Positions 1 to 64,000 of a stretch of 64,000 bases of DNA are shown one piece after another. How positions within the stretch are numbered: the stretch's first letter is position 1; each line of letters starts with the position of its first letter. The position numbers and the translations under genes are program-made. The notes beneath the pieces were generated by a model that did not search any database, was not told the origin of the DNA, and saw nothing but the letters and a program-made list of their open reading frames with translations. The stretch is from Phyllobacterium bourgognense. Its GTDB lineage: Bacteria; Pseudomonadota; Alphaproteobacteria; Rhizobiales; Rhizobiaceae. The stretch spans positions 248,001 through 312,000 of the forward strand of contig NZ_QPJM01000003.1 in the NCBI RefSeq assembly GCF_003337575.1. The letters are read 5' to 3'.

Positions 1-1097
1 GTTTTGCCGTTGGACCAGAAAGTGCCATGCGTGTCCCTGCCGTTGCTTGTGCAGTTGGCTTGATTGCTGCGACAGTCGGCACGCTTCCTCCAAAAATCTA
101 TCAACACGAAACCAAGGAATCGGCGCGCAATCATCCGGCGTATCGGCTCATTCACGATGAGGCGAACGAATGGACCAGCGCAAGCCAACTGCGAACTGAC
201 CTCACCGTTGACGCCCTATTGCGGGATAATGGCTATGCGAAGGTTGTCCGGTATTCCGATGGCCGTCCTTTCGAACTTCACCGGCTAGACCCATCGAAAG
301 TCACGCTGAAGCATGATGATGCAACCGGCGAACCGGTCTATATCGTGCAGGAAGGTCGTAAGCACGCTTCCTATCCCTATACTGAGATTCTCCATATCCA
401 GCCCTTCGGCGGCAAATCGCCAATCAAGCTTGGACGTGACGCCATTTCCTTGAGTATGGCCTTCGAAGCCCATATTGCCAGCCTGTTTGCGAACGGCGGC
501 AGACCTTCCGGCATCATCAAATCCGAAAAAACCCTAGGCGACGAAGCAAAGAAGAAAGTCGCGGCAAGCTGGTTCAAGTCCCACGGTGGCACCAATAGCG
601 GCGGCACCGCGATCCTTGACGAAGGGATGGATTATCAGCAGCTTTCTATGACGCTGACCGATGCGCAGTTTGCTGAAAACCGTCTTGAACAGGTCCGTGA
701 GATTGCACGCCATTTCCGCGTCCCACCAACAATGCTCTTCGAGCTCACGCGCGGCACTTGGTCAAACACCGAAGAGATGGCACGCCAATTCTACACCATC
801 ACCCTGAAGCCATGGCTGAGTGCATGGGCGTGGGCCTACAGCCGCGTCTTGCTCACACCCGAAGAGCGCGAGTCCCTCTATGTTGAATTCGTCACCGACG
901 ATCTTCTGACCACGAATGCTGCAACGCGCGCGGCTTCATACGGGCAATATCGCAGCATGGGAGCCATGACGGCGAACGAGGTTCGCAGTGGTTTGAACCT
1001 CCCACCGCATAAAGACGGTGAAAGCCTTCAAAATCCATACACCACAACCGCCGTTACACCGGCGAAGAGCGAGGAAGTATCCGCAGATGACGCATAA
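1..1097 (+). CDS. Phage portal protein (HK97 family), 5' end outside window
   Basis: The reading frame is open from base 3, and the residues before the first ATG (base 27) continue the family pattern 'GPESAMRVPAVACAVGLIA', so that ATG is not the start and the gene begins upstream of the window. The product forms the dodecameric ring at one capsid vertex through which DNA enters. Supporting family features are the 'LPPKIYQ' segment, the middle 'ILHIQPFGG' and the C-terminal 'REIARHFRVPP' and 'WSNTEEMARQFY' motifs. The stop overlaps the next start at 1087, so the two are probably translationally coupled. The family call is firm; only the N-terminus is missing. Confidence 0.93.
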   Translation, partial: FAVGPESAMRVPAVACAVGLIAATVGTLPPKIYQHETKESARNHPAYRLIHDEANEWTSASQLRTDLTVDALLRDNGYAKVVRYSDGRPFELHRLDPSKVTLKHDDATGEPVYIVQEGRKHASYPYTEILHIQPFGGKSPIKLGRDAISLSMAFEAHIASLFANGGRPSGIIKSEKTLGDEAKKKVAASWFKSHGGTNSGGTAILDEGMDYQQLSMTLTDAQFAENRLEQVREIARHFRVPPTMLFELTRGTWSNTEEMARQFYTITLKPWLSAWAWAYSRVLLTPEERESLYVEFVTDDLLTTNAATRAASYGQYRSMGAMTANEVRSGLNLPPHKDGESLQNPYTTTAVTPAKSEEVSADDA

Positions 1098-1467
1098 GGC
1101 GTTCTTTGGCGACAAAGCGCGCACGTTTGCACTCACGCCGGAATTGATCATCGAACTTGAGCGCAAGACCGGCACCGGCATTGCAGCTTTTGTCGCCCGC
1201 TTCATGCGCGTTCCGATGGCGTTTCACTTCAACGATATCGTTGAAACAATTCGGCTGGGACTTATCGGCGGCGGCACCTCTCCGGAGGAAGCGCAAAGCC
1301 TAGTCAATGCTTACGTCACGCCGCGTCCTATCGCAGAAACACTTTCCCTCGCTATCGCTATTCTTGAGGCCGCTTGGTTCGGACCAGCGGCACCAACTGT
1401 CATAGCCCAGGACGATATTGGACATGCCGCCGCAATCGATGATGCGCTCAATCAGGTGGCACCATAA
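1087..1467 (+). CDS. GTA gp10-like / tail assembly chaperone family protein
   Basis: A 126-aa protein whose start (ATG at 1087, product begins MTHKAFFGDKARTF) overlaps the end of the portal gene. The pattern 'F..TPELI.ELE...G.GI.A...R' followed by a helical segment with 'IVETIRLGLIGGG' matches the gene transfer agent family/Phage_TAC_11 proteins, which are encoded between the major tail protein and the tape measure and assist tail assembly. Here it lies between portal and capsid, which is not its usual place. Its stop overlaps the next start (TAATG). An in-frame upstream ATG at 1018 lies inside the portal gene and is unlikely to be used. Confidence 0.75.
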   Translation: MTHKAFFGDKARTFALTPELIIELERKTGTGIAAFVARFMRVPMAFHFNDIVETIRLGLIGGGTSPEEAQSLVNAYVTPRPIAETLSLAIAILEAAWFGPAAPTVIAQDDIGHAAAIDDALNQVAP

Positions 1468-3008
1468 TGGATTTTCTCGAAACGAAAGCGGACTTCACCG
1501 TAACCGACGCTGGCGAGATCACTGGCATTGCATGGCCGTTTGGCTCGCCCGATCGTGTTGGCGACGTGATTGAAAAGGGATCGTTCACCGCTCCGGCCAA
1601 TTTGCCGATGCTCTTCGCGCACGATCAGTCACAAGTCATCGGCGTTTGGGACAGTATCACCGAAACAGCACAAGGCTTGATCGTCAAAGGTCGCCTTCTG
1701 GTCGATCAGATCGCTCGTGCCGCCGAAGTCCGCGCCATGATCAAAGCCAACGCAGCAACCGGCCTATCAATCGGTTTTGTCACCAAGCAGGCAAAAAGCC
1801 GCAAAGGCGGTGGCCGCACGATCAGCGCCCTCAATCTTCACGAAATCTCAGTTGTCGCGGTTCCGTGCCATCCGGCCGCGCAAATCACTTCAATAAAGGC
1901 CGCCGATGGCACGGCAACCGAAACCCATATGGAGCATTCTATGGACCCCGAACTTGTAAATGAAAATGAACAGACCGAAGCGAAGTCCGCTCCGGTTATC
2001 GACCAGAAGGCTTTTGAAGCAATGAAAGCCCGTCTGGATAAGCTGGAAGCCAAGAGCAACCGCCCGAAGGCTGATAACAACAACCATCCGGAAGCGTCGA
2101 ATGACAATGATGAACGTAAGGCGTTCACAGAATATCTGCGCACTGGTCGCGTGGAAGAGAAGGCACTTTCCTTTGGAGCACCGTCAACCGGGGGCATTCT
2201 GGCACCGGAAGAAACCGCGAGCACCATTCTGGAAAAGGCCGCCGAGTTCTCGCCTATCCGTTCGCTCGCCTCTTCTATCAGCATGTCCGGCCCGCTTTTG
2301 CAGCTCCCGCGCCTTGTTGATGAAGTCGATCCGGCTGAAGTAACCGAAACGGGCGCGCGCCCCGAGGATGAACCGACTTTCGAACAAATCGACCTCAAGC
2401 CCTTCGAAATGGCCGTCATTGTTCCCGTCACTCGCATTCTGCTTGAGGATGCGCAGATCGATCTTGAGGGCTACCTTGCAAGTCACGTCGCGCGCCGCTT
2501 CGGTCAGAAAGAGGCGGCTTGGTTTGTGAGCGGGAACGGCACGACGCAGGCTGAAGGTGTTTTGAAGTCGGCAGAAGTCGCAGCCCATGAAGTGGACACG
2601 ATCAACGCGGACGGTTTGATTGACCTGTTCTATTCGATCAAGACCGCCTATTCGGCGAACGGCAATTGGCTGATGAACCGCGCCACTATGGCAACGGTTC
2701 GCAAGCTGAAGGATACGGACGGCTCTTATCTCTGGCAGCCTTCCATCGCCGCTGGCGTTCCGCCTACGCTCCTTGGCCGTCCGGTCTATGAAGCCGTCGA
2801 TATGCCGAACGCAATCGCAGAAGCCACGCCAATCGTGTTCGGTGATTTCGCTTCCGGTTACACCATTGCTGACCGCGTAGGGTTCACCACGCTCCGTGAT
2901 GAGCTGACCGGTGCAGCAAACGGGATCATCAAGCTTCATGCGCGTCGCCGCGTGGGCGGTCGCGTAGTGCTCGGTGAAGCCCTCACAAAGCTGAAGATTG
3001 CCGCTTAA
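1467..3008 (+). CDS. Fused prohead protease - HK97 major capsid protein
   Basis: A single 513-aa frame joins two proteins that are usually separate. Residues 1-150 are an HK97-type prohead protease (peptidase U35): the expected triad is visible as H52 (MLFAHDQ), S101 (GLSIGF) and E126 (LHEISVV). Residues 155-215 are charged and Asn-rich, like a scaffold/delta domain. Residues 215-513 are the HK97-fold capsid protein ('GAPSTGGILAPEE', 'GNGTTQAEGVL', 'NWLMNRATMATVRKLKD'). In-frame ATGs at 1929 and 1941 could allow a separate capsid product, but neither has an obvious Shine-Dalgarno sequence. The protease would be expected to cut itself and the scaffold part away during maturation; the cut site is not identified. 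Confidence 0.93.
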   Translation: MDFLETKADFTVTDAGEITGIAWPFGSPDRVGDVIEKGSFTAPANLPMLFAHDQSQVIGVWDSITETAQGLIVKGRLLVDQIARAAEVRAMIKANAATGLSIGFVTKQAKSRKGGGRTISALNLHEISVVAVPCHPAAQITSIKAADGTATETHMEHSMDPELVNENEQTEAKSAPVIDQKAFEAMKARLDKLEAKSNRPKADNNNHPEASNDNDERKAFTEYLRTGRVEEKALSFGAPSTGGILAPEETASTILEKAAEFSPIRSLASSISMSGPLLQLPRLVDEVDPAEVTETGARPEDEPTFEQIDLKPFEMAVIVPVTRILLEDAQIDLEGYLASHVARRFGQKEAAWFVSGNGTTQAEGVLKSAEVAAHEVDTINADGLIDLFYSIKTAYSANGNWLMNRATMATVRKLKDTDGSYLWQPSIAAGVPPTLLGRPVYEAVDMPNAIAEATPIVFGDFASGYTIADRVGFTTLRDELTGAANGIIKLHARRRVGGRVVLGEALTKLKIAA

Positions 3009-3020
3009 GGAACCACGAAT

Positions 3021-3632
3021 ATGCGGCTCGTATCAGAAGCTATCATCCTCACAAATGACAACAGGCGCATTGAATTGCGCCCTTCGTTGCGAGCCGCATA
3101 TATCCTTCACGAAAAGCACCGCCTTGAAAATCTATGGAAAGGCGTGCTTGACGGCAATTTCACCATCATTAGCGATATCGTTGCGCATGGTGCAGATGAC
3201 CCCGTTGCCGCACGCGCCCTGTTAAATGACAAACTCGCTTCAGAAGGCATTGGCGCACTTGTCGCGATCTCCGACGACCTTCTGACATTCATCAATCTAT
3301 CATTCGGCTTGAACTATCAGACAGCGACCGCGCCATCACGCTCGACTGTTTCCAAATCCGGAAAGAACCAAACCTACCAAGAATCATTCAATGAGCTTTT
3401 TGGTTATGCGACCGGCTGGTTAGGCTGGACCCCTGAAACAGCGTGGAACAGCACACCGGCTGAAATCCGTATCGCGTTCGATGCCCATGTTGAGAAACTG
3501 AGGGCCATTCATGGAAGCACTGAAAAGCAATCTTCGACCTACGATCCTCTTGAGGAAGTATCGCCGGAAGACGTTAGTGCGGGAATTGCGAAGCTTCGTG
3601 CCAAGCATGGCAGTGTTGCGAGGGCCTCATAA
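3021..3632 (+). CDS. Putative tail assembly chaperone
   Basis: A 203-aa protein with ATG shortly after the capsid stop. Residues 1-100 resemble the GTA gp10-like fold (N-terminal 'LRPSLRAAYILHEKH', helical middle). A Ser/Lys-rich linker follows, then 'GYATGWLGWTPETAWNSTPA', which matches the GWTP.....TP.E signature of the short Phage_TAC_6 chaperones. It therefore looks like an upstream chaperone fused to its downstream partner. Such proteins bind the tape measure during tail assembly. The stop overlaps the HNH start. The family assignment rests on motif reading only. Confidence 0.6.
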   Translation: MRLVSEAIILTNDNRRIELRPSLRAAYILHEKHRLENLWKGVLDGNFTIISDIVAHGADDPVAARALLNDKLASEGIGALVAISDDLLTFINLSFGLNYQTATAPSRSTVSKSGKNQTYQESFNELFGYATGWLGWTPETAWNSTPAEIRIAFDAHVEKLRAIHGSTEKQSSTYDPLEEVSPEDVSAGIAKLRAKHGSVARAS

Positions 3633-3997
3633 TGGCTCGACCGCCCCGCCTTTGCTCATGCGGCAAGATCGTCGCGCATGGCGTGCGTTGCACCTGCCAA
3701 GCCAAGCAGGATCGTGAGCGTAAAGCACGCTTCGATCAGAAGCGCCCTAGCGCCCGCGCACGCGGCTATAATAATGAGTGGCAGAAAGCGCGCGCCGAAT
3801 ATCTCCGGCACCACCCTATTTGCAGATGTGGTGCAACCGCCCAATGCGTCGATCACATTCAACCGCATAAGGGCAATCAGCGCTTGTTCTGGAACCGCGC
3901 CAATTGGCAACCACTCTGCCTGCCATGCCACAACTCAATTAAGCAGCGTCAGGAGCGCAGCATCAACCCTGATTACCCGGCGAGGTGCGACCCATGA
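3632..3997 (+). CDS. Phage HNH endonuclease
   Basis: A 121-aa HNH nuclease. Its N-terminus has a zinc-ribbon-like set of cysteines (CSCGK...CTCQ). The catalytic core is 'ICRCGATAQCVDHIQPHKG' followed by 'LFWNRANWQPLCLPCHN', with the DH, N and H residues of the HNH motif and four metal-binding cysteines. Nucleases of this type are normally encoded beside the terminase genes of cos-packaging HK97-like phages and help terminase cut DNA. Here terminase lies 2 kb further on, after the connector genes. The start overlaps the preceding stop (TAATG). The last 35 bases overlap the 3' end of a reverse-strand gene. Confidence 0.9.
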   Translation: MARPPRLCSCGKIVAHGVRCTCQAKQDRERKARFDQKRPSARARGYNNEWQKARAEYLRHHPICRCGATAQCVDHIQPHKGNQRLFWNRANWQPLCLPCHNSIKQRQERSINPDYPARCDP

Positions 3998-4475
3998 AGC
4001 CTTCGATGAGCCATCCAACAACATTCACGCCGACCCAGACGGCTGCGGAAATGAATGGCATCCACATTACCGCAACTACCAAATCATCCAGCGGTGGCAG
4101 TCGATTGCCTGAATGTCGATACGCATACCAAGCTGGATACAGCAGTAACGAAATCAGTGAAATTCGAGTGACGCCTTCAATGCGATGGAGCTTGGCTGAC
4201 GGGTTGCTAGCGATCCACAGAAAGAGCGCTGCTGCAACGACAAAAAACGAAGAGAAGGCGAACATCGCCAAGAAAAACATAAGCAGAGCGCCGCCCAATC
4301 CACTCGGGTCCGGAAACGCCCACGCCACGAGGTCCCCAAACGGATTGTCCAAGACAATCTTGTATAGGACTCCCGACGTTTCACCGCTGGCAACGAGCCA
4401 AACGAAAAACATCACCGGTCCAGTCAAACAAGCCGCGATTAGCACCGCACGCCGTGTCCTTGAGTCAACTGCCAA
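3963..4475 (-). CDS. Reverse-strand membrane protein in the phage head region (moron candidate)
   Basis: A 170-aa protein of unknown function. It starts with TTG at 4475, preceded by a strong Shine-Dalgarno GGGAGGGG a few bases upstream, which decides the start. Four hydrophobic segments are visible at about residues 9-28, 58-90 (long, ending 'VVAAALFLWIA'), 104-120 and 133-157, so it is an integral membrane protein. All flanking phage genes run the other way and it interrupts the connector cluster, as expected for a moron expressed from the prophage. A plus-strand frame on the same DNA lacks any family features. Possible roles such as superinfection exclusion are inference only. Confidence 0.65.
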   Translation of the reverse strand: MAVDSRTRRAVLIAACLTGPVMFFVWLVASGETSGVLYKIVLDNPFGDLVAWAFPDPSGLGGALLMFFLAMFAFSSFFVVAAALFLWIASNPSAKLHRIEGVTRISLISLLLYPAWYAYRHSGNRLPPLDDLVVAVMWMPFISAAVWVGVNVVGWLIEGFMGRTSPGNQG

Positions 4476-4637
4476 TTTGCCCCTCCCGACGCTAGGTCTT
4501 CCCTACTCTACGTTGCACATCCGGCGGGGGGCATCAATAGAGTTTTACGCTATCGAGGGGACCGGCGCGGGGAGCACTTCGCAAGAGACGCCCGAAATAA
4601 CTTTTTCTGAAACCCCACCACGAAAGGCGATTTTGTA

Positions 4638-4928
4638 GTGAGTATCGTCACGACTTCACTGCTGAAAATGCAGCTTAATATCGATCATTCAGAGGATGAT
4701 GAGTTGCTTCAGCAGAAGCTAGAGGCCGCCGAAGCATGGATTGCCAACTACACCGGCACGCCCTGGACAGAATTTGACACGGTTCCAGCGGACCTGAAGG
4801 AAGGCGTCTTGCTGCTTGCCGGACACCTTTACGAGAACCGTGAAGCCACTCTTGTCGGCATTGACGCCCACGAATTGCCCTTCGGATTGCTGGATATGAT
4901 CCGGCCCTATCGGGAATGGGCGTTCTGA
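4638..4928 (+). CDS. Phage head-tail connector protein (gp6-like)
   Basis: A 96-aa protein starting with GTG. It carries the gp6-like DNA packaging/connector pattern: 'LKMQLNIDHSEDDELLQQKL' near the N-terminus, 'AAEAWIANYTG' in the middle, 'LKEGVLLLAGHLYENRE' and a C-terminal 'LLDMIRPYREW'. Proteins of this family form the ring below the portal that joins head and tail. It opens a run of four tightly spaced connector genes, with the next start two bases after this stop. Length is normal for the family. Confidence 0.88.
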   Translation: MSIVTTSLLKMQLNIDHSEDDELLQQKLEAAEAWIANYTGTPWTEFDTVPADLKEGVLLLAGHLYENREATLVGIDAHELPFGLLDMIRPYREWAF

Positions 4929-4929
4929 T

Positions 4930-5349
4930 ATGGCGAAATCCGAGCAATACAACCGTATCCAGCGCAAGGTTATGAGCCTTCCGAAAGCCTATCTTGAAGC
5001 CACCGTTCCGGCGCTTGAGAAATCCGCTGAAGAATTGGCAGATTTGCAGCGCCGTTTTGCGCCTGAAGATACCGGCGCGCTGAAGAATTCCATCGTCGTC
5101 ACCGGCCCGCACCAAGCGACACCGGCCTATTCGCAGCCGGGAGGATCGCGCGTTGCCGCTGACAATGAGGTGCTTGTGACTGCTGGAAACAGTGACGTTC
5201 GCTATGCGCACCTTGTCGAATACGGCACTGCTGAAGCTGAAGCTCAGTCTTTTTTCTGGCCCGCCTATCGCCTTCTGAAAAAGCGCATTGCGAACCGCGT
5301 CAATCGTGCCAGCCGAAAGGCGATCAAGGAAAGGCTCGCCCGTGATTGA
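4930..5349 (+). CDS. HK97 gp10-family head-tail protein
   Basis: A 139-aa protein of the HK97 gp10 family (tail completion/neck). Diagnostic stretches are 'FAPEDTGALKNSIVV' and 'VRYAHLVEYGTAEAEAQSFF', followed by a basic helical C-terminus, 'RKAIKERLA'. The gene follows the connector by one base, and its last bases overlap the GTG start of the next gene. The family is involved in closing the head and completing the tail; the exact structural position in this phage is inferred from homologues. Confidence 0.9.
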   Translation: MAKSEQYNRIQRKVMSLPKAYLEATVPALEKSAEELADLQRRFAPEDTGALKNSIVVTGPHQATPAYSQPGGSRVAADNEVLVTAGNSDVRYAHLVEYGTAEAEAQSFFWPAYRLLKKRIANRVNRASRKAIKERLARD

Positions 5350-5761
5350 GCCGTCTCTTGCCCTCCGCACGGCCATCCGTGCGCGCCTAATTGATGACAG
5401 CGCCGTGACCTCGCTTGTTTCCGCAACCTCGATCCTTGCCGGATCGTCGCGGCCCGAAACCTTGCCTTGCATCATGCTTGCCGACTCTCAAACCATCTTC
5501 CTTGGCCATACATCCGGCGCAGGATATGCCGCGCGGGTTTTCGTTGACGCTCATATTTGGGCTATCGAAGATGGAGAGGATACAGCTAAAGCCATCGGCT
5601 TTGCTGTCATGAACGCCTTGCGGGAAGTCCCCGACGCGGACGGCTTTACGATTGATGAGTTTGAAAAGCCCTCCATTCGATGGATGCGCGATCCCGATCC
5701 GGATAAGAACTATTGCCACGGCGTTCTGACATTCGAAGCCGTGATTCGGTGGAAGCTCTGA
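5342..5761 (+). CDS. DUF3168 tail completion protein
   Basis: A 139-aa protein starting with GTG at 5342, overlapping the end of the gp10-family gene. 'SLALRTAIRARLIDDSAV' at the N-terminus, 'ILAGSSRPETLPCIML' in the middle, and 'VRWKL'-like ending after a beta-rich segment (here 'FEAVIRWKL') are typical of DUF3168, the family of GTA gp8/tail terminator-like proteins. In related phages this gene directly precedes the major tail protein; here it is followed instead by the head-tail adaptor and then terminase. Confidence 0.85.
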   Translation: MIEPSLALRTAIRARLIDDSAVTSLVSATSILAGSSRPETLPCIMLADSQTIFLGHTSGAGYAARVFVDAHIWAIEDGEDTAKAIGFAVMNALREVPDADGFTIDEFEKPSIRWMRDPDPDKNYCHGVLTFEAVIRWKL

Positions 5762-5763
5762 TC

Positions 5764-6072
5764 ATGCGCGCCGGTAAGCTCGACAAGCGCATTGAACTCC
5801 AGCGGGAAACCCAGATCGTCAAACCTTCAGGTTCGGTCGTGAAAGAATGGCAGACATTCGCCACGATCCGCGCCGAAGTCGTGCAGCAATCTGCATCCGA
5901 ATATCTGACCGGCTTCGGTGAAGCGGAGACGAACACGGTCATATTCCGTATTCGTTACGTGGCTGACATCAGCACTGACGACCGCGTTTTCTATTCCGGT
6001 AAGCCTTACGACCTGAAGGAAATCAAGGAAATCGGACGGCGGCGCGGTCTCGAATTGAGGTGCGCGACGTGA
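5764..6072 (+). CDS. Phage head closure / head-tail adaptor protein
   Basis: A 102-aa protein of the head-tail joining family (PF05521). The start is ATG at 5764, giving MRAGKLDKRIELQRE; a longer frame from 5713 lies inside the upstream gene and has no family support. 'RIELQR', 'WQTFATIRAEV' and a C-terminal 'RVFYSGKPYDLKEIKEIGRRR' are the expected conserved parts. The protein seals the connector channel after packaging. It ends inside the start region of the small terminase gene, so translation is probably coupled. Confidence 0.88.
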   Translation: MRAGKLDKRIELQRETQIVKPSGSVVKEWQTFATIRAEVVQQSASEYLTGFGEAETNTVIFRIRYVADISTDDRVFYSGKPYDLKEIKEIGRRRGLELRCAT

Positions 6073-6458
6073 CACACCTACGCGGCGTGAAGCCCGCGCT
6101 CACGCGTGACCGCGATCCGCTTACTACAACGCCATCCGTTCCGAAATATTTCAACTCCTACGCCAAGGCTGAATGGAAGCGCGTAATGCCGCGCCTGATC
6201 GAAGATCGGATCATCACGAAAGCCGATCTTGGCGGCATTGAGGATTTTTGCGTTGCGCGCGGTCGTATCCGCGAAATTGAAAACCTGTTCCGCGTAGCAG
6301 GTGGAGCACCGGACAAGGTTCTCTTCGGCATGCAGAATCGCGCAATGCAAACCGCGCGACAGCTTGCGGCGGAATACGGCTTGTCGCCAACGTCACGCGC
6401 ACGCGTTCAGGGACAAACCGAAGAACAAGACGACGATAACCCCTTGGACGTTCGGTAA
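6069..6458 (+). CDS. Terminase small subunit (P27 family)
   Basis: A 129-aa protein of the P27-like small terminase family. 'AKAEWKRVMPRLIEDRIITK' and 'YGLSPTSRARV' are the diagnostic segments. The small subunit recognises phage DNA and regulates the large subunit. GTG at 6069 overlaps the preceding stop (GTGA) and has GAGG eight bases upstream, so it is preferred to the GTG at 6060. The position after the connector cluster is unusual: in HK97-like phages terminase precedes the portal. Confidence 0.88.
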   Translation: MTHLRGVKPALTRDRDPLTTTPSVPKYFNSYAKAEWKRVMPRLIEDRIITKADLGGIEDFCVARGRIREIENLFRVAGGAPDKVLFGMQNRAMQTARQLAAEYGLSPTSRARVQGQTEEQDDDNPLDVR

Positions 6459-8068
6459 TGAGCACGAGCGCCTACCCGGAATGGATTTTTGACGGTTCAC
6501 CGATTGCCGACCCTCTGGGATTTGGCGAGCGTGCCGTTAAATTCGTCCGGCTCTTGAGGCATCCGAAGAGCACGGCAACCGGTCAGGTTTTCCAACTTTA
6601 CGACTGGCAAGAGCGCATTATTCGCCGCATCTATGGCCCTCGCCATCCAGACGGCAGCCGAGTCGTTACCAAAGTGTTCTGGATGATTCCGCGCGGCAAT
6701 CGAAAGACTAGCCTAGCCGCTGCATTGTCGCTTCTGCATACCATTGGCCCCGAGCATGTTCCGGCTGGACAGGTGATTTTCGCCGCTTCAGATCGCGAGC
6801 AAGCCGGGATTGGCTTCAAAGAAGCCGCCGATATCATCCGGCAAGACAAGCGCCTGATCTCCGCAACGCGCATTTACGACGCTCATAACAGCGTAAAAAA
6901 GATCGTCTACAAGAAGAAAGGCGTTTCCCTGCAAACCGTTTCCAGTGACGGCGCGGCACAGCACGGCAAGACCCCGGCCTTCGTTCTGGTCGATGAAATC
7001 CACGCTTGGAAAGGCCGCGATCTTTGGGAAGCCCTGAAATCCGGATTGGTAAAGACGCCGAACACGCTAATGGTGATCGCCACGACCGCCGGACGCGGAC
7101 AAGAGAACCTAGGCTATCAGGAATACGAATACGCACGAAAAGTCGCGACCGGGGAAGTGGTTGATCCTTCCTATTTGCCGATCATCTTTGAAGCCGACGC
7201 CAAAGACGATTGGCAGGATGAGGCGCTTTGGCACCGCGTTAACCCCGGCTTGCAATATGGCTTCCCTGATCTTCCGTCTTTCCGCCGGGAAGCGCAGCAA
7301 GCCGAGCACCGGCCATCCGAGCGCCACGCATTCAAGCAACTGAATTTGAATATCTGGCAAGCCAACAGCCGCGATCCGCTCTTCGATATGGCCGTCTATG
7401 ATGAAGGCCGGTTTGATTTTGAGCTTGAAGAGCTAGCGGAATTGCCCTGCTATCTTGGCGTCGATTTGTCAGTGAACGGCGATTTGACCGCGGTAGTTGC
7501 GGCATGGCGGCATGAGGATGGCCGGATCACGGTTCACCCTTGGTTTTTCGTTCCCGGCGACGACCTTGCCGACCGCGCGGCGAAGGATAACGTTCCCTAC
7601 GTCGCTTGGAAGGAAGATGAGCTTATCAATGTCATTGATGGGCCGATCATCGAACCGGATGAAATCGAGAACCATATTCGCGAGCTATGCGCGACCTATA
7701 ACGTGCAGGAAATCGCGTTCGATCCGCATCTTGCGCGCAAGATCATGCAGCACCTTTTCGATGAAGGCTTGCCAACCATCGAAATGCGACAGGGACCGCT
7801 CACCATGGGACCGGCCATTGGCGATCTTGAGCGCACCGTGAACGGCTTCAAAATTCGCCACAACGGTCATGCCGTTCTGCGCCATCACTTTGATAGCGTT
7901 GTCGCATCCCGCAACGATACCGGCCTTGTCCGGATGCACAAGGCCGCGAACAACAATCGCATTGATGGCGCGGTCGCCGCTGCCATGGCCGTTAGCCGCG
8001 CATGTGCCGGTGAAACCAGTCAGTCCAAATACAATGACCCCGATAGCGGCGGCATTTTCACATTTTGA
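6458..8068 (+). CDS. Terminase large subunit
   Basis: A 536-aa packaging ATPase/nuclease. The P-loop variant 'PRGNRKTS' is at residues 78-85 and the Walker B 'FVLVDEIHAW' at 175-184 with D179/E180. The C-terminal RNase H-like nuclease begins at 'YLGVDLSVNGD' with an acidic metal ligand, and ends with 'NNNRIDGAVAAAMAV'. Length and layout are those of the phage terminase family with PF03354-like architecture. ATG overlaps the stop of the small subunit gene. It is followed ten bases later by the tape measure gene. Confidence 0.94.
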   Translation: MSTSAYPEWIFDGSPIADPLGFGERAVKFVRLLRHPKSTATGQVFQLYDWQERIIRRIYGPRHPDGSRVVTKVFWMIPRGNRKTSLAAALSLLHTIGPEHVPAGQVIFAASDREQAGIGFKEAADIIRQDKRLISATRIYDAHNSVKKIVYKKKGVSLQTVSSDGAAQHGKTPAFVLVDEIHAWKGRDLWEALKSGLVKTPNTLMVIATTAGRGQENLGYQEYEYARKVATGEVVDPSYLPIIFEADAKDDWQDEALWHRVNPGLQYGFPDLPSFRREAQQAEHRPSERHAFKQLNLNIWQANSRDPLFDMAVYDEGRFDFELEELAELPCYLGVDLSVNGDLTAVVAAWRHEDGRITVHPWFFVPGDDLADRAAKDNVPYVAWKEDELINVIDGPIIEPDEIENHIRELCATYNVQEIAFDPHLARKIMQHLFDEGLPTIEMRQGPLTMGPAIGDLERTVNGFKIRHNGHAVLRHHFDSVVASRNDTGLVRMHKAANNNRIDGAVAAAMAVSRACAGETSQSKYNDPDSGGIFTF

Positions 8069-8077
8069 GGAATCAGT

Positions 8078-10714
8078 ATGGCAACCGATGAAGAACGCCT
8101 AGTTATCGCCCTGGAGGCTCGTATCCGCGACTACGAGAAGAACATGGAACGTGCCATGCGTTCCGGCGGAAAGAGCTACGACGCGATGGAAGCTCGTGCC
8201 AAACAGTCAGCGCAACGGATGGAAAAATCGATGGCTGATGCTGGTAGCGGCATTAACAAACGTCTGGAAAGCCTATTCAAGCCGTTCATGGCGGGCGGTA
8301 TTGCAACGGCAGCTATCGCCGCAACCGCAACCGCCGTGACCCAGATTGCAGGCAGCATTGCGGAAGTAGACCGTGAAGCACGCAAGGCCGGCGTGTCGTC
8401 GCAAATCTGGCAGCAATGGTCATACGTCGCCAAAGCGACCGGTGCGACCATCGATGGCGTAACCGACGCCCTCAAGGAATTGAACATTCGCGGCGACGAA
8501 TTCGCCAAGACGGGCAAGGGTTCGGCTGAGGACGCGTTCAAACGCCTTGGCTATTCCGCCGCTGATGTTGGCGAGCGCTTACGTGATCCTAATCGCTTCC
8601 TTGATGAGATTATCCGGAAGCTTCAGCAATTGGACAGCGCCGGACAAACGCGTGTCTTAGATGAACTGTTTGGCGGAACCGGCGCAGAGCAGCTTGCCAA
8701 ATTCCTTGGCCTTTCCGTCGCGGAAATCCAGAAGCTTCGAAATGAGGCTGCGACCTTCAGCAACGAGCAGATCGAAGCTGCCAAGAAGATCGATGCTGAA
8801 TTCGAGACGCTTTGGCAGAACGTTCGCGTTTACGCCAAGAAAGCAGCAATCGAGTCTGTGAGTTATGCCGAAAAGATCGTCGCCACGATCAGCAAATTGA
8901 AAGGTGATGGCTATGTAGCTTCCGCCCGGGGCAATTTCTTGTCGGACGAAGCCACACTTGGCCGCGCTCTGGAGCGCCGTAGGAAGCTATTTGAAACCAT
9001 CGCGGCTATCGAAGCATCCGGTGAAAAAGGCCGCATGACCGCCTTGCCAAAACTCCGGCAGGACGTGGAAGCCCTCGACCGCGAAATCGATCAGCTTCAA
9101 AATGGCACCGTCGATATGGAAACGGCGATGCGCACCTTGTCGGAAGCAAGCCGGTCGCTTTCCAGCGGCTTTAGCGGCAACGTGACGGCAGCGACCAATT
9201 TCAAATCCGCCCTTGCTGACCTCAAGAAATTCATTCCGGAACTGAAAGCCGAGCTCGATACGCTCGCACAGAATGATGCGATCGACACCGCCTATCAGAA
9301 CGCGGTGAAGAATGCGCGCACCATGTCAGAAATCCGCGCGGCGACCGATACCGCAAATCGCGCCAAGTCCGCCGCGACCTTCGGAAGCCATAAGGATATG
9401 CTTTCCCTCATCGGCGCGGCGGAAGGCACTGACAAAGGCCGTGGTTATAACGAGACCCTAGATTATGGTCGCTGGACGGGCGGCGCGCGCAATCTGACCA
9501 GCATGACACTTACTGAAATCCTCGCGTTGCAAGATAGTATGCGGACGCCGGAGAACCGCGCACTTTACGGCAACGGCAAGGGATCATCCGCGCTAGGCCG
9601 CTACCAGATTACCAGCGGCACGCTTCGCGACGTGATGAGTCAGCTTGGTTTGACCGGCGACCGACTGTTTGATGAAAACACCCAGGACGAAATTGCACGC
9701 GCACTGATACGCCGTCGTGGCAATAATCCGGACGCCCTTCGCAACGAATGGGAGGGCTTGCGACGCGTTGATGACTCCACAATTCGTGAAGCCTACTCCG
9801 GCACACCGACTGCGCCACAGAAGCTTGAGAATACGCCCGCACAACAGAAGGCGGTCGATTTGGTCAAGCAGCAGGATGACGCCCGAAAGGGTCTCAACCT
9901 TTCAGTGCAAGAGGGCTTGGACCTCGCGAAATTCGAACAGTCCATCTCCGGCATGACGCAATCGCAGCAGCAAATCGAACTGGCAGTCTATCAGCGCCAA
10001 TTGGAAGCTCGCCGCGCCGGTATCACGCTTACGCCGCAAGAGCTCGCAGGCATCCGCGCCAAGATCACCGAAACGCAACGCTTGGACGATGCAACCGGAA
10101 AATCGCAAGAGCGCATGGAACAGATGAAGGATGCGCAGCAATTCATCGCGCAAGGCTTCACCGATGTTCTGACCGGCGTTCTTACTGGCGCGACAACGGC
10201 GGAACAGGCCGTGCAGCAGTTGCTATCCTCGTTGATCAGCGCCCTTGCTCAAGCAGCTTTGCTTGGCGAGGGACCGCTTGGCGGTTTGTTCGGAGGTGGC
10301 ACCGGCATTCTTGGCGCGATCTTTGGCTTTGCCAATGGCGGTTACACCGGCCCCGGAGGAAAGTATGAACCAGCTGGTGTCGTGCATCGCGGCGAATACG
10401 TTATGAGCCAGAAAGCAGTGAACTGGATTGGCCTTGAGAACCTTGAGCGCCTTCATCGTGGATATGCGGACGGCGGTTTGGTTGCGCCGAACCTTAGCCC
10501 GCCATCGTTGCCACGTCCGCAGCTTTCACGCGGATCACCGGTATATGCGCCGCAGTTCAACATGCCGGTGACGGTCAATGCCAACGGCGGAACACCTGAG
10601 CAAAACCGCGATCTTGCGCAACAGACAAGCCGTGAACTGAAGACCATGGTGAAAGCGGTAATGGCTGAAGAAATGCAGAACCAGCGCCGTCCCGGCGGCA
10701 TGTTGCGAAGATAA
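8078..10714 (+). CDS. Tail tape measure protein with embedded lysozyme-like domain
   Basis: An 878-aa protein with SD GAGGAA ahead of ATG. The N-terminal part is coiled coil with a hydrophobic segment near residues 70-95 and '[20 protein letters not shown]', usual in tape measures. Residues 439-575 form a muramidase-like domain: 'SLIGAAEGT', 'YNETLDYG', '[13 protein letters not shown]' and 'SSALGRYQI' fit the GH104/phage lysozyme-like fold, with E in 'AAEGT' as candidate acid. The C-terminus has the classic tape measure ending, '[20 protein letters not shown]' and 'HRGEYVM'. It sets tail length and probably opens peptidoglycan during entry. No tail-tip genes follow it. Confidence 0.93.
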
Positions 10715-10726
10715 TTCGAAAATCAC

Positions 10727-10756
10727 GAAGCACGCCGACTTCCAAACGCTATAACC
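10727..10756 (+). repeat. 30-bp direct repeat, copy 1
   Basis: GAAGCACGCCGAC, four variable bases (TTCC), then AAACGCTATAACC. The same two 13-bp arms at the same spacing occur at 12742-12771, 26 of 30 bases being identical. Copy 2 is the 3' coding end of a small gene (reading KHADNETL then stop); copy 1 would read KHADFQTL then stop, out of frame with the tape measure. It may be the leftover 3' end of a homologous gene or a recombination boundary. Confidence 0.85.
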
Positions 10757-10764
10757 AAAGAAAA

Positions 10765-10798
10765 CCCCGTGTGTGCTGGTTGAAGGACACATACGGGG
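10765..10798 (+). other. 11-bp stem-loop upstream of the HUH-like gene
   Basis: CCCCGTGTGTG (10765-10775) pairs with CACATACGGGG (10788-10798), eleven pairs with one G-T wobble and a 12-base loop. On the plus strand no T run follows, so it is not an ordinary plus-strand terminator. On the minus strand it is followed by TTTTCTTT and could end leftward transcription. Its place just before a possible rolling-circle initiator also allows an origin or attenuator role. Confidence 0.6.
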
Positions 10799-10835
10799 TC
10801 ATTGGCTTACTATTTCATCACGTGGAGTGACTAGA

Positions 10836-11747
10836 ATGTATTATAGCAAGACTTCGACGGCGTGCTTCGATATTCCGCACAAATCGCGGAAAAAAAGCGC
10901 ATCTCATCCCTTGCCGCGTTACCCGAATTCACCGCTCTTGGACGGTCGCATTCTTGAGATCATTGCGGAGCGCAATGGCGACGCACGACCGGTCAATATT
11001 GTGTCAAAATTCGGAGGCTCAAAACAGCCGAATGACGAGTCCGATCAAGACGTTATCCATGCTTCCGGCGAACCTTGTGCAGTAGCTCCACTTACACCAC
11101 GCCTCTCATCATCTCTCTCACCCTCCTGTTCACCTTCTACTAGACGCACTCATTCGCCCGTCACACGCTCGCGTTCACGGACCAAGACGTTGGAGAAAGC
11201 GGTCGCGCGGATGCCGAATCCTTATGTCAAACAGTGGCGTCACCTCTGGCAGCATGAAAAGCTCGCCGCGAGCTTCGAGGCTCTTGAACGCCGTGAAGGA
11301 TTGGCGTTCACGCTGAAGCTTTCTCCGGCTCGCGAGAAGATGCTCTTGAACCACGTCGAACCGGCGAACCAGATTGCGCGCTACATCGGCAAGGAAATGA
11401 CGAACGCCTTTAACGAGGTGCTTCCATATAGCTTCACCTTGGAATTCTCACCCTCCGGCGTATTGCACCTTCACGGTGCTATTCGGCCCTTTGATCGCTC
11501 AAAGACTCATATCGAGTCACTGAAGCGTGTTCTCATGCGTGCTGGCGGGAAGTGCTCCGGAAAGGTTGCTTCGCGCCAGTGCGTCCTCAAGAGTCTTACA
11601 GACGGCTTAGGATGGGCAGCATATCTGAACAAGGCTGGTAACGACGCAGCCGAGCGGCTCATGACGAACAAGGTCACGTTCATATCGAACAATCTTCGGA
11701 AGATCGCAGAGTGTGACCATCGTCAGTTCAGATCGACGATCTATTAA
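10836..11747 (+). CDS. Putative HUH-type replication initiator (Rep-like)
   Basis: A 303-aa protein. ATG at 10836 has GGAG eight bases upstream and is preferred to GTG at 10773, which lies in the stem-loop. Residues 85-118 are a Ser/Thr/Arg/Pro-rich linker. The C-terminal domain has 'FTLEFSPSGVLHLHGAIRPF': H211-L212-H213 fits the metal-binding HUH motif. 'GWAAYLNKAGN' follows, with Y263 and K266 as the possible nicking tyrosine and lysine. Such enzymes start rolling-circle replication in phages, plasmids and some transposable elements. I do not recognise a specific family; the call rests on motif spacing and the neighbouring hairpin and repeats. Confidence 0.55.
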   Translation: MYYSKTSTACFDIPHKSRKKSASHPLPRYPNSPLLDGRILEIIAERNGDARPVNIVSKFGGSKQPNDESDQDVIHASGEPCAVAPLTPRLSSSLSPSCSPSTRRTHSPVTRSRSRTKTLEKAVARMPNPYVKQWRHLWQHEKLAASFEALERREGLAFTLKLSPAREKMLLNHVEPANQIARYIGKEMTNAFNEVLPYSFTLEFSPSGVLHLHGAIRPFDRSKTHIESLKRVLMRAGGKCSGKVASRQCVLKSLTDGLGWAAYLNKAGNDAAERLMTNKVTFISNNLRKIAECDHRQFRSTIY

Positions 11748-11789
11748 CCGTTGAACGCCTTACAATATTCGATCAGGCCTTGTAGCGCG

Positions 11790-12245
11790 CTACATACCTG
11801 AATTCTCGCTTGAGAAGCTGTTGTTCATCATCTGATCGATTTCGTCGTCCAGCGGCGTGCGCTGCTCTTCGGCGGCGCTCAAGAACACTTTCAGCGCCTC
11901 CTCGATGAGCACATGATCCACGCTGTGAAGCGGGTAGAGCCGCCCATTGGTCTCGACTTCGGTCAGGAGATTGCCGAGAGCCAGGATAACGCCTGGAAGT
12001 GGCTTGATCTTTACACCTTCGGCGAGCGCTGCCGCTGCTACCGAAATCTTGTGCGGCCGCTGCCCGAACTTTCCGCTGAACAGATCAGGGCGATCTTTCC
12101 AGGCGATCGCAACCATGTTGTTCGCCATTTGCGCGCAATCGGCTGCAGGGTTTCCAAGTCCTGCTCGCAAGGAAATCTGAAGGAGGTTCTGCACCACGAC
12201 GGCAGCCTCGGACATTTTATAGGTATTCTTGATGGCCCCAAACAC
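11790..12245 (-). CDS. Hypothetical protein of the prophage control region
   Basis: An unrecognised protein, 151 aa from GTG at 12245 (GGAG seven bases upstream) or 175 aa from ATG at 12317 (no clear Shine-Dalgarno). It is mostly helical by eye: 'MSEAAVVVQNLLQISLRAGL', a central 'ISVAAAALAEGVKIKPLPGV', 'HSVDHVLIEEALKVFLSAAE', and an acidic tail rich in Asn and Ser. It runs opposite to its neighbours and diverges from the 77-aa gene across a region with a large palindrome, a layout common for phage regulators. No DNA-binding motif is evident, so a regulatory role is only inferred. Confidence 0.6.
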   Translation of the reverse strand: MFGAIKNTYKMSEAAVVVQNLLQISLRAGLGNPAADCAQMANNMVAIAWKDRPDLFSGKFGQRPHKISVAAAALAEGVKIKPLPGVILALGNLLTEVETNGRLYPLHSVDHVLIEEALKVFLSAAEEQRTPLDDEIDQMMNNSFSSENSGM

Positions 12246-12424
12246 TCTGTGTCTCCCATTTAAACTATGCTGGTTCCAAACGACCATATTTGGCGAGTAA
12301 ACTTCTTGCCCCTCCATGGCATCACTAAGTGCTTCGCAGGAGAATTGATATATCTATCACCGTAACCAGGACGTCTCGACAAAATGTCGCACCTTAAATC
12401 GAGTCCGATCAGTGGGTTAGCGAA

Positions 12425-12452
12425 AATAGTAAATCAGCACTGACTTACTATT
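12425..12452. promoter_or_regulatory. 28-bp palindrome, candidate operator
   Basis: AATAGTAAATCAG (12425-12437), CA, CTGACTTACTATT (12440-12452): the arms are inverted copies matching at 12 of 13 positions. It sits in the AT-rich non-coding stretch 12318-12535 between the divergent gene starting at 12245/12317 and the small gene at 12536. A dyad of this length and centre spacing is what a dimeric repressor would bind. The rest of 12318-12535 shows no gene. Confidence 0.65.
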
Positions 12453-12535
12453 TGATTTTGTTGAATAATATCCTCTTTACGGGGATTCCGCGATGACTCA
12501 TAAAAGCATCGTTCAACATCAACGGAGCTACTCAA

Positions 12536-12769
12536 ATGAGCCACTACATACCCCGCGAAGCCTACGAGCGCCTTGTCGCCGCCCTTCAGTCCTCACCGTC
12601 CGGAATGATGGACGTTCGCAGCCACATCGTTCTGTCCCTTGGCGAGATTGCGGACGTCTGGCCGGACGATATCAGGGAAGAGTGGGAAGCACCGGTGATA
12701 TCGCGCGCGAATCACAAAATGGCAGGAGCTGTCAGTAATCGGAAGCACGCCGACAACGAAACGCTATAA
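12536..12769 (+). CDS. Small hypothetical phage protein (77 aa)
   Basis: ATG at 12536 preceded by CGGAG. The product begins MSHYIPREAYERLVAALQ and contains 'HIVLSLGEIADVWPDDIREE', a compact helical protein with many charged residues. It is not recognised. An overlapping frame from 12493 has Arg/Pro-rich shadow composition and is rejected. The last 27 bases form part of the 30-bp repeat copy 2. It is the first gene to the right of the palindrome and may be controlled by it. Confidence 0.6.
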   Translation: MSHYIPREAYERLVAALQSSPSGMMDVRSHIVLSLGEIADVWPDDIREEWEAPVISRANHKMAGAVSNRKHADNETL

Positions 12770-12771
12770 CC
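12742..12771 (+). repeat. 30-bp direct repeat, copy 2
   Basis: GAAGCACGCCGAC, AACG, AAACGCTATAACC, matching 10727-10756 except in the four central bases. It covers the 3' coding end and stop of the 77-aa gene. The two copies bound a module of about 2.0 kb holding the HUH-like gene, the reverse-strand gene, the palindrome and the 77-aa gene. Confidence 0.85.
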
Positions 12772-12802
12772 CAATCGCTTGTGATATTTACCGGAGAATC
12801 AG

Positions 12803-13021
12803 ATGAGTAACGAACTTTCAAAAACCACGTCAAAAGGCATCTACCGCGCGAACTACCATGTGAAGGATGGCATGGTATTCGTAGTGGGTGATGGCTTCAA
12901 GGAAGCCACCCAGCTTGGAAACCTGCCGGTCAAGACAGTAGCCGAATCCTTGTTTTCAAGCGCCATTGGAAGTGGGAAAGCAAAACCCGAAAAGCCTCTG
13001 AGCCAAGGAGGCGAAGTGTAA
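12803..13021 (+). CDS. Small hypothetical phage protein (72 aa)
   Basis: ATG at 12803 with CCGGAGAA eight bases upstream. The product begins MSNELSKTTSKGIYRANYHV and continues 'GMVFVVGDGFKEATQLGN', suggesting a small beta-rich domain, with a Lys/Pro/Ser C-terminus. No family is recognised. Its stop overlaps the start of the next small gene (TAATG), so the two are probably translated together. Confidence 0.6.
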   Translation: MSNELSKTTSKGIYRANYHVKDGMVFVVGDGFKEATQLGNLPVKTVAESLFSSAIGSGKAKPEKPLSQGGEV

Positions 13022-13203
13022 TGGCACTTTCACCTCAACTACTAGCTTTGATCGTGAAGGCAGCAACAGAATCCTATGTTCAACGGAAGTGGGCCTTAGA
13101 GCAGCAAATCGACGAGGCCCAGGACGAGTTAGAAGCGTTACAAAAGCCGAGGATTCGCGTGCCAGCTCTAAGTTATAGGGGACACATTACGGCCAAACCT
13201 TAG
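13021..13203 (+). CDS. Small hypothetical phage protein (60 aa)
   Basis: ATG overlaps the stop of the 72-aa gene. The product has an N-terminal helix, 'LSPQLLALIVKAATESYVQR', followed by a short acidic coiled coil, 'LEQQIDEAQDELEALQKP', and a basic tail. Coupled spacing, the coiled coil and an intrinsic terminator just 11 bases after the stop support it as the last gene of the rightward phage transcript. Function unknown. Confidence 0.55.
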   Translation: MALSPQLLALIVKAATESYVQRKWALEQQIDEAQDELEALQKPRIRVPALSYRGHITAKP

Positions 13204-13213
13204 AAAGAGTAAA

Positions 13214-13240
13214 AGACCGCTTCGGCGGTCTATTTTTATT
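13214..13240 (+). terminator. Intrinsic terminator
   Basis: AGACCGC (13214-13220), loop TTCG, GCGGTCT (13225-13231), then TATTTTTATT. A seven-pair stem with a stable UUCG loop and a T run. It ends the small phage gene transcript and separates it from the accessory operon that begins at 13283. Confidence 0.9.
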
Positions 13241-13282
13241 GTGATAGAATTCTTGCGAGTTAAAGTGATTCTGGAGGACGGA

Positions 13283-14260
13283 TTGAGTGAGGATTTCTCA
13301 AAATTACAAGCGATTTTTGTTCCGCATGAGTATCGTCGCCGTAATGACCTGTTAAATCTTGGCAAAAAACTCGTTCATTATACATCGGTAGCCAATGCTA
13401 TCTCGATCTTCCGCAAGAATGAAGTTTGGATGCGGAACGCTAGATGCATGAATGACTTTATGGAGGTCCAGCACGGCTTTCAGTTAATGCAAAGATTACT
13501 CGAACCGCCGGTCGACAACCAAGCTGAGAAGGGGTTACGGCAGTTGGGGATAGCCGTTGATGAGATATTTCCCGACACCGTGCAAGAAACCGTCGAGTTG
13601 TTCTCTGGATGGTCGCAACCGCTCATACACAATACCTACGTCACGTGCCTATCGGAACACGACCCCTCGGAGGACGACTATGGACGGCTGTCCATGTGGC
13701 GTTCATACACGTCCAATCAAGTTGGTGTCGGGCTAGTGATCAAACCATTGCCGCTCTATCTTTTAGCCGAAACATTCGGGGCATTTAGCAGCCCAGTCTA
13801 CTATGTTACCGAAGGCGACCTACACGGCATTTTTGTCGAAATCGCTCAAAACATTCGTGCCAATAGGACCTACCTCGCTTCGAAGGGTAAGGAGGAGTTG
13901 AAGGGCTGGTTATTCACGCTGCTTCGATCGATCGCAATGTGTTCAAAGCATCCCGGTTTTCACGAAGAGAAAGAATGGCGAATAATGCACACTCGAAAGC
14001 TGGATGAGCAGGGAACATTAATCCTTGATGTCGAGTGCCCAAACGGAATCGCCCAGCCGGTCTTCAAAATACCGCTGAAAGACCACGAACAAAGCGGGAT
14101 GACGGGTATTTCAATCCCGGAATTGCTGGATCGCGTAATTATAGGCCCCACACAGTTTCCGCTAGCCGTTTATGATGCCCTCGTTATTGAACTTGGAAAG
14201 GCAGGTGTAGCGGACCCCGAGAAAATAGTGACTTACTCCGCCATCCCACTGAGGACATAA
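13283..14260 (+). CDS. DUF2971 family protein (accessory operon gene 1)
   Basis: A 325-aa protein. TTG at 13283 has GGAGG five bases upstream and is preferred; a GTG at 13241 in the same frame abuts the terminator and has no Shine-Dalgarno. DUF2971 features are 'LVHYTSVANAISIF' (30-43), 'MRNARCMNDFMEV' (50-62), 'YVTCLSEH' (119-126), 'YGRLSMWRSYT' (133-143), 'VGVGLVI' and 'EEKEWRIM' (228-235). The HYTS, WR.Y and EKEWR residues are the likely active or binding site. DUF2971 genes are often found near phage-defence genes, but their activity is not established to my knowledge. The gene is richer in A+T than the structural genes. The next gene follows 11 bases later. Confidence 0.85.
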   Translation: MSEDFSKLQAIFVPHEYRRRNDLLNLGKKLVHYTSVANAISIFRKNEVWMRNARCMNDFMEVQHGFQLMQRLLEPPVDNQAEKGLRQLGIAVDEIFPDTVQETVELFSGWSQPLIHNTYVTCLSEHDPSEDDYGRLSMWRSYTSNQVGVGLVIKPLPLYLLAETFGAFSSPVYYVTEGDLHGIFVEIAQNIRANRTYLASKGKEELKGWLFTLLRSIAMCSKHPGFHEEKEWRIMHTRKLDEQGTLILDVECPNGIAQPVFKIPLKDHEQSGMTGISIPELLDRVIIGPTQFPLAVYDALVIELGKAGVADPEKIVTYSAIPLRT

Positions 14261-14271
14261 GGGATTATCTG

Positions 14272-14994
14272 ATGTCCGAGGAAAAACGATCGAACCAAGA
14301 GTCCTTGCCGGACTATGATGACTATCGAGAGCATCGCAATCTTTTAGATACTATTCGGCGCGAGCAGCGCTCCACCTTCGACAAACAGGTCTTGACCTTA
14401 TCGACGGCAGCCTTGGGCTTTTCCGTTGCGCTATTGTCGTTCTTCTACCAGAAATCTCCCGATTTAGAGCTTCGATTCATTGTTATCTCGTGGATAGCCT
14501 TCGTCCTGGCTATTTCGTTCAACCTGTTTTCTTATAATACTGCCGAACTCGCATTGAAGAGGGAAATAGATGATCTAGACCGGCAGATGGTGGGACAACA
14601 AAAGATATCAGAAGTAAATAGTTGGCAGAGGACAACCAGTATATTGAACACTTTGGTAGCCATCGCTTTCATTGTAGGCGCGGTTGGACTGCTGGGATTT
14701 GCCTACACCAACGCCGAAGCTGGCAAGTTGCAGCAACAGATATCTCAAACACCCTTCGACAACCTCGAACTGTCGAATACTCCTTCGTCTCCCTCGCGGT
14801 TACAGGGAGAAATGCGGAATTCAGGCTCAAACGATCCGGTCAAAAAGGATATGAACGATGCCTTTAAGGGGCCAATTGACAGTAATTCGGTTCCCACCGG
14901 AATGACAGCGCCTTCACAACCTGTGCCTCGACCGGCGATGCCGCAGGGACTGCCCAATCAATCAGATGCGCCAAAAGCAGATGACAAAAAGTAG
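14272..14994 (+). CDS. Three-helix membrane protein with proline-rich tail (accessory operon gene 2)
   Basis: A 240-aa protein with an acidic, charged N-terminus (1-38). Three hydrophobic helices lie at about 40-58, 68-87 and 124-145, separated by a charged amphipathic loop. A long polar tail (148-240) follows, ending 'GMTAPSQPVPRPAMPQGLPN' and then a KADDKK terminus. The helix layout resembles SLATT-type pore or sensor proteins, but the match is by eye only. The end of the tail shares a motif with the two microproteins encoded immediately downstream. The stop codon overlaps the Shine-Dalgarno sequence of the first of these, so the genes are one transcript. Confidence 0.8.
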   Translation: MSEEKRSNQESLPDYDDYREHRNLLDTIRREQRSTFDKQVLTLSTAALGFSVALLSFFYQKSPDLELRFIVISWIAFVLAISFNLFSYNTAELALKREIDDLDRQMVGQQKISEVNSWQRTTSILNTLVAIAFIVGAVGLLGFAYTNAEAGKLQQQISQTPFDNLELSNTPSSPSRLQGEMRNSGSNDPVKKDMNDAFKGPIDSNSVPTGMTAPSQPVPRPAMPQGLPNQSDAPKADDKK

Positions 14995-15003
14995 GAACAA
15001 TAG

Positions 15004-15120
15004 ATGAGCAAGCCAACTACGCCTGCACCGAGACCGTTTGGAGACGGAGTAACTTCGACGCGAATGCCTGTCCCAAGACCGCCTGCACCTTCATCCACGC
15101 CTAAACCCTCTCAAAAGTAA
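15004..15120 (+). CDS. Proline-rich microprotein, 38 aa (accessory operon gene 3)
   Basis: ATG at 15004 with AGGAA six bases upstream, overlapping the stop of the membrane protein gene. The product starts MSKPTTPAPRPFGDGVTSTR and ends in PSQK after 'MPVPRPPAPSSTPKP'. It has no hydrophobic stretch and is probably unstructured. The pattern G-V-T-S-x-x-x-P-V-P-R-P...K-P-x-x-K recurs in the next microprotein and in the tail of the preceding membrane protein, which supports it as a real gene despite its size. No known family. Confidence 0.6.
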   Translation: MSKPTTPAPRPFGDGVTSTRMPVPRPPAPSSTPKPSQK

Positions 15121-15146
15121 TCTAAATCGTCCAAAGGATGCCAAGA

Positions 15147-15269
15147 ATGACACAGAATGACCGACCGCGTCCCGGAGGTATCGAGCACAGCGGAATAACA
15201 TCTTCAGGCCGACCGGTTCAGCGACCAATTCAGCAGGACACAAGTGATAAGCCCGACAAGAAGAAGTAA
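15147..15269 (+). CDS. Proline/arginine-rich microprotein, 40 aa (accessory operon gene 4)
   Basis: ATG at 15147 with AAGGA eight bases upstream. The product starts MTQNDRPRPGGIEHSGITSS and ends KPDKKK after 'GRPVQRPIQQDTSD'. It aligns with the 38-aa protein (R-P-x-G, G-[VI]-T-S, P-V-[PQ]-R-P, K-P-x-x-K) and with the membrane protein tail. The HEPN gene starts inside its last 26 bases in another frame, implying coupled translation. Function unknown; a soluble mimic of the membrane protein tail is one idea. Confidence 0.6.
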   Translation: MTQNDRPRPGGIEHSGITSSGRPVQRPIQQDTSDKPDKKK

Positions 15270-16017
15270 TAATAGCCGCGCCTCATCTTCGGCGCCTCCT
15301 ACCAAGAAAAAGCGTGCTGTTCGCATAACCAAAAAGGAAGCGCTCAACCGCATTGACGACATGACTCAGCGTCTCGAGGACGATGTTAAAGCAGCACTTT
15401 GGATTGAAGCCGCAATGGAGGCTGCGAACGCGTTTGTAGTGAGTGACAAAGACAGACATTATCATGGCGCAGAGACATACAATGCGGTTGCTCAAAGTAT
15501 GATGCTCACCTTCGCAATCACAGTCGCCAGACTATTCGACCAAGGGGTAAAAAATAGGCACCCTAATAAGCGGGACGTATCATCGCTGCCACTATTCGTT
15601 CGACTTTTACGCCAGAAGCGATGCAGGAACGCTCTTATCGAACGAGCACGCCATTGGTCTCCAGCGCAGCTAGGCCGGGGAGCGATAAATGCGCGCGATT
15701 GTGAGAATGCTATAGATCGTGCGATTGGGGCCTATCACTCATTGTCAACCACGGGACATGGACGACACGCGGTCGCTCGCCTGAAACAGTTCCGTGACTA
15801 TCGGGTAGCGCATACGCTCATGAAAGCTCCGGCCCGCAAGCACCCTACATACAACAGCCTTTTCCTACTGGTTGATACTGCTCGAAACGTGATGCAAGCG
15901 GCAATCCTTGCCGTGAAGGGTCACGATCCAATGCTAGAATATTTCGAGCAAGACCATTCGAAAGAGGCAAAAAAGTTCTGGGAGACTGCTTTGAAAGGCG
16001 CAACGATTACCGACTGA
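15244..16017 (+). CDS. AbiU2-like HEPN protein (accessory operon gene 5)
   Basis: A 257-aa protein from GTG at 15244, with CAGGA six bases upstream, nested in the end of the 40-aa gene. After a basic Ser/Pro/Lys-rich start (1-35) it is all helical. It shows 'VSDKDRHYHGAETYNAVAQ' (66-84), 'ITVARLFDQ' and 'DVSSLPLFVRLL', the pattern of the AbiU2 HEPN domain. The segment 'FRDYRVAH' gives R184-x5-H190, the HEPN ribonuclease motif. Proteins with this domain include abortive-infection effectors that cut RNA. By position it is the likely effector of the operon; targets and control are unknown. Confidence 0.72.
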   Translation: MISPTRRSNNSRASSSAPPTKKKRAVRITKKEALNRIDDMTQRLEDDVKAALWIEAAMEAANAFVVSDKDRHYHGAETYNAVAQSMMLTFAITVARLFDQGVKNRHPNKRDVSSLPLFVRLLRQKRCRNALIERARHWSPAQLGRGAINARDCENAIDRAIGAYHSLSTTGHGRHAVARLKQFRDYRVAHTLMKAPARKHPTYNSLFLLVDTARNVMQAAILAVKGHDPMLEYFEQDHSKEAKKFWETALKGATITD

Positions 16018-16116
16018 CCGGCGCGAAGGTCATCATGCTACACTTGGAACGCACACAAAACTGCTACACAGCAGGGCAGGGCAGTCAACATAAGTTATTG
16101 ATTTTATTTTGAAAAA

Positions 16117-16192
<76 letters not shown>

Positions 16193-16314
16193 TTCACAAG
16201 GGTGCGTTCCGGAGCGTTTATGCGTTTCCGCCGATATTGGCAAGAGGGGATGCGACACTTTTATGATTTGTCGGATGAGTTTTTAACAATCGCATCTTTC
16301 CTCTCCAGTTGTGC

Positions 16315-16343
16315 TTGACACACCCCCGCGAACCCCTTAAACG
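16315..16343 (+). promoter_or_regulatory. Candidate promoter of tRNA-Asp
   Basis: TTGACA at 16315-16320, 17 bases, then TAAACG at 16338-16343. The -35 is a perfect match and the -10 is weak. The tRNA starts 39 bases later, and a small dyad CCGTAC-AAATA-GTACGG lies in the leader. Confidence 0.5.
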
Positions 16344-16381
16344 ACCGCTCACGCCGTACAAATAGTACGGTACGAAAGTGC

Positions 16382-16458
16382 GCGGGTGTAGCTCAGTTGG
16401 TTAGAGTGCCGGCCTGTCACGCCGGAGGTCGCGGGTTCGAGCCCCGTCACTCGCGCCA
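16382..16458 (+). tRNA. tRNA-Asp (anticodon GTC)
   Basis: Begins GCGGGTGTAGCTCAGTTGGT and ends CACTCGC, G, CCA. The acceptor stem pairs with one G-T. The anticodon arm reads GCCGG-CCTGTCAC-GCCGG, giving GTC. The T arm is CGGGG-like with TTCGAGC. CCA is encoded. Confidence 0.97.
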
Positions 16459-16507
16459 CTTTTCCCTCAGTGATTTCAAGTAGATAATTCCCTTAGGGAA
16501 CCGCTGA

Positions 16508-17635
16508 CTATTGCAGCCCAAACACCGTGCATGGAGCAGCGATGCCGCGCAGCCTGTGCTCGCCGAGCGGGGTCAGTAGCTGCGTCGTTTCCGCCGCAAA
16601 GGTCCCGGAGATCAATACCGTGCGGCTGAGCGGCCGGCACAGGCCTTCCAGTCGGCTCACCAAGTTCACGGCAGGGCCGATTGCTGTGAAATCCAGCCTG
16701 TCGGCAGTGCCAATATTGCCCCAAAGCATCTGGCCGAGATGCAGTGCCGTGCCGAACGATAAAAGCGGCATGCCTTGCGCAGCGCGGGCGCGATTGAGGT
16801 GGTCCATCCCGGCGCAGGCAGCGGCGACTGCGCGCAATGCCGCGTCGCATGCAGCAGGAGCGTCGCGCTCGCCGATCGGGAAGATCGCCAGCACGCCGTC
16901 GCCAATGAATTTTAATACTTCACCACCGAAGGCATGGACGGCACCGGCGATGCGGTCGAACCAGGCGTCGAGGGCGGCGATCACTTCCTTCGCATCGGCC
17001 GACTCCGACAATTCGGTGAAACCCCGGAGGTCGGCATACAACAGAGCGGCCCGTATAGTCTCACCGGGCTCGCGCTGCAAACGGCCCGCCAGCACCTGCG
17101 CCGCGCTGCGCCGGCCGAGATAGGTCGTCAGCAGTGCGGCCAAGGTCGAACGTGCGGCCAGCAAGGCAAGCGGTGCAGCGGCAAACCGCGCTACCTGGTG
17201 CAGCAACTCCGATTCGGATTGGCTGAATGGCCGGCTGCCAGTCCAGGCAAGCACCGCGCCGTCAGATGGGCCGCCGGAAAAATCCTCCTGTATGGTACCG
17301 GTGCCGATGCCAGCCAGCCAGTTGCGAGCGACATGGGTGTGCTCGAGATCGACAGGTCTGGCCAAAGCTAGAGCTTCTATCACCCTTCCTGTATCGGCGC
17401 GCCACAGCCAGGTGCGTCGCTCGATGACCGGGTGCGGTGCGGCTTGGGTGAGCGCGCCGCCAGACAGCGGCACACCGTCCGCTATGAGTCGCACTGCGAG
17501 CGTGGCCAGGAAGACGTCGCCGTCTGGCATGTCAAGCGCTTTGTCAACCAGAAAGGAGAGAGCGGACGGCAGCTGCATAGTGCAATCATGCAGCCATATC
17601 AGGTACCTGTCACGAGCTTTTGTTTCTTGCGCCAA
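16508..17635 (-). CDS. Class III adenylate/guanylate cyclase
   Basis: A 375-aa soluble protein. Residues 1-175 form a poorly conserved N-terminal region, perhaps a GAF-like sensor. The cyclase catalytic domain covers about 185-370: 'LLYADLRGFTELSE' has the first metal Asp, 'LKFIGDGVLAIFP' the second, and 'DFTAIGPAVNLVSRLEG' the transition-state Asn/Arg region. It would make cAMP (cGMP less likely) in the cytoplasm. The start at 17635 is TTG with a poorly placed GAGG; an internal ATG at 17578 is an alternative. It converges with tRNA-Asp and diverges from the SRPBCC gene. Confidence 0.88.
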   Translation of the reverse strand: MAQETKARDRYLIWLHDCTMQLPSALSFLVDKALDMPDGDVFLATLAVRLIADGVPLSGGALTQAAPHPVIERRTWLWRADTGRVIEALALARPVDLEHTHVARNWLAGIGTGTIQEDFSGGPSDGAVLAWTGSRPFSQSESELLHQVARFAAAPLALLAARSTLAALLTTYLGRRSAAQVLAGRLQREPGETIRAALLYADLRGFTELSESADAKEVIAALDAWFDRIAGAVHAFGGEVLKFIGDGVLAIFPIGERDAPAACDAALRAVAAACAGMDHLNRARAAQGMPLLSFGTALHLGQMLWGNIGTADRLDFTAIGPAVNLVSRLEGLCRPLSRTVLISGTFAAETTQLLTPLGEHRLRGIAAPCTVFGLQ

Positions 17636-17699
17636 ACCTCGATTGGCTTAAATTGCACCAAAGCTGGAATGATATCGAGCCGCGCGGGAGGAATCGCCG

Positions 17700-18137
17700 A
17701 TGACCGAGACGTTTCACAGTGAGATTGAAATTGCAGCCCCACAAGCGACAGTCTTCGCTTTCCTCACCGATCCCGACAAGATTATACGCTGGATGGGCAC
17801 GAGGGCGACGGTCGAGCCTCATCCCGGCGGCATTTATCTCCTCAGCATGAACGAGACCCACAGTGCCCGCGGCCACTTCACGGAAGTGATTCCGGTTCAT
17901 CGTCTGGCCTATAGCTTCGGCTGGGAGGACCACGAGAATGTGCCGCCGGGTTCGGGCCTGATCGAGATCGACCTCGTCGAGAAGGATGGGGGCACGCTCG
18001 TGCGCTTCACCCATGGCGGACTGCCCGACGAGAAGGAACGTGCCAGCCATGAAAAGGGCTGGAACCATTATTTGCGCAGATTGGCCGTAGCAGCGGCTGG
18101 CGGCGACCCAGGACCGGATACATCTCCGGAGGCATGA
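17700..18137 (+). CDS. SRPBCC / AHSA1-like domain protein
   Basis: A 145-aa single-domain protein of the START-like SRPBCC superfamily, nearest the bacterial 'activator of Hsp90 ATPase 1-like' group. It shows 'IEIAAPQATVFAFLTDPDKI' at the N-terminus, then 'WMGTRATVEPHPGGIY', 'GHFTEVIPVHRLAYSFGWE', and 'VRFTHGGLP' and 'KGWNHYLRRL' near the end. These proteins bind small hydrophobic ligands; despite the family name an Hsp90 role is unlikely in bacteria. It has its own GGAGGAAT Shine-Dalgarno sequence and lies divergent from the cyclase. Confidence 0.85.
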   Translation: MTETFHSEIEIAAPQATVFAFLTDPDKIIRWMGTRATVEPHPGGIYLLSMNETHSARGHFTEVIPVHRLAYSFGWEDHENVPPGSGLIEIDLVEKDGGTLVRFTHGGLPDEKERASHEKGWNHYLRRLAVAAAGGDPGPDTSPEA

Positions 18138-18287
18138 GGTCCGGTCAGATGGAGGGTGGTCAAAGAAGCTCCGATCATTCTGGCCGTCTCTCCGCCGATG
18201 ATGGTTTTTTCCATGTAATTGCCATGCAGTGATATTATATGCCCCAGACGCACTTGCGAGCTCGGCCTGACTGAAAGGGAGCGATCA

Positions 18288-18674
18288 ATGGCAACAACGA
18301 CTACGGTACGACATGCGGTGTTTGGAATCGGCGTGTTTGTCGCCCTTTCCGGCGTTGCTCACGCTGGAAGTTACGCTGAAATCCTGTTTAAGGAAAAGTT
18401 CGAAGTCCACATCCGGGAGATGGTTGCAGACGGTATCACTCGTAGGAATGCCGACTACATCGCTTATGCTGCCCTGGCTCGTGGTTCGTACGAAATGTGC
18501 GGCGATCACCTATTTCCGAAGAGTCTGGTATATAGCAGCTATCGGCAATCGCTCGAAGAGACATCACTGCCGCAGAGAGTAGTTGATCGGCACATCCGCG
18601 CTTTTGAAGGTATCATGAATGCAGAGTTGCAGGATAAGCGCGTACTCATGGAATATTGCGGATCAAAGCCATAG
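18288..18674 (+). CDS. Small secreted hypothetical protein
   Basis: A 128-aa protein. ATG at 18288 has AGGGAGCG upstream and is preferred to 18219, because it places a signal peptide at the N-terminus: a hydrophobic core 'AVFGIGVFVALSG' followed by 'VAHA|GS' as a signal peptidase I site near residue 27. The mature part has two cysteines ('YEMCGDHLF', 'LMEYCGS') that could form a disulfide. Probably periplasmic. No family recognised. Confidence 0.7.
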   Translation: MATTTTVRHAVFGIGVFVALSGVAHAGSYAEILFKEKFEVHIREMVADGITRRNADYIAYAALARGSYEMCGDHLFPKSLVYSSYRQSLEETSLPQRVVDRHIRAFEGIMNAELQDKRVLMEYCGSKP

Positions 18675-18741
18675 ATCGCGGCGCTTTTGCGCGCTATTGC
18701 GGTACCATTCCTCGAGGGAACTACGGCTTTTCCGTAACGGT

Positions 18742-18852
18742 TCAACTTTTGCCGTTTTTACCGGACAGGGAATTGCCGTATGTGCTCGCGAGATAGAGCA
18801 ACGCGTACGTCAGACAGAACGACACTAGGCATGGTAGCAAGTAGCGGGTCAT
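18742..18852 (-). CDS. Possible 36-aa membrane peptide
   Basis: A minus-strand frame starting ATG at 18852 with AGGTG four bases upstream. The product is a single hydrophobic helix, 'YLLPCLVSFCLTYALLYLA', followed by a short polar tail. It lies in the otherwise empty 18675-19046 stretch, in which I see no other gene or clear terminator. Support is weak: size, helix and a marginal ribosome binding site only. Confidence 0.25.
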   Translation of the reverse strand: MTRYLLPCLVSFCLTYALLYLASTYGNSLSGKNGKS

Positions 18853-19046
18853 GGAGCACCTGGCTGTTAGATTAACATGAGTGTCCATCTGAAGAATGAG
18901 GATTTTGCTAAGATCAAAACTAAAACGCATTTCATATCCGATCAGCGAGAACCCGCGTAAATGCATTGCTGCGTTGCACAAAAATCATTTGTGAAGCATT
19001 TCAACTGTATGCAGCATCGTCCTTCCTCCAGACGCGCGGTCGCCTC

Positions 19047-20258
19047 ATGCCCTTACCGATTCTTGCCCTTGCCATAGCTTCGTTCTGCATTGGCACAACC
19101 GAGTTCGTGATCATGGGTTTGCTACCGGAAGTAGCGGCCGATCTCGGCGTGTCCATTCCAAGTGCAGGCCTCCTGGTTACCGGATACGCGCTCGGCGTTG
19201 TCATCGGAGCCCCGATCATCGCGATCGCCACAGCATCGCTGCCGCGTAAGTCAGTGCTGATCGGATTGGCGATGCTGTTTGTCGTCGGCAATCTCTTCTG
19301 TGCGATTGCACCCAACTACTGGATGCTCATGGTTGCACGAGTGGTAACTGCGTTTGGTCATGGTGCCTTTTTCGGAATTGGTTCAGTGGTGGCCGCGAAT
19401 CTTGTTCCCCGCCATAAGCGGGCCAGCGCTATCGCATTGATGTTTGCAGGCTTGACGCTTGCCAATATTCTCGGCGTGCCGGCAGGAACTGCGCTCGGGG
19501 AGATCTATGGTTGGCGTGCAACTTTCTACGCGGTAGTTGCGATCGGTATTGCTGCCGTAATAGCTATCGTTTTGCTTGTCCCCGCAACCAAGGAAGAACA
19601 GAAGGGCGGGGGCTTCAGAAGTGAAATCAAGGTGCTTGGGAAATTGCAGGTCTGGCTGGCCATGCTTATCTCGGCATTGGCATCCGCCGGCCTTTTTGCC
19701 GTGTTCACCTACATAAAGCCAATCCTGACTGACGTCTCAGGCATTTCGACATCGGCGGTCACGTGGGTGCTCTTGCTCTTTGGCGCAGGTATGACGGTTG
19801 GCAACATCATCGGTGGAAAACTTGCTGATTGGAAACTTATGCCGACTGTAATTGGCACGCTCGTCGCGCTCATGTTCATCCACGCAATTTTTGCCGAAGT
19901 CAGCGGGAATGCCGTTGCTGCAATCGTTGTTGTATTCGTTTGGGGTGTCTTGACCTTTGTCATCGTTCCGCCGCTGCAAATGCGGGTGGTCGAGACGGCT
20001 GAAGAGGCGCCAAATCTGGCGGCAACGCTCAATCAGGGAGCGTTCAACGTTGGCAATGCGTCCGGCGCATGGATTGGCGGGGCGGCGCTGACTTGGGGGG
20101 TGTCTTACCAGAACCTGCCTTTTGTTGGATCGGCGCTCGCCGTGATTGCCGTTCTGGTTGCTGTTGGCTCATGGGTTTTGGACCGCAGGGCGGGGCAAGC
20201 CAGGCTCGCCTTCGACGAAGGGGAAAGGCTCAGCCTCGAGCCGCTCGCTGGCCTTTAA
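19047..20258 (+). CDS. MFS transporter, DHA1 family (sugar efflux/YdhP-like)
   Basis: A 403-aa inner membrane protein with 12 predicted helices. ATG at 19047 (MPLPILALAIASFCIGTTEF) is the usual start for the family; a longer frame from 18966 is not supported. 'FVIMGLLPEVAADLGVSIPS' and 'GYALGVVIGAP' near the N-terminus are typical of the AraJ/SotB/YdhP drug and sugar efflux branch, and 'RVVTAFGHGAFFGIG' is the motif in helix 4-5. Substrate unknown. It stands alone ahead of the nuo operon. Confidence 0.85.
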   Translation: MPLPILALAIASFCIGTTEFVIMGLLPEVAADLGVSIPSAGLLVTGYALGVVIGAPIIAIATASLPRKSVLIGLAMLFVVGNLFCAIAPNYWMLMVARVVTAFGHGAFFGIGSVVAANLVPRHKRASAIALMFAGLTLANILGVPAGTALGEIYGWRATFYAVVAIGIAAVIAIVLLVPATKEEQKGGGFRSEIKVLGKLQVWLAMLISALASAGLFAVFTYIKPILTDVSGISTSAVTWVLLLFGAGMTVGNIIGGKLADWKLMPTVIGTLVALMFIHAIFAEVSGNAVAAIVVVFVWGVLTFVIVPPLQMRVVETAEEAPNLAATLNQGAFNVGNASGAWIGGAALTWGVSYQNLPFVGSALAVIAVLVAVGSWVLDRRAGQARLAFDEGERLSLEPLAGL

Positions 20259-20664
20259 TGCGATGGCATTGCTCAGCCAAAACGAATGGCGCTGAAGATG
20301 CGCAATTCATCCCCTAAATCGTTTGTAGGACCGAATGTCGCAGTCACAGGCGCGTGTTGAAGGTCGCTCGATGGCTGCTCCAGATTAATATCGTTCTAAA
20401 GAGCAAATCGACGCGATTTTGAAGCGTAATATGGGAAAAACGCCATATTTTGGCGATTTGCAGACAAATCAGGTAGCCCGTGAAGTCAACATATGGACGT
20501 TGTTACGATTTTTGTTGCACTTGCGCGCATGACGCTAACGCGCTAACCCTCGGCCTGTCGCACCCTCTTCAAGAATGGTGTGATCTGTCGCGTATTTGTG
20601 GCAGTCATGTGCATAACATGGCATTCTTGTCAGCCTGAGTTCACAAGGCGGAAAAAGACGGATC
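20259..20664. promoter_or_regulatory. Leader region of the nuo operon
   Basis: A non-coding stretch of about 400 bases before nuoA. It is AT-richer than the flanks and must contain the complex I promoter, but no convincing -35/-10 pair could be chosen. A short perfect dyad CGCCA-TATTT-TGGCG lies at 20441-20455. No open frame with family features is seen. Confidence 0.4.
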
Positions 20665-21030
20665 ATGAACGAGTTGTTGAGTTCCTACCTGCCCATCGTT
20701 ATCTTTATCGGGGTAGCGCTGGTAATCGGTCTGGCACTGTTGGTTGCGCCTTTTCTGGTCGCATATAGTGCACCGGACCCTGAGAAATTGTCGGCCTATG
20801 AGTGCGGCTTCAACGCCTTCGACGACGCTCGTATGAAATTCGACGTACGCTTTTATCTCGTTTCGATCCTGTTCATTATCTTCGACCTGGAAGTGGCCTT
20901 TCTTTTCCCGTGGGCAATCTCTTTTGGCAAGATTGGCTGGTTCGGCTTCTGGTCGATGATGGCCTTCTTAGGCGTTCTGACGATCGGCTTTATTTATGAG
21001 TGGAAAAAGGGAGCGCTGGAATGGGATTGA
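20665..21030 (+). CDS. nuoA: NADH-quinone oxidoreductase subunit A
   Basis: A 121-aa membrane subunit of complex I with three transmembrane helices (about 8-32, 62-84 and 90-112). '[20 protein letters not shown]' is the conserved loop of the ND3 family, including the cysteine that shifts in the active/deactive transition of complex I. '[15 protein letters not shown]' is helix 2. First gene of the operon; its end overlaps nuoB by ten bases. Confidence 0.98.
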
Positions 21031-21602
21031 CCGACAGCAACACTACCCTCGTAGCACCACAACCAAAGGGTATTCTTGATCCGAACACCGGCAAGCCCGT
21101 CGGCTCCGACGATGCCTTCTTCGGCGAGATCAACAATGAGCTCGCCGACAAGGGATTTCTCGTCACCTCGGCCGATGCACTGGTTACCTGGGCGCGAACC
21201 GGGTCGCTGATGTGGATGACTTTCGGCCTCGCATGCTGCGCGGTTGAAATGATGCATACTTCCATGCCGCGCTATGATGGCGAACGCTTTGGCTTTGCCC
21301 CGCGCGCTTCACCGCGGCAATCGGACGTGATGATCGTTGCCGGCACGCTGACCAACAAGATGGCGCCAGCTTTGCGCAAGGTCTATGACCAGATGCCCGA
21401 GCCGCGCTATGTCATCTCTATGGGTTCCTGCGCCAACGGCGGTGGTTACTATCACTATTCTTACTCCGTGGTTCGGGGCTGCGACCGGGTGGTTCCCGTC
21501 GATATCTATGTTCCGGGTTGCCCGCCAACTGCAGAAGCGCTTTTGTATGGTGTCTTGATGCTGCAGAAGAAAATTCGCCGCACCGGCACGATCGAACGAT
21601 AG
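21021..21602 (+). CDS. nuoB: NADH-quinone oxidoreductase subunit B
   Basis: A 193-aa peripheral-arm subunit that carries the N2 [4Fe-4S] cluster, which passes electrons to quinone. The cluster ligands are visible: C72 and C73 in '[11 protein letters not shown]', C137 in '[10 protein letters not shown]' and C167 in '[11 protein letters not shown]'. ATG at 21021 (MGLTDSN) is chosen over an in-frame upstream ATG inside nuoA. Translation is coupled to nuoA by overlap. Confidence 0.98.
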
Positions 21603-21611
21603 GAGAGGGCG

Positions 21612-22220
21612 ATGTTCGAAGAAGCATTGAATGAACTCTCGGTCTATCTCAAGGAAAAGCGGGGTACTGTCCTGAAGTCAGTGCAGTTGGCTTATGGCGA
21701 TCTCGCCATCGAAGTCGAGATCGGTGCGCTACTCGATACGCTGACTTTTCTGCGCGATGATGAGCAGTGCCAGTTCGTCTCTTTGATCGACATCAGTGGC
21801 GTGGACTATCCATCGCGCGCTGAACGCTTCGATGTGGTTTATCATTTGCTGTCACCACGCCGAAATTTGCGCATCCGCGTTAAAGTCGCAACTGATGAAG
21901 ATACGCCCGTGCCATCGGCGACACCGGTCTATCCCGGGGCGGATTGGTATGAGCGAGAGACCTACGATCTTTATGGCGTTCTGTTCTCGGGACATCCTGA
22001 TCTTCGTCGTATCCTCACGGACTATGGTTTCGAAGGCCACCCGCTGCGCAAGGACTTTCCGTTGACCGGTTTCGTCGAGGTTCGCTACGATGATGAGGTC
22101 AAACGCGTGGTTTACGAGCCGGTCGAACTCAGGCAGGAATTCCGCAATTTCGACTTCCAGTCGCCGTGGGAAGGCACAGAGTACGTGCTTCCGGGTGACG
22201 AGAAGGCCAAGGTGAATTGA
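21612..22220 (+). CDS. nuoC: NADH-quinone oxidoreductase subunit C
   Basis: A 202-aa subunit (30-kDa type) of the peripheral arm with no cofactor. Characteristic parts are '[20 protein letters not shown]' and the signature '[20 protein letters not shown]', followed by '[12 protein letters not shown]'. It is separate from nuoD, as in other alphaproteobacteria and unlike the fused NuoCD of enterics. AGGAGAG precedes the ATG. Confidence 0.98.
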
Positions 22221-22257
22221 GCGCGGTGGCAGCAAGCATCACGCCAGGAAGCACACA

Positions 22258-23448
22258 ATGACTGAACATAGCGTCCGTAATTTCAACATCAATTTTGGTC
22301 CGCAGCATCCGGCGGCCCATGGCGTTTTGCGCCTCGTGCTCGAGCTCGATGGTGAAGTGGTCGAGCGCGTTGATCCGCATATCGGTCTTCTGCATCGTGG
22401 CACCGAGAAGTTGATGGAGGCCAAGACGTATTTGCAGGCCGTGCCCTATCTTGACCGTCTCGACTATGTCGCGCCGATGAACCAGGAGCATGCGTATGCG
22501 CTGGCCATCGAACGACTGCTTGAGATCGAGGTCCCAAAGCGCGGGCAATTGATCCGTGTCCTGTTTTCAGAAATTGGGCGGATTCTCTCGCATCTTTTGA
22601 ACGTTACCACGCAGGCGATGGACGTTGGGGCGTTGACGCCCCCACTTTGGGGCTTCGAGGAACGCGAAAAGCTGATGGTGTTCTACGAGCGCGCTTGCGG
22701 TGCTCGCATGCACGCTGCTTATTTTCGTCCTGGCGGCGTGCATCAGGACCTGCCGGACCAGCTGATCGAGGACATCGGCAAATGGTGTGATCCATTCCTG
22801 CAGACAGTCAAGAATCTCGATGATCTGATCACGCCGAACCGTATTTTCAAACAGCGTAACGTCGATATCGGGGTCGTGAAGCTGAAAGATGCGTGGGCCT
22901 GGGGCTTTTCCGGCGTCATGGTTCGCGGTTCGGGTGCAGCGTGGGATTTGCGCAAGTCGCAACCTTACGAGTGCTATTCAGAAATGGAATTCGACATTCC
23001 GATCGGCAAGAATGGCGATTGCTATGATCGCTATCTGATCCGTATGGAAGAGATGCGCCAATCCGTTCGCATCATGCGTCAATGCGTGGAGCAGTTACTG
23101 GGTAAAGAGCGTGTGGGACCGGTCTCAAACACCTCCGCCAAGATCGTGCCGCCAAAGCGCGGCGAGATGAAGCGTTCGATGGAATCCTTGATCCACCATT
23201 TCAAGCTCTACACAGAGGGCTATCGCGTGCCAGCGGGCGAAGTATATGCCGCTGTCGAAGCACCTAAGGGCGAGTTCGGTGTGTTCCTCGTTTCGGATGG
23301 TTCCAACAAGCCCTACCGGGTCAAGTTGCGGGCTCCGGGCTTTGCCCATCTTCAGGCCATGGATTTCATGTGCCGTGGCCACATGCTTGCCGATGTCTCC
23401 GCAGTCCTCGGCTCGCTCGATATCGTATTTGGTGAGGTTGATCGTTAA
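22258..23448 (+). CDS. nuoD: NADH-quinone oxidoreductase subunit D
   Basis: A 396-aa 49-kDa-type subunit that with NuoB forms the quinone-binding site. '[14 protein letters not shown]' contains the conserved quinone-site His, '[14 protein letters not shown]' and '[20 protein letters not shown]' are family signatures, and the protein ends in the usual 'DIVFGEVDR'. The stop overlaps the nuoE start (TAATG). Length is normal. Confidence 0.98.
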
Positions 23449-24617
23449 TGTCCGTCCGCCGTCTCGCAGAAAATAACGTCCAGCCAGCAGCGTTCGCTTT
23501 CAATCGCGAAAACAGCGCTTGGGCGAAGCTTGCTATCAAGAAGTATCCAAAAGGTCGCGAACAATCTGCTGTTATCCCGCTATTGATGCGTGCACAGGAG
23601 CAGGACGGCTGGGTTACCAAGGCGGCCATTGAACATGTCGCGACCATGCTCGATATGCCCCTGATACGTGTTCTCGAAGTTGCGACCTTCTATACGCAGT
23701 TCCAGTTGAAGCCCGTGGGCAGCCGCGCTCATATCCAGGTATGTGGCACGACGCCATGTATGCTGCGTGGCTCAGAAGATCTGAAAAAGATCTGCCAGCA
23801 CAAAATCCATCATGACCAGTTTCAGCTGAATGAGTCCGGCACCCTGTCCTGGGAAGAAGTCGAATGTCTCGGCGCCTGCGTCAACGCGCCGATGATCATG
23901 GTGTTCAAGGATACTTACGAGGATCTGACACCGGAACGGCTCGAGGAAATCATCGATGCGTTCGATGCCGGCAAGGGCGATTCTATTCCGGTTGGCCCGC
24001 AGATCAAGCGTATTTTCTCCGCACCGCAGACGGGTCTGACTTCGCTGAATAACGATGAAAAACCCAAGCGCGCGAAAGCTGCCAACTCGGACAAGGCTAG
24101 TGTGCCGCCCTCGAATGCCGCTAAACCTGTTACGCATGATGAAGCAACGAATGCAGCGATCAAATCACCTTCCAAGGTGAAGACGACCAAAGGGGCTGAA
24201 GAGGTGACTTCGAAACCAGCAGCTGCTGCGGCACCTGCCGCGCGGACAATCAAAAATCCCCCATTGGCCGAAGGCTCGCTGGGCGAAAAGCCTGCCGTGC
24301 AGACGATCAAGGCTCCAGCGAAGCTGGTTTCGCTCGAAGACAAGGATCGTCCTGTCGGTATCGAAAAGCCGGAAATCGTCGATGATCTCAAGATGATCTC
24401 CGGCGTTGGTCCAAAGCTCGAAATCCTCCTGCACGAGCTAGGCATCTACACGTTCGCGCAAGTTTCGGCGTGGAAGAAGGCCGAGCGCGACTGGGTAGAC
24501 AGCTATATAAAATTCGGTGGCCGTATCGAGCGGGACGACTGGGTCAAGCAAGCCAAGGCCTTGGCCAAAGGCGGCGAAGCCGAGTACATCAAGGTTTTCG
24601 GCAAGAAGCCGAGATAA
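23448..24617 (+). CDS. nuoE: NADH-quinone oxidoreductase subunit E with C-terminal extension
   Basis: A 389-aa subunit, about twice the usual size. Residues 1-200 are the thioredoxin-like 24-kDa domain binding the N1a [2Fe-2S] cluster through C99, C104, C140 and C144 ('CGTTPCMLRG', 'CLGAC'). Residues 200-310 are an Ala/Lys/Pro-rich linker. Residues 320-386 form a helix-hairpin-helix-like module, 'LKMISGVGPKLEILLHELGI' followed by 'RIERDDWVKQAKAL'. The same module ends the 211-aa protein encoded after nuoF. Extended NuoE proteins occur in rhizobia and brucellae; the extension's role is unknown. Confidence 0.97.
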   Translation: MSVRRLAENNVQPAAFAFNRENSAWAKLAIKKYPKGREQSAVIPLLMRAQEQDGWVTKAAIEHVATMLDMPLIRVLEVATFYTQFQLKPVGSRAHIQVCGTTPCMLRGSEDLKKICQHKIHHDQFQLNESGTLSWEEVECLGACVNAPMIMVFKDTYEDLTPERLEEIIDAFDAGKGDSIPVGPQIKRIFSAPQTGLTSLNNDEKPKRAKAANSDKASVPPSNAAKPVTHDEATNAAIKSPSKVKTTKGAEEVTSKPAAAAAPAARTIKNPPLAEGSLGEKPAVQTIKAPAKLVSLEDKDRPVGIEKPEIVDDLKMISGVGPKLEILLHELGIYTFAQVSAWKKAERDWVDSYIKFGGRIERDDWVKQAKALAKGGEAEYIKVFGKKPR

Positions 24618-24681
24618 ATGGATTGGCGGGTGCAGATTTCGCATGCGCAAGATTGGACGAAGAGAGTAGGACCGGTGCGAA

Positions 24682-25983
24682 ATGCTTGCTGATAAGGACC
24701 GCATCTTCAATAACATCTACGGCATTCACGACAAGTCGTTGAAGGGCGTGATGTCGCGCGGCCATTGGGATGGCACAGCGGGTATCATTGCCAAGGGCCG
24801 CGACTGGATCATTAACGAGATGAAGGCCTCGGGCCTGCGCGGGCGCGGTGGCGCCGGCTTCCCGACCGGTCTGAAATGGTCGTTCATGCCGAAGGAAAGC
24901 GATGGTCGTCCGCATTATCTTGTCATCAATGCAGATGAATCCGAGCCGGGCACCTGTAAAGACCGCGATATCATGCGGCACGATCCCCATACGCTGATCG
25001 AAGGCTGCCTGATTGCCGGTTTCGCCATGGCTGCCCATACCTGCTACATCTACGTGCGCGGCGAATATATTCGCGAGCGTGAAGCACTGCAGACCGCTAT
25101 CGACGAATGCTACGATGCCGGTCTTTTGGGCAAGAATAACAAGAATGGCTGGGACTACGATATTTTCGTCCATCACGGAGCTGGCGCTTATATTTGCGGC
25201 GAGGAAACCGCGCTGCTCGAAAGCCTTGAAGGCAAGAAAGGCCAGCCGCGCCTGAAGCCGCCATTTCCGGCCAATATGGGCCTTTATGGTTGTCCGACGA
25301 CAGTCAATAACGTCGAGTCCATTGCAGTGGCTCCGACGATCCTGCGCCGCGGTGCGGCGTGGTTCTCCAGCATTGGTCGTCCAAACAATGTCGGCACCAA
25401 GCTGTTCATGGTGTCCGGACACGTCAACAATCCCTGCACAGTCGAAGAAGCCATGGGCATTCCTTTCCGAGAGCTGATCGAGAAGCATGCCGGCGGCATT
25501 CGCGGCGGCTGGGACAATCTGCTGGCGGTTATTCCCGGCGGCGCATCCTGCCCTGTGGTAACGGCGGCAGACATCATGGACTGCCCGATGGATTTCGATG
25601 GACTGCGCAACGTCAAATCGTCGTTCGGCACAGCTGCTGTCATCGTCATGGATAAATCCACCGATATTGTCCGCGCAATTGCGCGTCTGTCCTACTTCTT
25701 CAAGCATGAGAGCTGCGGCCAGTGCACTCCGTGCCGTGAAGGGACTGGCTGGATGTGGCGCGTCATGGAGCGCATGGTGACAGGCAACGCGCAGAAACGC
25801 GAAATCGATATGCTGCTTGATGTAACAAAGCAGATCGAGGGTCACACGATCTGTGCTCTTGGTGATGCGGCTGCATGGCCTATCCAAGGTCTCATTCGCA
25901 ATTTCCGTCCGGAGATCGAACGCCGGATCGATGAATTTTCACGCAACGCTGCCGCAAGCCCAGTGCTTGTCGCTGCGGAATAG
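24682..25983 (+). CDS. nuoF: NADH-quinone oxidoreductase subunit F
   Basis: A 433-aa NADH-oxidising subunit. '[20 protein letters not shown]' is the FMN/NADH-binding glycine-rich loop, '[17 protein letters not shown]' and '[17 protein letters not shown]' are further site signatures. The N3 [4Fe-4S] cluster is held by the cysteines of '[14 protein letters not shown]' and by the later cysteine of '[14 protein letters not shown]'. It works with NuoE and NuoG in the N-module. Confidence 0.98.
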
Positions 25984-25992
25984 GTGAAAGCG

Positions 25993-26628
25993 ATGTCAGA
26001 TAACGGCACCAAGAACTCCAGCGCTGATTTGGTGTCACTGATGCCGAAGCACATATTGCCAGCGGCGAATTTACTGACACCTCAGCTCGGCGCTGTGGCA
26101 GCGGCTTCCGCGCTTGGCCTCGGTGTTGCCAGTCAGATGTGGGGTTTCTGGGCCGGTGCAATGGCAAGTGCGTTGGACATGAATACAAGATTGAACTCGA
26201 TGACCGGCCATTCGCGTAGAGTCGAGCCGAAAACTTCGGCTGATTTAGATGCGTTGAAGACGATTATCCGCAAGAATTCTGGAGCGGCTGAAAAAAAGAC
26301 ACCCGTTCTGACCGGCAAAATGCCCGCCGCTAAGAAAATGCCCGCAACGGAAATCAACACTTCGGTCGCAATCAATTCATTGGATCATACCGTCGCGACC
26401 GCGTCAGAGATCGCAATGGATGATCTAAAGCGCATCTCTGGCATAGGTCCCAAGCTTGAGCAGGTTCTGAATGCCATGGGTATTCGAACTTATGCTCAAA
26501 TAGCGGCTTGGACGGCCAGTGATTTGGCCGGGGTTGACGGTCAGCTCAAACTTGGAGGGCGAATTACTCGCGATGACTGGGTGGGACAGGCAAATGTTCT
26601 TGTGATGTCCAACGGGGCAGGTGAGTGA
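25993..26628 (+). CDS. Complex I operon accessory protein with helix-hairpin-helix-like domain
   Basis: A 211-aa protein between nuoF and nuoG. Residues 1-60 contain a glycine/alanine-rich hydrophobic segment, 'LGAVAAASALGLGVASQMWG'. A variable Lys/Ala linker follows. The C-terminal 65 residues, 'LKRISGIGPKLEQVLNAMGI' to 'RITRDDWVGQA', are clearly homologous to the NuoE tail. ATG at 25993 with AGGTG upstream is preferred to GTG 25984. It is not one of the 14 core subunits. Role unknown; assembly or structural support of complex I is an inference from position. Confidence 0.88.
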   Translation: MSDNGTKNSSADLVSLMPKHILPAANLLTPQLGAVAAASALGLGVASQMWGFWAGAMASALDMNTRLNSMTGHSRRVEPKTSADLDALKTIIRKNSGAAEKKTPVLTGKMPAAKKMPATEINTSVAINSLDHTVATASEIAMDDLKRISGIGPKLEQVLNAMGIRTYAQIAAWTASDLAGVDGQLKLGGRITRDDWVGQANVLVMSNGAGE

Positions 26629-26939
26629 TGGAGATCCATGCGACACGTGACGTACTTGACGTGCGCGACGCAAGTGTTGCCAGTTCCACATTTGACGACG
26701 TGAATCTGTCGAATACCCGTTTTCATAACGTCAATCTGTCGGCTGCCGTTATAGAAAAAGTGAATTTGAGTAATTCAAAGATTGAAGATGCCAATCTTTC
26801 CAATACATTGCTCCGAAATGTTAACATGAGCAATGTGAAGATCGAGAGCGCCTTGCTCGCAGGAATGATCGTCAATGGCGTTTCTGTGAAAGACCTGTTT
26901 GAAGCTTATGAATCGGCCAACCGCGCCGGAGAAGAATAA
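26628..26939 (+). CDS. Pentapeptide-repeat protein in the nuo operon
   Basis: A 103-aa protein, start ATG overlapping the upstream stop (TGATG). Tandem five-residue units of the A(D/N)LXX type are seen from about residue 22 to 80: '[19 protein letters not shown]', '[20 protein letters not shown]', '[15 protein letters not shown]', which should fold as a short right-handed quadrilateral beta-helix. A helical tail, '[17 protein letters not shown]', follows. The stop overlaps the nuoG start (TAATG), so it is firmly embedded in the operon. Known pentapeptide proteins mimic DNA or mediate contacts; here a protein-contact role is only a guess. Confidence 0.88.
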
Positions 26940-29020
26940 TGGCGAAGATCAAAGTCGACGGTAAAGAAATCGAGGTACCGGATCACTACACGCTCCTGCA
27001 GGCTGCAGAAACGGCGGGTTCAGAGGTGCCACGGTTCTGTTTTCATGAGCGCTTGTCGATCGCCGGAAATTGCCGCATGTGCCTGATCGAAGTGAAGGGC
27101 GGGCCGCCTAAGCCGGCTGCATCCTGCGCGATGGGCGTGCGCGACCTGCGCCCTGGTCCCAACGGTGAGACGCCGGAGATTTTCACCAACACGCCGATGG
27201 TCAAGAAGGCCCGCGAAGGCGTGATGGAATTCCTGCTTATCAATCATCCGCTTGATTGCCCGATCTGCGATCAGGGCGGCGAATGTGATCTGCAGGATCA
27301 GGCAATGGCCTTCGGCGTCGATTCATCGCGCTACAAGGAAAACAAGCGCGCCGTTGAAGACAAATACATCGGTCCGCTCGTCAAGACGATCATGACACGC
27401 TGCATTCATTGCACGCGCTGCGTTCGCTTTACAACAGAGGTTGCAGGCATTTCCGAGCTTGGTCTGATCGGTCGCGGCGAGGACGCCGAGATCACCACAT
27501 ATCTCGAGCACGCAATGACGTCGGAACTACAGGGTAACGTAATCGACCTTTGCCCGGTTGGCGCACTGACGTCCAAGCCATACGCATTCCAGGCGCGTCC
27601 CTGGGAGCTGAACAAGACCGAATCCATCGATGTGATGGATGCGGTCGGCTCGGCCATCCGCGTCGATACGCGAGGCCGTGAAGTGATGCGCATCCTGCCG
27701 CGCGTCAACGAACAGGTGAACGAGGAATGGATTTCCGACAAGACTCGCTTCATCTGGGACGGCCTGCGTACCCAGCGCCTTGATCGGCCCTACGTCCGCA
27801 AGGACGGTCGCCTCGTTGCCGCTAGTTGGCCGGAAGCCTTTGATGCTATCAAAACAGCCGTCTCCAAGACGAAGGGTAGCAAGATCGGCGCCATTGCTGG
27901 TGATCTGGCAACTGTCGAGGAAATGTACGCTCTAAAGCTGTTGATGCAATCGCTTGGATCCGAAAACATTGATGCACGGCAAGATGGTTCTGTCCTCGAT
28001 ACGGCCAATGGACGCGCGTCCTATATATTCAACCCGTCAATCGATGGCATCGAACTCGCTGATGCGATTCTGATTATCGGCTCCAATCCACGTTTCGAGG
28101 CTTCATTGCTTAACGCTCGCATCCGCAAGCATTGGCGGGCCGCTGGAACGCCAATTGCGGTGATAGGAGAGCAAGCCGACCTTCGCTACAAATACGAGTA
28201 TCTTGGAAGCGGTGCCGAGACCCTGGCGGAACTTGCCAATGGTTCCTTGAAGTTCCTGTCTGTACTGAAGAAAGCCCAAAACCCAATGATCATCATTGGG
28301 CAGGGCGCTTTATCCCGTGACGACGCCGCATCCGTGCTCGGTCTTGCGATCAAGATTGCCGCCGACACCGGCGCGCTCAGCGCCGAATGGAACGGCTTTG
28401 GTGTCATTCATACGGCTGCCAGCCGGGTTGGTGCGCTCGACATCGGGTTTGTGCCGGGGACAAGCGGCAAGACAGTCGCGGAGATGAAGGGTGCACTTGA
28501 CGTGCTGTTCCTTCTCGGCGCCGACGAACTGAACTGGGAAAAGAGAAGCAAAGCCTTCACAGTTTATATCGGAACTCATGGCGATCAAGGCGCACACAAC
28601 GCCGATGTGATCCTGCCCGGTGCGGCATATACCGAGAAGTCTGGTACGTACGTCAACACGGAAGGTCGCGTGCAGATGACCAATCGTGCTGGGTTTGCTC
28701 CGGGTAACGCCAAGGAAGATTGGGCGATCCTGCGGGCGTTGTCGGATGTGCTCGGCAAGAAATTGCCGTTCGACTCGCTGGCAGCCTTGCGTTCTGTCCT
28801 CTACGCGGAGTATCCGCATCTTGCTATGATCGATCACATCGAGGCCGGTGATCCTGCAGATGTCAAGAAGCTGGCAAATGCATCTGGTTCCGTTGTGAAA
28901 ACTGCCTTTGTATCGCCGGTGAAGGATTTCTACTTGACCAATCCGATAGCACGCGCATCAGCCGTCATGGCCGAATGTTCCGCGCTTGCCAAGAGTGGCT
29001 TCAAGCAGGCGGCTGAGTAG
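26939..29020 (+). CDS. nuoG: NADH-quinone oxidoreductase subunit G
   Basis: A 693-aa 75-kDa-type subunit. The N-terminal plant-ferredoxin-like domain holds N1b ('[16 protein letters not shown]', 'ASCAMGV'). '[19 protein letters not shown]' gives the His/Cys ligands of N5 and '[11 protein letters not shown]' with 'CPVGALTSK' those of N4. The rest is a molybdopterin-oxidoreductase-like domain without cofactor. Electrons pass through it from NuoF/E towards NuoI/B. ATG overlaps the pentapeptide gene stop. Confidence 0.98.
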
Positions 29021-29038
29021 GCGGAGAAGAAAACTGAC

Positions 29039-30085
29039 ATGGAAGAAATTTTCGCAACCTATATTCTGCCGCTGCTGATCATCCTCGGAAAATCACTTCT
29101 GATGCTGGTTGTGATGCTGCTGATCATCGCCTATCTGCTTTATGCGGATCGCAAGATCTGGGCGGCAGTTCAGCTGCGTCGGGGACCAAACGTTGTTGGG
29201 CCATTCGGTTTGCTGCAGTCGTTTGCCGATCTGCTAAAGTTCGTCGTCAAGGAGCCGATCATTCCATCCGGTGCCAACAAGGGCATTTTCCTGCTGGCGC
29301 CACTGGTTTCGTCTGTCCTTGCTATGGCGGCGTGGGCGGTCATCCCCGTCAACGAGGGCTGGGCGGTCGCCAATGTCAACGTTGGCATTCTTTATGTCCT
29401 CGCCATTTCTTCGCTCGAAGTTTACGGCGTGATCATGGCCGGTTGGGCGTCGAATTCGAAGTATCCTTTTCTCGGCGCCTTGCGCTCCGCGGCGCAGATG
29501 GTGTCTTACGAGGTTTCTATCGGCTTCGTCATCGTCACTGTTCTTCTATGCGTCGGTTCATTGAACCTGACCGATATCGTTAATTCACAGAGGGACGGCT
29601 TGGGCACGATCATCGGGCTGCCAAGCTCATTTCTAGACTGGCATTGGCTCGGTCTGTTCCCGATGTTCATCATCTTTTTCATCTCGGCACTGGCGGAAAC
29701 TAACCGTCCGCCCTTCGATCTGGTTGAAGCGGAGTCGGAACTCGTCGCCGGTCACATGATCGAATATTCGTCTACCGCCTTCCTTTTGTTCTTCCTTGGC
29801 GAATACGTAGCAATTACACTGATGTGCGCGCTGACGACCATCATGTTCCTGGGCGGTTGGCTGCCACCGGTTGACGTGTGGTTCCTCAATTGGGTGCCCG
29901 GGGTGGTGTGGTTTCTGCTCAAGCTGTTCTTTTGCTTCTTCATGTTTGCCATGGTGAAGGCGTTCGTTCCGCGCTATCGCTACGACCAGTTGATGCGCTT
30001 GGGTTGGAAGGTGTTCCTGCCTATCTCGCTCTTCATGGTCATTGCGACTGCGGCCTTCCTTAAAATCACGGGTCTTACGCCATGA
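29039..30085 (+). CDS. nuoH: NADH-quinone oxidoreductase subunit H
   Basis: A 348-aa ND1-type membrane subunit with eight predicted helices, linking the peripheral and membrane arms and lining the quinone tunnel. '[20 protein letters not shown]' is the N-terminal signature and '[20 protein letters not shown]' the conserved acidic loop. The last bases overlap nuoI (ATGA). Confidence 0.98.
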
Positions 30086-30585
30086 GTTCGAATACCGGTT
30101 CCTTGGCACAAGCTGCCAAATCCCTCCTGCTTCTGGAATTCGTCGGGGCGTTCTTTCTGTCGATGCGGCAGTTCTTTGCTCCGAAGGCAACGTTGAATTA
30201 TCCATACGAGAAGGGTCCGCTCAGCCCGCGCTTTCGCGGCGAGCATGCGCTGCGTCGCTATCCCAACGGTGAAGAACGTTGCATCGCCTGCAAGCTATGC
30301 GAAGCGATCTGCCCGGCGCAGGCCATCACGATCGAAGCAGGTCCGCGCCGCAACGACGGAACGCGCCGCACCGTGCGTTATGACATCGACATGGTGAAGT
30401 GCATCTATTGCGGCTTTTGCCAAGAGGCATGTCCGGTTGATGCCATTGTCGAGGGACCAAACTTCGAGTTCGCCACGGAGAGCCGTGAGGAACTTTACTA
30501 CGATAAGGACCGGCTGCTTGCTAACGGCGATCGCTGGGAGCGGGAACTGGCGCGCAACATCGCGATGGATGCGCCTTACCGGTAA
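30082..30585 (+). CDS. nuoI: NADH-quinone oxidoreductase subunit I
   Basis: A 167-aa ferredoxin-like subunit with two [4Fe-4S] clusters (N6a and N6b), held by '[16 protein letters not shown]' and '[16 protein letters not shown]'. An N-terminal amphipathic segment attaches it to the membrane arm. It relays electrons from NuoG to NuoB. After it the operon has its only long gap, about 200 bases, occupied by a palindromic repeat. Confidence 0.98.
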
Positions 30586-30684
30586 ACTTAAGTGCGCGCT
30601 TGTGTCCTTGAAAGGTAGCTTCTACCGGACCGGAACATGGGCTAAGAGGCTGCGAACACGCGAAATCGCGGGAATCGCATCAAC

Positions 30685-30728
30685 GCAATTCCAGGGAAAG
30701 TGGGAACCGGTTTCCCGCCCAGAATTGC
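30685..30728. repeat. Rhizobial/brucella-type palindromic intergenic repeat
   Basis: GCAATTCCAGGGAAA (30685-30699) and TTTCCCGCCCAGAATTGC (30711-30728) form an imperfect hairpin around GTGGGAACCGG. The sequence fits the dispersed palindromes of rhizobia and brucellae whose arms read GCAATTCC-GG...AAA and TTT...CC-GGAATTGC. It fills the gap between nuoI and nuoJ and would form a stem-loop in the operon mRNA. Confidence 0.75.
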
Positions 30729-30788
30729 TGCAAGACGAAGTTAGAAATGGCAGGGAAGCTCTGCCGGAAATGGAAATCGGGGGAACCC

Positions 30789-31421
30789 ATGCTGACAGGT
30801 ATCGCGGCGGCGTTTTTTTATCTCTTCGCCTTCATAACCGTCGCCAGTGCGTTCATGGTGATCACGGCGCGCAATCCTGTGCACTCCGTGTTGTTCTTGA
30901 TCCTCGCATTTTTCAATGCGGCAGGTTTGTTCCTTTTGACCGGCGCCGAGTTCCTGGCGATGATCCTGCTGGTTGTTTATGTCGGCGCGGTCGCGGTTCT
31001 GTTCCTCTTCGTTGTCATGATGCTTGATGTCGATTTCGCTGAACTGAAAAGCGGCGCGCTGCAATATGCGCCTATCGGCGCGCTTGTCGGCCTGATCCTT
31101 GCTGCTGAACTGATTATTGTTCTGGGCGGATCGGTCTTTGCACCGAAATTGGGAACAGTGGCGTTCCAACCAACGCCTGACGTGGCGACGCGCACCAATA
31201 CGGCAGCACTCGGCGATATTCTCTATACTGACTACGTCTACTTCTTCCAGATTGCTGGTCTCGTCCTTCTGGTTGCGATGATCGGGGCGATCGTGCTGAC
31301 GCTTCGTCACAAGCCGAACATCAAGCGCCAGAATGTTTCAGAACAGGTCGCACGCACGCCGGCGACGGCCATCGAGGTCAAACAGGTTGAAACAGGCAAG
31401 GGCCTGACAGAGGTGTCATGA
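30789..31421 (+). CDS. nuoJ: NADH-quinone oxidoreductase subunit J
   Basis: A 210-aa ND6-type membrane subunit with five helices. ATG at 30789 ([15 protein letters not shown]) with GGGGGA upstream is preferred to the in-frame ATG at 30747, which lies in the repeat-derived leader. '[20 protein letters not shown]' and '[16 protein letters not shown]', with the pi-bulge helix, are the family signatures. The stop overlaps nuoK. Confidence 0.97.
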
Positions 31422-31729
31422 TGGAAATCGGTATCGCACATTATCTGACTGTTTCTGCCCTGCTGTTTACGCTCGGAATCTTCGGCATCTTCCTCAACAG
31501 GAAGAACGTCATCATCATCCTGATGTCGGTCGAATTGATCCTGCTCGCAGTTAACCTCAACTTTGTGGCGTTCTCCGCTGCACTGGGCGATTTGGTCGGC
31601 CAGGTGTTTGCACTGTTTGTCTTGACCGTTGCCGCTGCAGAAGCGGCGATTGGTCTTGCTATTCTCGTCGTGTTCTATCGCAATCGCGGGTCGATTGCCG
31701 TGGAAGACGTCAACATGATGAAAGGTTGA
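31421..31729 (+). CDS. nuoK: NADH-quinone oxidoreductase subunit K
   Basis: A 102-aa ND4L-type subunit with three helices. '[20 protein letters not shown]' has the conserved Glu of the proton path and '[14 protein letters not shown]' the second. ATG at 31421 gives the standard length; an ATG one codon earlier (31418) overlaps the nuoJ stop and could also be used. Confidence 0.97.
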
Positions 31730-31736
31730 CGGGGGC

Positions 31737-33728
31737 ATGCTGTATCTGGCGATTGTCTTCCTTCCGCTACTTGGCTTCTTGATTGCTGGCCTTTTCGGCT
31801 CATCGATCGGTGCGAAGGCGAGCGAGTATGTCACGACCGGACTGTTGATCGTTTGCGCGGTCCTGTCCTGGATTGCTTTTGCGACAGTGGCACTCGGTCA
31901 TGGCGAGGCGTTCAAGGTTCCAGTTGCACACTGGGTCGAGTCGGGTTCGTTAAGCTTCGACTGGGCGCTACGCATCGATACACTGACCGTGGTCATGCTG
32001 GTTGTCGTCAACACTGTCTCGGCGCTGGTCCATACATATTCGATCGGCTACATGCACCATGATCCGGATCGGCCGCGCTTCTTCGCCTATCTTTCACTCT
32101 TCACCTTCGCGATGTTGATGCTGGTGACCGGCGATAATCTGGTTCAGATGTTCTTCGGTTGGGAAGGTGTCGGCCTTGCTTCCTATCTTCTGATCGGCTT
32201 TTGGTTCAAGAAACCTTCGGCAAATGCAGCGGCCATTAAAGCCTTCGTTGTCAACCGCGTCGGCGATTTCGGCTTCCTGCTCGGCATATTCGCGCTGTTT
32301 GTGCTTTTCGATACGGTTCAGTTCGACACGCTTTTTGCTTCCGCGGCGCAGTATCTTCCGGCAGAGGGCGCTGCCGAGAGTGGTCAGACCGTTCTGAACT
32401 TCCTTGGCTATACCCTCGACAAACAGGGCGCGATTACTATTGCCTGCCTGCTGCTCTTTATGGGGGCGATGGGTAAGTCTGCGCAGTTCCTCCTGCACAC
32501 CTGGTTGCCGGACGCCATGGAAGGCCCGACACCGGTCTCTGCGCTCATCCATGCAGCAACCATGGTCACGGCCGGCGTATTCATGGTTGCCCGCTTGTCG
32601 CCAATCTTCGAATTGTCGCATACTGCGTTGATTTTCGTGACATTCATCGGTGCAACCACAGCCTTCTTTGCCGCAACTGTTGGCCTCGTGCAGAACGACA
32701 TCAAGCGCGTCATCGCTTATTCGACCTGTTCGCAGCTCGGGTACATGTTCGTTGCATTGGGTCTTGGTGCTTACGGTGCTGGCATCTTCCACCTGTTCAC
32801 ACACGCATTCTTCAAGGCGCTGCTGTTCCTTGGTGCAGGTTCCGTCATTCATGCTGTTTCGGATGAACAGGACATGCGCCATATGGGTGGTCTGCGTACG
32901 TTGATCCCTAAAACCTATTGGATGATGATCGTCGGGACTGTTGCCCTCACAGGATTGGGCATTCCAGGGACGCTTATCGGTACGGCAGGGTTCTTCTCGA
33001 AGGACATGATCATCGAATCCGCGTTCGCGTCGCACAGCCCAATGGCCAGTTACGCGTTTATCCTTCTTGTCGTGGCCGCGATCTTCACCAGTTTCTATTC
33101 ATGGCGTCTGATTTTCATGACTTTCCACGGCAAGCCGCGCGCCAGCCACGACGTGATGCATCATGTGCATGAGTCGCCCTATGTCATGCTGGTCCCGCTG
33201 TTCATTCTGGCGGCCGGAGCACTGTTCGCCGGTGTCATATTCCGCGAATATTTCTTCGGGCATGAGTATGCGGAATTCTGGAAGGGCGCGATCTTCACGG
33301 GGCCGGAAAACGAAATCCTCGAAGAGCATCATCACGTGCCGTTCCTCGTTGCAATGTCACCCTTCCTGGCGATGGCCGTTGGATTCATCGTTGCCTGGTA
33401 CTTCTATATTCGCTCGCCCGAGACACCGAGACAGCTCGCTGCACAGCATCCTGGCCTCTACCAGTTCCTGCTCAACAAGTGGTACTTTGACGAGCTCTAC
33501 GACTTCCTGTTCGTACGTCCGACAAAGGCTCTCGGCCGCTTCCTGTGGAAGCAGGGTGATGGCTGGCTGATCGACGGGCATGGTCCGGACGGAATTTCCG
33601 CACGCGTGGTTGACGTCACCAACCGGGTGGTTCGTCTGCAATCCGGTTACCTTTATCACTATGCGTTCGCGATGCTCATCGGGGTCGCCGCACTCGTCAC
33701 GTGGATGATGCTCGGGAGCAATTTCTGA
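31737..33728 (+). CDS. nuoL: NADH-quinone oxidoreductase subunit L
   Basis: A 663-aa antiporter-like subunit of the distal membrane arm. It has the Mrp-type helices '[17 protein letters not shown]', '[20 protein letters not shown]' and '[20 protein letters not shown]' with key Lys, His and Glu residues, and the long lateral helix near the C-terminus. The stop overlaps the nuoM start (TGATG-type). Confidence 0.98.
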
Positions 33729-35233
33729 TGACCGACTGGCCAATTCTCTCGACTGTTACCTTCCTGCCATTGGTCGGTGCCTTTTTCGTTCTGATGATCC
33801 GGGACGACAGCGATGCTGCACGCCGCAACATCCGCAATGTGACCCTCTGGACGACGATCATCACGTTCCTGCTCTCACTGCCGATCTGGTATTATTTCGA
33901 CAACGGCCAAGCCGGGTTTCAGTTTGTCGAGAAGGCTGACTGGCTCGACTCCGGAATTTCCTACCACATGGGCGTCGACGGCATTTCAATGCTGTTCGTC
34001 ATCCTTACCACGTTCCTGATGCCGCTTTGCATTCTGGCGAGCTGGGAAGCGATCCAGACACGCGTCAAAGAATATATGATCGCGTTCCTGGTTCTCGAAA
34101 CGCTGATGATTGGCGTGTTCTGCGCGCTCGATATCGTGCTGTTCTACGTGTTCTTCGAAGCCGTCCTCGTGCCGATGTTCATCATTATCGGTGTCTGGGG
34201 CGGCAAGAGGCGCGTCTATGCCAGCTTCAAATTCTTCCTCTATACCTTGCTCGGCTCCGTGCTGATGCTGCTTGCTATCATGGCAATGTACTGGCAGGCC
34301 GGTACGACGGATATTCCGACCTTGCTTAGCTACAAGTTCCCGGCGTCGTTGCAGACTTGGTTGTGGTTCGCCTTCTTTGCCTCGTTTGCGGTCAAGATGC
34401 CGATGTGGCCGGTGCACACATGGTTGCCTGATGCCCACGTTGAGGCGCCGACGGCGGCGTCCGCCATTCTGGCCGGCATCTTGTTGAAGCTTGGCGGTTA
34501 TGGATTCATTCGTTTCTCGCTGCCGATGTTCCCGATCGCATCGGCCGATTTTGCACCGCTGATCTATACGCTCTCCGTGGTCGCCATCATCTACACATCA
34601 CTCGTTGCGCTGGCGCAGCAAGATATAAAGAAGCTGATTGCCTATTCATCCGTTGCCCATATGGGCTATGTCACGATGGGCATCTTCGCAGCCAACGAGC
34701 AGGGCATTCAAGGCGCGATATTCCAGATGCTCTCGCACGGCCTGGTATCCAGCGCGCTGTTTCTCTGCGTCGGTATTGTCTACGACAGAACCCATACGCG
34801 CGAGATCGCGGCCTATGGCGGCCTTGTCAATAACATGCCGAAATATGCAGTTGTGTTTATGATCTTCACCATGGCCAACGTTGGTCTACCGGGTACATCA
34901 GGATTCATTGGTGAGTTTTTGACGTTGCTTGGTGTTTTCCGCGTGAACACCTGGGTTGCCCTTTTCGCGACCAGCGGCGTCATTTTCTCGGCGGCCTATG
35001 CGCTGTGGCTCTATCGGCGCGTCATATTCGGATCGTTGGACAAGGAAAGCCTGAAGTCGCTTCTGGATATGTCGCCGCGTGAAAAGGCTGTTATCTACCC
35101 GCTGGTAATCCTCACCATTTTCTACGGCGTATATCCGATGCCCATCTTTGATGCGACGGCAAGCTCCGTACACGCTCTGATCAACCAATATAATAACGCG
35201 CTGTCCTCAGCGGCCACACTGGCGTTGAAATAG
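33728..35233 (+). CDS. nuoM: NADH-quinone oxidoreductase subunit M
   Basis: A 501-aa antiporter-like subunit. ATG at 33728 ([12 protein letters not shown]) overlaps the nuoL stop and is preferred to an in-frame ATG at 33701 within nuoL. '[20 protein letters not shown]' has the conserved Glu, and '[20 protein letters not shown]' the Lys/His of the proton channel. About 14 transmembrane helices. Confidence 0.98.
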
Positions 35234-35252
35234 CAGGAAGAGGCCAAGGCCG

Positions 35253-36689
35253 ATGCAGACCGATATGATTGCCAATCTGACGCTCATGGCTCCTGAGCTC
35301 CTGATCACGGTGGGCGCACTGGCGCTACTGATGATCGGCGCATTTTCTGGGGAGCGGGCCTATTCGCTTGTCAACAGTCTGACGGTAGCCATCTTGCTCG
35401 TGGCGCTGGCGCTTGTCGTTCTGTTCCCGCAAGACGGTCATGTCTTCGGTCGCGCTTTCGTCACCGATCCGTTCTCTCGCTTCATGAAGGTTCTGACCTT
35501 GGTCGGATCTGTGGTGACGCTTGTCATGTCGGTCGGTTTTGCCAAATCAGAGAAGTACGACAAGTTCGAGTTCCCGATTCTTGCCCTTCTGGCGACGCTC
35601 GGCATGCTGCTGATGATTTCGGCCAATGACACACTATCGCTCTATCTCGGTCTGGAACTGCAGTCGCTTGCACTCTATGTGGTCGCGGCGATCAATCGTG
35701 ATAGCGCACGCTCGACGGAAGCTGGCCTCAAATATTTCGTTCTCGGGGCGCTTTCGTCAGGCATGCTCCTATACGGAATTTCTTTGGTCTATGGCTTTAC
35801 AGGGCATACCGGTTTCGAAGCAATTGCGCAGGCACTGAGCAGTTCCGAGCGGCAGCTTGGCGTTGTGTTTGGTCTCGTATTCATCTTTGCGGGTCTTGCC
35901 TTCAAGATTTCGGCGGTACCGTTCCACATGTGGACGCCGGACGTCTATGAGGGCGCGCCTACACCGGTCACCGCCTTCTTCGCGACTGCGCCTAAAATGG
36001 CCGCCATGGCATTGTTTACACGTGTTGCCGTCGAGACTTTCCAGCCCATCACCCATGATTGGCAACAGATCATCGTGTTTATCGCGATCGCATCCATGGT
36101 CCTTGGGGCGTTCGCTGCCATTGGCCAGCGGAATATCAAGCGTCTTATGGCCTATTCCTCAATCAGCCACATGGGCTACGCACTTGTCGGGCTCTCCGCC
36201 GGTACACTGGTTGGGGTCCGCGGTGTTGCGATCTATATGCTGATCTATCTGGTCACGACACTTGGCACATTCGCCTTTATTCTTGCCATGCGTCGCAAGG
36301 AGGGCAATGTCGAGTCGATCGGCGATCTTGCCGGCCTGTCACGGACGAATCCGATCATGGCGACCATCCTTACGATCCTGATGTTCTCGTTGGCCGGTAT
36401 TCCCCCGCTCGCTGGGTTCTGGGGCAAATGGTATACCTTCCTTGCAGCCATGCAGGCCAACCTTTATGCGCTGGCTATCATTGGTATCGTGGCGTCGGTC
36501 GTCGGTGCGTTTTACTATCTGCGCATCATCAAGATCATGTGGTTCGACGAACCCGTCGGCGCCTTCGTTCCCATGGCGGGCGAGTTGCGGCTTGTCCTTG
36601 GAGTATCTGGCATGCTGGTGCTATTCTACGTCCTGGTGGGCGGCCCGGTCAGCACGTTTGCGAACGCTGCTGCCCAGACGTTTTTCTAG
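35253..36689 (+). CDS. nuoN: NADH-quinone oxidoreductase subunit N
   Basis: A 478-aa antiporter-like subunit, last of the complex I genes. '[19 protein letters not shown]' and '[20 protein letters not shown]' are the proton-channel signatures. The protein ends 'ANAAAQTFF'. birA follows after seven bases with its Shine-Dalgarno sequence directly on the stop codon, so the operon appears to continue. Confidence 0.98.
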
Positions 36690-36696
36690 GAGCTCG

Positions 36697-37536
36697 ATGG
36701 GATTCTCACTTTCGCCTCTGGCAGATCAAGACGGATTTCGGCTGGAGGCATTCGATACGATCGGCTCAACCAACGCCGTGGCATTGGAGCGTGCGCAGGC
36801 TGGTGATCCCGGGAAACTTTGGATCGTCTCCAAACAGCAGGAGAGCGGTCGCGGAAGGCGAGGACGCGCCTGGACTACCTCCCATGGCAATCTCGCTGCT
36901 TCGCTGCTCTTGACCGGAAACTTCGAGCTGAAAACTGCCGCAACGCTTGGTTTCGTCGCGGGGCTGTCCCTTGCCGACGCCTTGGATGCTGTTTGTCCCG
37001 CGGCGGCATTCAAAGTAGGAATCGATGGAGCGGGAAATAGCGGGAGCGGCAAATCCGTTTTGCGAGTTGAACTGAAATGGCCGAATGATCTTTTGGCCGA
37101 CGGTGCAAAGCTTGCGGGCATTCTTTTGGAATCGACACAACTGCCGAACAATCGGTTGGCGATCGTTGTCGGTATTGGTGTCAATGTAGTCGTCTACCCT
37201 GATGATGTCCCTTATCCAGCTACTTCGCTGATGAAGCTCGGCGCAAATTGCGACGCAGAAACACTTTTTCTGGCGTTGTCAGATGCATGGCAAGAAAATA
37301 GCAGAATCTGGAGTGAGGGCCGGGGACTAGCCGAGATTCGCAAGCGCTGGCTCGCACGGGCGGCGGGTGTGGGTAGCGAGGTCGCCGTCCGAGTCGACGG
37401 AGCGGTGCTGCGTGGTATATTCGAGACTATCGATGAAGATTGCCGCTTTGTCATTCGCGACAATGAAGGCGGACGGGTAAAGATTGCCGCTGGCGACGTT
37501 CATTTTGGTGCTGTGGCATCGGCAAACGCTGAGTAG
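36697..37536 (+). CDS. birA: Biotin--[acetyl-CoA-carboxylase] ligase
   Basis: A 279-aa biotin protein ligase. ATG at 36697 follows TAGGAG; longer frames run into nuoN and are discarded. 'FDTIGSTNAVALERA', 'KQQESGRGRRGRAW' (biotin-AMP loop GRGRRG), 'HGNLAASLLL' and 'LKWPNDLLADGAKLAGILLE' are the active-site motifs. It lacks the N-terminal DNA-binding domain of E. coli BirA, so it is a ligase without repressor function. Placement after nuoN is typical of the order. Confidence 0.96.
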   Translation: MGFSLSPLADQDGFRLEAFDTIGSTNAVALERAQAGDPGKLWIVSKQQESGRGRRGRAWTTSHGNLAASLLLTGNFELKTAATLGFVAGLSLADALDAVCPAAAFKVGIDGAGNSGSGKSVLRVELKWPNDLLADGAKLAGILLESTQLPNNRLAIVVGIGVNVVVYPDDVPYPATSLMKLGANCDAETLFLALSDAWQENSRIWSEGRGLAEIRKRWLARAAGVGSEVAVRVDGAVLRGIFETIDEDCRFVIRDNEGGRVKIAAGDVHFGAVASANAE

Positions 37537-37556
37537 ATTTTAGTTTAGGAGTATAA

Positions 37557-39230
37557 ATGGCCAATTCCGATCAAGCAGAACTTGTTTTCCTTCCCCTAGG
37601 TGGTGTCGGCGAGATCGGGATGAACCTGGCAATGTACGGCTATGGTCCTGCGCACAAACGCGAGTGGGTCGTAGTCGATATGGGCGTGAGCTTTGCCGGC
37701 CCGGATCTTCCTGGGGCAGATCTAGTGTTTCCGGATATTCGTTTCCTGCAAGCGGAACGCCACAATCTCAAGGGCATCGTCATAACGCATGCCCACGAGG
37801 ATCATTACGGAGCGTTGCTTGACCTTTGGCCATTGCTGAACGTTCCCGTTTATGCGACGCCGTTCGCGGCAGGTCTGCTTGCTGCCAAGCGTCAGTCGGA
37901 ACCCGGCGCGCCAAATATTCCTGTAACGATCTACCGTGCAGGTGAGACGTTTAACGTGGGGCCATTCGAGTTCGAAGCGATCGCTGTTACGCACTCGATT
38001 CCCGAACCGGTTTCGCTGGCGATCAAGACACCGTTGGGTACGGTCATTCACACCGGCGACTGGAAGATGGATCCGGAACCTTCGCTCGGACCGCTCATCA
38101 ATGGAGCGCGGTTTCGTGCACTCGGCGACGAGGGCGTGCTCGCGATGATGTGCGATTCCACCAATGCTTTGCGCGATGGTGAGTCCCCGTCCGAGCGAGA
38201 AGTAGGTGAGAGCCTGCGAGAGATCATAGAAAATGCCCGCGGCCGCGTTGCGATAACGACGTTCTCATCGAATGTCGGGCGCATTCGCTCGATAGCTTTG
38301 GCAGCGCGCGATGCCGGCAGGCAAACGCTGGTTCTCGGCCGATCGATGAAGCGCATGATCGATGTGGCGAGCGAGCTTGGCTATCTCTATGGCGTTCCCG
38401 AATTCCTGTCTGAAGATGATTACGGCTATATACCGCGCGAAAACATGGTGATCATCTTGACTGGCAGCCAAGGCGAGCCACGCGCGGCTCTTGCCAAGCT
38501 CGCGCGCGACGAAATGCGCAACGTTGCGTTATCGGCGGGCGATACGGTGATCTATTCGTCGCGGCCAATTCCCGGCAACGAAAAGCCAATCATCGACACG
38601 AAAAACTTGTTGATCGAGCAGGGCATCCACATCATTTCCGACGGCGATCAGTTGGTGCATGTCTCCGGTCATCCGCGCCGCAATGAATTGAAGCGCATGT
38701 ACGAGTGGGTGCGTCCGCGCATCCTCGTACCCGTGCATGGCGAAGCCGCGCATCTCGTTGGACAGGGTTCGCTGGCGGCGATGGCGGGAATTCCGGAAGT
38801 ACCGCAGGTGCGCAATGGCGACGTTTTGCGGCTAGCGCCGGGCAGGGCGGAAATCATTGATCAGGCTCCGATTGGCCGGTGGTACAAAGACGGCAAGCTC
38901 ATCGGTGACGAGGAAGAGGTTGGCATCGTTGATCGTCGCAAGCTTTCCTATGTCGGACATGTTGCGGTTTCGATGCTGCTTGACGAGAAATTTAACATCA
39001 TGGAGGACCCAGAAATCGTTCCGATCGGGCTTCCGGAAAATGACGCCGAAGGTGAGCTGCTCGAGGATCTGCTGTACGATGCAGCGGTGAGTGCTGTGCA
39101 AAGTATTCCGCGCGAAAAACGCAAGGATATTGCCATGGTGCGCGAAGCAGTGCGCAGGGCAGTTCGAGCCGCAGCCAATGAGGTTTGGGGTAAAAAGCCC
39201 GTGGTTACGGTTTTCGTGACCCGCCCATAA
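37557..39230 (+). CDS. rnj: Ribonuclease J
   Basis: A 557-aa metallo-beta-lactamase/beta-CASP ribonuclease. 'VITHAHEDHYGALLDLWP' carries the zinc-binding HxHxDH motif, 'HTGDWKMDPEP' another ligand, 'TTFSSNVGRIRSI' and 'VSGHPRRNELKRMYEWVRPR' lie in the beta-CASP domain. It processes and degrades mRNA and rRNA from 5' ends in organisms of this group. It is 20 bases after birA, with TTTAGGAG upstream. Confidence 0.96.
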   Translation: MANSDQAELVFLPLGGVGEIGMNLAMYGYGPAHKREWVVVDMGVSFAGPDLPGADLVFPDIRFLQAERHNLKGIVITHAHEDHYGALLDLWPLLNVPVYATPFAAGLLAAKRQSEPGAPNIPVTIYRAGETFNVGPFEFEAIAVTHSIPEPVSLAIKTPLGTVIHTGDWKMDPEPSLGPLINGARFRALGDEGVLAMMCDSTNALRDGESPSEREVGESLREIIENARGRVAITTFSSNVGRIRSIALAARDAGRQTLVLGRSMKRMIDVASELGYLYGVPEFLSEDDYGYIPRENMVIILTGSQGEPRAALAKLARDEMRNVALSAGDTVIYSSRPIPGNEKPIIDTKNLLIEQGIHIISDGDQLVHVSGHPRRNELKRMYEWVRPRILVPVHGEAAHLVGQGSLAAMAGIPEVPQVRNGDVLRLAPGRAEIIDQAPIGRWYKDGKLIGDEEEVGIVDRRKLSYVGHVAVSMLLDEKFNIMEDPEIVPIGLPENDAEGELLEDLLYDAAVSAVQSIPREKRKDIAMVREAVRRAVRAAANEVWGKKPVVTVFVTRP

Positions 39231-39240
39231 GGAAACGCCC

Positions 39241-39645
39241 ATGCTGGGACGTCTCAATCATATCGCGATCGCCGTGCCTGACCTGGAAGCAGCGTGCGTG
39301 ATTTATCGCGATACGCTTGGGGCAAAGCTGACCCAGCCGCAAGCCTTGTCAGAACATGGCGTCACCGTCGTCTTCATCGATGTTGGCAATACAAAGATCG
39401 AATTGCTGGAACCCTTGGGCGCGGACTCGCCCATCGCCGCATTTCTGGCTAAAAACCCGTCAGGCGGTATGCACCATGTCTGCTACGAAGTGCCCGATAT
39501 CCATGCGGCGCGCGATCGGTTAAAAAAGCAGGGTGCGCGCATTCTTGGTGATGGAGAACCGACGATCGGCGCGCACGGCAAGCCCGTTATTTTTCTTCAC
39601 CCGAAGGATTTTAGCGGAACGCTGATTGAACTGGAGCAAGAATAA
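39241..39645 (+). CDS. mce: Methylmalonyl-CoA epimerase
   Basis: A 134-aa vicinal oxygen chelate protein that interconverts the 2R and 2S forms of methylmalonyl-CoA in propionate breakdown. 'LNHIAIAVPDLEAA' and 'GGMHHVCYEVPDI' supply the metal His residues and 'GTLIELEQE' the metal Glu. Length and ending are standard. It lies ten bases after rnj. Confidence 0.94.
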   Translation: MLGRLNHIAIAVPDLEAACVIYRDTLGAKLTQPQALSEHGVTVVFIDVGNTKIELLEPLGADSPIAAFLAKNPSGGMHHVCYEVPDIHAARDRLKKQGARILGDGEPTIGAHGKPVIFLHPKDFSGTLIELEQE

Positions 39646-39647
39646 GA

Positions 39648-39917
39648 ATGCCAATCGCGACAGCAATGGCGGTGTATTTCATATTTTGGTGGCTCACTCT
39701 TTTCACAATGCTGCCAATTGGCCTTCGCACGCAGGCAGATGAAGATGATGTTACGCTGGGAACAACGCCCAGCGCACCGCACAAGCACCGTATGGGCCGG
39801 GTTTTCCTGCTGACGACGATTGTGGCCACAATCATATTTGCCATATTCTATGTAGTGAATGAGGTGCTGGGCTACGGAGTAAACGATCTGCCGGTATTTT
39901 TCCCGCAACTGGAATGA
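39648..39917 (+). CDS. DUF1467 membrane protein
   Basis: An 89-aa protein with two hydrophobic helices (about 5-24 and 50-72). 'FWWLTLFTMLPIGLRTQADE' and 'GTTPSAPHKHRMGRVFLLTT' are the DUF1467 signatures. The gene follows mce after two bases in many alphaproteobacteria, so it is probably the last gene of the birA-rnj-mce transcript. Function unknown. Confidence 0.9.
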   Translation: MPIATAMAVYFIFWWLTLFTMLPIGLRTQADEDDVTLGTTPSAPHKHRMGRVFLLTTIVATIIFAIFYVVNEVLGYGVNDLPVFFPQLE

Positions 39918-40498
39918 ATTTCGCCAGTTAGAATTGCCCGTCCCGAAAAAAATCAAATTAGCTTGCTAATGAAATTGGCTGCGGCGCGGACCGGTAATCT
40001 CTCACATCGTTCCTACCGCCATTTTATTCACAATGAAGTGTTGGAGGCTGAAGCGCCAAGAGGCAAGTGATAGATTACTTCAAGAAAATACAGCAACGCA
40101 TTGATTCAACGAAATCAGACAAAAAAAATGCAAGGCTTTCACCTTGCATTTTAAAGATCGCGTCTGACCAGATCCACTTGCGTGGCGGCTGCGGAAAACC
40201 GCGCCTAGGTCACATCCTCCCAAGACTTTGACCGCGTAGGAAAGCAGAAATATTCTTACTTTCTCCTTATGATTAAAAAAATAGCGGACTGCCTGCGAAA
40301 TGTCACGAAAAATATTCGTTCTTGTCATTTTTTGCTTACATATCCGGCAAGGCAGTGAATCTCTTATAAATCTTCGGCTGCTTCATTTGGCGTTACGGGT
40401 TCCCAATACGTCGGGAAGCCGGTAAAGAAACATCACTTTGCACTTGGTTTTGCCTGATTCTTAAAGCACTCAGGCGATGTTCAATTTGGTGATTCTCC
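39918..40498. other. Intergenic region with a strong terminator hairpin and possible minus-strand sRNA
   Basis: About 580 AT-rich bases before proS. ATGCAAGG (40128-40135), CTTTCA, CCTTGCAT (40142-40149) forms a perfect stem flanked by A8 on the left and TTTT on the right. As a minus-strand signal it is followed by eight Ts, an excellent terminator, so a leftward transcript from around 40300 could end here; as a plus-strand signal it would terminate the birA-DUF1467 transcript. A minus-strand 82-codon frame over the same bases has no start signal or family features. The proS promoter must lie in 40200-40498 but is not defined. Confidence 0.45.
40128..40152. terminator. Bidirectional intrinsic terminator
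   Basis: Perfect eight-pair stem ATGCAAGG/CCTTGCAT with a six-base loop, A8 on the left side and TTTT on the right. The minus-strand version is the stronger one. Confidence 0.8.
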
Positions 40499-41839
40499 AT
40501 GCGGCTTTCCCGTTATCTTCTACCTATCCTGAAAGAAAACCCCAAGGAGGCGGAAATCGTCTCCCATCGCCTGATGTTGCGTGCAGGCTTGATACGCCAG
40601 GAATCGGCGGGTATCTATGCCTGGTTGCCGGCGGGTCTGCGAGTTCTGAACAAGGTGAGCGCCATTGTTCGCGAGGAGCAGAATCGTTCCGGTGCAATTG
40701 AACTCCTCATGCCGACAATCCAGTCCGCCGATCTTTGGCGCGAAAGCGGACGCTATGACGCCTACGGCGACGAGATGCTGCGCATCAAGGATCGCGGTGA
40801 TCGCGACATGCTCTTTGGTCCGACGAATGAGGAAATGATCACCGAGATTTTCCGCGCCTATGTCAAATCTTACAAAGACTTGCCGCTCAATCTTTATCAT
40901 ATTCAGTGGAAGTTTCGCGACGAGCGCCGTCCGCGTTTCGGTGTCATGCGGTCGCGCGAATTCCTGATGAAGGATGCCTATTCCTTCGATCTTGATTTTG
41001 AAGGTGCGAAAGCGGCATACAATCGCATGTTCGTTGCCTATCTGCGCACGTTTTCGCGACTGGGTATCAAAGTCATTCCCATGCGGGCCGATACGGGTCC
41101 GATCGGCGGCGATCTCAGCCATGAATTCATCATTCTCGCCGATACAGGCGAGAGCCAGGTTTTCTGCGATCGCGCCTATCTCGATCTGCCCGTGCCCGGT
41201 CCCGATACCGACTTTAATGATGATGCGCAGATTGCTGATATCGTTAAGCGCTGGACCACGCCTTATGCTGCCACCGACGAAATGCATGACGAGGCGGCGT
41301 GGGAAAAGGTCGGTGCTTCGGAGCAACTCGCTGCTCGCGGTATCGAAGTGGGCCACATTTTCCACTTTGGAACGAAATATTCCGAACCGATGGGCGCCAA
41401 GGTAACCGGACCGGATGGCAAGGACTACCCGGTTTCAATGGGGTCCTACGGTATTGGGCCGTCACGTGTGGTCGCTGCAATCATCGAAGCGTCGCATGAC
41501 GAGAACGGCATTATCTGGCCGAAAGCCGTTGCGCCATTCGGTGCGGGCATCGTGAACATGAAACCCGGCGACGCAGCCTGCGACGCCGTTTCGGCTAAAT
41601 TGTACGATGCGTTGACCAATGCCGGCCTTGAGCCCCTGCTCGACGATACTGATGATCGCCCGGGTGCCAAGTTCGCCACAATGGATCTGTTTGGGCTGCC
41701 CACACAGGTGATAGTCGGCCCGCGCGGCGTTGCGGCCGGCGAAGTCGAGATCAAGGACCGTGCAACCGGCGAGCGCGAGACTTTGAGTGTGGAAGCTGCG
41801 CTCAACAAGCTCGCGGGCGTTCAGGCAGGAATTTTATGA
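40499..41839 (+). CDS. proS: Prolyl-tRNA synthetase (short form)
   Basis: A 446-aa class II synthetase charging tRNA-Pro. Motif 2, '[20 protein letters not shown]', and motif 3, '[14 protein letters not shown]', are clear, as is the N-terminal '[13 protein letters not shown]'. It lacks the roughly 180-residue editing insertion found between motifs 2 and 3 in E. coli ProRS, as is normal for alphaproteobacteria. The anticodon-binding domain ends the protein. The stop overlaps the next start (ATGA). Confidence 0.97.
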
Positions 41840-43122
41840 GCGAAAAGGCAGTCACCGCGCCGAACGGTTCCAAGCCGTTCTCAGCCTATGAACGTATGAT
41901 CGCCTGGCGCTATTTGCGTGCCCGGCGCAAGGAAACGTTCATTTCCGTGATTGCCGGATTCTCTTTTACCGGGATCATGCTTGGCGTTGCAACGTTGATC
42001 ATCGTGATGGCAGTGATGAACGGCTTTCGCGCTGAACTCTTGACGCGCATCCTCGGCATCAACGGTCATGTTATCATGCAGCCGATGGATCGGCCTTTCG
42101 ACGATTACGATGCGGTCATCAAACGCGTCGACGCTGTCCCCGGTGTCTCCTTTGCCATTCCAGTTGTCGAGGGACAGGTGTTGGCCAAAGGTAATGTCGG
42201 GGCAGGGGCTGGCGCCTTGGTCCGCGGCTTGCGCGAGGAAGACATTGCGAAACTTCAGCTTGTTTCCAAGAACGTGCGCCAAGGTACGTTTCAGGGATTC
42301 AACACGGCTGGCGGCGTCGCTATCGGGACGCGTATGGCTGAAAATATGGGTCTCGGTCTCGGTGATAAACTGACTTTGATATCTCCGGACGGGGATGTAA
42401 CGCCCCTCGGCATGGCTCCGCGTGTCAAATCCTATCCGGTTACGGCCATATTCGAGATCGGCATGTCCGAGTATGACGCATCGATCGTACTTATGCCGCT
42501 CGATGAATCGCAGCTCTATTTCAACCAGGAAAACAAGGTTCAATCGATCGAGATATTCGCCGATAATCCGGACAATATCGACGCGTTGAAGAAACCGATC
42601 GAGGATGCGGCACAGCGGTCGATCATGCTCACCGACTGGCGTCAGCGCAATCAGACGTTCTTTTCCGCCCTTCAGGTTGAGCGCAATGTCATGTTCATGA
42701 TTCTGACGTTGATCGTTCTCGTCGCGGCTCTCAATATCATCTCCGGACTGATAATGCTGGTGAAGGACAAGGGGCATGACATTGCCATCCTTCGGACCAT
42801 GGGGGCGACGCGAAACTCGATCCTGCGCATCTTTCTTATGACGGGTGCTGCGATCGGTGTGACCGGAACGATTGCAGGTGTGGTTCTTGGCGTCGTTGTA
42901 TGTCTCAACGTTGAACGAATCAGAGAATTCTTTTCCTGGATTTCCGGCACCACGCTGTTCAATCCTGAACTCTATTTCTTGAGCACCTTACCCGCCAAAA
43001 TGGATTTCAACGAGACCTTCTCGGTCATTCTCATGGCATTGGTCCTGTCATTTCTGGCAACGCTGTTTCCAGCATGGCGCGCAGCCAAGCTCGATCCCGT
43101 TGAAGCCTTGAGGTACGAATAA
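41836..43122 (+). CDS. lolC: Lipoprotein-releasing ABC transporter permease LolC/LolE
   Basis: A 428-aa inner membrane permease of the FtsX/MacB type. A first helix follows '[20 protein letters not shown]'; a large periplasmic domain covers about 65-275; three helices follow, beginning '[17 protein letters not shown]', with '[19 protein letters not shown]' as the conserved cytoplasmic coupling segment. It extracts mature lipoproteins for transfer to LolA. Only one such permease gene is present, so it probably forms a homodimer (LolF-like). Coupled to proS and lolD. Confidence 0.93.
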
Positions 43123-43123
43123 A

Positions 43124-43807
43124 ATGGTGGCAGGGCCAATTTTGCAGCTGATGAATGTCGGCCGCCGTTATGATGAGATTGGCCGTGAGTTGGTCATTCT
43201 CAACGACGCCAGCTTTTCGCTTGGCAAAGGCGAGATGGTGGCGCTTGTCGCGCCTTCCGGGGCCGGTAAGTCGACATTGCTGCATACGGCTGGATTGCTT
43301 GAACGACCGGACAGCGGCGATGTTATTCTGGACGGCAGGTCTTGCGGATCGCTTTCCGATGAAGAGCGTACGGCCATACGGCGAAACGACATCGGCTTCG
43401 TCTATCAGTTCCATCACCTTCTGCCGGAATTCACGGCACTCGAAAACGTTATGATGCCGCAGTTGATTCGCGGCATGAAGCCGGCGGTGGCGTCGGAACG
43501 CGCGCAGCAGCTACTCGATTATATGAAGGTTGGCGCGCGTGCTTCGCACCGCCCTAGCGAACTCTCCGGCGGCGAGCAGCAGCGTGTAGCTATTGCCCGT
43601 GCCGTGGCGAACGCACCCTTGGTGCTCCTCGCTGACGAACCGACAGGCAATCTCGATCCGGTGACATCTTCCTATGTGTTCGAAGCACTCGAAGCGCTTG
43701 TGAGACAGTCGGGACTGTCAGCCATGATCGCCACTCATAATTTTGAGCTGGCGCGTCGCATGGACAGGAGGGTGACGCTCAAGGACGGCAAAATCACCAA
43801 CCTCTGA
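43124..43807 (+). CDS. lolD: Lipoprotein-releasing ABC transporter ATPase
   Basis: A 227-aa ATPase. Walker A 'APSGAGKST', Q-loop '[19 protein letters not shown]', signature '[15 protein letters not shown]' and Walker B '[12 protein letters not shown]' are all intact, and 'ATHNFELA' provides the switch His. It follows the permease gene after one base and powers lipoprotein release from the inner membrane. Confidence 0.96.
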
Positions 43808-43939
43808 TCACGCAACCCCATTTTACCTTCCATTAATATTTCGAAAACCATTGCACCAATGGGCGACTTGATGTGCTTGACTTTGGAACAAAAAAAGAAC
43901 AAAAGATAGACATACAGACAACGAAGAAGGGTTTTACCG

Positions 43940-44026
43940 ATGAGCGAACTTTTCCAGGATGTTATGTCATTCGTTACAGTCAGCCTGTTCATTGCGACGT
44001 TTGCAATGTGGGTCAGTGCAATCTGA
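43940..44026 (+). CDS. 28-aa single-helix membrane peptide
   Basis: ATG at 43940 with GAAGGG about nine bases upstream. The product starts MSELFQDVMSFVTVSLFIAT and ends FAMWVSAI before TGA. It is one amphipathic start plus a hydrophobic helix of about 18 residues. It occupies the 380-base gap between lolD and dnaE, where I see no other gene. Support is the helix, the ribosome binding site and isolated placement; no known family. Confidence 0.5.
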   Translation: MSELFQDVMSFVTVSLFIATFAMWVSAI

Positions 44027-44186
44027 TGAGGTCGGGATCACTGCAAAGGAACGTTTTGAGTGCTTGCGATCTCGATTCTTGTCCACCGATGAAAATACCT
44101 GAAGCCTCAATACTGGTGGACACCTCACCGCGCATGTCCGACTATAAATGCGCGGTGAATCAGTTTCGTTTTCGGAGACAGAATAA

Positions 44187-47100
44187 TTGGCAGATGGACA
44201 GACCAACAGCAGTCTAAGCGTCGCGAGCAAACAAGCGCTGCGCTTCGTCCACCTTCGAGTACATTCTGCGTATTCCTTACTTGAAGGCGCCCTGCAGGTC
44301 CCGAAAGTCATTGATCTCGCCGTTGCCAACAAGGCGCCGGCGATTGCGATTACCGACACTAATAATCTTTTTGGCGCTCTTGAATTTGCCCAGAAAGGAT
44401 CGAAGGCGGGCCTACAGCCCATTATTGGCTGTCAGCTTGATATCGCCTTTCATGACCAGGCGGAGGAAAGCCGCAGCGCTAACAGACGCGAAGCGCTGGG
44501 ACTGGCGCCGCTCGTCCTCCTTGCGGCCACGGAGGCAGGCTATGCCAATCTCGTGCGCCTCGTGAGTCGTGCGTACCTCGAAACCCCAGCCGGTGATCCG
44601 GTGCATATCACGTCGGCATGGCTTAAAGGTCGTACGGACGGTATCATCGCTTTGTCTGGCGGTCCCGAAGGGCCCATCGCCAAATCGATCAAGGATGATC
44701 GGATTGATCGTGCACGGCAGCGGTTGAACTATTTGAAATCGCTGTTCGGTGATCGGCTCTACGTCGAACTCCAGCGTCATCGTGGTTACGATCGCGCATT
44801 GGAAGCAGCGCAGGTTGAACTTGCCTACGAACTGGAACTGCCACTCGTGGCGACGAACGATGTGTTTTTTTCGAAAAGTGCTGATTATGAAGCGCACGAT
44901 GCACTTTTGGCGATTGCCTCTGGTTCGCTTCTGTCGATTGACGATCGCCGCAGGTTGACACCGGACCACTGTCTCAAGAGCGAAGACGAGATGGTGGGGT
45001 TATTTGCTGATCTGCCTGAGGCGGTTGAGAACACTGTAGAGATCGCACTGCGTTGTTCCTACTATCCCAAGAACCGTGCGCCGATTTTGCCGCGCTTTAC
45101 TGGCGAGAGTGATGACCCGGAAGCGGCATTGCAGGCCGAAGCCCATGAGTTGGCGCGCCAGGCGAGGGAGGGCCTTGCGCAGCGTATCCAGACACTGGGT
45201 TTAGCCGGTGGCCATACAGCCGAGCAATATTCGGAACGGCTGGAATACGAGATTTCTATCATTACCCGGATGAAATATCCGGGTTACTTTCTGATCGTTG
45301 CCGACTTTATCAAATGGGCCAAAGCTCATGATATCCCGGTCGGTCCTGGACGTGGATCAGGCGCGGGTTCGCTTGTCGCCTATGCCCTGACGATCACAGA
45401 CGTCGATCCGCTTCGGTTCTCCCTGCTCTTCGAGCGCTTTCTTAATCCGGACCGCGTCTCGATGCCGGACTTTGATATCGACTTCTGCCAGGAACGCCGC
45501 GATGAGGTTATTCGCTATGTTCAGGGCAAATATGGCCGTGATCAAGTAGCGCAGATCATAACCTTCGGTACGCTCCAGGCTCGCGCCGTATTGCGCGACG
45601 TCGGACGTGTATTGGAAATGCCATATGGACAAGTCGACCGCCTGACCAAGATGGTGCCGGCAAACCCGGCGAATCCTGTGACACTGTCCAAGGCAATCGA
45701 AGATGAGCCGCGATTGCGGGAAGAACGTGACAAGGAGCCGGTCGTCGAGCGGTTGCTCGACATATCACTGAAGCTGGAGGGACTTTATCGCCACGCATCG
45801 ACTCATGCGGCGGGTATCGTCATTGGAGATCGGCCTTTGTCGGAACTGGTGCCGATGTACCGCGATCCGCGTTCGGATATGCCGGTTACGCAGTTCAACA
45901 TGAAAATGGTTGAAGAAGCCGGGCTGGTCAAATTCGATTTTCTTGGTCTGAAAACGCTGACAGTTCTTCAGACAGCCGTCAATCTGCTCAAGCGGCGCGG
46001 CATCACAGTGGACCTCTCGAATCTGCCGTTCGACGACAAGCACACTTACGAGATGCTGTCCCGCGGCGAGACAGTCGGCGTGTTCCAGGTGGAAAGCACC
46101 GGTATGCGAAAGGCGCTGATCGGCATGCGGCCGGACCGGATCGAGGATATCATCGCGCTCGTCGCGCTCTATCGGCCGGGCCCGATGGAGAACATCCCGA
46201 CCTACAATGCGCGCAAGAATGGCGATGAAGAGATGGCGTCGATCCATCCGAAAATCGATCATCTGGTCAAGGAAACACAAGGCGTCATCATTTACCAGGA
46301 ACAGGTGATGCAGATCGCGCAGGAAATGTCGGGCTATACGCTCGGCGAAGCCGATCTTCTTCGTCGTGCCATGGGCAAGAAGATCCGCGCCGAGATGGAC
46401 ATGCAGCGGGTCCGATTCGTTGATGGAGCCGTCGAGCGTGGTGTGACCAAGCCGCAAGCCAACTTCATCTTCGACCTGTTGGCCAAGTTTGCGGATTACG
46501 GATTCAACAAATCCCACGCCGCAGCCTATGCGATCGTGTCGTTCCAAACCGCCTACATGAAGGCCCACTATCCAGTTGAATTCCTTGCCGCATCAATGAC
46601 ATACGACATGTCCAACACGGACAAGCTCAACGATTTCCGCCGGGAAGCTGTGCGGCTTGGCATCGAAGTCGTCACGCCATCGGTCAATACGTCTTACCGT
46701 TTGTTCGAGGTTGGCGACAACCGAATCTTCTATTCGCTGGCGGCCATCAAGGGCGTTGGCGAAGCGGCTGTCGATCATATTGTCGAGAAGCGCGGTGCGA
46801 CGCCCTACGCCAGCCTCGAGGATTTCTGCGAGCGGATCGACCCGCGTGTGGTCAACCGCCGAGTCTTCGAAAGCCTTATAAATGCTGGGGCTTTCGACTG
46901 TTTCGGGCGTGAACGGCCTGCGCTGATTGCCGGGCTCGACAGGATTATCGGTCATGCACAACGCACGCAGGAAGACAGCGTTAGCGGTCAGGCGGATATA
47001 TTCGGGGGAATGGCCGCAACTGCCCAAACGATCCAACTCCCCGCGGCTGCACCGTGGCTTTCGGCGGAGAAGTTGCGACGGGAGTTCGAAGCGGCGGGGT

Positions 47101-47684
47101 TCTACCTCTCGGCGCATCCGCTCGACGAGTACCGGGCAGTGCTGGAAAAGATGCGCGTCCAGACCTGGTCGGAGTTTTCGGCGGCGGTCAAGCGCGGCGC
47201 CAATGCAGGGCGTCTTGCCGGGACAATTACGGCCAAGCAGGAGCGCAAGACCAAAACCGGCAACAAGATGGGAATTATCCAATTCTCTGATTCTTCAGGA
47301 CAATTCGAGGCGGTGCTCTTTTCCGAAGCTCTTGCGCAGTACCGCGACCTGCTTGAGCCCGGTCGGTCGGTAGTGGTCACTGTCGGCGCCGAAGATCGTC
47401 CGGAGGGCATTAGTCTGCGCATCCAGACAGCTCAATCGCTCGAAGACGAGGCGACCCGGATGCAGAAAGCATTGCGCCTTTATATGCGTTCCAGCGAACC
47501 ATTAAGCGCCGTTACTCCCTATCTGGTGCCGCAAAACGACGGCCAGGTAGTCAGTTTGATCCTGATCAAGGAAAATGGCGCAACCGAAGTGGAGATCGAA
47601 TTGCCGAACCGCTATCGTGTCGGTCCCCAGGTCGCCAGTGCAATGAAAGCCATACCGGGAATTGTGGAAGTCGAGATGGCCTGA
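44187..47684 (+). CDS. dnaE: DNA polymerase III subunit alpha
   Basis: An 1165-aa replicative polymerase. It begins with TTG at 44187, GGAG nine bases upstream. The PHP domain starts at 'RFVHLRVHSAYSLLEGALQV'. The polymerase core shows 'GPGRGSGAGSLVAYAL' and the catalytic 'SMPDFDIDFCQERRDEV', then 'KFDFLGLKTLTVLQ' and 'ALYRPGPMENIPTY'. The C-terminus holds HhH and OB domains. It is the DnaE1 type. A dyad TGAGGGA-CAA-TCCCTCA spans its stop codon. Confidence 0.97.
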   Translation: MADGQTNSSLSVASKQALRFVHLRVHSAYSLLEGALQVPKVIDLAVANKAPAIAITDTNNLFGALEFAQKGSKAGLQPIIGCQLDIAFHDQAEESRSANRREALGLAPLVLLAATEAGYANLVRLVSRAYLETPAGDPVHITSAWLKGRTDGIIALSGGPEGPIAKSIKDDRIDRARQRLNYLKSLFGDRLYVELQRHRGYDRALEAAQVELAYELELPLVATNDVFFSKSADYEAHDALLAIASGSLLSIDDRRRLTPDHCLKSEDEMVGLFADLPEAVENTVEIALRCSYYPKNRAPILPRFTGESDDPEAALQAEAHELARQAREGLAQRIQTLGLAGGHTAEQYSERLEYEISIITRMKYPGYFLIVADFIKWAKAHDIPVGPGRGSGAGSLVAYALTITDVDPLRFSLLFERFLNPDRVSMPDFDIDFCQERRDEVIRYVQGKYGRDQVAQIITFGTLQARAVLRDVGRVLEMPYGQVDRLTKMVPANPANPVTLSKAIEDEPRLREERDKEPVVERLLDISLKLEGLYRHASTHAAGIVIGDRPLSELVPMYRDPRSDMPVTQFNMKMVEEAGLVKFDFLGLKTLTVLQTAVNLLKRRGITVDLSNLPFDDKHTYEMLSRGETVGVFQVESTGMRKALIGMRPDRIEDIIALVALYRPGPMENIPTYNARKNGDEEMASIHPKIDHLVKETQGVIIYQEQVMQIAQEMSGYTLGEADLLRRAMGKKIRAEMDMQRVRFVDGAVERGVTKPQANFIFDLLAKFADYGFNKSHAAAYAIVSFQTAYMKAHYPVEFLAASMTYDMSNTDKLNDFRREAVRLGIEVVTPSVNTSYRLFEVGDNRIFYSLAAIKGVGEAAVDHIVEKRGATPYASLEDFCERIDPRVVNRRVFESLINAGAFDCFGRERPALIAGLDRIIGHAQRTQEDSVSGQADIFGGMAATAQTIQLPAAAPWLSAEKLRREFEAAGFYLSAHPLDEYRAVLEKMRVQTWSEFSAAVKRGANAGRLAGTITAKQERKTKTGNKMGIIQFSDSSGQFEAVLFSEALAQYRDLLEPGRSVVVTVGAEDRPEGISLRIQTAQSLEDEATRMQKALRLYMRSSEPLSAVTPYLVPQNDGQVVSLILIKENGATEVEIELPNRYRVGPQVASAMKAIPGIVEVEMA

Positions 47685-47731
47685 GGGACAATCCCTCAAC
47701 CAGTTACAACTGAATTGCAATTATGGGTAGA

Positions 47732-47794
47732 AATTTTCGTTCCAGATTCGGCTATTCTTGTTCCAGATTTGGAGAGTCTTGTCCCATATTCACT
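47732..47794 (-). repeat. Three tandem 21-bp imperfect repeats after dinB
   Basis: Three contiguous units at 47774-47794, 47753-47773 and 47732-47752. Read on the minus strand in one frame they encode [14 protein letters not shown] and AESGTKI. They begin at the dinB stop codon but are out of the dinB frame. They lie between the convergent ends of dnaE and dinB. Confidence 0.75.
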
Positions 47795-49136
47795 GGTTTT
47801 CGTTTGAATCCGTATCGTCTGGCCGAGCTTCGACTCGAGATTTGACCCTGCCGAACGTGTATCCGGTCTCGACAGCATTGTTGCCGAATTTCCCGCGGAG
47901 CTTGTCTATCGCCGTTTCGGCAACCGCGCGTTTAGTCGCTTGAATATCGACAAGGTCGAGAGGGTCAGCGCGATCATCGTTGCCAAGGTCGCTGACGCCG
48001 ATTCCGAGCAGACGAAATCGCGTGCCGTCGATTTCTTTTTCAAGCAGCGAAAAACCGGTGCGGAAAATCCGGTCGGCCAGTTGTGTCGGATCGGCCAACT
48101 GGCGGTTTCGGGTTCTTAGTTTGAAATCCCGAGACTTCAATTTGAGAACGACGGTCCTTCCCGCGATGTCCGCAGCTTTGAGGCGCCTCGAGACCTTTTC
48201 CGACAAAGATCGCAATATCGGCGTGAGCTCTTCAAGCGAGGCGATATCTTCATTGAAGGTCGTTTCAGCAGATACACTTTTGCTCTCGCTGTCAGGTTCT
48301 ACACGGCGCGTATCAAGCCCCCGCGATAGACGGTAGAGGCGCTGCCCCATCGTACCATAGGCAGCCATCAAGGGGCCAAGTTCCATCGTCTGAAGTTGGC
48401 CTATGGTGCGAATGCCATCGCGCTCCAGCGTTGCATTGAACGCCTTGCCGACACCCCATATCATGGTCACCGGCTTATCCGCCAGGAAAGTGGGGGCCTC
48501 TTGTTGTCCGATGATGGAAAAGCCGCGTGGCTTCTCGAAGTCCGAGGCAATCTTTGCGAGAAACTTGCAATAGGAAATGCCGACCGAAACGGAAAGCCCC
48601 ATTTCTCGTTCTACTCGATTTGAAAAATGCGCCATCACACGGGAAGGTGGATCGTGATGCAGACGCTCGGTCCCCGACAGATCCAGAAAGGCTTCGTCGA
48701 TTGACAACGGCTCGACCAAAGGCGTCAAATCGCGCATCATCTGCCGGATCTCGCGACCAACGCGGGCATATTTTTCCATGTCGGGACTGATGACGACAGC
48801 GTGCGGACAAGCCTCCAGAGCTTTGAACATCGGCATCGCCGACTTCACACCATGGATGCGCGCTACATAGCAAGCTGTTGAAACGACGCCGCGTTTCCCG
48901 CCGCCAATAATAACAGGCTTGTTTCGCAATTCCGGATTGTCGCGCTTTTCTACCGACGCATAGAACGCATCGCAGTCCACATGAGCGATGCTGAGGCGAT
49001 AGAGTTCGGGATGACGCAGCAAACGCGGGCTGCCACAAATATGGCAGCGTTTGCCGACGGATGCCTGAGCTGCCAGACAGTCACGGCAAAAACCAAATCT
49101 CGGATCGTTGAGGGTTGCCATCGGGGTCCGGAACAT
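47790..49136 (-). CDS. dinB: DNA polymerase IV with N-terminal zinc ribbon
   Basis: A 448-aa Y-family translesion polymerase. Residues 17-37 hold a CxxC...CxxC pair ('CRDC', 'CHIC') that suggests a zinc ribbon, an addition seen in rhizobial DinB. The catalytic core has '[18 protein letters not shown]' and '[18 protein letters not shown]' with the metal Asp and Glu residues, then the thumb ('[18 protein letters not shown]') and little-finger domains. Probably expressed in DNA damage; no LexA box was identified. A second ATG at 49121 is an alternative start. Confidence 0.95.
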
Positions 49137-49205
49137 AAAAGGAACGAGCAGACATTAGCGAAGGTGCCTTTACCTTGCAACGACCCGCCGAAGCCTATCA
49201 ACCGT

Positions 49206-49493
49206 TCAATCGATATCTTGCCGTCCACCAGGAAGGAGCTGAAGGGCGTCCTGGAATCGGGCAGGATCTGTTCCTGTTGCCTCGCAATAGCGCAGTAACG
49301 TCGGTTCGTGCCCAAGGTAGAACTGGAGAACGCCCGCCAGAAATCCCGGCTCGCCGGCCGCCGTCCGAATCCGATCGGCGGTAATTCCGGTCAGAGCAAG
49401 GAACCGGGCAAGCAACTCGCTGTCGTCGCCCAGGAATAGCAATGCATTGATGGCCAAGGTTTCCGCGTCGCCGAGATTGATCTGATTCCTCAT
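49206..49493 (-). CDS. DUF3572 protein
   Basis: A 95-aa helical protein. 'AETLAINALLFLGDDSELLA' and 'RFLALTGITADRIRTAAGEP' and 'GVLQFYLGHEPTLLRYCEA' are the conserved DUF3572 segments. In this group it is regularly found next to divK. It is divergent from divK and could share a control region with it. Function unknown. Confidence 0.88.
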   Translation of the reverse strand: MRNQINLGDAETLAINALLFLGDDSELLARFLALTGITADRIRTAAGEPGFLAGVLQFYLGHEPTLLRYCEATGTDPARFQDALQLLPGGRQDID

Positions 49494-49800
49494 TTACACC
49501 GCCTGTCCATGGTTTGCCGGGTCCTGCAACCCAGAATAGTACGTCTCACAGTCCTACACGCTATTTCGCGTGCCCAAATTTCGCTGTAGCCGGTTGAATA
49601 TGATCAAAAGAAGATGTTCAATAAATCCTTGGTTAAACATGATCAGCAGCATTTCGGGATTGGGCTGAAGAGTTACCTTTTCATCAATCATCACAGGCTA
49701 TCAAATGCATCCATACAGTTGGGGCTGCGACCTGATCTTTGTCCCATAGTTCTTCACGGACGGCGCGCGTCTTTCAAGCATGATCAACAGGAAATTGCCG
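49494..49800. promoter_or_regulatory. Divergent control region between DUF3572 and divK
   Basis: A 307-base stretch without a gene. It must contain promoters for both directions. A TTAA half-site is present (GGTTAAAC) but no full TTAA-N7-TTAA CtrA box was found. AGGAA at 49789-49793 is the divK ribosome binding site. Confidence 0.4.
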
Positions 49801-50172
49801 ATGGTAAAGAAAGTGATGATCGTCGAGGATAATGAGCTTAACATGAAGCTCTTCCGCGATCTGATTGAAGCCAGCGGCTATGAGACCATCCGGACCCGCA
49901 ATGGGCTGGAAGCACTCGATCTGGCTCGCGAACATCGGCCGGATCTCATCCTCATGGATATTCAGCTGCCCGAGGTGTCGGGCTTGGAAGTCACGAAGTG
50001 GCTGAAGGCGGACGACGATCTGCATGCAATCCCGATCATCGCCGTTACCGCTTTCGCCATGAAAGGCGACGAAGAACGTATCCGGCAGGGCGGTTGCGAG
50101 GCCTATATCTCAAAACCCATCTCGGTGCCGAAGTTCATCGAAACCATCAAATCTTATCTTGGCGACGCTTGA
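49801..50172 (+). CDS. divK: Cell-cycle response regulator DivK
   Basis: A 123-aa single-domain response regulator. ATG at 49801 ([20 protein letters not shown]) with AGGAA eight bases upstream is preferred to 49780. '[13 protein letters not shown]' has the phospho-accepting Asp, '[14 protein letters not shown]' the switch Thr and 'YISKPIS' the conserved Lys. In Caulobacter and brucellae it is phosphorylated by PleC/DivJ-type kinases and controls CtrA and division polarity. It is followed closely by pleD. Confidence 0.97.
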
Positions 50173-50190
50173 TCGTCAGGGGAGTAAAAT

Positions 50191-51570
50191 ATGACGGCCC
50201 GCATTCTAGTCGTTGACGATGTTCCCGCCAATGTGAAGCTGCTCGAAGCACGGCTGAGCGCGGAATATTATGAAGTCGTCACGGCATCGGACGGCTATCA
50301 GGCCTTGGAGATCTGCGAGAACAGCAATGTTGACCTCATTCTGCTTGATATCATGATGCCAGGGTTGGACGGCTTCGAAGTTTGCCGCAGACTGAAGTCG
50401 CAAGCCTCTACTGCACACATCCCTGTGGTGCTGGTCACAGCTCTGGATCAGGACACAGACCGGATTACCGGACTGAACTTTGGCGCTGATGATTTCCTGA
50501 CCAAACCCGTAAACGATTTGCAACTTCTTGCACGCGTGAAGAGCTTGGTGCGGTTGAAGAACCTGACCGACGAGCTGCGGTTGCGCGTTGCTACTACCCG
50601 CGATGTTGGGTTGGAGTCGATCTTGCGGTTCCCAATTGGCAGCGAGGGCAGCGCCAAGAACGCCCGTGTTCTGCTGATCGATGAACGACCCGAAAGCGTC
50701 GAGCGGATTCAGCGTATATTGGCCGACGAAGGAGTCGTAGATGTTCAAACGGATCCGCAAACGGGATTCTTCGACGCTATCCAAGGCAACCATGATTGCC
50801 TGATCATTTCGTCAAGCTTCACAAATTTTGACCCGCTGCGCATCTGTGCGCAATTGCGGTCGCTCGACAACACGCGATCGCTGCCTATCATCCTAGTGGC
50901 GGATCGGGGTGAAGAACCGTTGATCCGGCGCGCCTTGGAATTGGGTGTGAACGACTATCTGGTGCGACCGCTGAACCCGAATGAATTGCTGGCGCGGTTG
51001 CGCACACAGCTTCGACGAAAAGCCTATCATGACGGTTTGCGCGCCAGTGTCGTCAAGACCTACGAAATGGCGGTGACGGATAGCCTGACCGGTTTGCATA
51101 ATCGTCTCTACCTTGAGACGCATCTGGCAACCTTGTTCAAGCGCGCTGTCGAACGCCGGCGGCCCTTGTCCATTCTCATGACCGATATCGACCGGTTCAA
51201 GCTGATAAACGATACGCATGGTCACGACGGCGGGGACGAGGTATTGCGGGAATTTGCAAGGCGCTTGCGGCGGAATGTACGCGGCAGCGATCTTGCGAGC
51301 CGCTATGGCGGTGAGGAGTTTTTCATAGTGATGCCGGATACTGATTCGGCGCTCGCTGCGGTTGTGGCCGAGCGCATCAGGCGCGAAGTCGCAGCGACAC
51401 CATTTGTTGTCAATCAAAGCGGGACCGGCGCTCCCGTAACAATCAGCATCGGTATTGCCAGTGTGCTGACCAAGGATGACACCGTCCAAAGTCTGTTGAA
51501 GCGGGCCGACGACGCTCTTTACGGCGCAAAGGCTGCTGGACGCAATCGCGTTGTGTCGGCTGCGGCCTGA
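50191..51570 (+). CDS. pleD: Diguanylate cyclase response regulator PleD
   Basis: A 459-aa protein. The first receiver domain (1-125) has 'LILLDIMMPGLDGFE' with the phospho-Asp and 'FLTKPVND'. The second (150-280) is degenerate. The GGDEF domain has the active-site 'SRYGGEEFFIV', and RGSD five residues before it fits the RxxD product-inhibition site. It makes c-di-GMP in polar development. GGGGAG precedes ATG, and the gene is 18 bases after divK. Confidence 0.97.
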   Translation: MTARILVVDDVPANVKLLEARLSAEYYEVVTASDGYQALEICENSNVDLILLDIMMPGLDGFEVCRRLKSQASTAHIPVVLVTALDQDTDRITGLNFGADDFLTKPVNDLQLLARVKSLVRLKNLTDELRLRVATTRDVGLESILRFPIGSEGSAKNARVLLIDERPESVERIQRILADEGVVDVQTDPQTGFFDAIQGNHDCLIISSSFTNFDPLRICAQLRSLDNTRSLPIILVADRGEEPLIRRALELGVNDYLVRPLNPNELLARLRTQLRRKAYHDGLRASVVKTYEMAVTDSLTGLHNRLYLETHLATLFKRAVERRRPLSILMTDIDRFKLINDTHGHDGGDEVLREFARRLRRNVRGSDLASRYGGEEFFIVMPDTDSALAAVVAERIRREVAATPFVVNQSGTGAPVTISIGIASVLTKDDTVQSLLKRADDALYGAKAAGRNRVVSAAA

Positions 51571-51605
51571 CGAATAAAAATCAAGGGGTCATGGAATTTA
51601 CAAAC

Positions 51606-51634
51606 AAAAATGCCGCCCTGAAGGCGGCATTTTT
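51606..51634. terminator. Bidirectional terminator between pleD and rpmG
   Basis: AAAAATGCCGCC (51606-51617), loop CTGAA, GGCGGCATTTTT (51623-51634): a perfect twelve-pair palindrome giving a GC stem with a T run in both directions. It serves the convergent pleD and rpmG genes. Confidence 0.95.
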
Positions 51635-51652
51635 GTTTCCGGAACAACAAGA

Positions 51653-51820
51653 TTACTTGATCTTGGTTTCCTTGAATTCAACGTGCTTGCGTGCGACCGG
51701 GTCGTACTTGCGGAAAGACATCTTCTCCGTCTTGGTACGGCTGTTCTTGCTCGTAACGTAGAAGAAACCGGTGTCAGCGGTCGACAGAAGCTTGATCTTG
51801 ATATTCGCAGCCTTGGCCAT
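51653..51820 (-). CDS. rpmG: 50S ribosomal protein L33
   Basis: A 55-aa protein starting [20 protein letters not shown], with '[20 protein letters not shown]' and '[13 protein letters not shown]' to the end. This is the cysteine-free, zinc-independent form of L33. It binds the large subunit near the E site. It converges with pleD across a strong terminator. Confidence 0.97.
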
Positions 51821-52371
51821 TTTCAGTTTACCTGTTCTGATTATTGAGGACCGCTATGCAAGTCCAGCAACGTGGCCATAAGCGGAAATTCGGCCGGACA
51901 CTTAACCGAACGGGGCGAAAAGTCAAGCCTAGGTGGGTCATCCCACCAATTTAATCGATCCGTCGGCATGTGGTCCTTGCAGGACAACCGCGCACCGCAT
52001 TTGCCGGGCTCCGATTCAACCCTGCGTTCGTTGCCGAACATCCCAAATCACGCGATGAGTCGAACTTCGAGCTTTGAGGGCAAAAGCAGCAACACCGAGC
52101 CAGCCGGTGTATCGGGGGAGACAGGCTCCCCCGACTGCGGCAAGAGCCTTGCCTTCAACCTTGGAGTTGAATCTATGCGGTATTCGCCGTTTAGCATCAG
52201 CCTTATTTTGAAAAGAACCCGGACCAGCTGGTCAATGGCAATCCGGGTACATTTCCAAAGATAAGGAAGAGAGAGGCGGGCGAAAGCTCGCCTCTCACTC
52301 CGGGGTCAATATAACACCGTGGCGAATAATTCCAAGCGCGCTGTAGTTGTACTCGCTGAGAGTCCCGACCC
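51821..52371. other. Palindrome-rich intergenic region, possible structured RNA
   Basis: About 550 bases with no convincing gene. Inverted repeats are GGTGGG-TCAT-CCCACC (51932-51947), TCGGGGGAG-ACAGG-CTCCCCCGA (52112-52134), GCAAG-AGC-CTTGC (52140-52152), TTCAAC/GTTGAA (52154-52171), ACCCGGA/TCCGGGT around an inner ACCAGCTGGT (52217-52248), and GAGAGGCGGGC-GAAA-GCTCGCCTCTC (52271-52296). None is followed by a T run. The series of stems suggests a structured RNA or an mRNA end region. The rpmG promoter, leftward, should lie near 51830-51900. Confidence 0.5.
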
Positions 52372-53547
52372 CTAACCTCTGCGGCTGATCAGGCGTGAGC
52401 CCACTAAAAGCGCGTAAGCCGCAAAAAATATTGCGAGGGCGACTGCAAAGCCGGCCGGGCCCATCATATCCATGCCGATACCGACGGCTTGCGGACCGAC
52501 GAGCATGCCGACAGCGTAGCAGAAGACGAAGGCCGCATTGGCAGAGGCAAGCTCGCGGCCGGTAAGTTGCGAGCCGAGATGAGCAAGGCCGACCGTGTAA
52601 AGACCAGCCACGACGCCGCCCCAGACGAACAGCAACCCTGCGACAAGATACCAGTTGGAATAGATGAATGGCAGGACGCACATGCCCGCCAAGCCGATCA
52701 ACGCGCAGACAAGCAGGATCTTGCGACGATCATTGACGTGATCGCTGAGGAGCCCAATTGGAATTTGCAGCAGCACGTTGCCAAGCCCGATAGTCGTGAG
52801 CAGGAGAGCCGCATTGGCTTCGCTATAGCCGACCCGGGAGCCGAAGACGGGAAACAGTGCGAAGCCACCGGTTTCTACTGCACCAAAGACAAAGACGGCC
52901 GCCGTCGCCGTCGGCACTGCCCAAATGAACGGTGCGAAAGGAACATGCTCCTCCTCATGGAAATCCGGGCTTTCCTTCCACGCGAAAAGCACCGGCAACA
53001 TGGCGAAGATGATGATGCCGAAGCCGACCGCAAACGGCATGATGCCGACGCTGCCGATGCGCGAGAACAGCCATGGCCCCAGCGCGAAGCCCACGGAAAG
53101 GACGGTGGCATAAATACCAAGCACCAATCCGCGTTTTTCGGGAGGAGCGGCGGCATTGATCCAGTATTCGGAAAGAATGAAGAGCATTGTCAGCGCGAAA
53201 TGCAGGAAAATGCGTAATACGACCCACATCCAGAACTCGGTAAAGATGTGGAACCCAACGAATGAGAAGCCGCCGATCAGCAGCATTCCAAGCAGGGTCG
53301 GCACCACACCGAACCGGGCTGCGATAGGGGCAGCGAAAGGGGCGGCGACAATTGACGCGATACCTGCGACCGCGGCGTTCAAACCTATCATGGTGGCCGA
53401 ATGGCCCCGGCTCTCCAGAATGACGCTCAGGAGTGGAATGCCAAGTCCGATGGCGACACCAACGGAGCTGATGGTGGCGATTGCCGCGACAAGCGCGCGC
53501 CAGGAAGACCGGACGGTTGTCTGGTCAGTGGTCGGCGATGCATCCAT
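52372..53547 (-). CDS. MFS transporter
   Basis: A 391-aa inner membrane protein with 12 predicted helices. 'GLGIPLLSVILESRGHSATM' is helix 1 to loop, 'APIAARFGVVPTLLG' the motif between helices 2 and 3, and 'IGLLSDHVNDRRKILLVC' the equivalent loop in the second half. It resembles the YcaD/UMF-type 'MFS_1' group often annotated as a general efflux protein; the substrate cannot be read. It is the last gene of the minus-strand series from topA, starting three bases after the Nudix stop. Confidence 0.85.
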   Translation of the reverse strand: MDASPTTDQTTVRSSWRALVAAIATISSVGVAIGLGIPLLSVILESRGHSATMIGLNAAVAGIASIVAAPFAAPIAARFGVVPTLLGMLLIGGFSFVGFHIFTEFWMWVVLRIFLHFALTMLFILSEYWINAAAPPEKRGLVLGIYATVLSVGFALGPWLFSRIGSVGIMPFAVGFGIIIFAMLPVLFAWKESPDFHEEEHVPFAPFIWAVPTATAAVFVFGAVETGGFALFPVFGSRVGYSEANAALLLTTIGLGNVLLQIPIGLLSDHVNDRRKILLVCALIGLAGMCVLPFIYSNWYLVAGLLFVWGGVVAGLYTVGLAHLGSQLTGRELASANAAFVFCYAVGMLVGPQAVGIGMDMMGPAGFAVALAIFFAAYALLVGSRLISRRG

Positions 53548-53550
53548 AAA

Positions 53551-54288
53551 TCAAAAAACCTCTCGGACGAAGCGTCCATATTTCATGCGAAATCGAATGA
53601 CGTCATTGCCGGGGGCAAGGGCAGGATTTGCGGCCAGTATCGCCTCGGCTTCCTTTATAATGGTCCGGGTGATCTCGGGAATATCGAGCTGATTGGCCTC
53701 ATGGAAAGGCAACCAGCACAGTTCTTCGAGTTCCTGCGATGGCCCGGTTGTTTCGGGAAGGGTATCCGCGACGGCATCGCGAAAAGCAAGGAAGAACCGT
53801 GTATCGAAACGGCGGGAACGGCCGGGGGGCGTGGTTGCTCTCGCAAAATACCGCAGCACGGAAAGATCGGGGAGAATCCCGCGTTCGACAAAAGCGGCCC
53901 AGTCGGGGTGCGATATCGAAACGGTATCCGGATGCCGGCGTCCCAGAAGCAGCCCTGCCTCCTCGTAGGTTTCGCGAATGGCAGAAAGCGCGATTGCCCG
54001 GCAGCGTTGAACGCTTGAGCGACTGCCCATGCCGGTCAGCAGCTTTGCTTGATCAATATCCGAGAGTTCAGCAATGGCGGATATGCGGCCGTCCGCTGGT
54101 TCCGTCCGCCCACCCGGAAAGACGAATTTTCCCGGCATGAACACGTGACGCATGTGCCGCTTTCCCATGAGGATGCGCAGATCCTTGCCAGAACGGTCGA
54201 TGAGCAACAGCGAAGCAGCATCACGTGGCCGGATAGGAACTATCGGCTTATCTTTTTGGATCGGGATGGCATTGCCTTGATCATTCAC
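53551..54288 (-). CDS. Nudix hydrolase with interrupted Nudix box
   Basis: A 245-aa Nudix protein starting with GTG that overlaps the upstream stop (GTGA). The Nudix box is split: 'FVFPGGRTEPADGR' is followed by about 35 extra residues before 'AIRETYEEAGLLLG', as in the RP2p/NUDT19-like branch. The REx2EExG residues that bind metal are intact. These enzymes cleave nucleoside diphosphate derivatives, in the related branch coenzyme A esters; the substrate here is unknown. Confidence 0.87.
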   Translation of the reverse strand: MNDQGNAIPIQKDKPIVPIRPRDAASLLLIDRSGKDLRILMGKRHMRHVFMPGKFVFPGGRTEPADGRISAIAELSDIDQAKLLTGMGSRSSVQRCRAIALSAIRETYEEAGLLLGRRHPDTVSISHPDWAAFVERGILPDLSVLRYFARATTPPGRSRRFDTRFFLAFRDAVADTLPETTGPSQELEELCWLPFHEANQLDIPEITRTIIKEAEAILAANPALAPGNDVIRFRMKYGRFVREVF

Positions 54289-54437
54289 TGTTCCCGTGGC
54301 TCCTGATCGTCAGAAAATTCGTCAAGAAGGGGCTGCAAATGGCGTTCTTCTGCGCTCCGATGCTCACGTACCCTAACGTACGCTGCGCTTCGGTGCTCGA
54401 AATCCACCATTTTCGCCGCCTTTGGACGAACTTTCAT
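54285..54437 (-). CDS. 50-aa coupled small protein
   Basis: ATG at 54437 overlaps the DUF983 stop (ATGA), with GGAGGAG eight bases upstream; its own stop overlaps the Nudix start. The product starts MKVRPKAAKMVDFEHRSAAY and is highly charged, with 'RVREHRSAEERHLQPLLDEF' near the end. Perfect coupling on both sides supports it. It has no recognised family and no hydrophobic segment. Confidence 0.65.
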   Translation of the reverse strand: MKVRPKAAKMVDFEHRSAAYVRVREHRSAEERHLQPLLDEFSDDQEPREQ

Positions 54438-54853
54438 TTTGGCTCCTCCGTCTCGCCGCCAAAACCATGCATGTAATTTGCCCATTGCAACCCGATGATG
54501 GCGCCCTTGACCGGCTGAAGCAAACCTATCGACAGGAGGATCGTCAAGGGAACCCAGATGGCCAGATGCACCCAATTGGACAGTATGAAGAGGGTTTCAA
54601 CGGCCAGAAATCCGCCGAGGACGATGTGGCCGACGATCGTGATGGTGATATAGGCCGGAAAATCATCGGCGCGCTGATGCGTGTAGTCCTCGCCGCAGGC
54701 GGCGCAATTATCGACAGGCTTGACGAAAGCGCGAAATAGCTTGCCTTCGCCACAATGCGGGCAGCGACAGCGCAATCCGCGCCACATCGCCTGCCATGCC
54801 GGCCGGCGCTCTCTCGCGGGCGCCGTATCGGCACCGAAGATTTGTTCTGCCAT
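54434..54853 (-). CDS. DUF983 membrane protein
   Basis: A 139-aa protein. A zinc-ribbon-like N-terminal half has 'CRCPHCGEGKLF' and 'CAACGEDY'. Two hydrophobic helices follow at about 70-90 and 97-117, beginning 'AYITITIVGHIVLGGFLAV'. This is the DUF983 pattern. Its start overlaps the end of rnr, and the gene is found after rnr in related genomes. Function unknown. Confidence 0.92.
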   Translation of the reverse strand: MAEQIFGADTAPARERRPAWQAMWRGLRCRCPHCGEGKLFRAFVKPVDNCAACGEDYTHQRADDFPAYITITIVGHIVLGGFLAVETLFILSNWVHLAIWVPLTILLSIGLLQPVKGAIIGLQWANYMHGFGGETEEPK

Positions 54854-57174
54854 TACCTGCCTCTTCGTCCGCCCCGCGATACGGTAGACGGACGCTTCTG
54901 GTTTCCGCGTACAAAACGCTTTGCCTTGTGGTGCGAGCGAACGCCACTCGGCACCGGGTGCGGTTCTGAAAGCATCTCGAACCGCAATGCGCCCGCAACT
55001 GGCAAGGCTTCGACCAAACGAACCTCGACAACGTCACCGAGGCGGAAACCCTTGCCACTACGTTCGCCGGACAGAGCGTGGTTGGTTTCGTCGTAAAGAT
55101 AGTAATCATCACCCAAAGTTGAAATGGGGATAAACCCGTCCGCGCCATATGTCGCAAGCGAGACGAACAGGCCGGCTTTCGTAACGCCCTGGACGCGGCC
55201 TTCGAAACTGCTGCCGACCTTGTCCGCCAGGTAATGTGCGATGAGCCGGTCGACAGTGTCGCGCTCAGCCGCCATGGCGCGACGCTCCGATGTCGAGATC
55301 AGGGCCGCGATTTCGGGCAATGCCGCTTCTTCGTCCGGCGTCAGGCCATCCGGACCAAGGCCCAATGCCGAGATCAGCGCGCGATGCACGATAAGGTCGG
55401 CATAGCGGCGGATGGGCGAAGTGAAGTGCGCATAGCGATGAAGATTGAGGCCGAAATGCCCAATGTTCGCGGGGTTGTATTCCGCCTGCGATTGCGAGCG
55501 TAGCACGACCTGATTGACGAGATCTTGGCTGTCGCTGCCCTCGACGCGCTTCAGGATATGGTTGAACTGGTTCGGACGCAGTTCTGCGCCGCGGGCCAGC
55601 GATATATCCATGGTCCGCAGGAACTCACGCAGGGTTTCCTGCTTGGCCAGCGAAGGCGCATCGTGGATGCGGAAGATCAGCGGCTGTTTCTTGCGCTCGA
55701 GCGTTTCTGCAGCGGCGACGTTGGCCTGGATCATGAATTCTTCGATGAGCTTGTGCGCATCGAGCCGCGGCGGGATCACGACCTTGTCGACCTTGCCTTC
55801 GGGCGTCAGCAGGATCTTCTTCTCCGGAAGATCAAGTTCGAGCGGTTCGCGCGCATCGCGGCCGCGTTTCAGCACGGCATAGGCCGCCCAGAGCGGCTTC
55901 AGGATCGTATCGAGTATCGGCGCTGTCTTCTCGTCCGTCGCCCCATCGATTGCTGCCTGCGCCTGCGGATAGGAGAGCCGGGCGTGCGAGCGCATCATGA
56001 TGCGGTGAAAGGTATGGGAGTGCTTGCGGCCTTCGGCATCAAAGATCATGCGGACGGCAAGAGCAGGGCGGTCGACCAGTTCTTTCAGCGAACAAAGATC
56101 GTTGGAAATGCGTTCAGGCAGCATCGGCACGACGCGGTCAGGGAAATACACCGAATTGCCGCGCTTCAATGCCTCGCGGTCGAGCTGCGAACGTGGGGTC
56201 ACGTAGGCTGCGACATCGGCGATGGCGACGGTCGCGATGAAGCCGCCCGGATTTTTCTCGTCCGGATCAGGCTCGGCATACACCGCATCGTCGTGATCTT
56301 TTGCATCGGCTGGATCGATGGTCACCAATGGAACATGACGCCAGTCCTCGCGATGCGCCATGGTTGCGGGTCTGGCCTTTTCGGCTTCCGCAGTGACGCT
56401 ATCCGGAAAGACATGCGGGATCTCATGCTCGTGGATGGCGATCATCGACAAGGCTTTCTCACTCGCTACGGAACCGACGACCTGCGTGATCCGGCCTAAT
56501 GCAAGTCCGTAACGGCTGATTTTAGATACCTCGACTTCAACGAGGTCATTTGCCTTGGCATTGTTCAGCTGGGCAGGATCGATTGCGAGCTCCACCTGTC
56601 GCCGTTCGACGGGTTCAAGGCGCCACTCGCCATTGTCAAGCTTGCGCAAGACACCCAAAACCGCATCCTTGCGATGTTCGATCTTCTTGATGACACGTCC
56701 CGTATAGGAGGGGCCGCTAGGGTCAGCACCATGAAAAATACGGGCGAGAACACGATCGCCCACGCCGGGAGTCGGGCCCTTCTGGTTGCGTGAGGCGCGA
56801 ATGAATACGACAGGCGGCCGTTCCTGGTGATTGGCGTCCCATTCAGCAGGCTTGGCGATCAACCCGCCATCGCCGTCACGTCCGGTAATGTCGAGAACTG
56901 CCACGCTCGGTAGGCTGCCAGGTACGGCGAGCCGCTTGGCTCGCTTTTCGACCAAGCCGTCGCCAGCCAAATCCCGCAAGATATCCTTCAAAGCAATACG
57001 AGCATCGCCTTTGATATTGAATGCCTTGGCGATGTCACGTTTGCCGGCAAGGTCCGGGTTTTCCTCGATAAACTGGAGAATTTCATCGCGGCTTGGCATA
57101 TGCTGTTCGCGACCGGAAGCGTCAGAATTGGCAGACCGCTTTTTTCCGTTGGGGGGAGAGATACGGCGTGCCAA
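54853..57174 (-). CDS. rnr: Ribonuclease R
   Basis: A 773-aa 3'-5' exoribonuclease. TTG at 57174 has AGGAA upstream; an internal ATG at 57099 (MPSRDEILQFIEEN) is an alternative. After a winged-helix start and cold-shock domains, the RNB domain shows 'TIDPADAKDHDDAVYAEPD' with the catalytic Asp residues and 'HFTSPIRRYADLIVHRAL'. An S1 domain and a basic Arg/Lys tail follow. It degrades structured RNA and takes part in rRNA quality control. Directly after topA. Confidence 0.96.
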   Translation of the reverse strand: MARRISPPNGKKRSANSDASGREQHMPSRDEILQFIEENPDLAGKRDIAKAFNIKGDARIALKDILRDLAGDGLVEKRAKRLAVPGSLPSVAVLDITGRDGDGGLIAKPAEWDANHQERPPVVFIRASRNQKGPTPGVGDRVLARIFHGADPSGPSYTGRVIKKIEHRKDAVLGVLRKLDNGEWRLEPVERRQVELAIDPAQLNNAKANDLVEVEVSKISRYGLALGRITQVVGSVASEKALSMIAIHEHEIPHVFPDSVTAEAEKARPATMAHREDWRHVPLVTIDPADAKDHDDAVYAEPDPDEKNPGGFIATVAIADVAAYVTPRSQLDREALKRGNSVYFPDRVVPMLPERISNDLCSLKELVDRPALAVRMIFDAEGRKHSHTFHRIMMRSHARLSYPQAQAAIDGATDEKTAPILDTILKPLWAAYAVLKRGRDAREPLELDLPEKKILLTPEGKVDKVVIPPRLDAHKLIEEFMIQANVAAAETLERKKQPLIFRIHDAPSLAKQETLREFLRTMDISLARGAELRPNQFNHILKRVEGSDSQDLVNQVVLRSQSQAEYNPANIGHFGLNLHRYAHFTSPIRRYADLIVHRALISALGLGPDGLTPDEEAALPEIAALISTSERRAMAAERDTVDRLIAHYLADKVGSSFEGRVQGVTKAGLFVSLATYGADGFIPISTLGDDYYLYDETNHALSGERSGKGFRLGDVVEVRLVEALPVAGALRFEMLSEPHPVPSGVRSHHKAKRFVRGNQKRPSTVSRGGRRGR

Positions 57175-57185
57175 TCGATTTTTTC

Positions 57186-59813
57186 CTAACTTGCTTTTTT
57201 GGTGGCAGTCTTCTTCGCAGCCGGTTTTTTCGTGGCAGGTTTTTTTGCTGCCGCTGCCTTCTTGGCCGGTGCTTTCTTGGCCGGTGCTTTCTTGGTACCC
57301 TTCGAGCCTGCCTTTTCAGCGATCATAGCAAGAGCTTCCTCAACGGTCACGCCCGCCGGGTCCTTGCCCTTCGGCAGTGTGGCATTGACCTTGCCCCAGT
57401 TCACATAGGGGCCGTATTTTCCGTCGCGAACGGTTATCACCCCGCCATCGGGATGCTCGCCAAGATCCTTGAGCGCTGCAGGCGTACCCCGACCGCGCCC
57501 CGGGCCCTTTGCCTGCTTGTCAGCAAGCACGGTAACCGCACGATTGAGGCCGATCGAGAACACGTCTTCCGCATTCTCCAGATTGGCATAGGTCCCGTCA
57601 TGCGTGATGTAGGGGCCGTAGCGTCCGATTCCGGCCGAGATCATCTTCGCCGTTTCGGGATGCTGGCCCACATCGCGAGGTAGCGAGAGCAGCGCCAGCG
57701 CTTTTTCATGGTCAAGTGTATCGAACGTCCAGCCCTTTGGCAGGCTGGCGCGCTTGGCTTCCTTGCCCTCGCCACGCTGCACATAGGGCCCAAACCGGCC
57801 ATTGCGTGCGGTAATATCCTCGTCCGTATAGGGATCCTTGCCGAGCAGTTTTGGTTCGTCGCCGCCATTGCCGTTTTCGTTTGCCGCTTCGCTGCCGCCA
57901 AGCTGACGCGTGAATTTGCATTCAGGATAGTTCGAACAGCCGATAAACGCGCCATACTTGCCGAGCTTCAGCGACAGATTACCCGTGCCGCAGACCTGAC
58001 AGATACGCGGATCGCTGCCATCTTCTCGCGGCGGAAACACCAGCGGTCCAAGCTGGTCGTTCAATGCATCCAGCACATTGGTAACGCGCAGTTCCTTGAT
58101 TCCATCGACGGAGCCGAAGAAATCGGTCCAGAAAGCCCGCAGAACGTCCTTCCACTTCAGCTTTCCATCGGAAATCTCATCAAGTTTCTCTTCAAGATCA
58201 GCGGTGAAATCATATTCGACATAGCGCTTGAAGAAACTTTCCAGGAAGGCAATGACCAGCCGGCCTTTGGCTTCTGGAATAAGCTTGCGCTTATCGATGG
58301 TTATATATTCGCGATCGCGAAGGGTGGCGAGTGTCGATGCATAGGTGGAAGGGCGACCGATGCCGAGCTCTTCCATCTTCTTGATGAGTGTTGCTTCCGA
58401 ATAGCGCGGAGGTGGCTCAGTCGAGTGCTGTGTTGCGTTGATTTTCTCGCGGGCCAGAGTCTCTCCGGAGCGGATTTCCGGGAGACGTCCACCATCTTCA
58501 TCGACGTCTTCTTCCTCGCGGTGATCCGTATAAGCACCGAGAAAACCATCAAACCTGATAACCGAGCCTGTCGCGCGCAGTTGTGCGAAACGCGACCCGT
58601 TCTGCGCATCGATTTCGACCGTCGTTCTTTCGATGTCCGCCGACTGCATCTGACTTGCGATCGCTCGCTTCCAGATCAGCTCGTACAACCGTGCCTGATC
58701 GGCATCAAGAAACTGGCGCATGTCCTTGGGATGCCGATTGAAATCGGTCGGGCGGATCGCTTCGTGTGCTTCCTGGGCGTTCTTCGCCTTCGTGGCGTAA
58801 AAGCGCGGCTTCTCCGGCACATACTTATCGCCGAAAACCTTACCGATCGTCTGGCGCGCCGCCTGAACGGCTTCGGGCGCCATCTGCACGCCATCAGTAC
58901 GCATGTAAGTGATCAAGCCGGCGGTTTCGGTACCGAGATCCATACCTTCGTACAGCTTCTGCGCAATCTGCATGGTGCGTGATGCGGAAAATCCGAGCTG
59001 ACCGGAGGCCGCCTGTTGCAAGCTCGATGTTGTGAAGGGCGGGCCAGGACTGCGTTTGATCGGCTTCGCCTCGACCGAGGCTGCCTTGAAGGACGCGCCT
59101 TCCAGCATGCCGCGGATCTCGCCGGCCTGTTCACCATTCTTGATATCAAGCTTGCCGAGTTTTTTGCCGTCGACTGATACAAGCCGTGCCTCGAACCCGT
59201 CATTGCGTGGGGTTTTCAAGAGCGCGGCGATATTCCAGTATTCTTCGCGGATAAAGCGTTCGATTTCCGCTTCGCGATCGGCGACGAGCCGCAATGCTAC
59301 CGACTGGACTCGGCCAGCGGAGCGTGCACCCGGGAGTTTCCGCCAAAGCACGGGGGAGAGGGTGAAGCCGAAAAGATAGTCCAGAGCCCGGCGTGCGAGA
59401 TAGGCGTCAACGAGCGGCATATCGATGTCGCGCGGATTGGCCATGGCCTCCAGCACTGCATTCTTGGTGATCGCATTGAAGACGACACGCTTGACAGCCT
59501 TTTTTCCTATAGCCTTTTTCTGCTGCAGTACTTCGAGCACATGCCAGGAAATAGCCTCGCCTTCGCGATCCGGATCGGTTGCGAGGATGAGGCCGTCGCT
59601 CTCTTTCAGTGCTCTGACAATGTCGCTTAGTCTCTTGGCCGAGGCCGAGTCGACTTCCCACGACATCGAGAAATCATCGTCAGGGCGCACCGATCCATCC
59701 TTGGCCGGCAGATCGCGCACATGGCCGAACGAGGCCAGGACCGTATAACCCGAACCGAGATATTTGTTGATTGTTTTGGCCTTGGCAGGCGATTCGACGA
59801 CGACAACATTCAT
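57186..59813 (-). CDS. topA: DNA topoisomerase I
   Basis: An 875-aa type IA topoisomerase that relaxes negative supercoils. The toprim domain begins 'VVVESPAKAKTINKYLG' and has 'LATDPDREGEAISWHVLEVL'. The nicking Tyr is in 'GLITYMRTDGVQM'. One full C4 zinc finger, 'CQVCGTGNLSLKLGKYGAF' continuing to the 'CSNYPEC' pair, is followed by degenerate repeats ('GRFGPYV', 'GRYGPYITHDG', 'GKYGPYVNWG'). The last 45 residues are Lys/Ala/Pro repeats (KKAPAKKA-type) that should bind DNA. Length is normal. Confidence 0.97.
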   Translation of the reverse strand: MNVVVVESPAKAKTINKYLGSGYTVLASFGHVRDLPAKDGSVRPDDDFSMSWEVDSASAKRLSDIVRALKESDGLILATDPDREGEAISWHVLEVLQQKKAIGKKAVKRVVFNAITKNAVLEAMANPRDIDMPLVDAYLARRALDYLFGFTLSPVLWRKLPGARSAGRVQSVALRLVADREAEIERFIREEYWNIAALLKTPRNDGFEARLVSVDGKKLGKLDIKNGEQAGEIRGMLEGASFKAASVEAKPIKRSPGPPFTTSSLQQAASGQLGFSASRTMQIAQKLYEGMDLGTETAGLITYMRTDGVQMAPEAVQAARQTIGKVFGDKYVPEKPRFYATKAKNAQEAHEAIRPTDFNRHPKDMRQFLDADQARLYELIWKRAIASQMQSADIERTTVEIDAQNGSRFAQLRATGSVIRFDGFLGAYTDHREEEDVDEDGGRLPEIRSGETLAREKINATQHSTEPPPRYSEATLIKKMEELGIGRPSTYASTLATLRDREYITIDKRKLIPEAKGRLVIAFLESFFKRYVEYDFTADLEEKLDEISDGKLKWKDVLRAFWTDFFGSVDGIKELRVTNVLDALNDQLGPLVFPPREDGSDPRICQVCGTGNLSLKLGKYGAFIGCSNYPECKFTRQLGGSEAANENGNGGDEPKLLGKDPYTDEDITARNGRFGPYVQRGEGKEAKRASLPKGWTFDTLDHEKALALLSLPRDVGQHPETAKMISAGIGRYGPYITHDGTYANLENAEDVFSIGLNRAVTVLADKQAKGPGRGRGTPAALKDLGEHPDGGVITVRDGKYGPYVNWGKVNATLPKGKDPAGVTVEEALAMIAEKAGSKGTKKAPAKKAPAKKAAAAKKPATKKPAAKKTATKKAS

Positions 59814-60140
59814 TACAGATTTGAGCTTTCCTGCCCTTGTCAGATTGCAAAAGCACTAATTTAGCTTCGGAACAGGCCTGTGAAATGAACAGGCTTCGAC
59901 ACAACGTCAAGGTCTGTACATCAAAAATCGTGAATTACAACCTATGGTTGCTCGCATAACTTATGCAATTAATGGTATTTTCCTTGTGGGTTCAAGCCTA
60001 TGGTGAATTCCTGTGTGAGTCATTTATGGTTTCGTATATAGAGTATAAAAAACAGCAGCTTATATAGGCATAAATTAAGATATTCTGAGTCAAAGTATAG
60101 CGCATATTTTCGATATAAATTTATATTTAAGGATCAAATT
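59814..60140. promoter_or_regulatory. AT-rich divergent control region
   Basis: A 327-base stretch between topA and the 66-aa gene, strikingly AT-rich from 60000 on compared with its neighbours. It must hold promoters for both. AAGGA sits eight bases before ATG 60141. TATATAGAGTATAAAAAAC and similar stretches offer several -10-like sequences, so no single promoter is assigned. Confidence 0.4.
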
Positions 60141-60341
60141 ATGAGCGAAAGTCGAATTGATCAAATTGAAAACGCCAGATTTATTCAGCAAATGCTCGGT
60201 GAGTTACGAGCAATGGCCAAAACGAACCGGCTGGAGATGTTGGCGTATCTTATAGAAATTGCATATATCGAAAGCAGTGACCAGTTGCAGAAGGAACTGG
60301 GGACAGCTTCACGCATAAATAAGCGAAACATGTCCGCCTGA
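60141..60341 (+). CDS. Small conserved-looking helical protein (66 aa)
   Basis: ATG at 60141 with AAGGA upstream. The product is helical and charged, with 'IENARFIQQMLGELRAMAKT' and 'LEMLAYLIEIAYIESSDQLQ', and a short basic tail. The balanced leucine/charge pattern is that of a real small protein, possibly dimeric. It overlaps the 3' end of dprA by 33 bases on the opposite strand. No family is recognised. Confidence 0.7.
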   Translation: MSESRIDQIENARFIQQMLGELRAMAKTNRLEMLAYLIEIAYIESSDQLQKELGTASRINKRNMSA

Positions 60342-61442
60342 GTGACGCTGCAAACGTCCAGCTAGATCGAGTTCGAGCAGAATCAGCATTACCACCGATG
60401 GGTGTAGTTCGCTGGTACGGATCAGGTCGTCGATATCGACTGGAACGGGGCCGAGTAGATTGACGAAGCGGTCCCGATCGGTTTCGTCGGGTGGATTGAT
60501 TGGCGGGAAATCCATATCTGGTGCAAGAAACGCTGGATCGTCGAACACAGGCCGTTCGACCAGTGGCGTCAATGCAGTTATTATGTCTTCGGTACTGGTT
60601 GTCACAATGGCTCCGTTTTTCAACAACCCGTTGGTGCCCTTGGCCCTCGGGTCGAGAGGAGAGCCAGGGACCGCGAAAACAAGCCTGCCAAGTTCTCCCG
60701 CCAGCCGGGCACTGATCAGTGAGCCGGAGCGTTCGGCGGCTTCAACCACAACCAGGCCAAGCGACAGGGCGGCGATAATACGGTTGCGCCTCGGAAAATC
60801 CCGGGCACGGGGATCCCAACCGAGCGGCATTTCACTGATCGCGGCCCCATTGCGCGCGCTTATCGCCTTATAGAGATTGAGGTTTTCCGGGGGATAGGGG
60901 ACGTCCAGCCCGCCTGCCATGACGGCCACTGTTCCGTAGTCCAGGCTGGCCTCATGGGCTGCCGTATCTATTCCACGTGCAAGACCGGAGATAATCGCGT
61001 AACCGGCTTCACCCAGCTCCCGTGCGATCATCCGCGCAAATTTGATCCCCACCAACGATGCGTTGCGTGCGCCCACGATGGCAACGGGCGGTAGCCTGAA
61101 CACCTCGGGATTTCCTTTGATCGCGACCAATGGCGGGGGATTGTCGCATTGGCGAAGATAGCGGGGATAGTCGGGCTCACCGATGCCGACGAAAACGGCG
61201 CCCATTTTTGTCGCCGCCTGCATTTCGCGTTCAGCGTCCTGCAAACTGGCAATTCGAATTGGCCGGCCGCCGCCGCCGCGCCTGACGAGTTCGGGCAGCA
61301 TTTCCAATGCATCGCTCGCAGAACCGCAATGAACGATCAGATCGCGGAACGTCGCGGGACCGACATTTTCGCTGCGGATCAACCGAAGCCAGCTCAAGCG
61401 CTGGCTGTCAGAAAGGCGTATGCCCTTCTTTTCTTCATTCAT
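60309..61442 (-). CDS. dprA: DNA processing protein DprA
   Basis: A 377-aa protein that binds single-stranded DNA and loads RecA during natural transformation. The Rossmann-type domain has '[20 protein letters not shown]' and '[20 protein letters not shown]', with '[20 protein letters not shown]' further on. A C-terminal winged-helix region ends the protein. Its start overlaps the plsY stop. Length is typical of the alphaproteobacterial form. Confidence 0.94.
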
Positions 61443-62053
61443 CCTTTAGCGCCGATCTTGCCTTCGGTGCCTGAGACAAGACGCTGGATATTGGCCCTAT
61501 GCTTGATGAAGACAATGATCGTCAGGACGAGGAAAAGCGCTGCGATCTGATGCACCCCTATTATGTAGAGTGCAATCGGAACGATGATGGCCGCGACAAG
61601 GGCCGCGAGAGAAGAATAGCGAGACGTGTAGGCTATGATCAGCCAGACGGCGGCGAAGATCAGCGCACCTTGCCAGAACAGCCCAAGCAGAACGCCAAGA
61701 TAGGTCGCGACACCTTTGCCGCCCTTGAATTTCAACCAGACCGGGAAAATATGGCCAAGGAAAGCACCGAAGCCAGCAATGATCGCTGCTTCAGGGCTGG
61801 CGATGCCCGCGATCATAACCGCCACGGTGCCTTTCAGCATGTCCAGCAGCAATGTTGCTGCGGCGAGTTTCTTGTTGCCAGTACGTAGAACATTGGTGGC
61901 GCCGATATTGCCGGAACCGATGCTCCGTACGTCGCCAAGGCCAGCCATGCGGGTCAGGATCAGACCAAAAGGAATGGATCCGAGCAGGTAGCCGAACACG
62001 AGCGCAAAGAGGAGAAGCGGAATTCCTGCCTGCCCATTGAAGAAATCCGACAT
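61439..62053 (-). CDS. plsY: Glycerol-3-phosphate acyltransferase PlsY
   Basis: A 204-aa inner membrane enzyme that transfers acyl groups from acyl phosphate to glycerol 3-phosphate, the first step of phospholipid synthesis. ATG at 62053 ([11 protein letters not shown]) with GGGGAC upstream is preferred to a longer frame from 62194. The three motifs are visible: '[11 protein letters not shown]', '[16 protein letters not shown]' and '[15 protein letters not shown]'. Five helices. Confidence 0.95.
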
Positions 62054-62073
62054 GCATCGTCCCCTTAGATAAA

Positions 62074-63360
62074 CTAGATGGTGAAGACCGACTTCCCTGC
62101 AACGAACGTTTGTACAACCCGGCCTTGAAAACGTGCGCCCTCGAAACAAGAGTTCTTTGAACGCGACCGTAAGTCTTCTTCTTTCACTATCCACGGTTCG
62201 TCAAGATCGACTATGGTCATATCCGCCTTCGAACCCGGTCGCAGTGAACCTGCCTCCAGGCCGAAAATCCTGGCCGGCGCGCTGGACATCGCTTCGACGA
62301 TGCGCAGCAGCGGAATATCGCCATTGTGGTACAGTCGCAGAGCTGCGCCAAGCAGCGTTTCGAGGCCGATTGCGCCAGCTGCCGCATCGGCAAATGGCAG
62401 TCGCTTGGTATCGACATCCTGTGGATCATGCGCGGATACGATGATGTCGATCGTGCCGTCACGCAGGGCTTCGACCATGGCGAGGCGGTCTTCTTCCAGT
62501 CGCAACGGTGGTTGCAAGCGGAAGAACGTGCGGAATTCGCCGATATCGTTTTCGTTCAGGGAGAGATGGTTGATCGATACTGCCGAGGTGACATTCAGGC
62601 CATTCTGCTTGGCACGAGAAATCACCTCTGCCGACATGGCAGTCGAAATCTGCGCGGCGTGGTACGCGCCCTGTGTCAAAGCCGCAAGGCGCATATCGCG
62701 CTCGAGCGGGATGACTTCGGCTTCGCGTGGCGTGCCGGAAAGTCCCAGCCAGCTCGCATATAATCCCTCATTCATGACGCCGCTGATACCGAGGTGCGGG
62801 TCCTGTGCTTCGTGCGCGAGGACCACACCGAAATCACGGGCATAGGTGAGGGCTCGGCGCATCAGTTGCGTATTGGCGATTGAATTGCGCCCTTCAGTAA
62901 TCGCCACCGCTCCGGCTTCACGCAGCAGGCCGATCTCGGTCATTTCCTCGCCATGCAAGCCTTTGGTCACTGCGGCCGCCGGGTAGACATTGACTACCGC
63001 CGTATCGCGTGCCGTTCGCTTGATGAATTCGACCAGCGCGACATTGTCGATGACCGGATCGGTGTCCGGCATCATGATAACCGATGTAACACCGCCGGCT
63101 GCCGCGGCATGGCTGGCCGACGCGATGGTTTCGCGATGTTCTGCGCCGGGCTCGCCTATGAAGACGCGCGCATCGACCAGACCGGGAAGCACCGCCTTGC
63201 CCTTGCAGTCAATGATGGTGGCACCTTCAGGTGTGCCTTGATTGCGGGCATCGGCGCCGCTGGCGACGATCCTGCTATTCTCGATGATGATCGTGCCGGT
63301 TTCGTCGAGCCCACGCGAGGGATCGACGATGCGGGCGTTTTGCAAAACGGTGGCGCTCAT
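62074..63360 (-). CDS. Non-catalytic dihydroorotase-like protein (PyrC' type)
   Basis: A 428-aa amidohydrolase-fold protein of the class I dihydroorotase family. The usual metal motif D-x-H-x-H is D63-A-R65-V-F67, so both histidines are lost. The usual T-D-H-A-P-H near the C-terminus is S310-A-H-D-P-Q315, with Ala in place of the catalytic Asp. It therefore should not catalyse the reaction. Inactive homologues of this kind (PyrC' of pseudomonads) are encoded beside pyrB and hold aspartate carbamoyltransferase in an active complex. The start overlaps the pyrB stop (ATGA), which fits that role. An active dihydroorotase would be encoded elsewhere. Confidence 0.9.
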
Positions 63361-64000
63361 CCGGCCACTCCTTCGGCATTGCGGCAGGGATCGAGCAGCG
63401 CTTCCATCACCGCCATACGCACGGCAACACCCATCTCGACCTGTTCCTGAATGACGCTCTGCGAGCCATCCGCTACATCCGATGCGATTTCGACGCCGCG
63501 GTTCATCGGACCGGGGTGCATGACCAAAGCATCGGGCTTGGCGTAATTGAGCTTTTCGCGGTCGAGACCGTGATAGCGGAAATATTCGCGTACCGATGGT
63601 ACGAAGGAGCCGGTCATCCGCTCGCGCTGCAGGCGCAGCATCATGACCACGTCGGCGTCTTTCAAGCCTTCTTCCATGTTGTGGAAGACTTCCGCACCCA
63701 TATGCGCAATGCCCGCGGGAAGGAGGGTCGAGGGGGCAACCACGCGAACGCGCGCGCCTAAGGCATTGAGAAGTATCATGTTCGACCGCGCCACGCGAGA
63801 GTGCAAAACGTCGCCGCAGATGGCAACAGTCAGCCGTGCGATCTTGCCCTTGGCGCGGCGGATCGTCAGCGCATCGAGCAGAGCCTGCGTCGGATGTTCA
63901 TGCGCGCCATCGCCTGCATTCACCACCGAACAGCCGACCTTTTGCGCCAGAAGCGCCGCGGCTCCGGCGGACCCATGGCGAATAATCAGGATATCAGGGC
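63357..64000 (-). CDS. pyrB: Aspartate carbamoyltransferase catalytic subunit, 5' end outside window
   Basis: The C-terminal 214 residues of the enzyme that makes carbamoyl aspartate in pyrimidine synthesis. The frame is open to the window edge, where it reads '[18 protein letters not shown]'. '[20 protein letters not shown]' is the central signature, '[12 protein letters not shown]' and '[14 protein letters not shown]' are substrate-site segments. The usual R-H-[SG]-S-A-type loop is present. It overlaps the following pyrC-like gene by four bases. Confidence 0.96.

What the first reader, a model, noticed from the sequence alone, without database searches (positions are those of the whole stretch)
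13283..16017. Five-gene accessory operon (DUF2971, membrane protein, two microproteins, AbiU2-like HEPN) between a phage terminator and a tRNA att site
Seen: a terminator at 13214-13240, then five same-strand genes with short gaps, stop/Shine-Dalgarno overlaps and one nested start, ending 100 bases from the tRNA-Val 3' end. The DNA reads richer in A+T than the phage structural genes. Known: HEPN proteins with R-x4-6-H are often RNases in abortive infection; DUF2971 genes recur near defence genes; cargo at prophage ends commonly encodes defence. Inference: a multi-gene anti-phage or toxin system with a membrane sensor or pore, an RNase effector and microprotein regulators. I know of no described system with this composition.
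Basis: partly seen in the sequence, partly recalled or inferred. Interest (0 to 1): 0.82.

Follow-up and report, generated by a model that had tools for sequence, protein, structure and literature searches.

The report
Membrane protein with tail-copy microproteins
Next to a tRNA gene, an inserted phage-like element carries five genes that are not one conserved system, but two parts of it, a small membrane protein and tiny proline/lysine-rich proteins just after it, recur together in distant bacteria and may be an undescribed defence or toxin module.

Summary
The five ORFs are real: DUF2971, a three-TM protein (mem), two microproteins (38 and 43 aa) and an AbiU2-type HEPN protein overlapping the second by 26 nt. 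They lie just inside attR of an 18.1-kb element bounded by a 27-nt direct repeat at the tRNA-Val 3' end, with an integrase-like gene at the other end. The five are not a conserved unit: DUF2971 (8 of 8 loci opened) and HEPN (4 of 4) occur elsewhere without the others. What recurs is mem plus a hydrophilic microprotein directly downstream: 12 of 20 mem loci against 25 of 308 control genes (p 5e-8); with Pro+Lys at least 20%, 10 of 20 against 3 of 308 (p 1e-11) (cut-offs chosen after most cases were seen). Three further mem proteins carry a hydrophilic tail instead. The motif G-[VILM]-T-x4-P-V-x-[RN]-P occurs in the window's mem tail, mp1 and mp2 and in the microprotein of Nitratireductor luteus, whose pair sits beside the same 25-nt att core. 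No family was found for mem. Best reading: a mobile membrane-effector/microprotein conflict module beside an independent HEPN RNase. Function is untested.

The parts
13214..13231 (+). intrinsic-terminator-like stem-loop upstream of the cargo
   Evidence: consensus match only
13283..14260 (+). DUF2971 protein, 325 aa from TTG 13283 (ORF open from GTG 13241); without the other cargo genes elsewhere
   Evidence: Pfam E 2.5e-8, phrog_1762 E 4.2e-12; 63% identical copy in another viral contig
14272..14994 (+). mem: three-TM membrane protein, 240 aa, with a long hydrophilic C-tail that carries GMTAPSQPVPRP
   Evidence: no family in four libraries
15004..15120 (+). mp1: microprotein, 38 aa, carries GVTSTRMPVPRP
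15138..15269 (+). mp2: microprotein, 43 aa, carries GITSSGRPVQRP
15244..16017 (+). AbiU2-type HEPN protein, 257 aa from GTG, overlaps mp2 by 26 nt, R184-x5-H190
   Evidence: Pfam E 2e-11; alignment A10
16114..16140 (.). attR: 27-nt direct repeat, the other copy at G000:C3:246021-246047, outside the window
16117..16192 (-). tRNA-Val (TAC), integration target

Best explanation
The cargo is a cluster of separable parts. Its new part is a two-component module: mem, a three-TM membrane protein, and one or two small hydrophilic, mostly basic microproteins encoded directly downstream (disorder is judged from composition only). Proposed action (inference): mem is a latent membrane-disrupting or sensing effector; the microproteins, which in this lineage carry the same short motif as mem's own tail, compete with or clamp that tail and hold mem inactive; loss of the microprotein during infection, or element loss, releases mem. 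HEPN is an independent AbiU2-type RNase whose gene overlaps mp2, and DUF2971 an independent accessory gene. Shown: the pair recurs, the shared motif, the element and att site, the HEPN motif. Inferred: co-transcription, toxicity, inhibition, trigger and a role against phages.
For: Hydrophilic microORF directly after mem in 12 of 20 loci against 25 of 308 control genes, and 10 of 20 against 3 of 308 with Pro+Lys at least 0.2. In the 15 loci found after the idea was noted: 8 of 15 (7 without the doubtful arginine-rich L027) and 6 of 15, p 2e-5 (2e-4) and 3e-7; of the four whose downstream ORFs had not been seen before the rule was run (L066, L068, L069, L070), 2 pass both cuts. Hydrophilic tail on mem without separate microORF in three other loci. 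Motif shared by mem tail, mp1, mp2 and the Nitratireductor microprotein, 4 distinct hits in 1.13 million six-frame codons of held DNA. Motif duplicated inside four tails or microproteins, 0 of 400 shuffles each. Linked to integration: integrase and tRNA at L017/L033 and L037, identical 25-nt att core at L024.
Against: No function was tested. Positive charges favour N-in and an external C-tail in 14 of 14 three-TM members, whereas the microproteins show no hydrophobic signal segment and should stay in the cytoplasm, so tail and microprotein may not meet. 8 of 20 loci had no microORF passing the rule: three have tails, L019 misses the cut narrowly, four (L041, L049, L066, L070) are weak hits with none. 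The cut-offs were chosen after most of the sequences had been seen. Composition varies (L028 is Ser/Thr/Gln-rich). The motif regex was written after seeing its four matches. mp1, mp2 and the window mem tail show no significant internal repeat. Neighbours were not searched systematically for defence genes, and no known defence family was found next to mem in the few neighbours tested.
Confidence: 0.45

Rival explanations
1. One integrated five-gene anti-phage system: membrane sensor, microprotein regulators, HEPN effector, DUF2971.
For: One strand, short gaps and an mp2/HEPN overlap, so co-expression is likely.
Against: HEPN in 4 of 4 and DUF2971 in 8 of 8 opened loci lack the others; neither found by tblastn in 19 distinct mem loci.
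Confidence: 0.1
2. The pair acts not in defence but in element biology (entry or superinfection exclusion, conjugation): the membrane protein blocks entry of related elements and the microprotein tunes it.
For: Found near integrases, at the att site of a phage-like element, and between virB11 and virD4 of a plasmid.
Against: Also found in places where no mobile-element gene was recognised by eye in the 3.4 kb read (L025, L026, L040).
Confidence: 0.25
3. The microprotein is the active agent: a basic Pro-rich peptide that binds an internal target such as the ribosome, with mem as immunity or export protein.
For: Net charge +3 to +10 in 9 of the 12 free microproteins; PRP-type motifs recall insect Pro-rich peptides (recalled, no call).
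Against: Three free microproteins have net charge -1, -1 and +2; the five tails are neutral or acidic (0 to -12); no export or uptake evidence.
Confidence: 0.1
4. A spanin-like lysis pair (Rz/Rz1), since Rz1 is Pro-rich (recalled) and out-of-frame overlap occurs.
For: L039 and L069 microORFs overlap mem out of frame.
Against: 11 of 12 free microproteins have no Cys, so no lipobox; no hydrophobic signal segment by composition; mem has three TM segments.
Confidence: 0.03

Closest known systems
HEPN_AbiU2 (PF18734), AbiU2 of Lactococcus
   Same: Pfam match over nearly the whole domain, R-x5-H, gene on a mobile element
   Different: 25-42% identical to the homologues found here; overlaps a microprotein gene
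SLATT 2TM effectors (PF18160 and relatives)
   Same: small membrane protein; one homologue (L017) has a sub-threshold SLATT_5 match (E 0.0066), and the window protein a weak PADLOC RTasSLATT match (E 0.022)
   Different: below the cut-offs, three TM segments, paired with microproteins
Toxin-antitoxin pairs with a membrane toxin
   Same: two adjacent small genes often on mobile elements, one a membrane protein and one a small, mostly basic protein
   Different: microprotein is downstream and, in the window lineage, carries a motif of the membrane protein's own tail; toxicity not tested
DUF2971 (PF11185, phrog_1762)
   Same: full-domain match; found without the other cargo genes on plasmids and in viral contigs
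   Different: no function found: the one paper listed for the name is a genome re-annotation

Membership tests
HEPN_AbiU2 | profile match above the gathering score | tested here: met
   44.2 bits against 26.8
HEPN_AbiU2 | R-x4-6-H motif with a polar residue after R (passages of PMC3710099) | tested here: met
   R184-D-x4-H190; R and H invariant in 5 of 5
HEPN_AbiU2 | RNase activity and abortive infection | not testable with these tools
   needs an experiment
SLATT | SLATT profile match | tested here: not met
   no SLATT match for the window protein in Pfam or NCBIfam; L017 16.3 bits against 29.5
SLATT | two-TM topology | tested here: not met
   three hydrophobic segments in 14 of 16 members; L010 shows two and L048 four at the threshold used
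Known anti-phage system (PADLOC) | a convincing PADLOC match to any of the five proteins | tested here: not met
   only two weak matches (E 0.02), both to mem
Toxin-antitoxin pair | two-gene co-occurrence, with mobile-element context | tested here: met
   12 of 20 mem loci; integrase, att core or plasmid context seen in the window, L024, L033, L037 and L010
Toxin-antitoxin pair | toxicity of one gene neutralised by the other | not testable with these tools
   needs an experiment
Rz/Rz1 spanin | microprotein with lipoprotein signal | tested here: not met
   11 of 12 free microproteins lack Cys; no signal predictor was run

The most novel reading that the evidence does not exclude
An undescribed, scattered family of membrane-effector modules regulated by microproteins that are free copies of the effector's own tail motif (tail mimicry), carried as cargo at the att ends of integrative elements in Alpha- and other Proteobacteria and overlooked because the microproteins are too short to annotate.
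Probability: 0.3. Interest if true: 0.8.

Novelty: new variant of a known kind. Interest (0 to 1): 0.58.

Why it matters
If the pair is a conflict module, it adds a membrane effector outside the four family libraries searched, with a regulator class (36-61 aa microproteins) that annotation tends to skip. Tail-motif sharing between effector and microprotein would be an unusual and directly testable way of control.

Tried and rejected
Rejected: the five genes as one conserved system; spanin; SLATT membership; frameshift fusion of mem and microprotein (starts, spacing and an ATGA overlap look like ordinary coupling; judged by eye). DUF2971 as an ADP-ribosyltransferase was a recalled idea; the AlphaFold2 model was poor (mean pLDDT 54), the fold search could not be placed and a profile search of PDB sequences gave only chance-level matches, so it is left open. 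The PDB profile searches for HEPN and mem likewise gave only chance-level matches. tblastn for mem or its relatives: plasmids gave only the Acuticoccus record, phages nothing; for HEPN one plasmid and no phage. Near search of phage records with the element DNA: no match. Viral-contig scans for mem gave the identical contig, nothing and one weak piece, L059, without a clear ORF. The one genome-contig scan gave only Nitratireductor luteus.

Rows dropped before counting mem loci: L018 (spurious, a 446-aa ORF of another kind), L071 (a short match with two stops), L020/L035 (G274, E 9e-4, 759-aa frame, not examined) and L059. L015 and L024 are the same place as L009, and other loci are repeat or longer fetches of counted places. 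The 20 counted loci include weak hits (L019, L027, L041, L049, L066, L068, L069, L070; E between 1e-8 and 1e-3 in the searches that gave them). The first control was crude and had mem loci among the controls; one search replaces it. Controls are ORFs of 125 aa or more from 25 fetched loci including the window and its left flank; six of the 20 mem loci contribute no control genes.

Literature: 7 searches, listings only (15 of 641 papers listed), plus passages of PMC3710099. No listed title or abstract start described such a pair; this covers only that library and those terms.

Full report
Observation. Pfam finds DUF2971 (E 2.5e-8) and HEPN_AbiU2 (E 2e-11); the membrane protein has only sub-threshold matches and the microproteins none. 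PADLOC gives two weak matches, both to the membrane protein. HEPN begins at a GTG inside the second microprotein gene, 26 nt before its end. The operon is A+T-richer than the phage genes (49.8% against 55.5% G+C). No promoter-like site was found just upstream, so co-transcription is inferred from spacing.

Element. A 25-nt piece of the tRNA-Val 3' end occurs twice in the held genome; the match extends to 27 nt and bounds an 18,093-bp element. A 534-aa integrase-like ORF (DUF6538 above its Pfam cut-off; integrase SAM-like domain just below it) lies just inside the left repeat. Inside the window the element encodes portal, a protease-major head protein, HNH, connectors, large terminase and tape measure. 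The five-gene cargo lies just inside attR.

Five genes are not one unit. HEPN homologues were found in four loci: L012 (tape-measure-like and resolvase-like ORFs nearby, by eye), L013/L005 (beside ThsB-TIR and SIR2 genes), a Mesorhizobium ciceri plasmid (L011) and L014; none shows the other four genes. DUF2971 matched 12 plasmid records; the six opened have no partner, apart from a chance-level HEPN piece in L054 (E 0.24). Two viral-contig copies (one 63% identical) are alone by reading of the ORF lists. HEPN and DUF2971 were sought by tblastn (E up to 0.01) in 19 distinct mem loci besides the window, 13 with 7-13 kb and 6 with 1.8-3.4 kb, and not found. This test is blunt: the same search re-found mem itself in only 10 of the 19, so distant HEPN proteins could be missed.

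The conserved pair. Both genes are rare: in the family draw 4 of 199 genomes had HEPN and 2 of 199 had mem, own genome included. mem or its profile matched 5 of 385 genomes of the class (of which L018 is spurious and one was not examined), 5 of 397 of the phylum, 6 of 204 in the class of G661, 1 of 3 and 3 of 118 in two families, and 8 of 279 of the own class (one a broken fragment); each count includes the centre genome. After the first four relatives (L009, L010, L017, L019) each showed a small Pro- or Lys-rich ORF directly downstream, the idea was noted and checked on loci found later. With one rule for all (same strand, ATG, start -160 to +60 nt from the mem stop, 28-70 aa, at most 20% strongly hydrophobic residues), 12 of 20 mem loci pass against 25 of 308 control genes (p 4.8e-8); adding Pro+Lys of at least 0.2 gives 10 of 20 against 3 of 308 (p 1.4e-11). 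The rule was set after most cases had been seen. In the 15 later loci: 8 of 15 and 6 of 15, p 2.0e-5 and 2.6e-7; without the arginine-rich, doubtful L027, 7 of 15, p 1.8e-4. In the four loci whose downstream ORFs had not been looked at before, 2 pass (L068, L069) and 2 do not (L066, L070). L019's microORF fails the hydrophobic cut narrowly (0.22). L025, L026 and L048 have no separate ORF but a long hydrophilic tail on mem. No translation evidence exists.

Tail motif. In the window, mem's tail has GMTAPSQPVPRP, mp1 GVTSTRMPVPRP and mp2 GITSSGRPVQRP; the microprotein of Nitratireductor luteus (mem 38% identical over 153 aa) has GLTLTTTPVPNP, and its mem tail a looser form. The pattern matches nowhere else in 1.13 million six-frame codons of held DNA, though it was written after seeing these four. 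Other members show a motif duplicated within one chain: L017, L025, L026 and L038 (0 of 400 shuffles), L048 (2), L010 (5), L037 (13), L069 (13, a proline run); mp1, mp2, the window and L009 mem tails, the L009, L028, L039, L040 and L068 microproteins do not.

Mobility. The Nitratireductor pair lies about 120 nt from an exact copy of the same 25-nt att core; L017/L033 lies beside an integrase and about 1 kb from a tRNA-Asp/tRNA-Val pair, L037 beside an integrase and tRNA-Arg; L010 lies between virB11 and virD4 on a plasmid, where the listed features skip the microprotein (that gene table is incomplete).

Mechanism and doubts. mem has three hydrophobic segments in 14 of 16 members; K/R counts near the segments favour N-in, C-out in those 14. 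That puts tails outside and microproteins inside the cytoplasm, the main unsolved point. The favoured reading is a latent membrane effector restrained by its microprotein; exclusion of related elements is the chief rival. HEPN keeps R184-x5-H190 in 5 of 5 aligned proteins and most likely acts as an AbiU2-type RNase on its own. Direct proof needs experiments.

Noticed in passing
window 1-12300 and G000:C3:246021-248000: The 18.1-kb element has head, packaging and tape-measure genes and an integrase-like gene; none of the ten window ORFs searched in PHROGs was a replication or tail-fibre gene, and the only lysis match was part of the tape-measure protein. It may be a defective prophage or a capsid-forming satellite; not all ORFs were searched.
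   Followed up: partly
L025 364-825: A gene upstream of mem in G661 has an IRNKLAH (R-x4-H) HEPN-like motif, seen by eye, but no Pfam match; possibly a second HEPN-mem neighbourhood.
   Followed up: partly
L040 1474-2125: mem and its microprotein sit between genes that read as gatA and gatB (recognised by eye).
   Followed up: no
L069 (G523): MicroORF with an uninterrupted run of about 17 prolines overlapping mem out of frame; such runs should stall ribosomes without EF-P (recalled).
   Followed up: no
L005/L013: AbiU2-like HEPN gene divergent from a ThsB-TIR + SIR2 pair, a Thoeris-like setting.
   Followed up: partly
L062 585-1007: Own-genome control gene followed by a 40-aa Lys-rich microORF, one of the three control hits.
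   Followed up: no
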